From IMG/VR virus record IMGVR_UViG_3300028025_002258, positions 1-32,209 of that record: 32,209 nucleotides of DNA. One strand, 5' to 3'. Under the pieces are notes generated by a model. It did not search any database. It worked only from the letters and a program-made list of their open reading frames with translations, and was not told where the DNA came from. Position 1 is the stretch's first letter. Every line of letters starts with the position of its first letter. This document shows, piece after piece, positions 1 through 32,209 of this stretch. The position numbers and the translations under genes are program-made. This DNA is from a virus.

Positions 1-1
1 T

Positions 2-3000
2 AAGAAGATTCTAGACACCAACAAGTACTTAGGTCTAGGAACAGAGTCTCTACAAAGGGCATTGAGTGCTATAAATGAAATAAAAGATATAGTTACTAAA
101 GAAGATGTAGCTGCTTCTGTTTTAGAGTTAGCAGATTACATGCAGTATAGTGGTTATTATTTAACTGGACTACTAAGACACATTGATAACTTAGCGGAAG
201 ATCCTAATATACCTTCAGGAAAAAAACTAGGAGATATAGACAGAGCTTACAGACAAGCTTTGTCTTTTGAAAAGCACCTAGAAAAGTTTAGTGAGTTAAT
301 CTCTACAGAAAAAGCAAGACAGATGTATAGAGAGGAAACAGCTAAGAATGCTTTCCTAAAAAACTTTGTTACAGCTAAACTTGCAATTACTAACATTAAA
401 GAACGTCATGCTGCACTTATATTAGATCCAGTAGTGTCAGAATTATCTGATAGTCTTGCTCTTCAACGTGAGGCTATTGAGAAATCCTTTAACGAAGATA
501 TTGCTAAGTTAAAGTCTAGACAACAGACTCCTAAAATACTTAAGAGGATTACTGAGTTAGAGGAGAGGAGAGACAGCTCTGTTCCTACTCCTGAAAATAT
601 TAAAAAATTCATATCAAATAACGATTGGATAGTAAAAAATTCTTCTTGGTTTAGTGCATTTAACTCTGCTATGTCTACTAAGAATGCAACCATACAAATG
701 GTTTCTCAATACATTAGGGGCATTAATAACGAGTTTCAAGAAACCCTAAAGCCTATTGCAAAAGACTGGCAGAACTTAATGGATGATATTGCCAAAGAAG
801 AAGGAGGATTTCTAAGTGCAGTTGTAACTCCTAGGGAATTCTATAAAAATTACATTAGAGAGACTTCTATTTATAAGATCGTAGATGGACAGTTAGTAAA
901 AGATCAACAAGGTATATCTTTAAACACTAAGGTAAAGAAAGTAGAGTTGATAAACAGATCTACTGAACTACGTTACTTGGCTGAGTTTGGAGAAACTAGT
1001 GAGATTAAAGAACAAGCAGAGCAAGACCTTAAGCAATTTTACGAAGAGTATACTGAGCGTCCATTTACACAAGAGTATTATGATATTCAAAAGCTTCTTC
1101 CAGAAGATATAAAAGCTAAAAGAAACAAAATCTATCAAGAGATAGGAGCTATTAGAGAAGAGTTTGGAACAGGAGAAATAGATGACAATACTATCTTACA
1201 ACTTAAGGAGAAAGAAAAAGAACTTAATGAGTTGGAACGTTTGTATACTCCAGATGGAGAGTTAAAGACGGGAAAAGAGTACGAAGATGCTTTAGCTATT
1301 CAGAGATGGAAAGAAAACAAAAGAAATTTAAGTGTAATTAGTTTTGTTTTAACTGACGATAGTAAGAACGTATTTGAGAAAGTACTTGCAGATAAAAAAG
1401 CTAAGTTAGCTAAAGGGTTTATTACTCCAGAAAGTTATAATAACTGGGCTGCAGTTCACACCCGTACTATTTACACTCAGGAGTTTTACGATACTAGACA
1501 AGAAATCTTAGACGAGATTCAAGAGTTGCTTAGTAGTAGAGGTTCTATTACAGACTTGTACTCTAGTTTGTTTAACCTTTTAAAAGGTAACAAGGATAAG
1601 AATGGAGTTTACGATCCTATTGATGTTACTGAAAAGCAAGTACTAAAAGCAAAAGAAATAGAACAAGAGATTGAAAATATTAAAGCTTTGCTTAAACAAG
1701 ATAGTCCATTAGACACTGATACTAAGTCTAGACTGTCTGGACTTATAGAACAGCTTCAAGGACTTCAATCTAACGTAAACTCTGAGTACTACAATACTGC
1801 AGTTGAACATCAAGTAAATGCTATTAGAACAAAGGTAGAGACAGAAAATCCTGACTTAGACCAAAAGTCTATTGAAGCATTAGTAAATGTTGCATTTAAA
1901 AACTCTACTTGGTATAAAAACAACCACATTACTAAATATAGGTTTGATCCTAATCTTCGTTCAACAGTAGAGGTAGTAGAGCCTATCTTTATGTGGAGGG
2001 TTACTAGACCTAACGATCCTAAGTACATACAAAAAGATGCTCCTTCTTCCTTATGGTATAAGGCTGCAGTAAATGCAGACTTTAAAAATCCTAACTATAA
2101 GCCAGGGGAGATTACATTTAAAGAAATTACAGGAGGACAATACTATAACCAAGCCTACGATAACCTATCTGATAGTCGTAAAAGACTTCTTGATAGAATG
2201 ACTGACTTACATTACAGAAGTCAGGAAGGTTTGTATCAAAAGGATAAGTTAGGTGATTTGATTCCAGGACTGAGAAAGACACCTGGAGAAGTTATTGATC
2301 AAATTAAACTTAAACAGAATATTGTTAAGACTTATTTTAAGAATGTTACTAGTTTCTTCTCAGGAGACAGAGAGGCTTTCTCAGATGAGGAAGATATCTT
2401 TGGTGCAGCTTATCAAGTAGATGCTTTTGGCGATCCAGTAATGAGAGAGTCTAGAAGACTATTCAATCGTTATGCACGTACTCTTCCTATAGAACAGCAG
2501 TCTTATGATATCATGACTGCTATGGCTTCTTACGCTACTTCATCTGAAAGATTCAGAAAGATGCGTAAGTATCAATCTACTGTTCTTGCTATGGAAAGTG
2601 TAGTAACAGATAAGGGAGAACGTATAACAGATTCTACTAAAGTAATCAAAGATCTTATTGATCGTGAGTTGTATGGTAAAACCTTAGAGTCTGATACACC
2701 TTGGAAAAAAACTTCCAATTCTATTATTAGTGGTGTTACAAGTTTTGCAGGATTTAAGACACTTGGACTTAATCTTATAAACTTACCACAAAACTGGATT
2801 AGCGGACACCTTAAGATATATTCTCAATTAGGCTTCTACCATCTTACTGCTGCTGACTTAGTAAAAGCACATGCAGATACTGCTGGTATTTCGCAAGAGT
2901 TTTATCTTGCATATAATCAATTTGGAGCAAAACCTTTTAGACTATCTTTAGTTGATTACTTTATAGGAACACAGGGAGCTGCTAACCAAGCAAATGAGAT

Positions 3001-4351
3001 TAATAATAAAGGTCTTGCAAAATATGGTAAAGTCTGGAAATCTGTTTCTACCTTGAGGGATTATACAGAGTTTGATATTGCTGCTGTAACTACCTATACT
3101 TTCTTAAATAAGTACAGAGTAAAGAAAAAAGACAGTGATGAAACAGTAGCACTTAAAGATGCTTTTGAATTAAAAGACGGTATAATCCAGGTTAAAGATA
3201 ACGTAGAAGTTAGTCCTAAATTTATAAATAAGATTAGAAACAATGTTCAGTTAGCAAATGAAAGAGCACAGGGTATATATGCTTTAAGTGCTCAGCCAAC
3301 TGCTTCTAAGCATGCATGGTTTAGATCAGTAATGTTCTTAAAGAAGTGGATTATACCTGATCTTAAATCAACTTGGGGAGTAGAGACTATTCACTATGGT
3401 TCTGGAGTAAGAACAGTAGGTTCTCATATAGCTGCTACTAGATTCTTAAGAGACTTTATTTATTATGATCAGGGTAACTTCTATAATACGTGGAAGTACA
3501 GTTCTGAAGTGGATAAGGCAGGTTTAAAACAGTTTGCTGTCCAGCTTACTACGTTTACTTTACTAGCCAATTTAATCGTTCAAATGTCTCTTGCTTTAAA
3601 CTGTGAGGAAGATGCTCAAGCAGATTGGAAAGATTATGTTTGTTTAGCACTTAAGAGAACTGCAAATGAAGCTGAAGGTGTATTCACTCTATGGGGAATG
3701 AATGAAGCATTATTTACTTGGGGTTCTGAAAAAGCAAACGGTATAGGTCTTGCAGATAGGATGTTGTGGAGTTTATTAGGACCTGCAAGTGTATTTAAGA
3801 AATTCATTACAGATCGTGATGATTTATTTACTACAGATCCTTATTATAGATATCGTTCAAATTCTAATAAAGTAGACTGGGATAAAACTCATCCTATGCA
3901 AGCAGGAGAAATGGGATTAGCTATATTAGCAATGGAAGTAATGGGAGCTAAAGGAATGTTTATTGGTCCTAAGTCTATTGAATTTCAGAACAGAGCTTTT
4001 AACGCTTACTCGCCTAAGACTTATACTAAAGAACTTGTTACTCGTTACACAAAAGAACATCAAGGTTTAGAGTATATGCCAACTAGGACTCGTTTAGCTC
4101 AAGAATTAAAGTTATTTAAGAAAGAGATGAAGGATTTAGAGAGTCAAGCTTTGAGATATGTAGAACGAGGAGAACCTATTCCAGAAGAAATTGGAGTGAG
4201 AGCTAACAAGTTAAGTGTTTGGTTTGAAAGAAGAATAGAAAAAATAAAAACAGGTCAAGAAGATGAATCAACGCCTTTTTCATATCCATTTATGAACTTA
4301 ATTGGAGATAGAAAAGGGTTGGATGTTAGTCCTAAGCCTTATAAGAAGTAA
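2..4351 (+). CDS. Very large virion-associated/ejected-type protein, C-terminal part (5' end outside window)
   Basis: The frame is open from base 2, so the gene begins upstream of the window. The TTG at 62 is the first start-like codon here but is very unlikely to be the real start, because in-frame codons before it read as normal protein. About 1450 residues are visible. The first two thirds are charged, helix-rich and coiled-coil-like (many E/K/L segments). The last third is more globular, with a GVTSFAGFKTLGLN segment and a hydrophobic stretch (LTTFTLLANLIVQMSLAL). Size, composition and a place directly before the lysis genes fit the giant internal or ejected proteins of podovirus-like and crAss-like phages; that is inference. 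No DxDGD-type RNA polymerase motif appears in the visible part. Function is otherwise unknown. The gene ends with TAA just before a promoter. Confidence 0.85.
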   Translation, partial: KKILDTNKYLGLGTESLQRALSAINEIKDIVTKEDVAASVLELADYMQYSGYYLTGLLRHIDNLAEDPNIPSGKKLGDIDRAYRQALSFEKHLEKFSELISTEKARQMYREETAKNAFLKNFVTAKLAITNIKERHAALILDPVVSELSDSLALQREAIEKSFNEDIAKLKSRQQTPKILKRITELEERRDSSVPTPENIKKFISNNDWIVKNSSWFSAFNSAMSTKNATIQMVSQYIRGINNEFQETLKPIAKDWQNLMDDIAKEEGGFLSAVVTPREFYKNYIRETSIYKIVDGQLVKDQQGISLNTKVKKVELINRSTELRYLAEFGETSEIKEQAEQDLKQFYEEYTERPFTQEYYDIQKLLPEDIKAKRNKIYQEIGAIREEFGTGEIDDNTILQLKEKEKELNELERLYTPDGELKTGKEYEDALAIQRWKENKRNLSVISFVLTDDSKNVFEKVLADKKAKLAKGFITPESYNNWAAVHTRTIYTQEFYDTRQEILDEIQELLSSRGSITDLYSSLFNLLKGNKDKNGVYDPIDVTEKQVLKAKEIEQEIENIKALLKQDSPLDTDTKSRLSGLIEQLQGLQSNVNSEYYNTAVEHQVNAIRTKVETENPDLDQKSIEALVNVAFKNSTWYKNNHITKYRFDPNLRSTVEVVEPIFMWRVTRPNDPKYIQKDAPSSLWYKAAVNADFKNPNYKPGEITFKEITGGQYYNQAYDNLSDSRKRLLDRMTDLHYRSQEGLYQKDKLGDLIPGLRKTPGEVIDQIKLKQNIVKTYFKNVTSFFSGDREAFSDEEDIFGAAYQVDAFGDPVMRESRRLFNRYARTLPIEQQSYDIMTAMASYATSSERFRKMRKYQSTVLAMESVVTDKGERITDSTKVIKDLIDRELYGKTLESDTPWKKTSNSIISGVTSFAGFKTLGLNLINLPQNWISGHLKIYSQLGFYHLTAADLVKAHADTAGISQEFYLAYNQFGAKPFRLSLVDYFIGTQGAANQANEINNKGLAKYGKVWKSVSTLRDYTEFDIAAVTTYTFLNKYRVKKKDSDETVALKDAFELKDGIIQVKDNVEVSPKFINKIRNNVQLANERAQGIYALSAQPTASKHAWFRSVMFLKKWIIPDLKSTWGVETIHYGSGVRTVGSHIAATRFLRDFIYYDQGNFYNTWKYSSEVDKAGLKQFAVQLTTFTLLANLIVQMSLALNCEEDAQADWKDYVCLALKRTANEAEGVFTLWGMNEALFTWGSEKANGIGLADRMLWSLLGPASVFKKFITDRDDLFTTDPYYRYRSNSNKVDWDKTHPMQAGEMGLAILAMEVMGAKGMFIGPKSIEFQNRAFNAYSPKTYTKELVTRYTKEHQGLEYMPTRTRLAQELKLFKKEMKDLESQALRYVERGEPIPEEIGVRANKLSVWFERRIEKIKTGQEDESTPFSYPFMNLIGDRKGLDVSPKPYKK

Positions 4352-4352
4352 C

Positions 4353-4382
4353 TTGACTTTATTTTTAAATAAAGTAAATTTG
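4353..4382 (+). promoter_or_regulatory. Bacteroidota-type promoter (TTG, 19 nt, TAAATTTG)
   Basis: TTG at 4353-4355 is followed after 19 bases by TAAATTTG at 4375-4382. This matches the TTG / TAnnTTTG consensus known for the primary sigma factor of Bacteroides and Flavobacterium. Transcription would start near 4389, giving a leader of about 40 nt before the gene at 4431. The leader carries CGGACT twice (in the stretch 4390-4406) and ends in the A-rich sequence before ATG. It would drive the small structural/lysis gene set. The promoter overlaps the end of the preceding gene by almost nothing, so it separates two transcription units. Confidence 0.55.
4356..4375. repeat. 20-bp perfect palindrome inside the promoter spacer
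   Basis: ACTTTATTT and AAATAAAGT are exact reverse complements separated by TT. The palindrome fills the spacer between the TTG and TAAATTTG promoter elements. It could be an operator, or a weak AT-only hairpin ending the upstream giant gene. Nothing here decides between these. Confidence 0.6.
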
Positions 4383-4430
4383 TATAACTCGGACTCAGGT
4401 CGGACTTAATGTCGAAACGATAATAAAATT

Positions 4431-4757
4431 ATGGAAAATAATGATTTGCTCAAAGAACAAGCCAGAAGGCTTCGTCACATTGAATCAATTGTATGCTGCA
4501 TTGGAGACAATGTAGGTTTAAAAGGTTCTAAAGTAATTAGTGGTACTAGCCCTGTAACAGGAAGCTTTCAATACTTTGTAGTTAACGCTACTGCTGTAGT
4601 TAGTGCTATCCTAGATCAGAACGGTAATAGTTTGATGACTAGTTTAGGATTGTCTGCTGTTAGTTTGAATACTTTAACTAAGATTACTGTACCTCAAGAT
4701 ACAACTATTTCTTCTATTACACTTGCTTCAGGATCTGTAGTAGCATACAACTCTTAA
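4431..4757 (+). CDS. Small probable structural protein, unknown function
   Basis: A 108-residue protein and the first gene after the promoter at 4353-4382. Residues 1-25 are charged and probably helical (LLKEQARRLRHIES). The rest is rich in V, T, S and G with alternating hydrophobic residues (FQYFVVNATAVVSA, TISSITLASGSVVA), as expected of a compact beta-sandwich. There is no signal peptide or membrane segment. A short helical stem plus a beta domain suits a small decoration, fibre-tip or receptor-binding protein, but no family is recognised with certainty. It ends 2 bases before the holin start, so the two are probably translated from one message. Confidence 0.75.
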   Translation: MENNDLLKEQARRLRHIESIVCCIGDNVGLKGSKVISGTSPVTGSFQYFVVNATAVVSAILDQNGNSLMTSLGLSAVSLNTLTKITVPQDTTISSITLASGSVVAYNS

Positions 4758-4759
4758 GA

Positions 4760-5188
4760 ATGAAGACAACAATACTAGTTGCCGCATCCACAGTATGTGC
4801 TTTTCTAGGTACATATTTTTTAAAGTTAACTGCTGATAACTTCGAGCAGTTTTTGGCTATAGTATCTGTTGTTACCTTAGATGGTTTCTTTGGTGTATGG
4901 GCTGGAACTAAGAAAGAAGGCTTTCAAACTCGTAAAGCACTAAAAGTAATCAAGACTTTAGTTGGTTGGGTAGTTATACTAGCTGTTGTTCTTTTGGTAG
5001 AGAAAGGATTTGATGGTACATTTTGGTTAAGTGAGACTGTTTGTGCTCCCTTTATTCTTTTTCAACTAATTAGTGCTCTTAAGAATGCTCACACAGTAGG
5101 AGTAATAGATAACAGTGTACTATCCCAAGTCTTAGAAAAGATAGACAGACATAAATTCAACCACGATAATGAAAAACCTCTCGATTAA
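4760..5188 (+). CDS. Phage holin (holin_4 type)
   Basis: A 142-residue membrane protein. Hydrophobic segments lie at about residues 3-22, 29-50, 66-85 and 90-108. The segment VVTLDGFFGVWAGTKKEG, followed by a basic linker and a GWVVILAVVLLVE helix, is the pattern of the bacteriophage holin_4 family common in phages of Firmicutes and Bacteroidota. The protein would oligomerise in the inner membrane and time lysis. The tail after residue 115 is hydrophilic and ends in the region shared with the next gene, which overlaps by 20 bases in another frame. No endolysin gene is next to it in this window. Confidence 0.75.
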   Translation: MKTTILVAASTVCAFLGTYFLKLTADNFEQFLAIVSVVTLDGFFGVWAGTKKEGFQTRKALKVIKTLVGWVVILAVVLLVEKGFDGTFWLSETVCAPFILFQLISALKNAHTVGVIDNSVLSQVLEKIDRHKFNHDNEKPLD

Positions 5189-5486
5189 ACTTAACTTTAT
5201 TTTCTTCTTTGCTATTGTCTACCTTTTATACAGGTATGAATATGTACAAGAGCAAGATACTAACCAAGTAATATCTTTTATTGATTCTATAGATAAAGCA
5301 AATGATACTTACTTCGAGAAGATAGACTCTCTAGAGCATATCAAACATGAAGAGTATAGAACCTATGAAAAAATCACCCTTAAGTATGATACAATTCAGA
5401 TTGCTATTGACACTATGCCTGATATTGACGGCACAAAGTACCTACTCACAATCTCTAGACAGCTTACCGCTAAAGGAGTTGAATGA
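5169..5486 (+). CDS. Probable inner-membrane spanin-like (Rz-like) lysis protein
   Basis: A 105-residue protein with one N-terminal membrane segment (about residues 7-24, LNFIFFFAIVYLLYRYEYV). The rest is a charged, mostly helical domain that would face the periplasm. This topology, the length and the place right after the holin match i-spanins of the Rz type, although no sequence family is recognised. Its start overlaps the holin end by 20 bases. Its last 122-140 bases encode the start of the next protein in a different frame, the same arrangement as classical Rz/Rz1 pairs. An uncharacterised membrane protein is the alternative. Confidence 0.6.
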   Translation: MKNLSIKLNFIFFFAIVYLLYRYEYVQEQDTNQVISFIDSIDKANDTYFEKIDSLEHIKHEEYRTYEKITLKYDTIQIAIDTMPDIDGTKYLLTISRQLTAKGVE

Positions 5487-5745
5487 TGAGTTCCTAAAAG
5501 GAATTCAAGCACGTGAAAGGGTAGTTAGTCTTAAAAAGATTGTTAAGACTGACAGTATACAGTTAACTTTATATAAAGATTCTATTATTCCAAACTTCAG
5601 GAAAGCCCTGGATACCGCTAAAATAGAGATAGTTCGCTTAGATACTAAAGTTAAATCACAAGGAGAAACGATTAAAACACTTAAAAATGTTTTGAAAGGT
5701 GGATTATTTGCTATAGTTTTGTTAACCATAGGGTTAATACTTTAA
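5365..5745 (+). CDS. Probable spanin partner: signal peptide plus C-terminal membrane segment
   Basis: A 126-residue protein read in the +1 frame relative to the preceding gene, overlapping its 3' end by 122 bases. The ATG at 5365 gives a good signal peptide: MKK, then a hydrophobic core (FRLLLTLCLILTAQ) and a likely cleavage near QSTYSQS. Another ATG at 5347 would add six residues. Residues 30-105 are helical and coiled-coil-like (VRLDTKVKSQGETIKTL). A second membrane segment lies at the extreme C-terminus (LFAIVLLTIGLIL). The cysteine in the signal core lacks a normal lipobox, so lipid anchoring is doubtful. Overlap and topology suggest the outer or bridging part of a spanin system; this is inference. 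Confidence 0.6.
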   Translation: MKKSPLSMIQFRLLLTLCLILTAQSTYSQSLDSLPLKELNDEFLKGIQARERVVSLKKIVKTDSIQLTLYKDSIIPNFRKALDTAKIEIVRLDTKVKSQGETIKTLKNVLKGGLFAIVLLTIGLIL

Positions 5746-5755
5746 CTCTCTGCCT

Positions 5756-7090
5756 ATGATCCCAATCTCTAAACAGATTGTTCAATACTACATTGACAAT
5801 CCAAATACAACCGAGACAGCTGTTGAAGTTGCTATTCGCTTCAACTATCAGCCAGAAGCAAACAATCTCCTAAGAGGAAAAAGAGTTCGTGACTTAAAGA
5901 GAACAGCAATGGCTCACTTACTTAAGGAGGATTCTTTATATGAATCAACTCCTACTTCTCCTGTGTTGTCTAACCATACTCTAGGAACTTACGATGAAAA
6001 CTTAGATAAAGGTACTCTTGAAGTATCTAAATTAGTTTCTGAACAACCTAGATCTGCTGAAGAAATTATTAAGATCCACAAAATAGATACTACTAAGTGG
6101 AGATTAGTTCAATATTGGAGTAAAGAAAAGAGTTCAGGCTGGCTAGTGTCAGCCTTATTTGCTTCTATAAAGCCTGAGGATAGTTTACCTCAAGACATAG
6201 AAGACGTTCTAAGAGAGGTTTTCTTAGAATCTAACATAAGTCCTTGCCCTACTCCTAAAAAGACTCCTGTAGCCTCTAAGAAGGCTTTATTTGTTTATAT
6301 GAGTGACAAACATGTAGGAGCACTTACTCATCCCAACTCTATCTTTAGTAATGAGTACAACGAAGATGTCTTTGAAGTACGTATGATGAGAGTGCTAGAA
6401 GAGATAGAAAGACAAGTAAAGGCTTTTGGTAGACTAGAAGATATCTTTATCTGTGATTTAGGGGATTCATTAGATGGTTGGAGTGGTCATACTACTAGAG
6501 GAGGACACCAACTACCGCAAAACATGAACAATAAGGAGTCTTTTATGACTTACCTTTATGCTCACAAAAGATTTTTTGATGAGTTGCAAGAAAAAAATCT
6601 TGCAAATAACATTCATGCTATTATGCAAACAGAGGATAACCATGCAGGTTCCTTTGGTTATATTACAAACCAAGCATTAGCTTTATATTTAAATACAGCT
6701 TACCCATTTATCAAAGTAACGATAATGGAGAAGTTCTTAGAACACTTTGATTATGGCAAACACACGTTTATCTTCACTCATGGAAAAGATTCTGAAGATC
6801 TTAAGCATGGTCTTCCCCTTTTCTTAAACGAGAAGGCAGAAAACTTCCTCAACAAATACATAGATCACCACGGTCTAGGAGATAATAAGAACATCTCTAT
6901 AGTAAAAGGAGACTTACATACAGAGAGTATGCAACAGGTATATAAGTTTAGATACCGTAACGTATTGTCTATGTACGGTTCTTCTAAGTGGGTAATGAAC
7001 AACTTTGGTCCAGGATATCCAGGAGTTTCATTTGATTTAGTAGAAAAAGATACGGATTTAATATATTCGTTTTATATTCGCTTTAAATAA
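5756..7090 (+). CDS. Calcineurin-like metallophosphoesterase with N-terminal HTH-like region
   Basis: A 444-residue protein. The C-terminal domain (about 175-444) carries the two-metal phosphoesterase signature in order: SDKHVG (D184, H186), GDSLDG (237-242), EDNHAG (N295, H296), THGK (H342) and KGDLHTE (D386, H388). It would hydrolyse phosphodiesters or phosphomonoesters using Mn/Fe/Zn. Such enzymes include the SbcD/Mre11 nucleases and many phage proteins of unknown substrate. Residues 1-60 are helical and basic (ETAVEVAIRFNYQP, GKRVRDLKRT), like a helix-turn-helix, and a second small helical module lies at 95-135, so DNA is a plausible target. It starts 10 bases after the spanin-like gene and shares its strand with the late genes. 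The substrate is not known. Confidence 0.8.
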   Translation: MIPISKQIVQYYIDNPNTTETAVEVAIRFNYQPEANNLLRGKRVRDLKRTAMAHLLKEDSLYESTPTSPVLSNHTLGTYDENLDKGTLEVSKLVSEQPRSAEEIIKIHKIDTTKWRLVQYWSKEKSSGWLVSALFASIKPEDSLPQDIEDVLREVFLESNISPCPTPKKTPVASKKALFVYMSDKHVGALTHPNSIFSNEYNEDVFEVRMMRVLEEIERQVKAFGRLEDIFICDLGDSLDGWSGHTTRGGHQLPQNMNNKESFMTYLYAHKRFFDELQEKNLANNIHAIMQTEDNHAGSFGYITNQALALYLNTAYPFIKVTIMEKFLEHFDYGKHTFIFTHGKDSEDLKHGLPLFLNEKAENFLNKYIDHHGLGDNKNISIVKGDLHTESMQQVYKFRYRNVLSMYGSSKWVMNNFGPGYPGVSFDLVEKDTDLIYSFYIRFK

Positions 7091-7097
7091 AATTAAG

Positions 7098-7328
7098 ATG
7101 ATTACTCTAGCAGATATAGATAAGTTGAAAAACCAGTTTTACTTAGACTCAGAAAAGGATGGGTTAGCAGTAAGACCAAATGCCATATTACTCACAGAGG
7201 AACAGTTTGAAGACCTACTAATAGAGATGGGTGTAGAAGATGAAGAGGATGTAAGGATAGAAAGCATACTAGGAATGGATGTCATTCTAGCAGACGAGTT
7301 AGAATATCCAAGACTAATAAGACTATAA
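7098..7328 (+). CDS. Small acidic protein, unknown function
   Basis: A 76-residue, strongly acidic protein (LIEMGVEDEEDVRIES) with no cysteine, no membrane segment and no known motif. It starts 7 bases after the phosphoesterase stop and is the last gene of the + strand block, ending 2 bases before the two-way terminator. The pattern of short beta and helical segments suggests a small soluble domain. No function can be assigned. Confidence 0.7.
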   Translation: MITLADIDKLKNQFYLDSEKDGLAVRPNAILLTEEQFEDLLIEMGVEDEEDVRIESILGMDVILADELEYPRLIRL

Positions 7329-7330
7329 AT

Positions 7331-7360
7331 AAAAAGGGGCCCTATTAAGAGCCCCTTTTT
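7331..7360. terminator. Bidirectional intrinsic terminator between convergent gene blocks
   Basis: AAAAAGGGGC (7331-7340) and GCCCCTTTTT (7351-7360) form a perfect 10-bp stem around a 10-base loop. Each strand ends in a T5 run, so it can stop transcription arriving from either side. It lies 3 bases after the last + strand gene and 45 bases before the end of the last - strand gene. Confidence 0.9.
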
Positions 7361-7404
7361 GGTTGGTTGGAAAACTAAAATAACTAAAACTAAATAAACA
7401 AAAA

Positions 7405-7731
7405 CTATTTGATCTCTTTAGGGCCTCCTGTCAAGCTGAAGAAAGCAAGAATCTCTTCTTTTACTTTCAACTCTACCACGATTGGCTCACTGGTGGTTTC
7501 AAATTTAGTGATTTTTACTGGAACTTTTTGCTTAGTAGCAGGATCAATTTTGTATTGATAGTCTACAGGGTTAAGTTTATCAGCACTTCCGTCTAAAACA
7601 ATAGCTAAGCCATCATCTGTAGGGTAGGTCATCAAAACCTTACTGAGTTCAAAGGAGAAACCTTTCTTAATGATAAGTTCCATCTCTTCTCCATTCTCGA
7701 TTTTTTCTTTTTCGCTGTAATAGAATAACAT
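7405..7731 (-). CDS. Hypothetical protein
   Basis: A 108-residue soluble protein, the last gene of the - strand block. It is rich in K, E, V and I with alternating hydrophobic residues (PVKITKFETTSEPIVVELKV) and probably forms a small beta-rich domain. It has no cysteine cluster, membrane segment or recognised motif. The start at 7731 has an A-rich leader (ACTAAAGAT before ATG). It follows the GroES-like gene by 18 bases and is probably co-transcribed with it. No function can be assigned. Confidence 0.7.
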   Translation of the reverse strand: MLFYYSEKEKIENGEEMELIIKKGFSFELSKVLMTYPTDDGLAIVLDGSADKLNPVDYQYKIDPATKQKVPVKITKFETTSEPIVVELKVKEEILAFFSLTGGPKEIK

Positions 7732-7749
7732 ATCTTTAGTTTTAATTGA

Positions 7750-8031
7750 TTACCATACAATAGCGATATCGCTATCTCTTACCATAATTTTCTCTACTCC
7801 ATCTACTTCAATTAGTTCAGCAGACTGAAGATACATTAGGTTTACGTACACTACATCGCCTACTTTTACATTGGTTACTTCTTCTCCAATGGCGTAAACT
7901 TCTAAGTGCTTTAAACCTATTAGTTCTTTCATGTTCAATTCCTCTTCCATCTCTGGTGTAAGTTGGATAAGTCTTTCTTCTCTTTTAGGACGATTGAGTA
8001 ATACTCTGTGTCCTTTTACGGTGATGCTCAT
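7750..8031 (-). CDS. GroES-like (gp31-like) co-chaperonin
   Basis: A 93-residue protein with the layout of a chaperonin-10 subunit. It has an N-terminal strand GHRVLLNRP, a charged loop at about 16-35 where GroES has its mobile GroEL-binding loop, then LEVYAIGEEVTNVKVGD, which matches the core G-x-x-V...V-x-x-GD segment. A C-terminal strand pair VEKIMVRDSDIAIVW corresponds to the E-Y-x-x-V-R-E-S-D-I-L-A end of GroES. Phage co-chaperonins such as T4 gp31 replace host GroES to fold the capsid protein; a similar role is inferred. The mobile loop lacks the usual glycine-rich hydrophobic tripeptide, which is a reason for caution. No GroEL gene is seen here. Confidence 0.65.
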   Translation of the reverse strand: MSITVKGHRVLLNRPKREERLIQLTPEMEEELNMKELIGLKHLEVYAIGEEVTNVKVGDVVYVNLMYLQSAELIEVDGVEKIMVRDSDIAIVW

Positions 8032-8040
8032 ATCTATTTT

Positions 8041-8481
8041 TTAAATTGGTTTTGCTTTTACTACATCTAGACCTGCAGCAATCAAGAGTTCTAGTCCTGA
8101 TCTATCTCTGTAGTCTTCGATGTATACAAATGTAGTGATTCCGCTTTGAATTATCAACTTAGCACAATGTACACAGCATGCATGAGTACAGTACATAGTT
8201 GCTCCATCTGTACTTATAGGACTCTTACATGCTTTAGTTATTGCATTTGATTCTGCATGTAGTACATATTCAAAGGTTACATTGTTTGCTTCACATACAT
8301 TAGGAAACCCTGAAGGTGTGCCATTATAACCAAAGGAGATAATGTTACCAGCTTTTACAATTAAACATCCTACCTGGAGTCTCTCACAGTAGGATTCTTG
8401 AGAAATCCTTAAAGTTAAATCTAAGTACAAAGTAGCTTTATCTCCTACTATTGCGTTGTAAATGATTGGTATTTTATGCAT
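8041..8481 (-). CDS. dCMP deaminase family protein
   Basis: A 146-residue zinc-dependent deaminase. HAES (H75, E77) is the metal and catalytic motif, and CTHACCVHCAKLI (C103, C106) is the second zinc half-site. GYNGTPSGF at 51-59 is typical of deoxycytidylate deaminases. It would convert dCMP to dUMP in the cytoplasm, feeding the thymidylate synthase encoded at 27388-28422. The usual proline before the first zinc cysteine is replaced by another cysteine (C102). The start overlaps the end of the upstream nuclease-like gene by 8 bases, implying coupled translation. Confidence 0.85.
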   Translation of the reverse strand: MHKIPIIYNAIVGDKATLYLDLTLRISQESYCERLQVGCLIVKAGNIISFGYNGTPSGFPNVCEANNVTFEYVLHAESNAITKACKSPISTDGATMYCTHACCVHCAKLIIQSGITTFVYIEDYRDRSGLELLIAAGLDVVKAKPI

Positions 8482-8935
8482 TGTCTTTGTTTATCAGGAA
8501 TTCTTCGGGAGTAATAAATCTACAGGATTCTTTAGGCACTCGGTAAAAAAAATCTGTTCCAGACCTTTCTCTTGTACTAATGTCTAATACCTCAAAGTAA
8601 TCAGTATTGTAAATTTTATCGGATCTAATCATCAATGCTCCATAAGTCTTACTACTTATAATAGTGTAGAAAAAGTAATGGTCTTTATGGAACTTCTTCT
8701 TTCTTTCTAGGAAAGAGACTGTACTGAAAGGAAAATCCCTTTCAGAAGTAAAACTAGTGTTCTTCATCTCTACTTCAAAGTGTTCAGTATTACCGTTTTT
8801 GGTTGCTACTATATCTATTTTGTAGTCCTCTTTTTCTTTAGGTTCTACTATCCACCCATGATGAACTAGGAAGTCTACTAAAAGTTTTCTTCCTAGTTGA
8901 TCATACTTATCATATTGACTCTGAACAAATTCCAT
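8474..8935 (-). CDS. PD-(D/E)XK nuclease-like protein
   Basis: A 153-residue protein. The order GWIVEPK, YKIDIVATKNG (D41) and HFEVEMKN (E56, K58) fits the D...ExK core of the PD-(D/E)XK fold used by restriction enzymes, Holliday-junction resolvases and repair nucleases. The N-terminal helix LGRKLLVDFLVHHG before the core also fits. This is a small single-domain member. A role in recombination or DNA processing is likely from its neighbours (a RecE-like exonuclease one gene away), but the substrate cannot be told. It overlaps the dCMP deaminase start by 8 bases. Confidence 0.6.
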   Translation of the reverse strand: MEFVQSQYDKYDQLGRKLLVDFLVHHGWIVEPKEKEDYKIDIVATKNGNTEHFEVEMKNTSFTSERDFPFSTVSFLERKKKFHKDHYFFYTIISSKTYGALMIRSDKIYNTDYFEVLDISTRERSGTDFFYRVPKESCRFITPEEFLINKDNA

Positions 8936-8938
8936 TGA

Positions 8939-9403
8939 TTACGTTAAATAATCTTCAAATCTATAAATTTCTTTTGTTATATCCATATCTATTTCATTAA
9001 ATTTTGTATTTCTATGGAATAACGATTTATAGTCTTCAGACATTTCGTGGAATCTGTTTTGCTTAAACATCTCTATATCCCTTCTGTACATAGAATTAGG
9101 TTTAAAGACAAACATTAGTTTATCATCAACCTCATAATAGTCGTAGAAAGAATCAAAGCTGGTGATCTTTTTTTGAAATTCTTCAAAGGCACTCGGATCT
9201 GTAGGTTTAAATAGATAGAATAGACAGTATTGATACTTAGACTTATAACCGTAGTCGTCTATATAAACATTGACTAACCCAAAGTTTACTAATACACGTA
9301 AAGATTCATCACCCCTTGCTGTAAATATCATGGGGCTTAGAAACTTAGTAGTGTTATTTAAATTCAGGTCAATCATTTTACTGCTATACAATTCTGATTC
9401 CAT
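8939..9403 (-). CDS. Hypothetical protein
   Basis: A protein of about 154 residues, rich in F, Y, D and K, with no recognised motif. The frame runs up to 9448, but an ATG there would overlap the exonuclease gene by 65 bases. The ATG at 9403 (MESELYSS) overlaps by 20, and the ATG at 9376 (MIDLNLNN) leaves a 7-base gap with an A-rich leader. Either of the last two is likely. It sits between two nuclease-like genes and ends 3 bases before the start of the second. Aromatic-rich segments (YQYCLFYLFKP, DSFYDYYEV) suggest a compact soluble fold. Confidence 0.65.
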   Translation of the reverse strand: MESELYSSKMIDLNLNNTTKFLSPMIFTARGDESLRVLVNFGLVNVYIDDYGYKSKYQYCLFYLFKPTDPSAFEEFQKKITSFDSFYDYYEVDDKLMFVFKPNSMYRRDIEMFKQNRFHEMSEDYKSLFHRNTKFNEIDMDITKEIYRFEDYLT

Positions 9404-10352
9404 TGTTTTGATAGTCCTCTCTAGTATAGTTCCACAAATCACTATCAATATGCCAACGAAGGCGTTCTAAGGCTTGGTGAAAGCCCTCATAACTCTTACC
9501 TTGATATACGCCTCCTTCTTTACCTACTGCCATTGCTTCGTCAGATAGTTCATAGATAAGGGGACTGCCAGGAAATTTTTGGCTTTCTACTAAGAACCTA
9601 AAGTTCTTAACAGTTAAACCTTCTCCATAGATACTTAAGTCTGACTGCTTTAAAGCTTCTGTATAGAATGCTCCCTGAAGATCATAACGATACTTCATAA
9701 GAGTCTCTGTCCAATAGTTCAAAGAAGTTGTAGTAGTCTTTAAGTCGATAGGATATAAAAACTTATTGTCTACGTCTACAACTACCAAGTCTAAAAGAGC
9801 CTTACACTCAAATCCCAAGTACTCAAAAGTAAGAGCCTGTTGTGTAAAGATTTTATATTGGTCATTGCCTAAGATAAACTTAGAACTAAAGGGATGATTC
9901 TTAAGAGATTCTACCAGATTATAGATTGTAGCTAATTGTGCTGGAGAAATTACTTTTCTTCCATCGGCTTCAATTAGGTGATCATAATAAGCTTTACCTT
10001 CTTTCTCGAATCTTTCTCTTACTTTAGGGAGAGTATCTCTTTTAAACCCTACAGTCTCATATGCGATTTGTTCTGCATTGGAATCATGTCTATTGATGAA
10101 TAGGTTCCATACAAAGTCTCCCATCTGAGCTGTTGGTCTTTCTACTGTACTGATTAGAAATTCTTCTTGGAAGACTTCTTCTCCTTGTGTAATAATTAAG
10201 TCTACTCCATCTCCTATCAATGTTACGTCTGCTGGTTCTTCTGTGTCAGACTTAGGATCGTAATTAAAGTATAGGTTAGGATGTTGTAGGATCTTTTTAA
10301 GTCTACTTTGACTTACTGCTGTATTGCTTAGGTAATCTTGATTTAAAATCAT
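9384..10352 (-). CDS. RecE/Cas4-like PD-(D/E)XK exonuclease
   Basis: A 322-residue protein. The active-site block is ALLDLVVVD (D188) followed by YPIDLKTT (D203, K205), then RYDLQGAFY (Q226, Y230), the D...D-x-K...Q-x-x-x-Y set of RecB/exonuclease VIII-type 5'-3' exonucleases. The N-terminal SQSRLKKILQHPNLYFNY resembles the helical start of exonuclease VIII. It would resect double-stranded ends to give 3' single strands for annealing, working with the Sak4-like ATPase and SSB encoded further upstream in the block. The leader directly before ATG is GAGAAAAAGAA, preceded by the two-hairpin element at 10392-10497. Confidence 0.8.
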   Translation of the reverse strand: MILNQDYLSNTAVSQSRLKKILQHPNLYFNYDPKSDTEEPADVTLIGDGVDLIITQGEEVFQEEFLISTVERPTAQMGDFVWNLFINRHDSNAEQIAYETVGFKRDTLPKVRERFEKEGKAYYDHLIEADGRKVISPAQLATIYNLVESLKNHPFSSKFILGNDQYKIFTQQALTFEYLGFECKALLDLVVVDVDNKFLYPIDLKTTTTSLNYWTETLMKYRYDLQGAFYTEALKQSDLSIYGEGLTVKNFRFLVESQKFPGSPLIYELSDEAMAVGKEGGVYQGKSYEGFHQALERLRWHIDSDLWNYTREDYQNNGIRIV

Positions 10353-10391
10353 TTCTTTTTCTCAATTGATATGGTTAAAACAAACCAAAGA

Positions 10392-10497
10392 AAGCATAAG
10401 TGTATGTTAAAGTTATATAACGAGGATGTACGACTTATGCTTATTGTTGGTATTAAATAAAAGAACCAATAAGGATAACCTCGTTGTCCTCTGGTTC
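10392..10497 (-). ncRNA. Two hairpins with complementary loops (putative kissing-loop leader RNA)
   Basis: The element lies in the 156-base gap between two - strand genes. In the - strand order, hairpin 1 pairs 10492-10497 with 10463-10468 (GAACCA/TGGTTC) and 10487-10490 with 10472-10475 (AGGA/TCCT), with an 11-base loop. Hairpin 2 pairs 10433-10442 with 10392-10401 (AAGCATAAGT/ACTTATGCTT, 10 perfect bp), continued by TAC/GTA. The loop of hairpin 1 holds AACGAGG and that of hairpin 2 holds CCTCGTT, exact complements (10479-10485 and 10419-10425). ACCAA at 10465-10469 can instead pair with TTGGT at 10447-10451, giving an alternative fold. Hairpin 2 is followed by a T-rich run, so it may also end transcription. 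Strand and function are inferred. Confidence 0.5.
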
Positions 10498-10508
10498 CAT
10501 AAAAAAAG

Positions 10509-10832
10509 TTACTTAGTTGGAATTTCATGGCTTCTATCATCATATTGAGACTTTTCTCTCATTATGTACGAGAGAAACATAGCATTACACATAACATGTC
10601 CTAGGTGATCTATTCCTGATTCAGGGTCTTTGTCTTCACCTTCTAGGAAAGCAAACATATGTCTAAGCAAACTTTCACTTACTTCAGAAACTGGCATACC
10701 TTTACACCAGTTCCATTTAGCGTACTTTTCTGCACCAAACTCAAGGACTTCTACCATAGACTCTAGAGATTTAAAATCTACTAAAGACCATTTCTTCTTT
10801 CCTGAGTTATAACGTAAAGCCTGTTCAGTCAT
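10509..10832 (-). CDS. DUF5664 dATP/dGTP diphosphohydrolase-like protein (MazG-type all-alpha)
   Basis: A 107-residue protein with the family opening RYNSGKKKWSLVDF, then EVLEFGAEKYAKWNW, and the helical metal/nucleotide region ESLLRHMFAFLEGEDKD, SGIDHLGHVMCNAMF. These match the N-terminal dATP/dGTP diphosphohydrolase domain (DUF5664), an all-alpha pyrophosphohydrolase related to MazG and to the MazZ enzymes of 2-aminoadenine phages. It would cleave dNTPs to dNMP plus pyrophosphate. Two bases separate it from the upstream gene. No PurZ is visible in the window, so a Z-genome cannot be claimed. Confidence 0.7.
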   Translation of the reverse strand: MTEQALRYNSGKKKWSLVDFKSLESMVEVLEFGAEKYAKWNWCKGMPVSEVSESLLRHMFAFLEGEDKDPESGIDHLGHVMCNAMFLSYIMREKSQYDDRSHEIPTK

Positions 10833-10834
10833 GA

Positions 10835-11101
10835 TTAACGCATTAAAGCACCTGTAGTAGTTTTAGGAGTAACATCTACTGGTTTTACAGTTAAGACAAC
10901 TCTTCCAAACTTCATTGAAGATAGTTCAGTAACTACACAAGTTACTCCATTGCAGTTAACAAGAGTACCTAATTGAATACTTTCGCTTGATTCATGGTCA
11001 TTGTAGGTAACAATGTTGTCACCATAGTGATAGTCGACATCAGGTAAGCCCACGGCTTCCACTTTGTCTGTTTCTGTTCTTGGTTCTATTATATATAACA
11101 T
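10835..11101 (-). CDS. Hypothetical protein
   Basis: An 88-residue protein that is probably beta-rich (VNCNGVTCVVTELSS, GRVVLTVKPVDV). No motif is recognised. The first residues MLYIIEPRTETDK and the segment HESSESIQLGTLV suggest a small SH3- or barrel-like domain, but this is only an impression. The leader is AATTAAACTAAATTT, the A-rich type shared by the neighbouring genes. It lies 13 bases downstream of the NinB-like gene and ends 2 bases before the DUF5664 gene. Confidence 0.65.
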   Translation of the reverse strand: MLYIIEPRTETDKVEAVGLPDVDYHYGDNIVTYNDHESSESIQLGTLVNCNGVTCVVTELSSMKFGRVVLTVKPVDVTPKTTTGALMR

Positions 11102-11114
11102 AAATTTAGTTTAA

Positions 11115-11552
11115 TTAATTTAATTCAGGTACAGGCACTCCTAGAGTATCTGTTGCAAAGTTAATTACTTGCTTAATAAATTCATTGACTTCTTCCTTTT
11201 TTCCTTTAGAAAGTGAAAGGGGTGTTTTGATAAATTGACCTTGAAACATAATTTCCTCGTAGAAGAACTTATCCTTAAGATAAGTAACTATCTCTTCTTT
11301 AGTGTATACTTCACCTGTAAGGGACTCAAATCCTCCTCGGATGATAGGTACTAGGGTACTGTAGAAATAAGCTAACTGAGGGTTTGTTTTCTTAGAATCT
11401 ATTCTTGTTAAACAAACTTCTACATCCACCGAAGGATCGCCTTTCATCAATTCTCTAAAATAGGCTTGCATCAATTCCCTATCCCCTTTAAGATGGACAG
11501 TTCCATCTATGTTAAGGGATAGGGTAGCTGGCATGTAAATACGATTAATCAT
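11115..11552 (-). CDS. NinB-like recombination protein (tentative)
   Basis: A 145-residue protein. The segment KTNPQLAYFYSTLVPIIRGG, followed by YTKEEIVTYLKDKFFYEEI and a C-terminal EEVNEFIKQVINFATDTLGV, resembles the layout of lambda NinB (Orf). Those proteins start helices with a QxxxFxxxL motif and end in a helical bundle, and they help load annealing proteins on SSB-coated DNA. The resemblance is by eye and not strong. The nearby NinG-like nuclease, Sak4-like ATPase and exonuclease make a recombination role reasonable. The stop overlaps nothing; the start overlaps the upstream gene by 8 bases. Confidence 0.5.
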   Translation of the reverse strand: MINRIYMPATLSLNIDGTVHLKGDRELMQAYFRELMKGDPSVDVEVCLTRIDSKKTNPQLAYFYSTLVPIIRGGFESLTGEVYTKEEIVTYLKDKFFYEEIMFQGQFIKTPLSLSKGKKEEVNEFIKQVINFATDTLGVPVPELN

Positions 11553-11805
11553 TTTTAACTCCTTTTTCTAATTCTTCTAATAAAGTAAATGCTAACTCCT
11601 CGTCTTCTTCTATTTGGTCACTTGCATTTCTCTTCTGCAAATATCCGTCTAGAATCTTAACAAAGTAAGCATTTTTTGCTTTTGCTTCATTAATCGCTTT
11701 TCTTAAGTCTGGATTAACAAACTCACGAATAAACTGATACTGAGTGTTAATTGCTCTAGCAAGGACATAAGTTCTTCTTACTTCCTTTAATTGATCATCT
11801 GTCAT
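11545..11805 (-). CDS. Small helical protein, unknown function
   Basis: An 86-residue protein, almost wholly helical and charged (YQFIREFVNPDLRKAINEAK, DEELAFTLLEELEKG). It has no cysteine or membrane segment. It is joined by overlaps on both sides: its ATG shares a base with the TAA of the upstream gene (TAATG) and its end overlaps the NinB-like start by 8 bases. This coupling implies matched expression with the recombination genes. The function is unknown. Confidence 0.65.
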   Translation of the reverse strand: MTDDQLKEVRRTYVLARAINTQYQFIREFVNPDLRKAINEAKAKNAYFVKILDGYLQKRNASDQIEEDEELAFTLLEELEKGVKND

Positions 11806-12350
11806 TATTCTGCTGCGTAACCAAAGAATACATACTGCCCATCACATTCATCCTTGCTCTTCTTGTATTCAATCTTAGCAACTTGAGTCTTGCCTTCAAC
11901 CAATCGCTTAACAATGTTTACTGTAGTACCAATCTTAGTACGTTCTGTATAGGTTCTAGCCATCTTAATTGCTTCTGTTTGTAAGATATGACTAGCTACT
12001 ACTCTATCCTGTACTCTAACTTCGTATCTAGTTTCCCAAACTCTCTTACCTACTTGTGGATCTACTTCTACTTGGCTTTTAATCTTGTTAGAGTTTCCTT
12101 TAGGTTCTTTGATACAGATTGCCCAACAGTCTCTTTTGCCTAGGTAATCATACGAATCATCTATAAACTCTCTCAACTCTTTCTTTGAGGCTTGATACTT
12201 TTTAGTTGCGTCTACAAAGTTTGGAGTTGTACTAATTGTTCCGTTGTACGGATCATTGCCACACTCATCAATAGCTTCTTCTACTAATGCAGTGTACCCT
12301 TCTGACATAGAAGGGGCTGTTACTCTGTTGTAAAATGTTGTTGCTCCCAT
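11805..12350 (-). CDS. Conserved phage protein (MGATTF family), unknown function
   Basis: A 181-residue protein. The opening MGATTF, then AIDECGNDPYNGTISTT, is a pattern I recognise from many phage proteins of unknown function (GATTF...A...E.G...Y.GTI). The C-terminal half is basic and beta-rich (WETRYEVRVQDRVVASH, GTTVNIVKRLVEGKTQVAKI). No catalytic motif is evident. The start at 12350 has a striking A-rich leader (TTAAAAATTAAAAATT). It lies 29 bases downstream of the DNA polymerase, consistent with a replication-associated role, which is inference. Confidence 0.7.
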   Translation of the reverse strand: MGATTFYNRVTAPSMSEGYTALVEEAIDECGNDPYNGTISTTPNFVDATKKYQASKKELREFIDDSYDYLGKRDCWAICIKEPKGNSNKIKSQVEVDPQVGKRVWETRYEVRVQDRVVASHILQTEAIKMARTYTERTKIGTTVNIVKRLVEGKTQVAKIEYKKSKDECDGQYVFFGYAAE

Positions 12351-12379
12351 AATTTTTAATTTTTAATTTTAGTTTAGTT

Positions 12380-14350
12380 TTATTTACTCCAATACGGTGA
12401 TATACAGGGATCTGCTTTAAGAGGAACTCTCTTACAAAACTTAGCACCTGAATCTACCATTGCTTTTTCTAATTGTGCAGCAGCTTGTTGCGCAATTGCT
12501 TCTGGTGTTTCTACCAGAATCTCGTCATGAATGACATTAATAATTTTAACTTTAAATAAAAGATCGTTAGGCACTAAGTACTTAGACCAGAAATACACAC
12601 AAGCTAACTTGGTAATCTCTGCGGATTCACCTTGTATAGGGTAGTTCAATGACATTCTTTCTATGTCACCTCTTTTTCTAAAAAACTTAGAGACTTTGTC
12701 TTTCATGCTAGTTGCTGTAGGAGTGTTAGAGTTTTTAATCTTCTTATACTTATCCCAGAAATCCCTATCCATTTCGTTTTTAAGCTTTGTAAACTCATCA
12801 TAGTAGTCTACATAAGATTTTTTACCTGTAATAGGGGAGATTAATACATAACCGTTTTCAACTCCAAACTTCTTGGCTTCATCAAAGTATGCTTTCAATC
12901 CAGGAAATGCAAAGAAATAGGCTTCATAAATCTTATTGCCTTGTTCTACACTAAGTCCTAGTTGATCTGCTATACCTATACCTGAGCCACCGTAGTTAAT
13001 TGCAAAGCCTGCTACCTTAGCTGACTGTCTTTTCTCTTTGTGTTTCTTTTTAATCTCGTTTAAGTCTAAGCCATCTAACTCTTCATACATCTTAGAGGCA
13101 ACGAATGAGTGCATATCACCCAAATCTTTATCATAGAACTCAAGTAAATTATCATCCAAACACTTATTTACTAGTACAATCTGTTCTTGACCTGTATAGT
13201 CACAGCCTACTAGTGTATTTCCTTCTTCTGCTACAAAACAACTACGTGTTTCTTCATCAGAGGGAATGTTTTGAAAGTTAAAATTCTTGGTTGTTCCTGA
13301 CTTACCTCCACTAGATAAGCGACCTGTGTTCATTAACTGTTTAAACTGAGTGTGTATTCTACCGCTTATAGGGTTAATTTGTTCAATCCAGTTGTAACCA
13401 TAGGTGCCTATGTCTTTCTGTGCTTCTTTAAAGGAAAGATAAGTTTTAATGATAGGGTACTTGTCTGCAAATTTTCCTAGATGATTTGCTTCTATTGTAT
13501 GCTTCTTGACTCCCTTCTCAACTACAGTAGTATCTACTCCTATAGATTCAAAGAACTCTACTACCTGAGATGGTGAGTTCCAGTTAATCCTTATTTTATT
13601 TCCACTAGAGAATAAGTCTAACTGATGGTCAATGAATTGATCCATCTTATTGTTAAAGATAAACTCATTTAATTGTTTAGTTGCCTCTTCTGCTTGCTCT
13701 TGGACTTTACCAATCTTAGTAGTCCACTTGTCTACGTCTAGCTTCATACCACAATATTCTATGTAAGCTAAAACTAAGACAAAGCGATTGTCTAAATCAA
13801 TTGATACTTGAGAGCCAGCAGCAAAAAGAATTGCTTCTTGTGCAGCTTTAATAGCATGTAGGTACTTTACGTCATAAGCAGAATATTTTACAAATCCTTC
13901 TGTAAGGTTTCCTGTAATATTTTTTCTCTCTTCCTTGTCTAATGTAACTCCACAATGTAGTCTTACACAAGCAGCTAAGGAACACCTATGACTTTCTATA
14001 CCCAAACGGGATGTTTTTTCCCCTAAAAAGGTATCGTATACCTTAGTGGGTATAATTCTTTGGTGATACAGGAACTTTAAATCAAACTTTAAGTTATGAC
14101 CAATAACTCCCTTAGACTCTAAGAGAGGCTTATACTCGTTAATATCAATAGTAGTCAAGTCAACTACGTATTGATTGTCATTATCTCCTAACTGAAGAGT
14201 ATAAAGTTTACAGGTATACGCATCAAATCCAGAAGTTTCTGTATCAATGGCAACCCATTCTAGGTTTTTAAGGTAATCTAAAGATTCTTGTACTGTGCAG
14301 AGAGTTATATCAGGTAGGGAAAGGGGTTGTTTTGTTACTAAATAAATCAT
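12380..14350 (-). CDS. DNA polymerase, family A, with 3'-5' exonuclease
   Basis: A 656-residue replicative polymerase. The exonuclease domain has AIDTETSG (D36, E38), GHNLKFDLKF (D90) and YSAYDVKYLH (D160). The polymerase domain has TGRLSS (342-347), NIPS (361-364), motif A CDYTGQEQ (D384, E389), motif B with R441, K445, F449 and Y453 (RQSAKVAGFAINYG), NYPIQGESAE (569-578) and motif C VIHDE (606-610). All catalytic residues are present. F449 at the position of E. coli Pol I F762 predicts discrimination against dideoxynucleotides. There is no 5'-3' nuclease domain, as usual in phages. The ATG overlaps the TGA of the NinG-like gene (ATGA), so translation is coupled. Confidence 0.95.
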   Translation of the reverse strand: MIYLVTKQPLSLPDITLCTVQESLDYLKNLEWVAIDTETSGFDAYTCKLYTLQLGDNDNQYVVDLTTIDINEYKPLLESKGVIGHNLKFDLKFLYHQRIIPTKVYDTFLGEKTSRLGIESHRCSLAACVRLHCGVTLDKEERKNITGNLTEGFVKYSAYDVKYLHAIKAAQEAILFAAGSQVSIDLDNRFVLVLAYIEYCGMKLDVDKWTTKIGKVQEQAEEATKQLNEFIFNNKMDQFIDHQLDLFSSGNKIRINWNSPSQVVEFFESIGVDTTVVEKGVKKHTIEANHLGKFADKYPIIKTYLSFKEAQKDIGTYGYNWIEQINPISGRIHTQFKQLMNTGRLSSGGKSGTTKNFNFQNIPSDEETRSCFVAEEGNTLVGCDYTGQEQIVLVNKCLDDNLLEFYDKDLGDMHSFVASKMYEELDGLDLNEIKKKHKEKRQSAKVAGFAINYGGSGIGIADQLGLSVEQGNKIYEAYFFAFPGLKAYFDEAKKFGVENGYVLISPITGKKSYVDYYDEFTKLKNEMDRDFWDKYKKIKNSNTPTATSMKDKVSKFFRKRGDIERMSLNYPIQGESAEITKLACVYFWSKYLVPNDLLFKVKIINVIHDEILVETPEAIAQQAAAQLEKAMVDSGAKFCKRVPLKADPCISPYWSK

Positions 14351-14994
14351 TTTAATAAAGGTTCCACTATCTTGTTATAATCTTTCAATGCTTGGTGCAA
14401 CTTTTGATACTTCTCGTCTTGAGAGTAGTTTCCTTGTTCGATGTCTGTTAAACAAGTTCTATACACGTCATAGATAAGTTTTCTATCGTAGTTACTTAAT
14501 TTTAATACTTTGTTAGAAAGCTGTAGCATGTCTTCCGTAGTATCAGTTCCCCATATCTTGTTTAAAGACTTACCTAAATTCCACACGTGATGAGGAGTAT
14601 ATAGGTTACACTTAGGACAAGCGGGTAACAGATTAGTTAAATGGTAGCGAGTAGCAACTTTAGTTCTACCTACAAAGTGAGCACACTGTAAGCCCTTAGG
14701 ATCTAATGTAATCTCACAAGCATGGCATTTGTTAATGTGTGCTCCTCTTACTAGCCAAGAAGTTATTTGATCTAGTTTAGTTTGATTGATAGTCTCCTTT
14801 TCAATCTTACGTTTTAACTCTTTACGGACTTTTTGTTTGGCTTTTCTGTCTTTGACTACGCAGCCAGCACATAATCTCTTAGTTTTGTTTGCAATAGTTT
14901 TAATCTTACCACAATCTGAACAAGGCTTTTGAATTTCTTTTTGTTCAGGTACTCCTTTAACAGGGATCTTTTTTGTTGTTGTTCTCTTTAACAT
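14347..14994 (-). CDS. NinG/Rap-like zinc-binding recombination nuclease
   Basis: A 215-residue basic protein. Zinc pairs occur at C25/C28, C42/C45, C90/C93 and C126/C129. The segment LQCAHFVGRTKVATRYH, followed by TNLLPACPKCN, gives the H...N...C-x-x-CN core of the lambda NinG (Rap) family, an HNH-related fold that cuts recombination intermediates such as Holliday junctions and D-loops. The middle (46-70) is a lysine-rich helix. The ATG at 14994 is chosen; a TTG nine bases earlier is also open but unlikely. A hairpin with a T-tract lies just upstream, so this is the first gene of a segment. Confidence 0.75.
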   Translation of the reverse strand: MLKRTTTKKIPVKGVPEQKEIQKPCSDCGKIKTIANKTKRLCAGCVVKDRKAKQKVRKELKRKIEKETINQTKLDQITSWLVRGAHINKCHACEITLDPKGLQCAHFVGRTKVATRYHLTNLLPACPKCNLYTPHHVWNLGKSLNKIWGTDTTEDMLQLSNKVLKLSNYDRKLIYDVYRTCLTDIEQGNYSQDEKYQKLHQALKDYNKIVEPLLK

Positions 14995-15010
14995 ATTACA
15001 CAAATATAAT

Positions 15011-15039
15011 AAAAAGAAAAGGGGATCTTAAGACCCCCT
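15011..15039 (-). terminator. Intrinsic terminator-like hairpin before the NinG-like gene
   Basis: On the - strand, AGGGGGTC-TTAA-GATCCCCT forms an 8-bp stem with one G-U pair, followed by TTTCTTTTT. It ends the transcript that includes the DUF932 gene (stop at 15066). The + strand also has a T-run after the stem, so it may work in both directions. Only 16 bases separate the T-tract from the next ATG. Confidence 0.8.
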
Positions 15040-15065
15040 AATCTTTTTTGGCATGCAAGAGACGA

Positions 15066-15914
15066 TTACAAAGTTAACCTAGCCTCGTGTATAGGAGTGT
15101 AAGTTTCAGAAATTAATTCTAAACCTCTGTTGTTAATAGTATAAGCAGTACCGTGGATTAAAGACTCACGCTTAGCTTCAATACTCTTATGTCCCATCAT
15201 ATAGTTAGTGAAACGAGTAGTAGCATTAAACAAAGCATAGGCTGTGTTCTCATGAGTATCATACTCAGTAGTCAAAGCTGTTCTGAAGTCGTTAATACGA
15301 TTTTTACCTCTAGATGCTTCCCCATCTCCTCCAATAATGTTAATGATAAACTCATCAGTAACTGTTTCAGGGATGTAGACTTTACTTAATTCTATCAATT
15401 TCTCGATGAACTGTTCTTCTTGAGTAAGAGAATTCTGCAACTGAGAGATGATAACACCTAAACGCTCATGAGAATTCTTAGTATGTCTTACACGCTGAGA
15501 GTCTCTTAGAGCCATGTAAAAGGTATTAGCACATACAACTGTCACATTGGTTGCTCCAAAGCCCATAGGAGAGCTACCATCGTGTGATGTGAGGGCTGTT
15601 AAGAACCTTTTGTTATAAGATCCACCGATTTGTACGTCTGTAAGAGGGAACTGGTAATAAACTTTCTGTCCATTTCCCAAAAATCCGCCTCTTTCTCCGT
15701 TAATATTTACCCTAGCAGCAGCTTCAAGAAGCATATCTAAGATTTCTTCATTCTGAGTAGGAACATATTTAGATCCTACTACACCTAAGCATAAGTTGTT
15801 GTCTTCACGAAATACTCCATAAGCAGGAGTAGCTTCTCCATCAGGACCAAACAAAGGCTTCTTTGCTACAGTCCAATTTGTTCTAGATGATTCTAGCAAT
15901 TGTTGTTTATTCAT
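15066..15914 (-). CDS. DUF932 (phage/plasmid-like protein, TIGR03299 type)
   Basis: A 282-residue protein. The run AYGVFREDNNLCLGVVGSKY, VPTQNEEILDMLLEA, FLGNGQKVYYQFPL, TALTSHDGSSPMGFG and VCANTFYMALRDS is the pattern of the DUF932 family found in many phages and plasmids. No enzyme activity is established for the family; a link to DNA replication or host takeover is often guessed from context. Here it sits between a small coiled-coil gene and a terminator, in the segment with primase and uracil-DNA glycosylase. The start overlaps the upstream gene end by 4 bases. Confidence 0.85.
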   Translation of the reverse strand: MNKQQLLESSRTNWTVAKKPLFGPDGEATPAYGVFREDNNLCLGVVGSKYVPTQNEEILDMLLEAAARVNINGERGGFLGNGQKVYYQFPLTDVQIGGSYNKRFLTALTSHDGSSPMGFGATNVTVVCANTFYMALRDSQRVRHTKNSHERLGVIISQLQNSLTQEEQFIEKLIELSKVYIPETVTDEFIINIIGGDGEASRGKNRINDFRTALTTEYDTHENTAYALFNATTRFTNYMMGHKSIEAKRESLIHGTAYTINNRGLELISETYTPIHEARLTL

Positions 15915-16108
15915 AGTTTGATTTTTTTAATGGTTTCAATAAAGTGTATTAATTCGTCTAATTCTTTAATTCTTCCTTGGATCTCACAGTATTCATACTC
16001 ACTGCTTTGTTCCATTTCTTTTATTACTTTAGTTCTATTAGAAATATGTTCTACTAATTTTCCTTTTAATTCTAAGTGTCCTAAAGATTCATAGTCTTGC
16101 CAATTCAT
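15911..16108 (-). CDS. Small coiled-coil protein
   Basis: A 65-residue protein that is nearly all helix, with heptad-like hydrophobic spacing (LGHLELKGKLVEHI, IQGRIKELDELIHFIETI). It is probably a short coiled-coil oligomer. The leader AAAATAAAAAAGAA before ATG is A-rich. It lies 7 bases after the uracil-DNA glycosylase stop and overlaps the DUF932 start by 4 bases (ATGA). No function is recognised. Confidence 0.65.
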   Translation of the reverse strand: MNWQDYESLGHLELKGKLVEHISNRTKVIKEMEQSSEYEYCEIQGRIKELDELIHFIETIKKIKL

Positions 16109-16115
16109 TTCTTTT

Positions 16116-16817
16116 TTATTTTAAGTTTTCTAACCAGTTAATATCATCAGGATTGCTGGCCATTAATATTTGATTTATTCTTTTAAAGTGATCACACTCC
16201 CAGACTCCACCTTTATATACAGCAGAGACAGGGTGAGATGCTACTAATACGTGATGAAACTTATCATCTATTAGATGGGCGAACTTTAAGGCGTCCTTTC
16301 CCCAAAAACAGAATATAAGTCCTGAAGTATTTTCATTAAGTGTTTTGAATACAGCTTCTGTAAACTGTCTCCAAGGCTCTAGGTGAGAACCTGACTTACC
16401 TTCTTCGATAGTTAAAGCAGCATTTAACATAAGAACTCCTTGCTTAGCCCACGATTCTATATTCATATCGGTAGGGAAGCTTAAGTCATCAGGGTAAATG
16501 TCTTCTTTGATACGGTTGTACATCATTCTTAAAGACGGAGTAATATAAGTCTTGTTTCTAGGAGAGAATGCTAATCCATGAGCAATAGGTTCCCCTACAT
16601 TTCTACCTGGGTATGGATCCATTCCTAAAATAACGACTCTTACTTTCTGAAAGGGTGTCAAATTAAAAGCCTTGAAGACTTCATCTTTGTGAGGAAAGAT
16701 AGTTTTATTCTTTCTCTCATTAGCGATGAAGCCTCCAAGGCTCATAAAATAGGGACTCTCTATTACGTCTTTTAAATGTAAATACCAATCATCTGGAATA
16801 TTCACTAATTTTTTCAT
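16116..16817 (-). CDS. ung: Uracil-DNA glycosylase, family 1
   Basis: A 233-residue enzyme that removes uracil from DNA. The water-activating motif is ILGMDPYPG (D67, Y69), where E. coli Ung has GQDPYH. AHGLAFS (79-85) and LMLNAALT (129-136) follow, and the DNA-intercalation loop is HPVSAV (195-200), where E. coli has HPSPLS. The catalytic Asp and His are kept, while Gln and His of the first motif are Met and Pro. It overlaps the 3' end of the DnaA-like gene by 29 bases. UDG genes are a regular part of crAss-like replication modules. Its presence argues against a uracil-containing genome. Confidence 0.9.
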   Translation of the reverse strand: MKKLVNIPDDWYLHLKDVIESPYFMSLGGFIANERKNKTIFPHKDEVFKAFNLTPFQKVRVVILGMDPYPGRNVGEPIAHGLAFSPRNKTYITPSLRMMYNRIKEDIYPDDLSFPTDMNIESWAKQGVLMLNAALTIEEGKSGSHLEPWRQFTEAVFKTLNENTSGLIFCFWGKDALKFAHLIDDKFHHVLVASHPVSAVYKGGVWECDHFKRINQILMASNPDDINWLENLK

Positions 16818-17421
16818 GTATTTCTTTTCTACGATTTCTTCTTCTGTTACTGTCTAAGGTTTCAACAATAACGTTAGATTTTACTTCTGTATTCATCATA
16901 CCAGGAAATTCTTCATCTACTGCATTAAGAATTTGATTATATTTTACTTTGTAACTAGTCAATAATTCATAGAAGTCTACGTGTTGTCTAATTGCATGAA
17001 TAATTGTAGAGTGATCTTTAACTAACAGATTACCTACTTTAACATAGGTATAATGAAACTGGATTAATAGGACAGCAGCAAATTGAAATCTAGCTTCTAC
17101 ATATTCTCTTTTTCTACATAGTTTTACAAACTCTTCTATATTTATTCTATTTACTTTGCAAACAATCCTTAATATAGTTTGTTCAAAGTCTGTAAATCTA
17201 GCTAAGTTTATTTTAACTTGTTGGGATTTTTCTGCTGTTATTTTTCTTTTTAATGCAGCCTCTGCTGGATCAACTTGGTTAATCCTCCTTTCGTAATACA
17301 CTTTGTTTTTTGCTTTAAGGTTTATTGTGTTCATTAAACTTTCCTGCATCAAAGGTTCTACCTTTAATTTTTTGAACACAATTTCTAAGGCTTCGTCTAC
17401 AATATCTTTAATTCTTGGCAT
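16789..17421 (-). CDS. DnaA domain IV-like DNA-binding protein
   Basis: A 210-residue basic protein. Residues 78-152 follow the C-terminal DNA-binding domain of DnaA: CRKREYVEARFQFAAVLL (102-119), YVKVGNLLVKDHSTIIHAIR (126-145). DHST is the signature that contacts the DnaA box. There is no AAA+ ATPase domain. The N-terminal 75 residues and the basic C-terminal tail (NRRRNRRKE) are unassigned. It could bind the phage origin, or host DnaA boxes as a competitor. The gene overlaps the primase end by 25 bases and the ung start by 29, tying it to replication. Confidence 0.75.
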   Translation of the reverse strand: MPRIKDIVDEALEIVFKKLKVEPLMQESLMNTINLKAKNKVYYERRINQVDPAEAALKRKITAEKSQQVKINLARFTDFEQTILRIVCKVNRINIEEFVKLCRKREYVEARFQFAAVLLIQFHYTYVKVGNLLVKDHSTIIHAIRQHVDFYELLTSYKVKYNQILNAVDEEFPGMMNTEVKSNVIVETLDSNRRRNRRKEIHEKISEYSR

Positions 17422-18386
17422 AATTTTATTAATTTGTCTTTTCCGTGTTCTTTATAAATGTCACTAATGTCCTTTCCTAGACTTGCATGATGATAAAGCA
17501 CAGGTATGTTATACATCTCTGATATCTTCTGTGCACCTTCTATACCTGCTCTATCTGCATCAAACCACACATATATATTATCAAATCTTGCTTTGAGTAA
17601 CTCATAGGCATTTTCCGATATAGGTGTAGTCTCGCTTCTAACAGCAACAGCGTTAACTCCAATAGAGTGTAAGGTCATAACATCCTTAGTACCTTTAGTA
17701 ACTATCAAGATAGTTCCCTTGTGTGGTAACTGGGTGTAACCTTCAAGCATACCTCCAAAGAAATTAGTCCTGAACTTTACCTTCTTCTCTGCATAAGGAC
17801 GATATAATTTAAATTTATCTTTTTCCTTATACCGATAGCAAGGATCGAATTCATTACTGAGATACCAGATGTTGTCTGCTATCCAAGCTTTGTCTACTTT
17901 CCTTACATCATAGAACTTGAGTATTTTTTCTGTTACTCCAAATTGAGCCCAGTACTCTAAGTCTTTCTGATTGAATTTTGTAACTGTTACTTTAATGCTT
18001 GCAGGTTTTACCTCTGCTGGTTTAGGACTTTTAAGTGAAGCTGTTTCTATTTCTAATCTAAGTCTATCTTCTAAACTAAAGTTTTTAAGTTGGAAATCTG
18101 ATTCTATTTTATAAAGAATGTCTGGATACTCATAGGCAGTACGCATTTGAGCTATGTCAATTGCGTTGTAGTGCACTTTCTCCGTAGCATAATCTATAAA
18201 GTAAAGATTACCTCCTTGACTCCACTTAAAGAAACAGGTAGCATGTTTATCAGATCTGAATGGATTCTTATATTTCTTTCTTAAGTCTACTTTCTCACCG
18301 AAGTAAAAAGACATTAGGTTTTCTTGCCCTAGTAAAGCGTATAAGGTCTTTACATTTGGTCTTATTTCGATGCTTGAGAGATCCAT
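17397..18386 (-). CDS. DNA primase with TOPRIM domain
   Basis: A 329-residue protein. The N-terminal region has KNPFRSDKHATCFF (40-53), like the zinc-binding domain of DnaG but without the CHC2 cysteine pairs. The TOPRIM domain (about 224-310) has LIVTKGTKDVMTL (227-239) and VWFDADRAG (273-281; D276, D278). The glutamate normally found at position 231 is lysine; I believe TKs-x-KD is usual in this phage subfamily, so the enzyme may still be active. It would make primers for the polymerase at the fork opened by the DnaB-like helicase. It is first in its segment, directly after a terminator hairpin. Confidence 0.8.
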   Translation of the reverse strand: MDLSSIEIRPNVKTLYALLGQENLMSFYFGEKVDLRKKYKNPFRSDKHATCFFKWSQGGNLYFIDYATEKVHYNAIDIAQMRTAYEYPDILYKIESDFQLKNFSLEDRLRLEIETASLKSPKPAEVKPASIKVTVTKFNQKDLEYWAQFGVTEKILKFYDVRKVDKAWIADNIWYLSNEFDPCYRYKEKDKFKLYRPYAEKKVKFRTNFFGGMLEGYTQLPHKGTILIVTKGTKDVMTLHSIGVNAVAVRSETTPISENAYELLKARFDNIYVWFDADRAGIEGAQKISEMYNIPVLYHHASLGKDISDIYKEHGKDKLIKLCQELKIL

Positions 18387-18415
18387 ATGTGTTGAGTTTA
18401 ATCCTTCTTCAATAA

Positions 18416-18443
18416 AAAAGGGGCTACAAATGTAACCCCTTTT
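18416..18443 (-). terminator. Intrinsic terminator after the SSB gene
   Basis: AAAAGGGG (18416-18423) pairs with CCCCTTTT (18436-18443). TACA/TGTA extends the stem past one mismatch around a tiny loop. On the - strand the stem is followed by TTTTTTATT. It lies 30 bases after the SSB stop and 29 bases before the primase ATG. Confidence 0.85.
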
Positions 18444-18472
18444 CTAAAAAAGAGAATAGATTACTTTAAATT

Positions 18473-19312
18473 TTAAAAGATATCATTAACATCTGTGCTA
18501 ACAGGAGCTGTAGCTACTTCACTGCTATCCCAACTCATCATAGAGTCTTTGAAAGGGGTTTCAGTTTCGCTTAATTCAGGAGCATCGTTCTCAGTGTATT
18601 CTTTGAAAGTAAAACTTCCGTAGAAACTCTTGAAACCATACTCACCAGTAATTTGCTTAGTTACATATTCAGTAACTTTGCCTTGTACATTAAGGAATAC
18701 TTTAGTGCATACATCTTGGTACTTACCATCCTTAATTCCTAGAAGAACTTTAACACCCATGTTGGCTTTGTTAAAGTGTGCAAAGAAGTCTACCAACTCA
18801 TTGCCTTTACCTTTTGCAATAGAAGACCAGTTGTCAAGAACAAATGGCTTTTCTTTTGGGGAGATGTTACCGTAAGCTTTAAGCAAAGAATAAACAGTTT
18901 CTTCTCCACCCTTAGCTTCACGTACACTCTTCATATCCAATCTACGAGAAGGATCTAAAGAAGATTGAGTTTCACTCAAAGAAGCAAGGTTCTCAGCCCA
19001 AGCAGTTTTAGTAAAGTTGTCAATGAATTGTTTTTTACCTGCTTGAGACATACGAGTATCATTGTTAACCCACAGAGAGAATTTACCTCTTAGGTCAGTT
19101 TTAAAATCAGGATGGTTAACATACCAAAAGTCAAGACGCATTCCGTTCTCACCTTCGTAAGTGGGTTCTTTAACTTTGTCCTCTTCTATTCCAAGAACCT
19201 TAGCAAGTTCTTTAGCTGAAGGGTTAACAGCTACGATTTGAATAGGAGCGAATCCTGTGTACATTTTCTTGCCTGCTGAAGGCTCTCTGGTTTCTAATTG
19301 ATCGAATTTCAT
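18473..19312 (-). CDS. Probable single-stranded DNA-binding protein
   Basis: A 279-residue protein. The middle (about 75-235) has beta-rich blocks consistent with an OB-type core (GKFSLWVNN, NMGVKVLLGIKDG, VCTKVFLNVQGKV). The C-terminal 45 residues are acidic, flexible and end in VNDIF, the acidic-plus-phenylalanine tail by which SSBs recruit partner proteins. It lies directly downstream of the Sak4-like ATPase, a standard pairing in phage replication modules. No residue-level family match is claimed. The leader is strongly A-rich (AACAAAATTAAATT). It ends its segment, followed by a terminator. Confidence 0.65.
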   Translation of the reverse strand: MKFDQLETREPSAGKKMYTGFAPIQIVAVNPSAKELAKVLGIEEDKVKEPTYEGENGMRLDFWYVNHPDFKTDLRGKFSLWVNNDTRMSQAGKKQFIDNFTKTAWAENLASLSETQSSLDPSRRLDMKSVREAKGGEETVYSLLKAYGNISPKEKPFVLDNWSSIAKGKGNELVDFFAHFNKANMGVKVLLGIKDGKYQDVCTKVFLNVQGKVTEYVTKQITGEYGFKSFYGSFTFKEYTENDAPELSETETPFKDSMMSWDSSEVATAPVSTDVNDIF

Positions 19313-19335
19313 AATTTAATTTTGTTTTTTGTTTT

Positions 19336-20043
19336 TTATTTTTTGTTTGCTTTTTCTACTACTGGTACTTCTTCTGTATAATAACTATCTATTGTATTAC
19401 ATACTACTTGTAAGTCATTAGGGATTAGGGTATCATCAAACATTCCCATAGGGCTTTTAGCAGGATAATTCCTAAAACGATTGGTTACAAAGTGGTAAGT
19501 TGCTCTCTCATCTTTATCTTCACCTACGTGAGTATAAAGACAAATAGTAAACAATCCTTCTAATACAATTTGATTGTCCAATGCTTTACCGATTGTCTTA
19601 ATCTTCTGACCTACGATATGTCCATCATCTTCTATGTTCTCTGAGTGAGTGATGTAGAATACTTTTAAGTCATTACGAAGTTTACGAGCAGTAGTAAGCA
19701 TATTAGTTACATCTTTTGCAAGAGTAACAAACTTACCAAAACCGATTTCATTGGCTTTCTTCATCATAAGGAAAGACATTGAATAGATAGCATCATCCAT
19801 GATGATGTTTTTGATGTGTGGAGCTTTCTCACTAATCTGTTGTAACAATGCGGTGATTTGATTGATGTCATCTACCTCCATGTAATTTTTAGATTCGAGA
19901 TTGTAAAGCTTCTCAGCTCCTTTGAAAGGCAATTCTTTCCTTGCTACATTAATAATAAATGTTTCTTTTGGATCTAAAGTCCTTACAGATGTGGATTTAC
20001 CAGTACCTGAGGGACCTACGATAGCGATTAATTTACTTGACAT
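19336..20043 (-). CDS. Sak4-like RecA-fold ATPase (AAA_24 type)
   Basis: A 235-residue P-loop protein. Walker A is GPSGTGKST (10-18), Walker B is NIIMDDAI (79-86), and FYITHSEN (129-136) holds the sensor-like position. Length, the single RecA core and the neighbouring SSB match the Sak4 group of phage single-strand annealing ATPases. It would promote annealing at stalled forks or during end recombination, acting with the exonuclease at 9384-10352. A packaging role is unlikely, since no terminase features are present. The leader (AAATAAACTAACCAAT) is A-rich. Confidence 0.8.
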   Translation of the reverse strand: MSSKLIAIVGPSGTGKSTSVRTLDPKETFIINVARKELPFKGAEKLYNLESKNYMEVDDINQITALLQQISEKAPHIKNIIMDDAIYSMSFLMMKKANEIGFGKFVTLAKDVTNMLTTARKLRNDLKVFYITHSENIEDDGHIVGQKIKTIGKALDNQIVLEGLFTICLYTHVGEDKDERATYHFVTNRFRNYPAKSPMGMFDDTLIPNDLQVVCNTIDSYYTEEVPVVEKANKK

Positions 20044-20053
20044 ATTGGTTAGT

Positions 20054-20380
20054 TTATTTTGTTTCTTTTATTTGATCTAAATCTTCTGTTAATAATTTCC
20101 ATCCGTAATTAGAAGCAAAGAATCTTGCTCCTCCTTCACAACGCTTCTTATCCTTAGAAGGGAAGCTTAAGATTGCTTTTCTTACTTTGGTGTCAGTGTA
20201 AAGTAAGTTAGCTAACCAAGTTATGAACTCTTCTTCTTGTGCCATAGTCCAAGTATGTTCCCAAAACCAATCTTCTTTCTTAAAATCTACGTCATCATAG
20301 TTGACTCCAATCATGTCACACATATGACTCATTATTAATTTTAATTCTGGGCCAAAGCCATTTTTGTCTGTTTCATTCAT
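20054..20380 (-). CDS. Phage W-rich helical protein, paralogue of the gene at 28419-28706
   Basis: A 108-residue protein. The core VDFKKEDWFWEHTWTMAQEEEFITW, followed by a basic helix and FFASNYGWKL, has the same order as the 95-residue protein at 28419 (DIKDRKDNWYTEWTMTVEQ, then EWRAW and MNLMWGLKY). The shared pattern is D-x-W-(Y/F)-x2-(Y/E)-x-W-T-M-x2-(E/Q)-E-x2-(F/W)...N-x-x-G-(W/L)-K. Such proteins occur widely in phages, but no activity is known to me. It lies between the helicase and Sak4 genes with gaps of 3 and 10 bases. Confidence 0.7.
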   Translation of the reverse strand: MNETDKNGFGPELKLIMSHMCDMIGVNYDDVDFKKEDWFWEHTWTMAQEEEFITWLANLLYTDTKVRKAILSFPSKDKKRCEGGARFFASNYGWKLLTEDLDQIKETK

Positions 20381-20383
20381 TGT

Positions 20384-21490
20384 TTACATTTTTAAATACT
20401 TTTCATAATGATTGCCTACAGGATTGTTCATCTCTTCAGGCTTTGGTAACTCATCAAACTTACCATTAGCTCCATTAAAGTAAAGCCCTACGCTTGAATT
20501 CTCTAAGCCATAGTAACGATCTTTTAGAAATTTAAGTGAGCGGTATTTGTTACCAAGTAAGGATACATCATAACCATTATGAACTGCTATGTTATATCTT
20601 GCAGGACTAAATAAACCTAGAACTACTTCATAGTCTTGATGCACACCTTTGTTAATGTGGAGTTCTTCCATAGAAGGTTCTAGTTTCTCTTCCATTAACT
20701 GTCCTTTATAAGTGTAGGTTTGCTTTTCTGATGCAGGAGTTTGTTGATGGACAATAATGTTAGCCATCTTGTATCGCTTAGAGAATACGTCCAGTACATA
20801 ATCCTTAATCATAAAGTCAAAAGTCTGATAAGAACTTAACTTCATCTTAGTATCAGGAGCTATCTCATTAGATAAAAGACTAATGTGATCTAATACAAAG
20901 AATACCCAATGATCCTCTGATCTGTATCTATATCCTGTAGTAATCTTTTTACCTTCTTCTAGTTCTTTGTAGATATGTTCTCCTACTTGTGGATTATCGA
21001 AGTACGCTTTTACGTACTTAGCTATACCTGTAGGATTTCTTACATAGTCTATAACTTCTACAATGTTCTGTAGATTGTTAATAAAGGTTTCTGCAGCTTT
21101 TATCTTTGTCATTAACTCAGAGCTTACTCTGAAGTTTCCAATAGACTTTAACTGCTGTACAGTAATAGTTAAGTTGTGATTTTGATGCAGGTAAATAGAG
21201 ATAAAAGATAACCAAAAGTCTGTGGCACTTTCTTCTAAAGCAAAGTAAAATATCTTAGGAGTGATTTCTGTATTTCTTGTTGCTTTGTAGATGTTTACGA
21301 TAGTCATGTATTTTGCAAACTTTGACTTACCTACACCTGAAGCAGCAGTAATACAAGTAATAGAACCTTTAGTAAAGCCTCCATAGTACTGAGCCAATCT
21401 TGCAAACGGAGGAGCAATAGAAGTTATTCCTCCTGCATCTTTGATTGCTTTATTCCTTTCGATTTGGGAAATTATGCTTTCAAAGTTCAT
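20384..21490 (-). CDS. DnaB-like replicative helicase (RecA core)
   Basis: A 368-residue protein without the N-terminal DnaB domain. Walker A is AASGVGKSKF (49-58), the catalytic glutamate segment is FALEES (83-88), Walker B is VFFVLDHISLL (196-206) and motif H4 is NIIVHQQ (244-250). This is the hexameric DnaB/T7-gp4 type C-terminal motor, placed beside primase and SSB genes. It would unwind the replication fork. The next upstream gene ends 2 bases before its start. The D-H-I-S-L-L Walker B is normal for the family. Loader function may lie in the unknown 184-residue protein encoded upstream. Confidence 0.9.
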   Translation of the reverse strand: MNFESIISQIERNKAIKDAGGITSIAPPFARLAQYYGGFTKGSITCITAASGVGKSKFAKYMTIVNIYKATRNTEITPKIFYFALEESATDFWLSFISIYLHQNHNLTITVQQLKSIGNFRVSSELMTKIKAAETFINNLQNIVEVIDYVRNPTGIAKYVKAYFDNPQVGEHIYKELEEGKKITTGYRYRSEDHWVFFVLDHISLLSNEIAPDTKMKLSSYQTFDFMIKDYVLDVFSKRYKMANIIVHQQTPASEKQTYTYKGQLMEEKLEPSMEELHINKGVHQDYEVVLGLFSPARYNIAVHNGYDVSLLGNKYRSLKFLKDRYYGLENSSVGLYFNGANGKFDELPKPEEMNNPVGNHYEKYLKM

Positions 21491-21492
21491 CT

Positions 21493-22047
21493 TTACAATA
21501 TTTGATGACTATTATAAGCAGGTCCACTGCCATTCTTTAATTCTTCACACCATTTAGCTAGATCGCTTTGGTCTACTCCATCAATCTTTTTAAAGATAAA
21601 ATAACCACACTCTCTAACATATCTAATAGATCCCTGTTTCTTCAAGGTATCAATATAAAGGTCAGTGGCTTTTGCTATGTCTTCTAAAGAGTAATCGTAT
21701 TCACCTAAGAATTTAATTAACCTTTTAACTACGCTTACCTTATCTGTGGTTTTACCTGATACTCCTAGATTCTTAGAATTAAACTTAGAGATAAATTCTG
21801 TTAACCATGTTATTGGTATTTCAGGTTGCTCTACTGGTTTTTTAATGGTAATAGTAGAAGTAGCATCAGAATGTCTAGCAATTTTAAGTGCAGATATCAC
21901 TTGATCTACATCTAATTCTGCAAGTGCTTTAGGTGTCCAACTAAAAGTGGTTCCATTATTGAGAAGTTTTTCTTCGTAAATCCACTTGTCTATCATTTTC
22001 TCTTTTACTGCTAGTTCCCATAGGACTTCGTAGAATGTTTTCTTCAT
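21493..22047 (-). CDS. Unknown replication-module protein (possible helicase partner)
   Basis: A 184-residue, mostly helical protein. The C-terminal part (YIDTLKKQGSIRYVRECGYF, then DLAKWCEEL) looks like a small winged-helix or DnaD-type module, and the N-terminal part is helical with two basic patches. There is no ATPase motif. Its position 2 bases before the DnaB-like helicase is where loaders or initiators are often encoded; that role is inferred from position only. The start overlaps the upstream small gene by 92 bases. Confidence 0.7.
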   Translation of the reverse strand: MKKTFYEVLWELAVKEKMIDKWIYEEKLLNNGTTFSWTPKALAELDVDQVISALKIARHSDATSTITIKKPVEQPEIPITWLTEFISKFNSKNLGVSGKTTDKVSVVKRLIKFLGEYDYSLEDIAKATDLYIDTLKKQGSIRYVRECGYFIFKKIDGVDQSDLAKWCEELKNGSGPAYNSHQIL

Positions 22048-22225
22048 TGTCTGTTGTGGTTAAGGTTACGTTTATGCCTTTGAATAATTTCTCTTTATTA
22101 AACTTAGGCGGGTCTACAAAGATAAGGGATTCTTCAACTTTTTCCAAGTCTTCTATCCACATTTTTTTCATAAAAAGATAGTCTGGTGTTGTTTCCAGAC
22201 TATCTCCATAGCATTCATTTTCCAT
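21956..22225 (-). CDS. Small hypothetical protein overlapping the next gene
   Basis: An 89-residue reading frame. Residues 1-60 look like ordinary protein (YLFMKKMWIEDLEKVEES). The last 30 residues, encoded inside the first 92 bases of the following gene, are polar and odd (SSKRENDRQVDLRRKTSQ). It is needed to explain the 232-base space between the helicase partner and the peptidase. The start has an A-rich leader (CAACTAAATTTT). The long overlap could also mean that the real protein was shortened by a sequence error. Function is unknown. Confidence 0.55.
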   Translation of the reverse strand: MENECYGDSLETTPDYLFMKKMWIEDLEKVEESLIFVDPPKFNKEKLFKGINVTLTTTDNEENILRSPMGTSSKRENDRQVDLRRKTSQ

Positions 22226-22266
22226 AAAATTTAGTTGATTCTAATCGCTTGATTGTAGATTTACGA

Positions 22267-22295
22267 TTAAGGAGTAGCCTAAGCTAACCCCTTAA
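22267..22295 (-). other. Stable hairpin spanning the peptidase stop codon
   Basis: On the - strand, TTAAGGGG pairs with CTCCTTAA (8 bp with one G-U), one T bulges, and TAGC pairs with GCTA around a TTAG loop. The stop codon lies inside it. No T-tract follows, so it is not an ordinary terminator; mRNA stabilisation or processing are possible roles. Confidence 0.5.
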
Positions 22296-23685
22296 TCTCT
22301 AAGAAATCCTTCTTACCTATCCACACTTGCTGAAAGTCATACTCATAAGACTCTAATACGTCTTTTGGTATGTTAAAAACACTCTCACAATCTGTACAAG
22401 CAGTCTCAAGTAATAGGTCATTGGTGATCTCTATATGGTGACCTCCACACACAGGACAGTTGCCTTCCATAATAGACTCATCTATCATTTCAGGGTCAAT
22501 GTCTTTTATCTTAAAGTCTACTCCATCTGGAGAATAGTACTGAGAGAGGTGAGTAAGTTCTTTCCTATGTTCAGGTAAAGACATCTCAGGATAAACACTC
22601 ATAACCCACTCATTGTACATTTCATAGGCTGCAAGGTCATCCATGTCATCTTCAACAGCTTTAGCGTCTTTAGTAGAACTAGCTGTTTCACTTTCCCAAT
22701 AGAAAGGATCGTCTTTTCTTTGACCTAAACGAACATAGTCTCCCTTGACTGCATCAAAGTAAAAATCTTCTTGGTCATCCCACATACTTACCTGCCTAGC
22801 TCCTAGACCTAAATGAGATTCTTTAGAATGAACCTTAGTAGGAGCAGAGAAGAGAGGAGGGAATTCGAGTGGGATGTTTCTTTCAGCCAACATTGTAAGC
22901 ATCTCATAAGCAAAGCTAAAAGCGTTGATCATTAGATTAACACTAGCTACCTCAGTATCTCCATGCTCGTTAAAGTAACCACAGGATAAGTTGTGAGAAG
23001 AAACTTTAAGTCCCCTTCTACGAAGTCCACCTACGTCAGTAGCTGTACCTGAAGCAGGCTTGTATCCATATTTGTCCATCAAAGGTTCAATAAGGGTAAG
23101 ATGTTCAGGATTCCACACTTGATATCCGTTGGTATACTGGATGAAGTCTGTTGTATAAGATCTGCGATCTAGCTGAGTAACTACTAGAGAATTGTCAAAG
23201 AAAGACATATCACAACAGTTAGTACCTACTAGACCTCTTTCCTCACCATAAGGCAAGAAAACCTTACATACAGGCATCATCTTAAGCATCTGAATAGCAA
23301 AACAAACACCTACAGAGTCATCGAGACCTAAGCCACATTGTTCTCCTCTGAAGTCATCAAAGCCGAAAATCCACTTATCTGTCTTAAAGATACGCATGCC
23401 TACATGATAGTCTTGAGCTGTGTCATAGTGAGCTACTACAGTAGGATAATACTCGGCTTCTCCTTTTGTGCAATAGATATTACCGCCTTTCTCTTCTACT
23501 GTTACTCCGTCTATCTGAGAAATAAGACTTATAAGCCAATCTTTTTTAAGTTTCTCCATCTCTGGCTGGTAGGTGGGGCTTTGTTGATACATAATATCAA
23601 ACAGTAGATCAAAGTCTACAGGGAAATTTCCTTTTAATGTATCATCTAGTTCACCTAGTTCTTTGCTTTTATATTTATAAGTCAT
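22279..23685 (-). CDS. M20/M28-like zinc metallopeptidase with C-terminal zinc ribbon
   Basis: A 468-residue protein. Five metal and catalytic blocks of co-catalytic metallopeptidases appear in order: VVAHYDTAQ (H86, D88), GLGLDDSVGV (D122, D123), YGEERGLVG (E148, E149), TQLDRRS (D173) and NEHGDTEVAS (H241). These match the HxD, D, EE, D, H set of M20/M28/M42 aminopeptidases and tripeptidases. The tail carries CPVCGG (C410, C413) and CTDC (C430, C433), a zinc ribbon not usual in these enzymes. It has no signal peptide, so it acts in the cytoplasm. The gene is followed closely by the replication genes. Such peptidases are rare in phages. The substrate is unknown. Confidence 0.85.
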   Translation of the reverse strand: MTYKYKSKELGELDDTLKGNFPVDFDLLFDIMYQQSPTYQPEMEKLKKDWLISLISQIDGVTVEEKGGNIYCTKGEAEYYPTVVAHYDTAQDYHVGMRIFKTDKWIFGFDDFRGEQCGLGLDDSVGVCFAIQMLKMMPVCKVFLPYGEERGLVGTNCCDMSFFDNSLVVTQLDRRSYTTDFIQYTNGYQVWNPEHLTLIEPLMDKYGYKPASGTATDVGGLRRRGLKVSSHNLSCGYFNEHGDTEVASVNLMINAFSFAYEMLTMLAERNIPLEFPPLFSAPTKVHSKESHLGLGARQVSMWDDQEDFYFDAVKGDYVRLGQRKDDPFYWESETASSTKDAKAVEDDMDDLAAYEMYNEWVMSVYPEMSLPEHRKELTHLSQYYSPDGVDFKIKDIDPEMIDESIMEGNCPVCGGHHIEITNDLLLETACTDCESVFNIPKDVLESYEYDFQQVWIGKKDFLEIKGLA

Positions 23686-23697
23686 TTTTTTGTTTTT

Positions 23698-25737
23698 TTA
23701 AATTAAGGGTTCTTCATTATTGTCTTCTACCATCGCTTCTGTTTCTCTTTCTTCTGTTTCAGGTTGATTTTCGTTTACAAAAGAAAAATTCGAGTAATTA
23801 GTAGTACTAGTAATAGTATTTGTATTTAGTAGATAGGTTCCAATACCTAAATTTCCAATACCAACATTACTACTACTATGGATGTTAATAGTAGAATTAG
23901 TAGAATTAGTAGTAAGAGTACCTGATAGAGAGTTATTTGCCATAATCTGAGACAATCTTTCTTTCTTTCTTCTTTCTACTTCTTCGCTATCATAGAGATC
24001 TTCTGGCTTATTCTCATCATTTGGGTGATAATATACATTGCCATCAGTTAGATAGTCATGTTCATCTAAGATAAAATAACCAAAGTCATTCTCAAATTGC
24101 CTAAGTTCAGGATCATCTTGGTGTGCCCATGTATTATCAAGTAGTCTAATACCTTCATCTGTTAAGATAGAATCATCTTGATAAGTGCTAACTGTGTCAT
24201 CTTGAGTGGTATGATACTCTCCAGTTGACTCTGAATAAATAGCACAGTCCTCACATACTCTTAGATCACGATATTGACCTCTCTCAACGTAAATAGTAGT
24301 ATCATAATGTACAGTACTATCACAGCAACTACAGGTATAGTCACTATCTTCATCTTCATCTACATTATAACTGTTATAGTGATAAGCATCACCTCCAGTG
24401 TTTCTAAGCTCAAAACGAGGCCCTTCTACAAGATTATTGGTAAGTACTTTTTTAGTTACGTCATAATTATATAAAGTGTCTAGATAAGGGAACTTAGTTA
24501 TTCCTTCTAAATCCATCTCCATAGAGTAGACTCCTCCTACACAGAAAAGAGTAGAGTATCCTGCAGCTTCTAATGTGTTCTTGAGTAAGTTTTGTGTTTC
24601 GTTTGTTGTATAGTAAATACGGTCAAACATAAACTTACCATCAATGTTCCACATAATAGAACGAGCAGCAATCTTACTACCCCTTTTAAGCACAGCCATC
24701 TTTACTTTGTCTGGAAACTTAGTGTAGATATCAAAATACTGTTGACACTGTCTGTGACGCATACAAGAGCTTCCTAAACTACCTGTTTGAGCTACATAGT
24801 TCTCATAGTAATAAGCGTCTTTGATAGCATCTCCTTCAATAATTGAGAAGTCATAAAGAGGATTAGAAACAGTAATCAGAGTAGCATAGGCTTCTGCAAA
24901 TGCAGTAATGTCTCTATCGCTGTATGTATCTCCAAATAACCTACGAACTATCTTACCTACTGAGGTATGATATCTTTGTTTGTAGTTCCATACTTCTTTG
25001 ACTTTAGTTTCAGTTTTGTTAAAACTTACGCCTAACATATTATATCCTCCATCAGCTTGGTATCCGTCTTGATCTATATGAAAAGATGCACTAGATACTA
25101 ACCTAGAGTTTCTAATCCTTAGGGGTCTTGAGTCTTTCTCTAGAAAGGTATTTTTAAATCCAAAGTTAAAAATATGATCTTTTTGTGACCTTCGATTGTC
25201 TTCCCATAAGTAAGAAGTTACTGTAAACTCTCTGTTTTCAGTTACAAATCCTTTAATAGGAAAAATATCTCCTCCTAGGTGCCTAGCAGTTAAAACTAGT
25301 TTAACATCATAGTGCCCATGATCAGGCTCTGAACTTACATAATTCCTTCTGTAGTGAAATATAGCTTCCGTTCCAGGCTTAATCATATGCTGAATACCAA
25401 CTTGTCCATGTAAACGATTCTTACGATCTTCATCTAGATAAGAGATTTTAGTATAGTCAGCTTGAGATAAACCTAGATAGTTACAATACTTGTTTAGGGT
25501 AGGTACATGAGTTAAATCTATAATTTGCTGAGCAATTGCTTTTACTTGCTCAGGTACATTAGTACTAATAAGTTTAATTAATCTTTTCTTTAAGTCAGGG
25601 TGTAGAACAAACTTATCCTGCCTTACTCTCCTTCTAGGTATAGAAGCAGCAGATACATGAATAGTTTGCATTTCTTTGTTTGCAGTCTCCATAAACTCGG
25701 AAGAGAATGGATCATCAATGATTTGTTGGTTTGGCAT
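23698..25737 (-). CDS. Large zinc-binding phage protein of unknown function
   Basis: A 679-residue protein. The centre has SLGSSCMRHRQCQQYFDIY and KIAARSIMWNIDGKFMFDRIYY, a pattern (SCM...ARalLW...DRiY) I associate with large uncharacterised proteins in diverse phages. CSCCDS and VCEDC (about residues 460-490) make a zinc site, followed by short H/D-rich repeats (YHTTQDDTVSTYQDDS). Residues 590-650 are low-complexity in N, S and T, and the end is acidic. There is no membrane segment or known catalytic motif. It opens a segment after a terminator, with a leader of CTAAA repeats (AACTAAACTAAACTAAAAAT). It lies upstream of the peptidase gene by 12 bases. Confidence 0.75.
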   Translation of the reverse strand: MPNQQIIDDPFSSEFMETANKEMQTIHVSAASIPRRRVRQDKFVLHPDLKKRLIKLISTNVPEQVKAIAQQIIDLTHVPTLNKYCNYLGLSQADYTKISYLDEDRKNRLHGQVGIQHMIKPGTEAIFHYRRNYVSSEPDHGHYDVKLVLTARHLGGDIFPIKGFVTENREFTVTSYLWEDNRRSQKDHIFNFGFKNTFLEKDSRPLRIRNSRLVSSASFHIDQDGYQADGGYNMLGVSFNKTETKVKEVWNYKQRYHTSVGKIVRRLFGDTYSDRDITAFAEAYATLITVSNPLYDFSIIEGDAIKDAYYYENYVAQTGSLGSSCMRHRQCQQYFDIYTKFPDKVKMAVLKRGSKIAARSIMWNIDGKFMFDRIYYTTNETQNLLKNTLEAAGYSTLFCVGGVYSMEMDLEGITKFPYLDTLYNYDVTKKVLTNNLVEGPRFELRNTGGDAYHYNSYNVDEDEDSDYTCSCCDSTVHYDTTIYVERGQYRDLRVCEDCAIYSESTGEYHTTQDDTVSTYQDDSILTDEGIRLLDNTWAHQDDPELRQFENDFGYFILDEHDYLTDGNVYYHPNDENKPEDLYDSEEVERRKKERLSQIMANNSLSGTLTTNSTNSTINIHSSSNVGIGNLGIGTYLLNTNTITSTTNYSNFSFVNENQPETEERETEAMVEDNNEEPLI

Positions 25738-25765
25738 ATTTTTAGTTTAGTTTAGTTTTTAAATG

Positions 25766-25790
25766 AAAAAAGCACCCCTAGAGGTGCTTT
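25766..25790 (-). terminator. Intrinsic terminator-like hairpin
   Basis: On the - strand AAAGCACC and GGTGCTTT form an 8-bp stem around a 6-base loop, followed by TTT and then CATTT. It lies 25 bases after the stop of the small gene at 25815 and 32 bases before the ATG of the 679-residue gene, at a border between segments. Confidence 0.8.
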
Positions 25791-25814
25791 ATGTTTAAAT
25801 TAAGTTAGTTTAGT

Positions 25815-26012
25815 TTAAATGTCTTCTGGTTTCTTTTCGGTGTCGTGTGTGTAACAATGAACAAGTAATAAATTCTTTTCTCCTTGGGCTTTTTTGTGTT
25901 CTTTGTCTCGTTCTTTTTCTGAATAAAACTTGTAATCCTCGTTCTTGTTCATTGTCTTAACAATTAGATGAAATTCAATGACTGTACCCTCTTTGCTTAG
26001 TTTGTACTCCAT
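25815..26012 (-). CDS. Small basic hypothetical protein
   Basis: A 65-residue, lysine- and glutamate-rich protein (YKFYSEKERDKEHKKAQGEK) with no motif. Its start overlaps the end of a 54-residue membrane protein gene by 16 bases, and a terminator follows its stop. The first half could form beta strands (GTVIEFHLIVKTM), as in some small phage proteins made to process host factors, but no function can be stated. Confidence 0.55.
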   Translation of the reverse strand: MEYKLSKEGTVIEFHLIVKTMNKNEDYKFYSEKERDKEHKKAQGEKNLLLVHCYTHDTEKKPEDI

Positions 26013-26161
26013 TCTGCAAAGATACTGCAGAGATTAGCTAAGAATGCTACTACTATGGATAAAACAGAGACAAAAAGAATAGAGTAAGTGAAGAACTCAT
26101 TAGTAGTAAAACAGTTAGTATTTTGCAATTTAAATACAATTCTTTTTAGTCTAGCTTTCAT
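25997..26161 (-). CDS. Small single-span membrane protein
   Basis: A 54-residue frame with ATG at 26161 and TAA at 25997. The N-terminus is basic (MKARLKRIVFKLQ), then a membrane span at about residues 26-46 (SILFVSVLSIVVAFLA), then a short tail. The positive-inside rule puts the N-terminus in the cytoplasm. It fills the otherwise empty 138 bases between its neighbours, overlapping the upstream gene by 11 bases and the downstream one by 16, the same packing as elsewhere in the block. No homologue is known to me. Inner-membrane localisation and any host-directed function are inferred. Confidence 0.6.
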   Translation of the reverse strand: MKARLKRIVFKLQNTNCFTTNEFFTYSILFVSVLSIVVAFLANLCSIFAEWSTN

Positions 26162-26372
26162 CGTTTGTGTGTTTCTTCACTTGTTTCCAGTATAACACAG
26201 CATTGTTAGTAGACGCATTTTGCCCTTTAAAATGCTTAGACATATCTTCATACTCTATTATAATCTTATCTATCATAAGATTAGCAATCTTTCTGTACAT
26301 GTATCTATCTACTTGAAATCCTAAACTTTTGATTTCAATCTCTAGAGCAAGGGCTTGAGTCTCTGGTGACAT
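26151..26372 (-). CDS. Small helical hypothetical protein
   Basis: A 73-residue protein, mainly helical (LALEIEIKSLGFQVD, KIANLMIDKIIIEYEDMSK), ending in a polar tail with TAG stop. No motif or membrane segment is seen. The opening resembles many small phage proteins of unknown role. It follows the conserved 133-residue gene by 9 bases. Use of TAG as a real stop here is one sign that the phage does not read TAG as glutamine. Confidence 0.6.
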   Translation of the reverse strand: MSPETQALALEIEIKSLGFQVDRYMYRKIANLMIDKIIIEYEDMSKHFKGQNASTNNAVLYWKQVKKHTNDES

Positions 26373-26381
26373 AGTACAAAT

Positions 26382-26783
26382 TTAAAGCTTTTCTGCTTTT
26401 TCGTCAAATCTATATTTTAACTCATCTTGAAAGATTCCTTTATAGAAGTCTGAAATTTGATGTTGAGTCTTTAATATAGCTTCTATGTGGTCAGAGTCTA
26501 AGTCTTTAATAGGTTTGTAGACTAAGGGTTGTCTTCCGTCTATACCTCTAGTACCCCAGTGTACAGCAGATCTTCTAGTTACGTGTGTACCATCGTCATA
26601 GACGCTTAGCTCTTCGTAAGTTCCTACATGTCTTCTAAGATAGTCTGTTCCTCCATCTACCATAAGAACTTCTTTAGTAATAGTATCCTTATAGGTGTTA
26701 TAATCATGACGATTATAAGAAGTAAGGATAGTACCATCTGGTGTTTTAATCCTGTTTAAAAGGATCTTGTTTTCCGTAGTCAT
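26382..26783 (-). CDS. Conserved phage protein, unknown function
   Basis: A 133-residue protein with the run LLNRIKTPDGTILTSYNRHDY, MVDGGTDYLRRHV, YEELSVYDDGTHVTRRSAVHWGTRG and LDSDHIEAILKTQ. I recognise this pattern (RTPDGT.L.S..RHDY...MVDGG.DYLRR...W G..G.DG..PL...HI.AIL) from many phages, where no function is established. Conserved H, W and D residues suggest a binding or enzymatic site. The start lies inside the GNAT gene end (38-base overlap). Confidence 0.7.
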   Translation of the reverse strand: MTTENKILLNRIKTPDGTILTSYNRHDYNTYKDTITKEVLMVDGGTDYLRRHVGTYEELSVYDDGTHVTRRSAVHWGTRGIDGRQPLVYKPIKDLDSDHIEAILKTQHQISDFYKGIFQDELKYRFDEKAEKL

Positions 26784-27228
26784 AAGTTAGTATATAAGCG
26801 GGTTTAATTGTTGTGGTGATGTTTCCATCAACGTTAACTGTTTCATGTTTGCATTCAAAAGTTTTAAACTTGTAACCTGCTTTAATAAAGAAGTTAAGCG
26901 AAGTTAAGTTATTCGCTTTAACTCTTGTAATTACAGTTACAAAATCTTTTGTCTCTTCATAGATAGATTTAATAACATAATCTATGAGAAAACTTGCATA
27001 ACCTTGTCTTTGATACTTCTCTGCTACATGAATAAAGTTAATACGATAGCATTCTTTTTTCTTTCTCATTAACATTACAGCTACTATATCTAGTCCGTCT
27101 TGGATAGCGTGTACTGTTAAATTAGGGTCGTTAAACGACTTTTCCGTAAATTGTACTTCAAAATGATCTGAAATAAACTGAAAATATTTAGGATCTTTTC
27201 TGTTGTAATAAGAAATTTGAGTTAGCAT
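26746..27228 (-). CDS. GNAT-family N-acetyltransferase
   Basis: About 160 residues from the ATG at 27228 (MLTQISYY); the longer start at 27285 would overlap the upstream gene by 98 bases. Motif A is INFIHVAEKYQRQGYASFLI (64-82), with the acetyl-CoA pyrophosphate loop QRQGYA, and motif B is ANNLTSLNFFIKAGYKF. It would transfer an acetyl group from acetyl-CoA to an amine; whether the target is a host protein, tRNA or small molecule is unknown. Phage GNATs are often host-modifying or anti-defence, which is only a guess here. It overlaps its neighbours on both sides. Confidence 0.8.
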   Translation of the reverse strand: MLTQISYYNRKDPKYFQFISDHFEVQFTEKSFNDPNLTVHAIQDGLDIVAVMLMRKKKECYRINFIHVAEKYQRQGYASFLIDYVIKSIYEETKDFVTVITRVKANNLTSLNFFIKAGYKFKTFECKHETVNVDGNITTTIKPAYILTYDYGKQDPFKQD

Positions 27229-27424
27229 AGATAGTTTTAGTTTCGTGCTTATAGATAGCTCTTTTATAAAGCTCTCTGAAAGCAAATCTATTAATACCTA
27301 AGTGTCTTCCTGCTCTTTCATAGCTGTATCCTAAATCATCTCTTAAGATAAGGGCAGCATATTGTCTAGGAGTAAAACCTTTTAGGTCTAGTTTGAGAGG
27401 GGTGCTTTGATCGTTGGATGACAT
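27188..27424 (-). CDS. Small helix-turn-helix protein
   Basis: A 78-residue protein. Residues 18-55, TPRQYAALILRDDLGYSYE then AGRHLGINRFAFRELYKRA, fit a helix-turn-helix of the sigma region 4 / terminase-like type: a tetrahelical start, a turn at G-I-N, and a recognition helix. It could regulate phage transcription or bind DNA in another way. It starts inside the end of thyA (37-base overlap) and overlaps the GNAT gene. It has no second domain. Confidence 0.6.
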   Translation of the reverse strand: MSSNDQSTPLKLDLKGFTPRQYAALILRDDLGYSYERAGRHLGINRFAFRELYKRAIYKHETKTIYANSNFLLQQKRS

Positions 27425-28422
27425 ACGTAGTTTTCTAAGATAATGTCGTTAACAGAACTGCAAAAGATTCCATCTCTAACCTGTACAGTAGGTAACGGAT
27501 AAGGTGTTCTTGTAATCTGTTCTTGGGCTTGTTCAATATGATTGAGATAAAGATGAGTGTCGCCTAGGTTACCTATTAGTTGGTCAGGTATCATATTAAC
27601 CTCATCAGCAATCATAGTTAATAATAAAGCATAAGAAGCGATATTAAAGGGAAGACCTAAGAATGCATCTACTGAACGCTGATTCCACATTAAAGAGATT
27701 GCTCTGGTCGGTATGTTAGCTTGAGTTAAAGCTGTATCAATAGTATTTTCTATGGCATCTCCTAAGTTTACTTTCATGAAGGGTACGTCTATTTTATTTT
27801 CAAACTTAAAGTTATAATTTTCTACTCTTTCTACTCTACTCAATTCTCTTGTATAAACTTGAAATCCATAATGACAAGGAGGAAGTACCATATCTTCAAG
27901 AGCATCTACATTCCAAGCACTAACCATCAGTCTTCTAGAGTCTGGATTGTGTTTAAGATTGTGGATTAGACTTTTAATCTGGTCAATTGAACCTCCTGCT
28001 AAGTCTGTTGAAGGCCATTTTCTCCACTGAGCACCATAAATAGGACCTAACTCACCGTATCTAGCAGCAAACTCAGGATTAGTCTTGATTTGTTCTGCAA
28101 ACTCTTCTATAGTGTAAGCATGATTATCGTCTGGTCTTGCTTCACGGTAGGATTTGTAAGCGTCTCCTGTCCAAATATTACATCCGTTATCTAAGAGATA
28201 CTTAATGTTTGTGTCACCTTTTAAAAACCACAGCAATTCAGTTACTATTGTCTTCCAGGGCATCTTCTTAGTAGTTAAGAGAGGAAATCCATCACTCATT
28301 CGATGTCTAATAGTGTAGCCAAAGATTGACTTAGTACCTGTTCCTGTTCTATCAGACTTCTCTACTCCGTAATCTAAGATAGACTGAAGTAAGACTTGGT
28401 ATTGTGTGTCTATGCTGTTCAT
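27388..28422 (-). CDS. thyA: Thymidylate synthase (ThyA) with an internal insertion
   Basis: A 344-residue enzyme making dTMP from dUMP with methylene-tetrahydrofolate. Visible are KSDRTGTGTKSIFG, PLLTTKKMPWK, ELLWFLKGDTN, RRLMVSAWN, the catalytic cysteine in PPCHYGFQ (C183), NQRSVDAFLGLPFNIASYALL (N260) and GDTHLYLNH. E. coli ThyA has 264 residues. Here about 45 extra residues (about 192-240) lie between the catalytic cysteine strand and the RSxD phosphate-binding motif. The enzyme complements the phage dCMP deaminase. It overlaps the HTH gene at its 3' end and the next upstream gene by 4 bases. Confidence 0.95.
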   Translation of the reverse strand: MNSIDTQYQVLLQSILDYGVEKSDRTGTGTKSIFGYTIRHRMSDGFPLLTTKKMPWKTIVTELLWFLKGDTNIKYLLDNGCNIWTGDAYKSYREARPDDNHAYTIEEFAEQIKTNPEFAARYGELGPIYGAQWRKWPSTDLAGGSIDQIKSLIHNLKHNPDSRRLMVSAWNVDALEDMVLPPCHYGFQVYTRELSRVERVENYNFKFENKIDVPFMKVNLGDAIENTIDTALTQANIPTRAISLMWNQRSVDAFLGLPFNIASYALLLTMIADEVNMIPDQLIGNLGDTHLYLNHIEQAQEQITRTPYPLPTVQVRDGIFCSSVNDIILENYVCHPTIKAPLSN

Positions 28423-28706
28423 GGGTTAAGATTTGAGTATTTAAGTCCCCACATTAGATTCATCCATGCCATCTCTGTCTCAGCAAACTTCTTGTTTACT
28501 TTAAAAAGTTTCATTAGATAATTTACTCCCCAAGCTCTCCATTCATCACTTTGTTCAACAGTCATAGTCCACTCTGTGTACCAGTTGTCTTTACGATCTT
28601 TGATGTCATCAAATGTAACATCATGACCTGCAATGATAAACATCTGATTGATGATATCTATTACTGCTTTTTCACGTTTTTGTTCTCTTGTTAATCGTTT
28701 TGCCAT
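28419..28706 (-). CDS. Phage W-rich helical protein, paralogue of the gene at 20054-20380
   Basis: A 95-residue protein. FDDIKDRKDNWYTEWTMTVEQ and EWRAWGVNYLMKLFKVNK, then MNLMWGLKY, share order and spacing with the 108-residue protein at 20054. The N-terminus is basic (AKRLTREQKREK). The family is widespread in phages without a known role. It overlaps thyA by 4 bases and the next gene by 16. Two diverged copies in one genome suggest duplication or separate acquisition, possibly with different partners. Confidence 0.7.
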   Translation of the reverse strand: MAKRLTREQKREKAVIDIINQMFIIAGHDVTFDDIKDRKDNWYTEWTMTVEQSDEWRAWGVNYLMKLFKVNKKFAETEMAWMNLMWGLKYSNLNP

Positions 28707-28996
28707 AATTCGTATAAACTGTTTGTTGTTGCAAACTTAATATAGTTTTCTTTCTGTTCCAAAATCTCTGTAACAGTAGTTGTCATCCAGGTATAAGATA
28801 TTCTTTGAGGATCTAGGATAAGCGACCTACCTACTGCAGGTTCATTATGTAATTTTTTAAAGGTGCCGTCTTCGTTCCATTCAATCCACCCAGCTTTGTG
28901 ACCTACATTAGATAAGCCATCTCTTTCTCTGACTAACTTGTATCTAAAAATCTCTTCTAGATTTAAGTTTATTTTAACTTGTTCTATTTTACTCAT
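28691..28996 (-). CDS. Conserved small phage protein, unknown function
   Basis: A 101-residue protein. The second half, GRSLILDPQRISYTWMTTTV then TEILEQKENYIKFATTNSLYEL, resembles a common phage family (LLLDP...SYTW.T..VTEI...F.T.NS.Y.L) with no known role. It is a beta-rich small domain and has a single Trp-rich stretch. The start has no Shine-Dalgarno sequence (leader ACAGATACAAA). It overlaps the upstream and downstream genes by 8 and 16 bases. Confidence 0.65.
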   Translation of the reverse strand: MSKIEQVKINLNLEEIFRYKLVRERDGLSNVGHKAGWIEWNEDGTFKKLHNEPAVGRSLILDPQRISYTWMTTTVTEILEQKENYIKFATTNSLYELWQND

Positions 28997-29243
28997 TTTG
29001 TATCTGTATTAGTTCTTGTTTTATCTCTTGGTACATCTCTATTACCTTTCTGTTTTGCCAACTATGATGCTCTAATGCTTCTATAATCTTGTCTACAGAA
29101 ATTAGAGAGCAAGTAATCGCTTCATTGTACCTTTTCTCACAGCTCAGTAGTCCTTCTTTAAGGGACCCATTGTTAGGCAACTGATAATAAAAGTCATTGA
29201 TCAGCTGCCTAGCTGGTGTTGGGTTAATAATATCTTCTATCAT
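28989..29243 (-). CDS. Small hypothetical protein
   Basis: An 84-residue, mainly helical protein (PARQLINDFYYQLPNNGSL, CEKRYNEAITCSLISVDKI). Its ATG at 29243 overlaps the TGA of the preceding gene (ATGA) and is preceded by GGAGGAGTTGAGCA, a strong Shine-Dalgarno sequence encoded by the C-terminal YGG codons of that gene. The last half has coiled-coil character (MYQEIKQELIQIQNE). No function is recognised. Confidence 0.6.
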   Translation of the reverse strand: MIEDIINPTPARQLINDFYYQLPNNGSLKEGLLSCEKRYNEAITCSLISVDKIIEALEHHSWQNRKVIEMYQEIKQELIQIQNE

Positions 29244-29503
29244 TGCTCAACTCCTCCGTATGTTTGTTTGTAAAACTGTCCAAATGTCATTACATCTGAT
29301 TCATTCATCATTACGTATAATTCGTATTCATAATACAACTTAATGGCTTGTTCCTTCTCCATTACTTTGGCTTGTTCAAGCAGTTGGATTTCCAACATAA
29401 CAAATTGTTTTCCTGTTATTTTACCAGTTATCAAATCGCTTGTTAATCTGCCGATTTCTTTGGAGTAATAGTCCACTGCCGTCTGTTGTTTATTGTTTGT
29501 CAT
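29240..29503 (-). CDS. MTNNKQQTA-family small protein, copy A
   Basis: About 87 residues from the ATG at 29503, chosen because it gives the same MTNNKQQTA start as copies B and C; the frame continues upstream to 29557 (MVKQWYC) through the preceding gene's coding region. The rest is helical (QLLEQAKVMEKEQAIKLYYEY) and ends FGQFYKQTYGGVEQ. The family has a conserved start and end with a divergent middle. It is common, by my recall, in crAss-like phages, with no assigned function. Confidence 0.65.
   Translation of the reverse strand: MTNNKQQTAVDYYSKEIGRLTSDLITGKITGKQFVMLEIQLLEQAKVMEKEQAIKLYYEYELYVMMNESDVMTFGQFYKQTYGGVEQ
29241..29260. repeat. Shared gene-end repeat, copy 1
   Basis: CATTGCTCAACTCCTCCGTA, differing from 31102-31121 at one base (A/C). 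It encodes the end of one gene and the start of the next on the - strand and carries the GGAGG site. Confidence 0.7.
29475..29503. repeat. Gene-start repeat, copy 1 of 3
   Basis: 29 bases covering the MTNNKQQTA start codons on the - strand; the copies at 29722-29750 and 31626-31654 each differ from it at one base. Confidence 0.75.
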
Positions 29504-29750
29504 CTCCGTAGGTTTGTTCGTAAAATTCTTCAAATGACAATACCACTGCTTGACCACCGCATTGGTTTTTGAATGTTTCTTCTAAATAATTTTCATAATC
29601 ATTATAAAGTTTTATTGTCATTTGCTTTTCCATTGCTTTGGATAAATTAATTATTTGATTAATTCCATAACCATCTCCTTTTATTTCTAATTTTTCTAAC
29701 AGTAGTTTTGCCAATAACTCTACTGCCGTTTGTTGTTTATTGTTTGTCAT
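29490..29750 (-). CDS. MTNNKQQTA-family small protein, copy B
   Basis: An 86-residue protein: MTNNKQQTAVELLAKLLLE, a helical middle (LSKAMEKQMTIKLYNDYENY) and the end FEEFYEQTYGDDKQ. It overlaps the start of copy A by 14 bases, where TACGGAGATGAC is read in two frames. Start and end match copies A and C, while the middle shares only scattered residues with them. The close tandem with copy A indicates duplication. No enzyme motif is seen. Confidence 0.7.
   Translation of the reverse strand: MTNNKQQTAVELLAKLLLEKLEIKGDGYGINQIINLSKAMEKQMTIKLYNDYENYLEETFKNQCGGQAVVLSFEEFYEQTYGDDKQ
29722..29750. repeat. Gene-start repeat, copy 2 of 3
   Basis: 29 bases covering the MTNNKQQTA start on the - strand; one base differs from the copy at 29475-29503. 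Confidence 0.75.
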
Positions 29751-29955
29751 TGTTTGTGTCTTTAACCCAATAAAAATCTAATAAGGTTCTCATAAAGAAT
29801 CTCTTAACAAAGTTAGGCTTACTATGTGTAGCAAATGCAATAGTATTTACCATAATCTTACTGGATAAGCAATACCATCCTACTACCTTTTTTGGCTTTG
29901 GTTGAGCAATAGTTGTTCCTATGTCTTCTAACCACTCTTTGCTAGTTTGTTTCAT
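29737..29955 (-). CDS. Small hypothetical protein
   Basis: A 72-residue basic protein. The segment IAFATHSKPNFVKRFFMRTLL, then DFYWVKD, is a pattern I recall from other Bacteroidota phage proteins (THSKPNxxKRFFxRxLLxFxWxD), but no role is known. It overlaps copy B of the MTNNKQQTA family by 14 bases and the next gene upstream by 14. Several aromatic residues cluster near the C-terminus. Confidence 0.6.
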   Translation of the reverse strand: MKQTSKEWLEDIGTTIAQPKPKKVVGWYCLSSKIMVNTIAFATHSKPNFVKRFFMRTLLDFYWVKDTNNDKQ

Positions 29956-30166
29956 CTTCGTTTCTTGTTATACCAGCAAAGTCAGCAACACCAATTAAGG
30001 TTTCTGCTAACTGTTTACTGAGGTTCTTTAATGCTTCTGTTTCTAATGTGTCTAACCACTTGTCCTGTGTTTCTTCTGTGCAGTCTTCAAAGCAAGTGGG
30101 TTGACGCTTTTCTTCACCTTCAAACTGGTCAAAGATAAAAATACCTGATATGTTTCTTCTTTTCAT
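29942..30166 (-). CDS. Small conserved phage protein, unknown function
   Basis: A 74-residue protein. RNISGIFIFDQFEGEEKRQPT, then CFEDCTEETQDKWLD and LETEALKNLSKQLAETL, resembles a family recurrent in crAss-like and other Bacteroidota phages (GIFIFD...EKR.PTCFEDCT...Q.KWLD). It has a C-x3-C pair, C25 and C29, and a helical C-terminal half. No biochemical role is known. The start at 30166 has leader TAATAAACAACC. Confidence 0.65.
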   Translation of the reverse strand: MKRRNISGIFIFDQFEGEEKRQPTCFEDCTEETQDKWLDTLETEALKNLSKQLAETLIGVADFAGITRNEDETN

Positions 30167-30175
30167 GGTTGTTTA

Positions 30176-30850
30176 TTATTTTCTAAGTTTATAATTAGCT
30201 TGGTCAATAAGGAAATCTAATTGTTTATCTCGATTTTCTTTTTCGGCTTCTAGTTTCTCTAACTGTTTTTCTAATCTATCAATACTACCCCAGATAATAC
30301 CTGCATTAGGGTCTAGTTTTTTAATCTCAGCTACTATTTCTTCCTGCCTACCCCTACTGTAAAACCCGCTTTCTATATCATCAGCTAGGTCTTGTAAGTG
30401 TTTAGGTGCTGAAATGCTAATCCTTAAGTCATAACTAGTCCACTTAGTCTTGTAGTCCCAGAATATAATACCCTTAGTTAAATTTCTAAATAGATTATGT
30501 AGTCTTCTGTTTCTTACTCTTACAATAGAGTTATCACAACCAAACAAATGTAAGAAGCGTAGAAACCATCTAGGGCACCATTTAGGCTTAGCTTCATAGT
30601 CCATAGCTAAAACTAACGGGTAAATAGCCTTAAAACAATCTCCGTCTTCATTGTAAGGAATAGTACCTAAGTAAGAGTATTTATCATAGAAACCCTTAGG
30701 GAAGAATATAGGTCTAATTTCTCTCCAGCCTATATGCATAGTATTAATCATGCCTTTCTTACGTCCTTTCCAAAACAGTAAGCCTGCTAAGAAAAAGGTT
30801 ACTTTCTCCTTAACAGGTCTTTTGTCTTTTATTTCAAATTTAGTTCTCAT
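30176..30850 (-). CDS. Conserved phage protein of unknown function
   Basis: A 224-residue basic protein. GWREIRPIFFPKGFYDKYSYL, CPRWFLRFLHLFGCDNSI and GIIFWDYKTKWTSYDLRIS give an aromatic-rich core, followed by a coiled-coil end (IDRLEKQLEKLEAEKENRD). The pattern CDNSIVRVRNRRLHNL...K..K....YDLRI is one I have seen in other phages as an uncharacterised protein. It has a signature of W, P and R residues but no known catalytic motif. Its stop lies 10 bases before the next gene, and its start overlaps the preceding gene by 4 bases. Confidence 0.7.
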   Translation of the reverse strand: MRTKFEIKDKRPVKEKVTFFLAGLLFWKGRKKGMINTMHIGWREIRPIFFPKGFYDKYSYLGTIPYNEDGDCFKAIYPLVLAMDYEAKPKWCPRWFLRFLHLFGCDNSIVRVRNRRLHNLFRNLTKGIIFWDYKTKWTSYDLRISISAPKHLQDLADDIESGFYSRGRQEEIVAEIKKLDPNAGIIWGSIDRLEKQLEKLEAEKENRDKQLDFLIDQANYKLRK

Positions 30851-31104
30851 TTCTTAACATTTTTATAGATGTAGGTAGTATCACACTTACCGTCTGTACA
30901 CTCAATTTTAATAGAAGGTTTGATAGGCTTATGTGATTTTACACCCACTTGTTTTATTCCTAACATACCTGCTACTACACTTACAGCCATGAGTGCAAAT
31001 AATAACAAATGGAACAAGTCACTACGCTCATCACGTTCATCATTGTCAATTTTGTTTAATCCAAGTATAATAACAGCAGCTAAGATTCCAAGTATCCACA
31101 TCAT
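30847..31104 (-). CDS. Small two-span membrane protein
   Basis: An 85-residue protein with spans at about residues 2-17 (MWILGILAAVIILGLN) and 31-50 (LFHLLLFALMAVSVVAGML). A charged loop DERDERS lies between, and a tail holds two cysteines (ECTDGKCDT). The ATG at 31104 overlaps the TGA of the preceding gene and is preceded by a GGAGGAGGTGAGCA site. It could act at the inner membrane; no function is recognised. Confidence 0.65.
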   Translation of the reverse strand: MMWILGILAAVIILGLNKIDNDERDERSDLFHLLLFALMAVSVVAGMLGIKQVGVKSHKPIKPSIKIECTDGKCDTTYIYKNVKK

Positions 31105-31394
31105 TGCTCACCTCCTCCGTAGGTTAATGGAACTTCAATTACTTGTACTCCGCAATGGTCTGCGTTGTCCCATAAAGTTGAATCATCACAATTTAGAATC
31201 TCTAATAGATGTCTTGCTTCTTCTTCCGTTGTTTCTTTGGTATTGTAGATAATGAGAGTTCTTTTTTTAGTAATGGGTGCCAAATTCATAAGATGTTTTT
31301 TTACCATTTCTTGTGCAGTATCTGGATTATTCTCGTAGTAATTTTTGATTGCCTCAGCAGTGTTTAGCAATTGATGTTGTGTGTAAAGTTTCAT
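31101..31394 (-). CDS. Small hypothetical protein with a TYGG-type end
   Basis: A 97-residue protein. The body (HQLLNTAEAIKNYYENNPD, then TLIIYNTKETTEEEARHLLE) is unlike the MTNNKQQTA family, but it ends TYGGGEQ as they do. The DNA of that end is almost identical to the end of copy A (repeats at 29241-29260 and 31102-31121). A composite gene end made by recombination is one explanation. The start is preceded by GGAGG in the end of copy C, 6 bases from ATG. Confidence 0.6.
   Translation of the reverse strand: MKLYTQHQLLNTAEAIKNYYENNPDTAQEMVKKHLMNLAPITKKRTLIIYNTKETTEEEARHLLEILNCDDSTLWDNADHCGVQVIEVPLTYGGGEQ
31102..31121. repeat. Shared gene-end repeat, copy 2
   Basis: Nineteen of 20 bases match 29241-29260, although the genes that follow on the - strand are unrelated. 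Confidence 0.7.
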
Positions 31395-31654
31395 TTGTTA
31401 CCTCCGTATGTTTCGTTGTAGTATTGTTCACCAGTTAATGGTAGTGTACTTTCAGGATAATCAATTCCATGAACTGTTCCTTTGTTGTATGCAGTTTCAA
31501 TTTTTTCCTTCTCCATTTTTTTGGCTTCTATAAATAATCTATGCATCTTGTTTGTTTGTTCAGTAGTTAAATTAATTACAAGGGTTTTACCTAAAATTTT
31601 TAATAATTCCACTGCGTAAATGTCAATTGCCGTCTGTTGTTTATTGTTTGTCAT
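31391..31654 (-). CDS. MTNNKQQTA-family small protein, copy C
   Basis: An 87-residue protein: MTNNKQQTAIDIYAVELLK at the start, KKMEKEKIETAYNKGT in the middle and TGEQYYNETYGGNK at the end. The EKEKI helix and EQYYNETYGG end are the fullest match to the family pattern. It is separated from copies A and B by about 1.6 kb of unrelated genes. Its last codons supply GGAGG for the next gene. A small hairpin lies upstream at 31669-31706. No function is known. Confidence 0.7.
   Translation of the reverse strand: MTNNKQQTAIDIYAVELLKILGKTLVINLTTEQTNKMHRLFIEAKKMEKEKIETAYNKGTVHGIDYPESTLPLTGEQYYNETYGGNK
31626..31654. repeat. Gene-start repeat, copy 3 of 3
   Basis: 29 bases covering the MTNNKQQTA start on the - strand; one base differs from the copy at 29475-29503. 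Confidence 0.75.
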
Positions 31655-31668
31655 AAGTTAAAGTTTAC

Positions 31669-31706
31669 CTTGGGTCATATAGACATGAGTGTCTATGGTC
31701 CACAAG
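31669..31706 (-). other. Leader hairpin before copy C
   Basis: ATAGACA (31679-31685) and TGTCTAT (31690-31696) form a perfect 7-bp stem around 4 bases. CTTG/CAAG and GG/CC extend it with small bulges. There is no T-tract, so it is not a terminator. It starts 15 bases upstream of the MTNNKQQTA start codon. Confidence 0.5.
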
Positions 31707-31719
31707 AATTTAAATCTTT

Positions 31720-31974
31720 TCATAAAGCTTCTATCTTTTGTAGTAGCTCTGTTACCTCACCTTCTGTAAGATGACCGATTACATCATTGGTTATATCTGT
31801 ATCATAGCATATATCACCATTATAGGTTACTGCTAATTCATATAATCCATCTTTACCCCCGTAACTTCTATCAGTCTTAATTACACTAGCCCCGTAACCA
31901 TTATTAAAAGTTACGATAGCATGTATACCATCACTATATGTAGATGGTACAAAAGTTAAATCATCAAATGTCAT
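31720..31974 (-). CDS. Small conserved phage protein, unknown function
   Basis: An 84-residue protein. IVTFNNGYGASVIKTDRSYGG, LYELAVTYNGDICYDTDITND and VIGHLTEGEVTELLQKIEAL form a beta-rich domain plus a C-terminal helix. This is a pattern I recall from many phages (F.NGYG.SVI...YG...GLYELAV....I.YDT.IT.DVIG.L...V...L..I) without a known role. The start overlaps the HNH gene end by 11 bases. Confidence 0.7.
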   Translation of the reverse strand: MTFDDLTFVPSTYSDGIHAIVTFNNGYGASVIKTDRSYGGKDGLYELAVTYNGDICYDTDITNDVIGHLTEGEVTELLQKIEAL

Positions 31975-32209
31975 TGTTTTTATATTCTTGTTTTAGTTTA
32001 AGTCCTAATTCTATAGCTTCTTCAGATGATAGCTTATCATGTATAAAATTGTGGCACATCCTGCATACTGCTTTCCATGTATTAGATTCTAGATAATATT
32101 TACTTCTATCTTTACCAGAATAAAGGTGATGTACATCTGTACTCATTACAGTACATCCAGGAAGTTTAGCTTGACATGTAGGATGTTTAGTTAAAAACTC
32201 TACACGCAG
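31964..32209 (-). CDS. HNH endonuclease, C-terminal part (5' end outside window)
   Basis: The frame is open to the right edge, so an ATG at 32146 is unlikely to be the start. At least 81 residues are seen. A cysteine pair (HPTCQAKLPGC), TDVHHLYSGKDRSKYY and CRMCHNFIHDKL give the H-H...N/W...C-x-x-C-H-x-x-I-H pattern of HNH nucleases with a structural zinc. It could be a homing enzyme or a phage-encoded nicking/DNA processing enzyme; which cannot be told from the end alone. Confidence 0.75.
   Translation of the reverse strand: MRVEFLTKHPTCQAKLPGCTVMSTDVHHLYSGKDRSKYYLESNTWKAVCRMCHNFIHDKLSSEEAIELGLKLKQEYKNNDI

Follow-up and report, generated by a model that had tools for sequence, protein, structure and literature searches.

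The window (the whole stretch of DNA analysed here, 32,209 nucleotides, positions 1 to 32,209 of the virus record IMGVR_UViG_3300028025_002258) carries a gene for a predicted zinc exopeptidase and, directly upstream of it, a gene for a large protein referred to here as the SCM partner. The coordinates of both genes and of their features are collected in Table 1. When the peptidase interval is read on the plus strand many stops are met. A preliminary description of this DNA, made from the sequence alone, had placed the peptidase among replication genes and next to a zinc-binding giant; replication genes do surround it, and the neighboring 679-aa protein bears CxxC pairs. A separate, ordinary acetyltransferase is encoded in the window at 26746-27285.

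Table 1. Features of the peptidase gene, of the adjoining SCM gene and of the introns found in relatives (window positions unless a locus is given).
Feature	Position	Strand	Remarks
Peptidase ORF, 468 aa, ATG start	22279..23685	-	predicted clan MH (M28/M20/M42-like) zinc exopeptidase; PHROG 4191, fold, profile
Peptidase catalytic domain, residues 20-271	22873..23628	-	VIA Z 27.1; dN/dS 0.02-0.12
H86-x-D88, metal ligand and catalytic Asp motif	23422..23430	-	63/63 cores
D122, bridging metal ligand	23320..23322	-	63/63 cores
E148-E149, catalytic base and ligand	23239..23244	-	63/63 cores
D173, metal ligand	23167..23169	-	63/63 cores
H241, metal ligand	22963..22965	-	61/63 cores, 2 gaps
Variable linker, residues 278-351, probably disordered	22633..22854	-	pLDDT <50; dN/dS 0.26-0.80 (residues 276-350)
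Zinc ribbon C410/C413/C430/C433	22387..22458	-	invariant, 30 distinct full-length sequences
Equivalent of intron site A, after G151	23232..23233	-	empty in window; occupied in L045, L050, L051
Equivalent of intron site B, between S234 and C235	22983..22984	-	empty in window; occupied in L048, L049
Introns in relatives, approximate	L045:5188-6287, L050:6706-7826, L051:5060-6159, L048:10545-11730, L049:10715-11900		RF00028
SCM partner, 679 aa	23698..25737	-	directly upstream of peptidase, 12 nt gap
Conserved SCM core, residues 246-440	24418..25002	-	GNAT-like in model from about residue 292
Invariant S324-C325-M326	24760..24768	-	32 sequences and 8 divergent ones
S/T/N-rich low-complexity SCM tail	23698..23937	-	ends -LI in most window-clade members

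The ligand order of clan MH (HxD, D, EE, D/E, H) is present in the peptidase within the blocks VAHYDTAQ (H86, D88), GLDDSVG (D122), YGEERGLVG (E148, E149), QLDRRS (D173) and YFNEHGDTE (H241). All ligands, as well as the four ribbon cysteines, are 100% conserved among 30 distinct full-length peptidases (47 before dereplication, window included), the cysteines lying at exactly the positions given in the preliminary description. In a wider set of 63 distinct catalytic cores, drawn from all fetched loci and every lineage, H86, D88, D122, E148, E149, D173, R174, D217 and N232 occur in every core, while H241 and E245 occur in 61, the two gaps belonging to L048 and L049, which are intron-cut exon-1 fragments ending before H241. 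The search for mutated ligands in homologues that had been suggested thus found none, and the original assignment to an M20/M28-like metallopeptidase with all five metal/catalytic blocks is borne out by these invariant residues and by a fold match with a Z score of 27. Judged from sequence, the conservation of the metal site is far beyond chance. Ten pairwise comparisons gave dN/dS values of 0.02-0.12 for the catalytic half and of 0.26-0.80 for the linker; together with the invariance of the ligands, the low values of the catalytic half do not give the picture of a dead enzyme. The ORF looks like a single-domain clan MH exopeptidase that has a co-catalytic zinc site and is competent for catalysis.

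The window protein matches the family PHROG 4191 ("peptidase") with an E value of 2.4e-26 over residues 26-256 and no peptidase model of Pfam at E values up to 10. Phage homologues rise above the Pfam cut-offs for M28, M20 or M42; that of PF04389 (M28) is exceeded by the PPWS2 and Jenst homologues and not by the window protein, and the same model is matched by 11 of the 18 members of A2 at E values up to 0.1. The family profile recovers PepT by sequence (E 7.3e-10), and its best matches are PepT, PepD-like and TET aminopeptidases (E <0.01). An AlphaFold2 model built on 27 sequences (mean pLDDT 72.1; mostly 75-98 in the catalytic domain and below 50 in the linker, residues 278-351) was compared with known structures. 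Foldseek returned a best E value of 3.1e-10 and 152 PDB chains at E values up to 1e-3, PepT, PepD and TET being among those matched, and VIA superposed the model on M20, M42 and M28 catalytic domains with a Z score of up to 27.1 and an rmsd of 2.3 over 237 residues. The alpha/beta zinc-exopeptidase fold is therefore present in the model, and the comparison with PepT and M42 enzymes proposed at the outset did not give the refuting result, a fold lacking the metal site.

M20 peptidases have a lid/dimerisation domain inserted into the catalytic domain and M42 (TET) aminopeptidases carry a PDZ-like one in the stretch that separates HxD from the bridging Asp. Neither insert could be accommodated by the ligand spacing of the window peptidase, with 36 residues from H86 to D122 and 68 between D173 and H241. 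Membership of M42 proper was rejected on this ground, and that of M20 proper because the lid is absent and residues 20-271 of the model correspond to no more than the catalytic portion of M20 chains, which are 373-490 residues long. The M20 enzymes PepT and Xaa-His dipeptidase PepD resemble the window protein in the catalytic domain (Z 25-27, rmsd 2.3-2.5) and in ligand order and differ from it in the lid, for which its 68 residues between D173 and H241 do not suffice. M28 aminopeptidases (Vibrio/Aeromonas AAP) share with it both the single-domain architecture and the ligand spacing; several phage relatives lie near or above the Pfam M28 cut-off, whereas the window protein matches no Pfam peptidase model, and, unlike AAP, its N-terminal sequence has no evident secretion signal. 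The enzyme is thus placed in clan MH as a compact exopeptidase that belongs neither to M20 nor to M42 proper and whose architecture is closest to that of M28. Other members of PHROG 4191 (KP34 gp11, phi38:1 gp38, P23-45 gp56 and Jenst gp024) have the same catalytic domain and ligands, to which the window clade adds a long variable linker and a conserved C-terminal region with the CxxC-CxxC ribbon; only some of the other members have a ribbon.

Two expectations of the preliminary description did not hold. Such peptidases had been thought rare in phages; they belong to a PHROG family named for them, and tblastn over 50,697 phage records found relatives in 33 records with the window protein as query, in 402 with the Jenst homologue and in 384 with the KP34 homologue. 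Among the records found, which are redundant, Klebsiella predominates; the relatives occur in phages of Klebsiella, Pectobacterium, Vibrio, Lactococcus, Thermus, Bacillus, Cellulophaga and Enterococcus and in huge phages. The ribbon had likewise been considered unusual for these enzymes; it is constant in the window clade, and a similar C-terminal CxxC-CxxC arrangement is found in Callevirus, in Enterococcus phage VRE9_2 and in one homologue from the huge phage record LR756504. Another peptidase copy of LR756504 has DnaJ-type CxxCxGxG repeats in place of the ribbon, and such repeats also occur on SCM proteins. Two huge-phage peptidases (L131:4285-6885 and L132:4744-6903) have C-termini made up of long repeat arrays; the repeated domain, approximately "NVxxFFxL ... 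SFxELWxxIKDKVxFKK", matches no Pfam model at its cut-off. Two scans of genome contigs found no relative, and a DNA-level search of window positions 15000-32209 against phages gave no match.

Group I introns (RF00028, 75-97 bits, above the gathering score) interrupt the peptidase gene in L045, L048, L049, L050 and L051, that is, in five of the six interrupted or odd loci searched; the sixth, L052, has no RF00028 match. The odd gene of L052 lacks 136 nt within a stretch that is identical in all other respects, likely through an assembly fault. The site A intron, 1,100 nt long in L050, lies at the G151/L152 codons right after E148-E149, and the site B intron, 1,192 nt long in L048, lies seven codons before H241. 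Neither of these two lengths is divisible by three and a stop is reached immediately, so that splicing is needed for an active enzyme. Each of the four inserts that were read (L045, L048, L050 and L051) contains an ORF judged by eye to be LAGLIDADG-endonuclease-like. Group I introns usually reside in conserved, needed genes. In comparisons with close relatives, synonymous divergence is smaller across the catalytic half (22861-23685) than across the part encoding the linker and C-terminus (22279-22860), L003 showing 0.09 in the catalytic half against 0.90 in the linker and 0.33 in the C-terminus; it is as if gene conversion, perhaps through intron homing, had kept the catalytic half alike.

Of 52 window-clade loci, 49 have the SCM gene directly beside the peptidase gene and on the same strand; in the remaining three (L008, L010 and L052) the locus starts at or just before the peptidase, at a contig end. 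L022 has a shortened SCM frame, which 515 nt separate from the peptidase. The two genes also adjoin one another, in reversed order, in Callevirus and in the huge-phage loci L106 and L110-L112. The SCM core is invariant in 32 sequences at S324-C325-M326, R359, W363, D372-R373, Y375 and P417-Y418-x-D420. The -LI end of the low-complexity tail is possibly a docking or degradation signal.

In KP34, VP93 and PPWS2 a large protein with the same SCM residues in the same order is encoded directly upstream of the peptidase. Attempts to unite KP34-type and window-type SCM proteins into one family by sequence failed (HMM and hhalign; E 0.047, Prob 1.1). Among predicted viral structures, Foldseek matched the window SCM model to the proteins of KpV48 (5.4e-9), Buco (1.0e-8), Nobby (3.1e-8) and DE17 (3.7e-8) and, more weakly, that of Brevibacillus phage SecTim467 (2.9e-3); Jenst, a relative of SecTim467, has a 466-aa gene with an SC motif on the other strand, 1.7 kb from its peptidase. 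The SCM residue pattern matched 107 of 4,937 ORFs and none of 35,750 shuffles, and the three matched ORFs outside the HMM family are exactly the genes adjoining the PPWS2, KP34 and VP93 peptidases; because the pattern was written after sight of these sequences and is circular, only the structural search is counted as independent evidence for the KP34-type proteins. In Enterococcus phage VRE9_2 (L101:2630-5956) the peptidase lies between two genes annotated as a single PHROG (18912), the first of which has a W-SSC motif and is a possible diverged SCM relative. When a profile of the N-terminal module of SCM was used, the top two matches from outside the family were huge-phage peptidases with an N-terminal extension (L136 and L143; E 0.019 and 0.33), which is suggestive of fusions between the peptidase and an SCM module; an earlier profile, in which the window clade predominated, did not find them.

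Counted by the first word of the organism name, in records that are redundant and linked by descent, SCM and peptidase genes were found in equal numbers of records from phages of Klebsiella (231/231), Pectobacterium (51/51), Vibrio (42/42), Escherichia (10/10), Cellulophaga (7/7) and Shigella (4/4) and from uncultured huge phages (5/5). For Thermus (10/10), where the lists were compared accession by accession, the accessions are the same, and the genes are about 30 kb apart yet kept together. The SCM profile matched 6 of 11 records, leaving KP34, FADO, phiQ1, VRE9_2 and Jenst unmatched; in FADO, phiQ1 and VRE9_2 the peptidase is present and no SCM gene was found by profile search and other evidence. 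Four huge phages have 4, 5, 8 and 6 peptidase places and 7, 9, 14 and 20 SCM places, respectively, fragments being included among some of the SCM places and one of the peptidase places. Among 22 huge-phage peptidase copies confirmed with the peptidase profile, SCM is directly adjacent in four and 7 kb away in one more. The huge phage LR756503 (L140:2122-10041) contains a cluster in the order SCM-PEP-SCM-SCM-SCM-PEP, the last peptidase being on the other strand. As far as sequences can show it, the metal site is intact, the peptidase is under purifying selection, and the two genes adjoin in multiple lineages, occur nearly one-to-one, have multiplied jointly and encode proteins with the same kinds of accessory zinc modules.

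The SCM partner was modelled over 600 residues (pTM 0.36). The top rows of a Foldseek search of the PDB are nearly all GNAT-fold proteins (FemX, MprF, ATE1 and RimI-like enzymes; best E 0.013, probability 0.97), the GNAT-fold aminoacyl transferases FemX, MprF and ATE1 heading the list, mostly at probabilities of 0.8-0.99. Against ordinary GNATs, VIA gave Z scores of up to 8.7 over 92 residues, compared with the 7-8 that are usual for models without a clear match. The likeness to GNAT aminoacyl transferases is limited by E values of only 0.01-0.1 and by differences in sequence: none of the 32 SCM members matched a Pfam acetyltransferase model, the SCM profile matched no PDB sequence, and the invariant set SCM / R / DR-Y / PYxD is the family's own. 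The CoA P-loop motif of GNATs is Q/RxxGxG/A; no such loop was seen in the window protein, where the strand DRIY is followed by YTTNETQNLL with no glycine loop. On balance the model weakly favors a GNAT-like core, which we take as probable. A tRNA scan of 48 loci gave matches in L108 and L109 (two tRNA-Glu and a tmRNA each) and in L106 (one tRNA-Cys), and Rfam agrees on the calls in L108 and L109. In these two Callevirus loci (L108:6336-6695 and L109:6336-6695) the tmRNA (tag AQIEANMEAVNAILNLEVAVGV) and the two tRNA-Glu lie just upstream of the pair, and RtcB lies downstream. A general tRNA link to the pair was rejected, as the two tRNA-Glu and tmRNA are near it in Callevirus only.

Gene order bears on the time of action. 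In KP34, VP93 and PPWS2 the pair lies before the primase. In the Thermus phage P23-45 the peptidase is gp56 and the SCM gene stands at the start of the gene numbering; genes 1-77 are reported as the early/middle region bound by the gp64 polymerase (PMC10770324), and both Thermus genes fall within this region transcribed by gp64.

The reading preferred here is that peptidase and SCM partner form a conserved two-gene phage module, to which we assign a probability of about one half, a joint figure that also covers the competence of the exopeptidase and the proposed chemistry. The two proteins would act as one unit on polypeptides: proteins or peptides may receive a small aminoacyl or acyl group on their amino groups from the SCM protein, the peptidase may trim terminal or conjugated residues, and the zinc ribbons and CxxCxGxG repeats may hold the polypeptide substrate. 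We infer from this a kind of "writer-eraser" chemistry which, from the gene context, would operate intracellularly, during the early or middle phase, and not in the virion.

Other roles can be weighed against a shared module. The preliminary description had suggested amino-acid supply, cleavage of a peptide signal or the processing of a host or defence protein, and it knew the zinc-binding giant, here the conserved partner, as a neighbor only. The peptidase might be a general intracellular enzyme supplying amino acids during replication, with SCM as an unrelated neighbor, which would suit its closest solved relatives, the tripeptidase PepT and the dipeptidase PepD, as well as the phages FADO, phiQ1 and VRE9_2, with a peptidase and no SCM gene found. 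Such a supply role appears quite unlikely in view of the co-occurrence with SCM in eight groups, even at a distance of 30 kb, of zinc modules of a polypeptide-binding type and of up to eight peptidase copies per huge phage; as a main role it is discarded on account of the partner and the numerous paralogues. A small-molecule role, in which the clan MH domain strips acyl groups from a metabolite or modified base precursor made by the partner, draws on the deacylases DapE, ArgE and LysK, present in the same structural list at Z 22-24; PepT and PepD rank higher (Z 25-27), the sequence profile agrees best with PepT, PepD-like and TET aminopeptidases (E <0.01), and the presence of zinc ribbons and CxxCxGxG modules hints that the substrates are macromolecules, so that a deacylase is considered quite improbable.

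A role in host takeover or counter-defence would have SCM mark a host or defence protein which the peptidase then trims, leading to its inactivation or degradation. The early/middle position before the primase is in line with this, as is the precedent of phiKMV Rac, a GNAT which is reported to acetylate the alpha subunit of RNA polymerase and so to lead to alpha cleavage (PMC7824862); the variable accessory domains and the copy number would also fit many targets. The exopeptidase fold is, however, not that of an endoprotease, the gene neighborhoods hold no defence link, and dN/dS values of 0.02-0.12 in the catalytic half are unlike an arms race, making a takeover function unlikely. For the two-gene module an extended form may also be considered, speculative and rather improbable, in which a so far unrecognised protein-conjugation system is common to phages from the size of 43-kb podoviruses up to that of 735-kb huge phages: a GNAT-like SCM protein would use aminoacyl-tRNA instead of CoA, a cognate exopeptidase would trim or remove the amino acids, and in huge phages the writer and eraser families would have radiated with swappable zinc modules for substrate binding.

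Some members of this family have been noted before. KP34 gp11 is tabulated among the genes compared across KP34-like phages, beside the hypothetical gp10 (PMC4411677), and for PhiM1-like phages six conserved early ORFs are reported, of which the peptidase alone has been assigned a function (PMC6115819). Among the literature matches listed, titles and abstract openings describe neither the pair nor introns in such a peptidase.

The peptidase itself belongs to a known phage family, and the interesting part is the two-gene module around it. Phage peptidases of this type have so far been listed as stray "putative peptidase" genes and are now tied to a specific, unnamed partner that is kept with them across phages of Klebsiella, Pectobacterium, Vibrio, Thermus and Cellulophaga and huge phages. 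Two uncharacterised genes thereby become one testable system, for which P23-45 and phi38:1 offer cultured models. If the SCM protein were a transferase of the tRNA-dependent or acyl-dependent kind, phages would possess a pathway of their own for tagging and untagging proteins.
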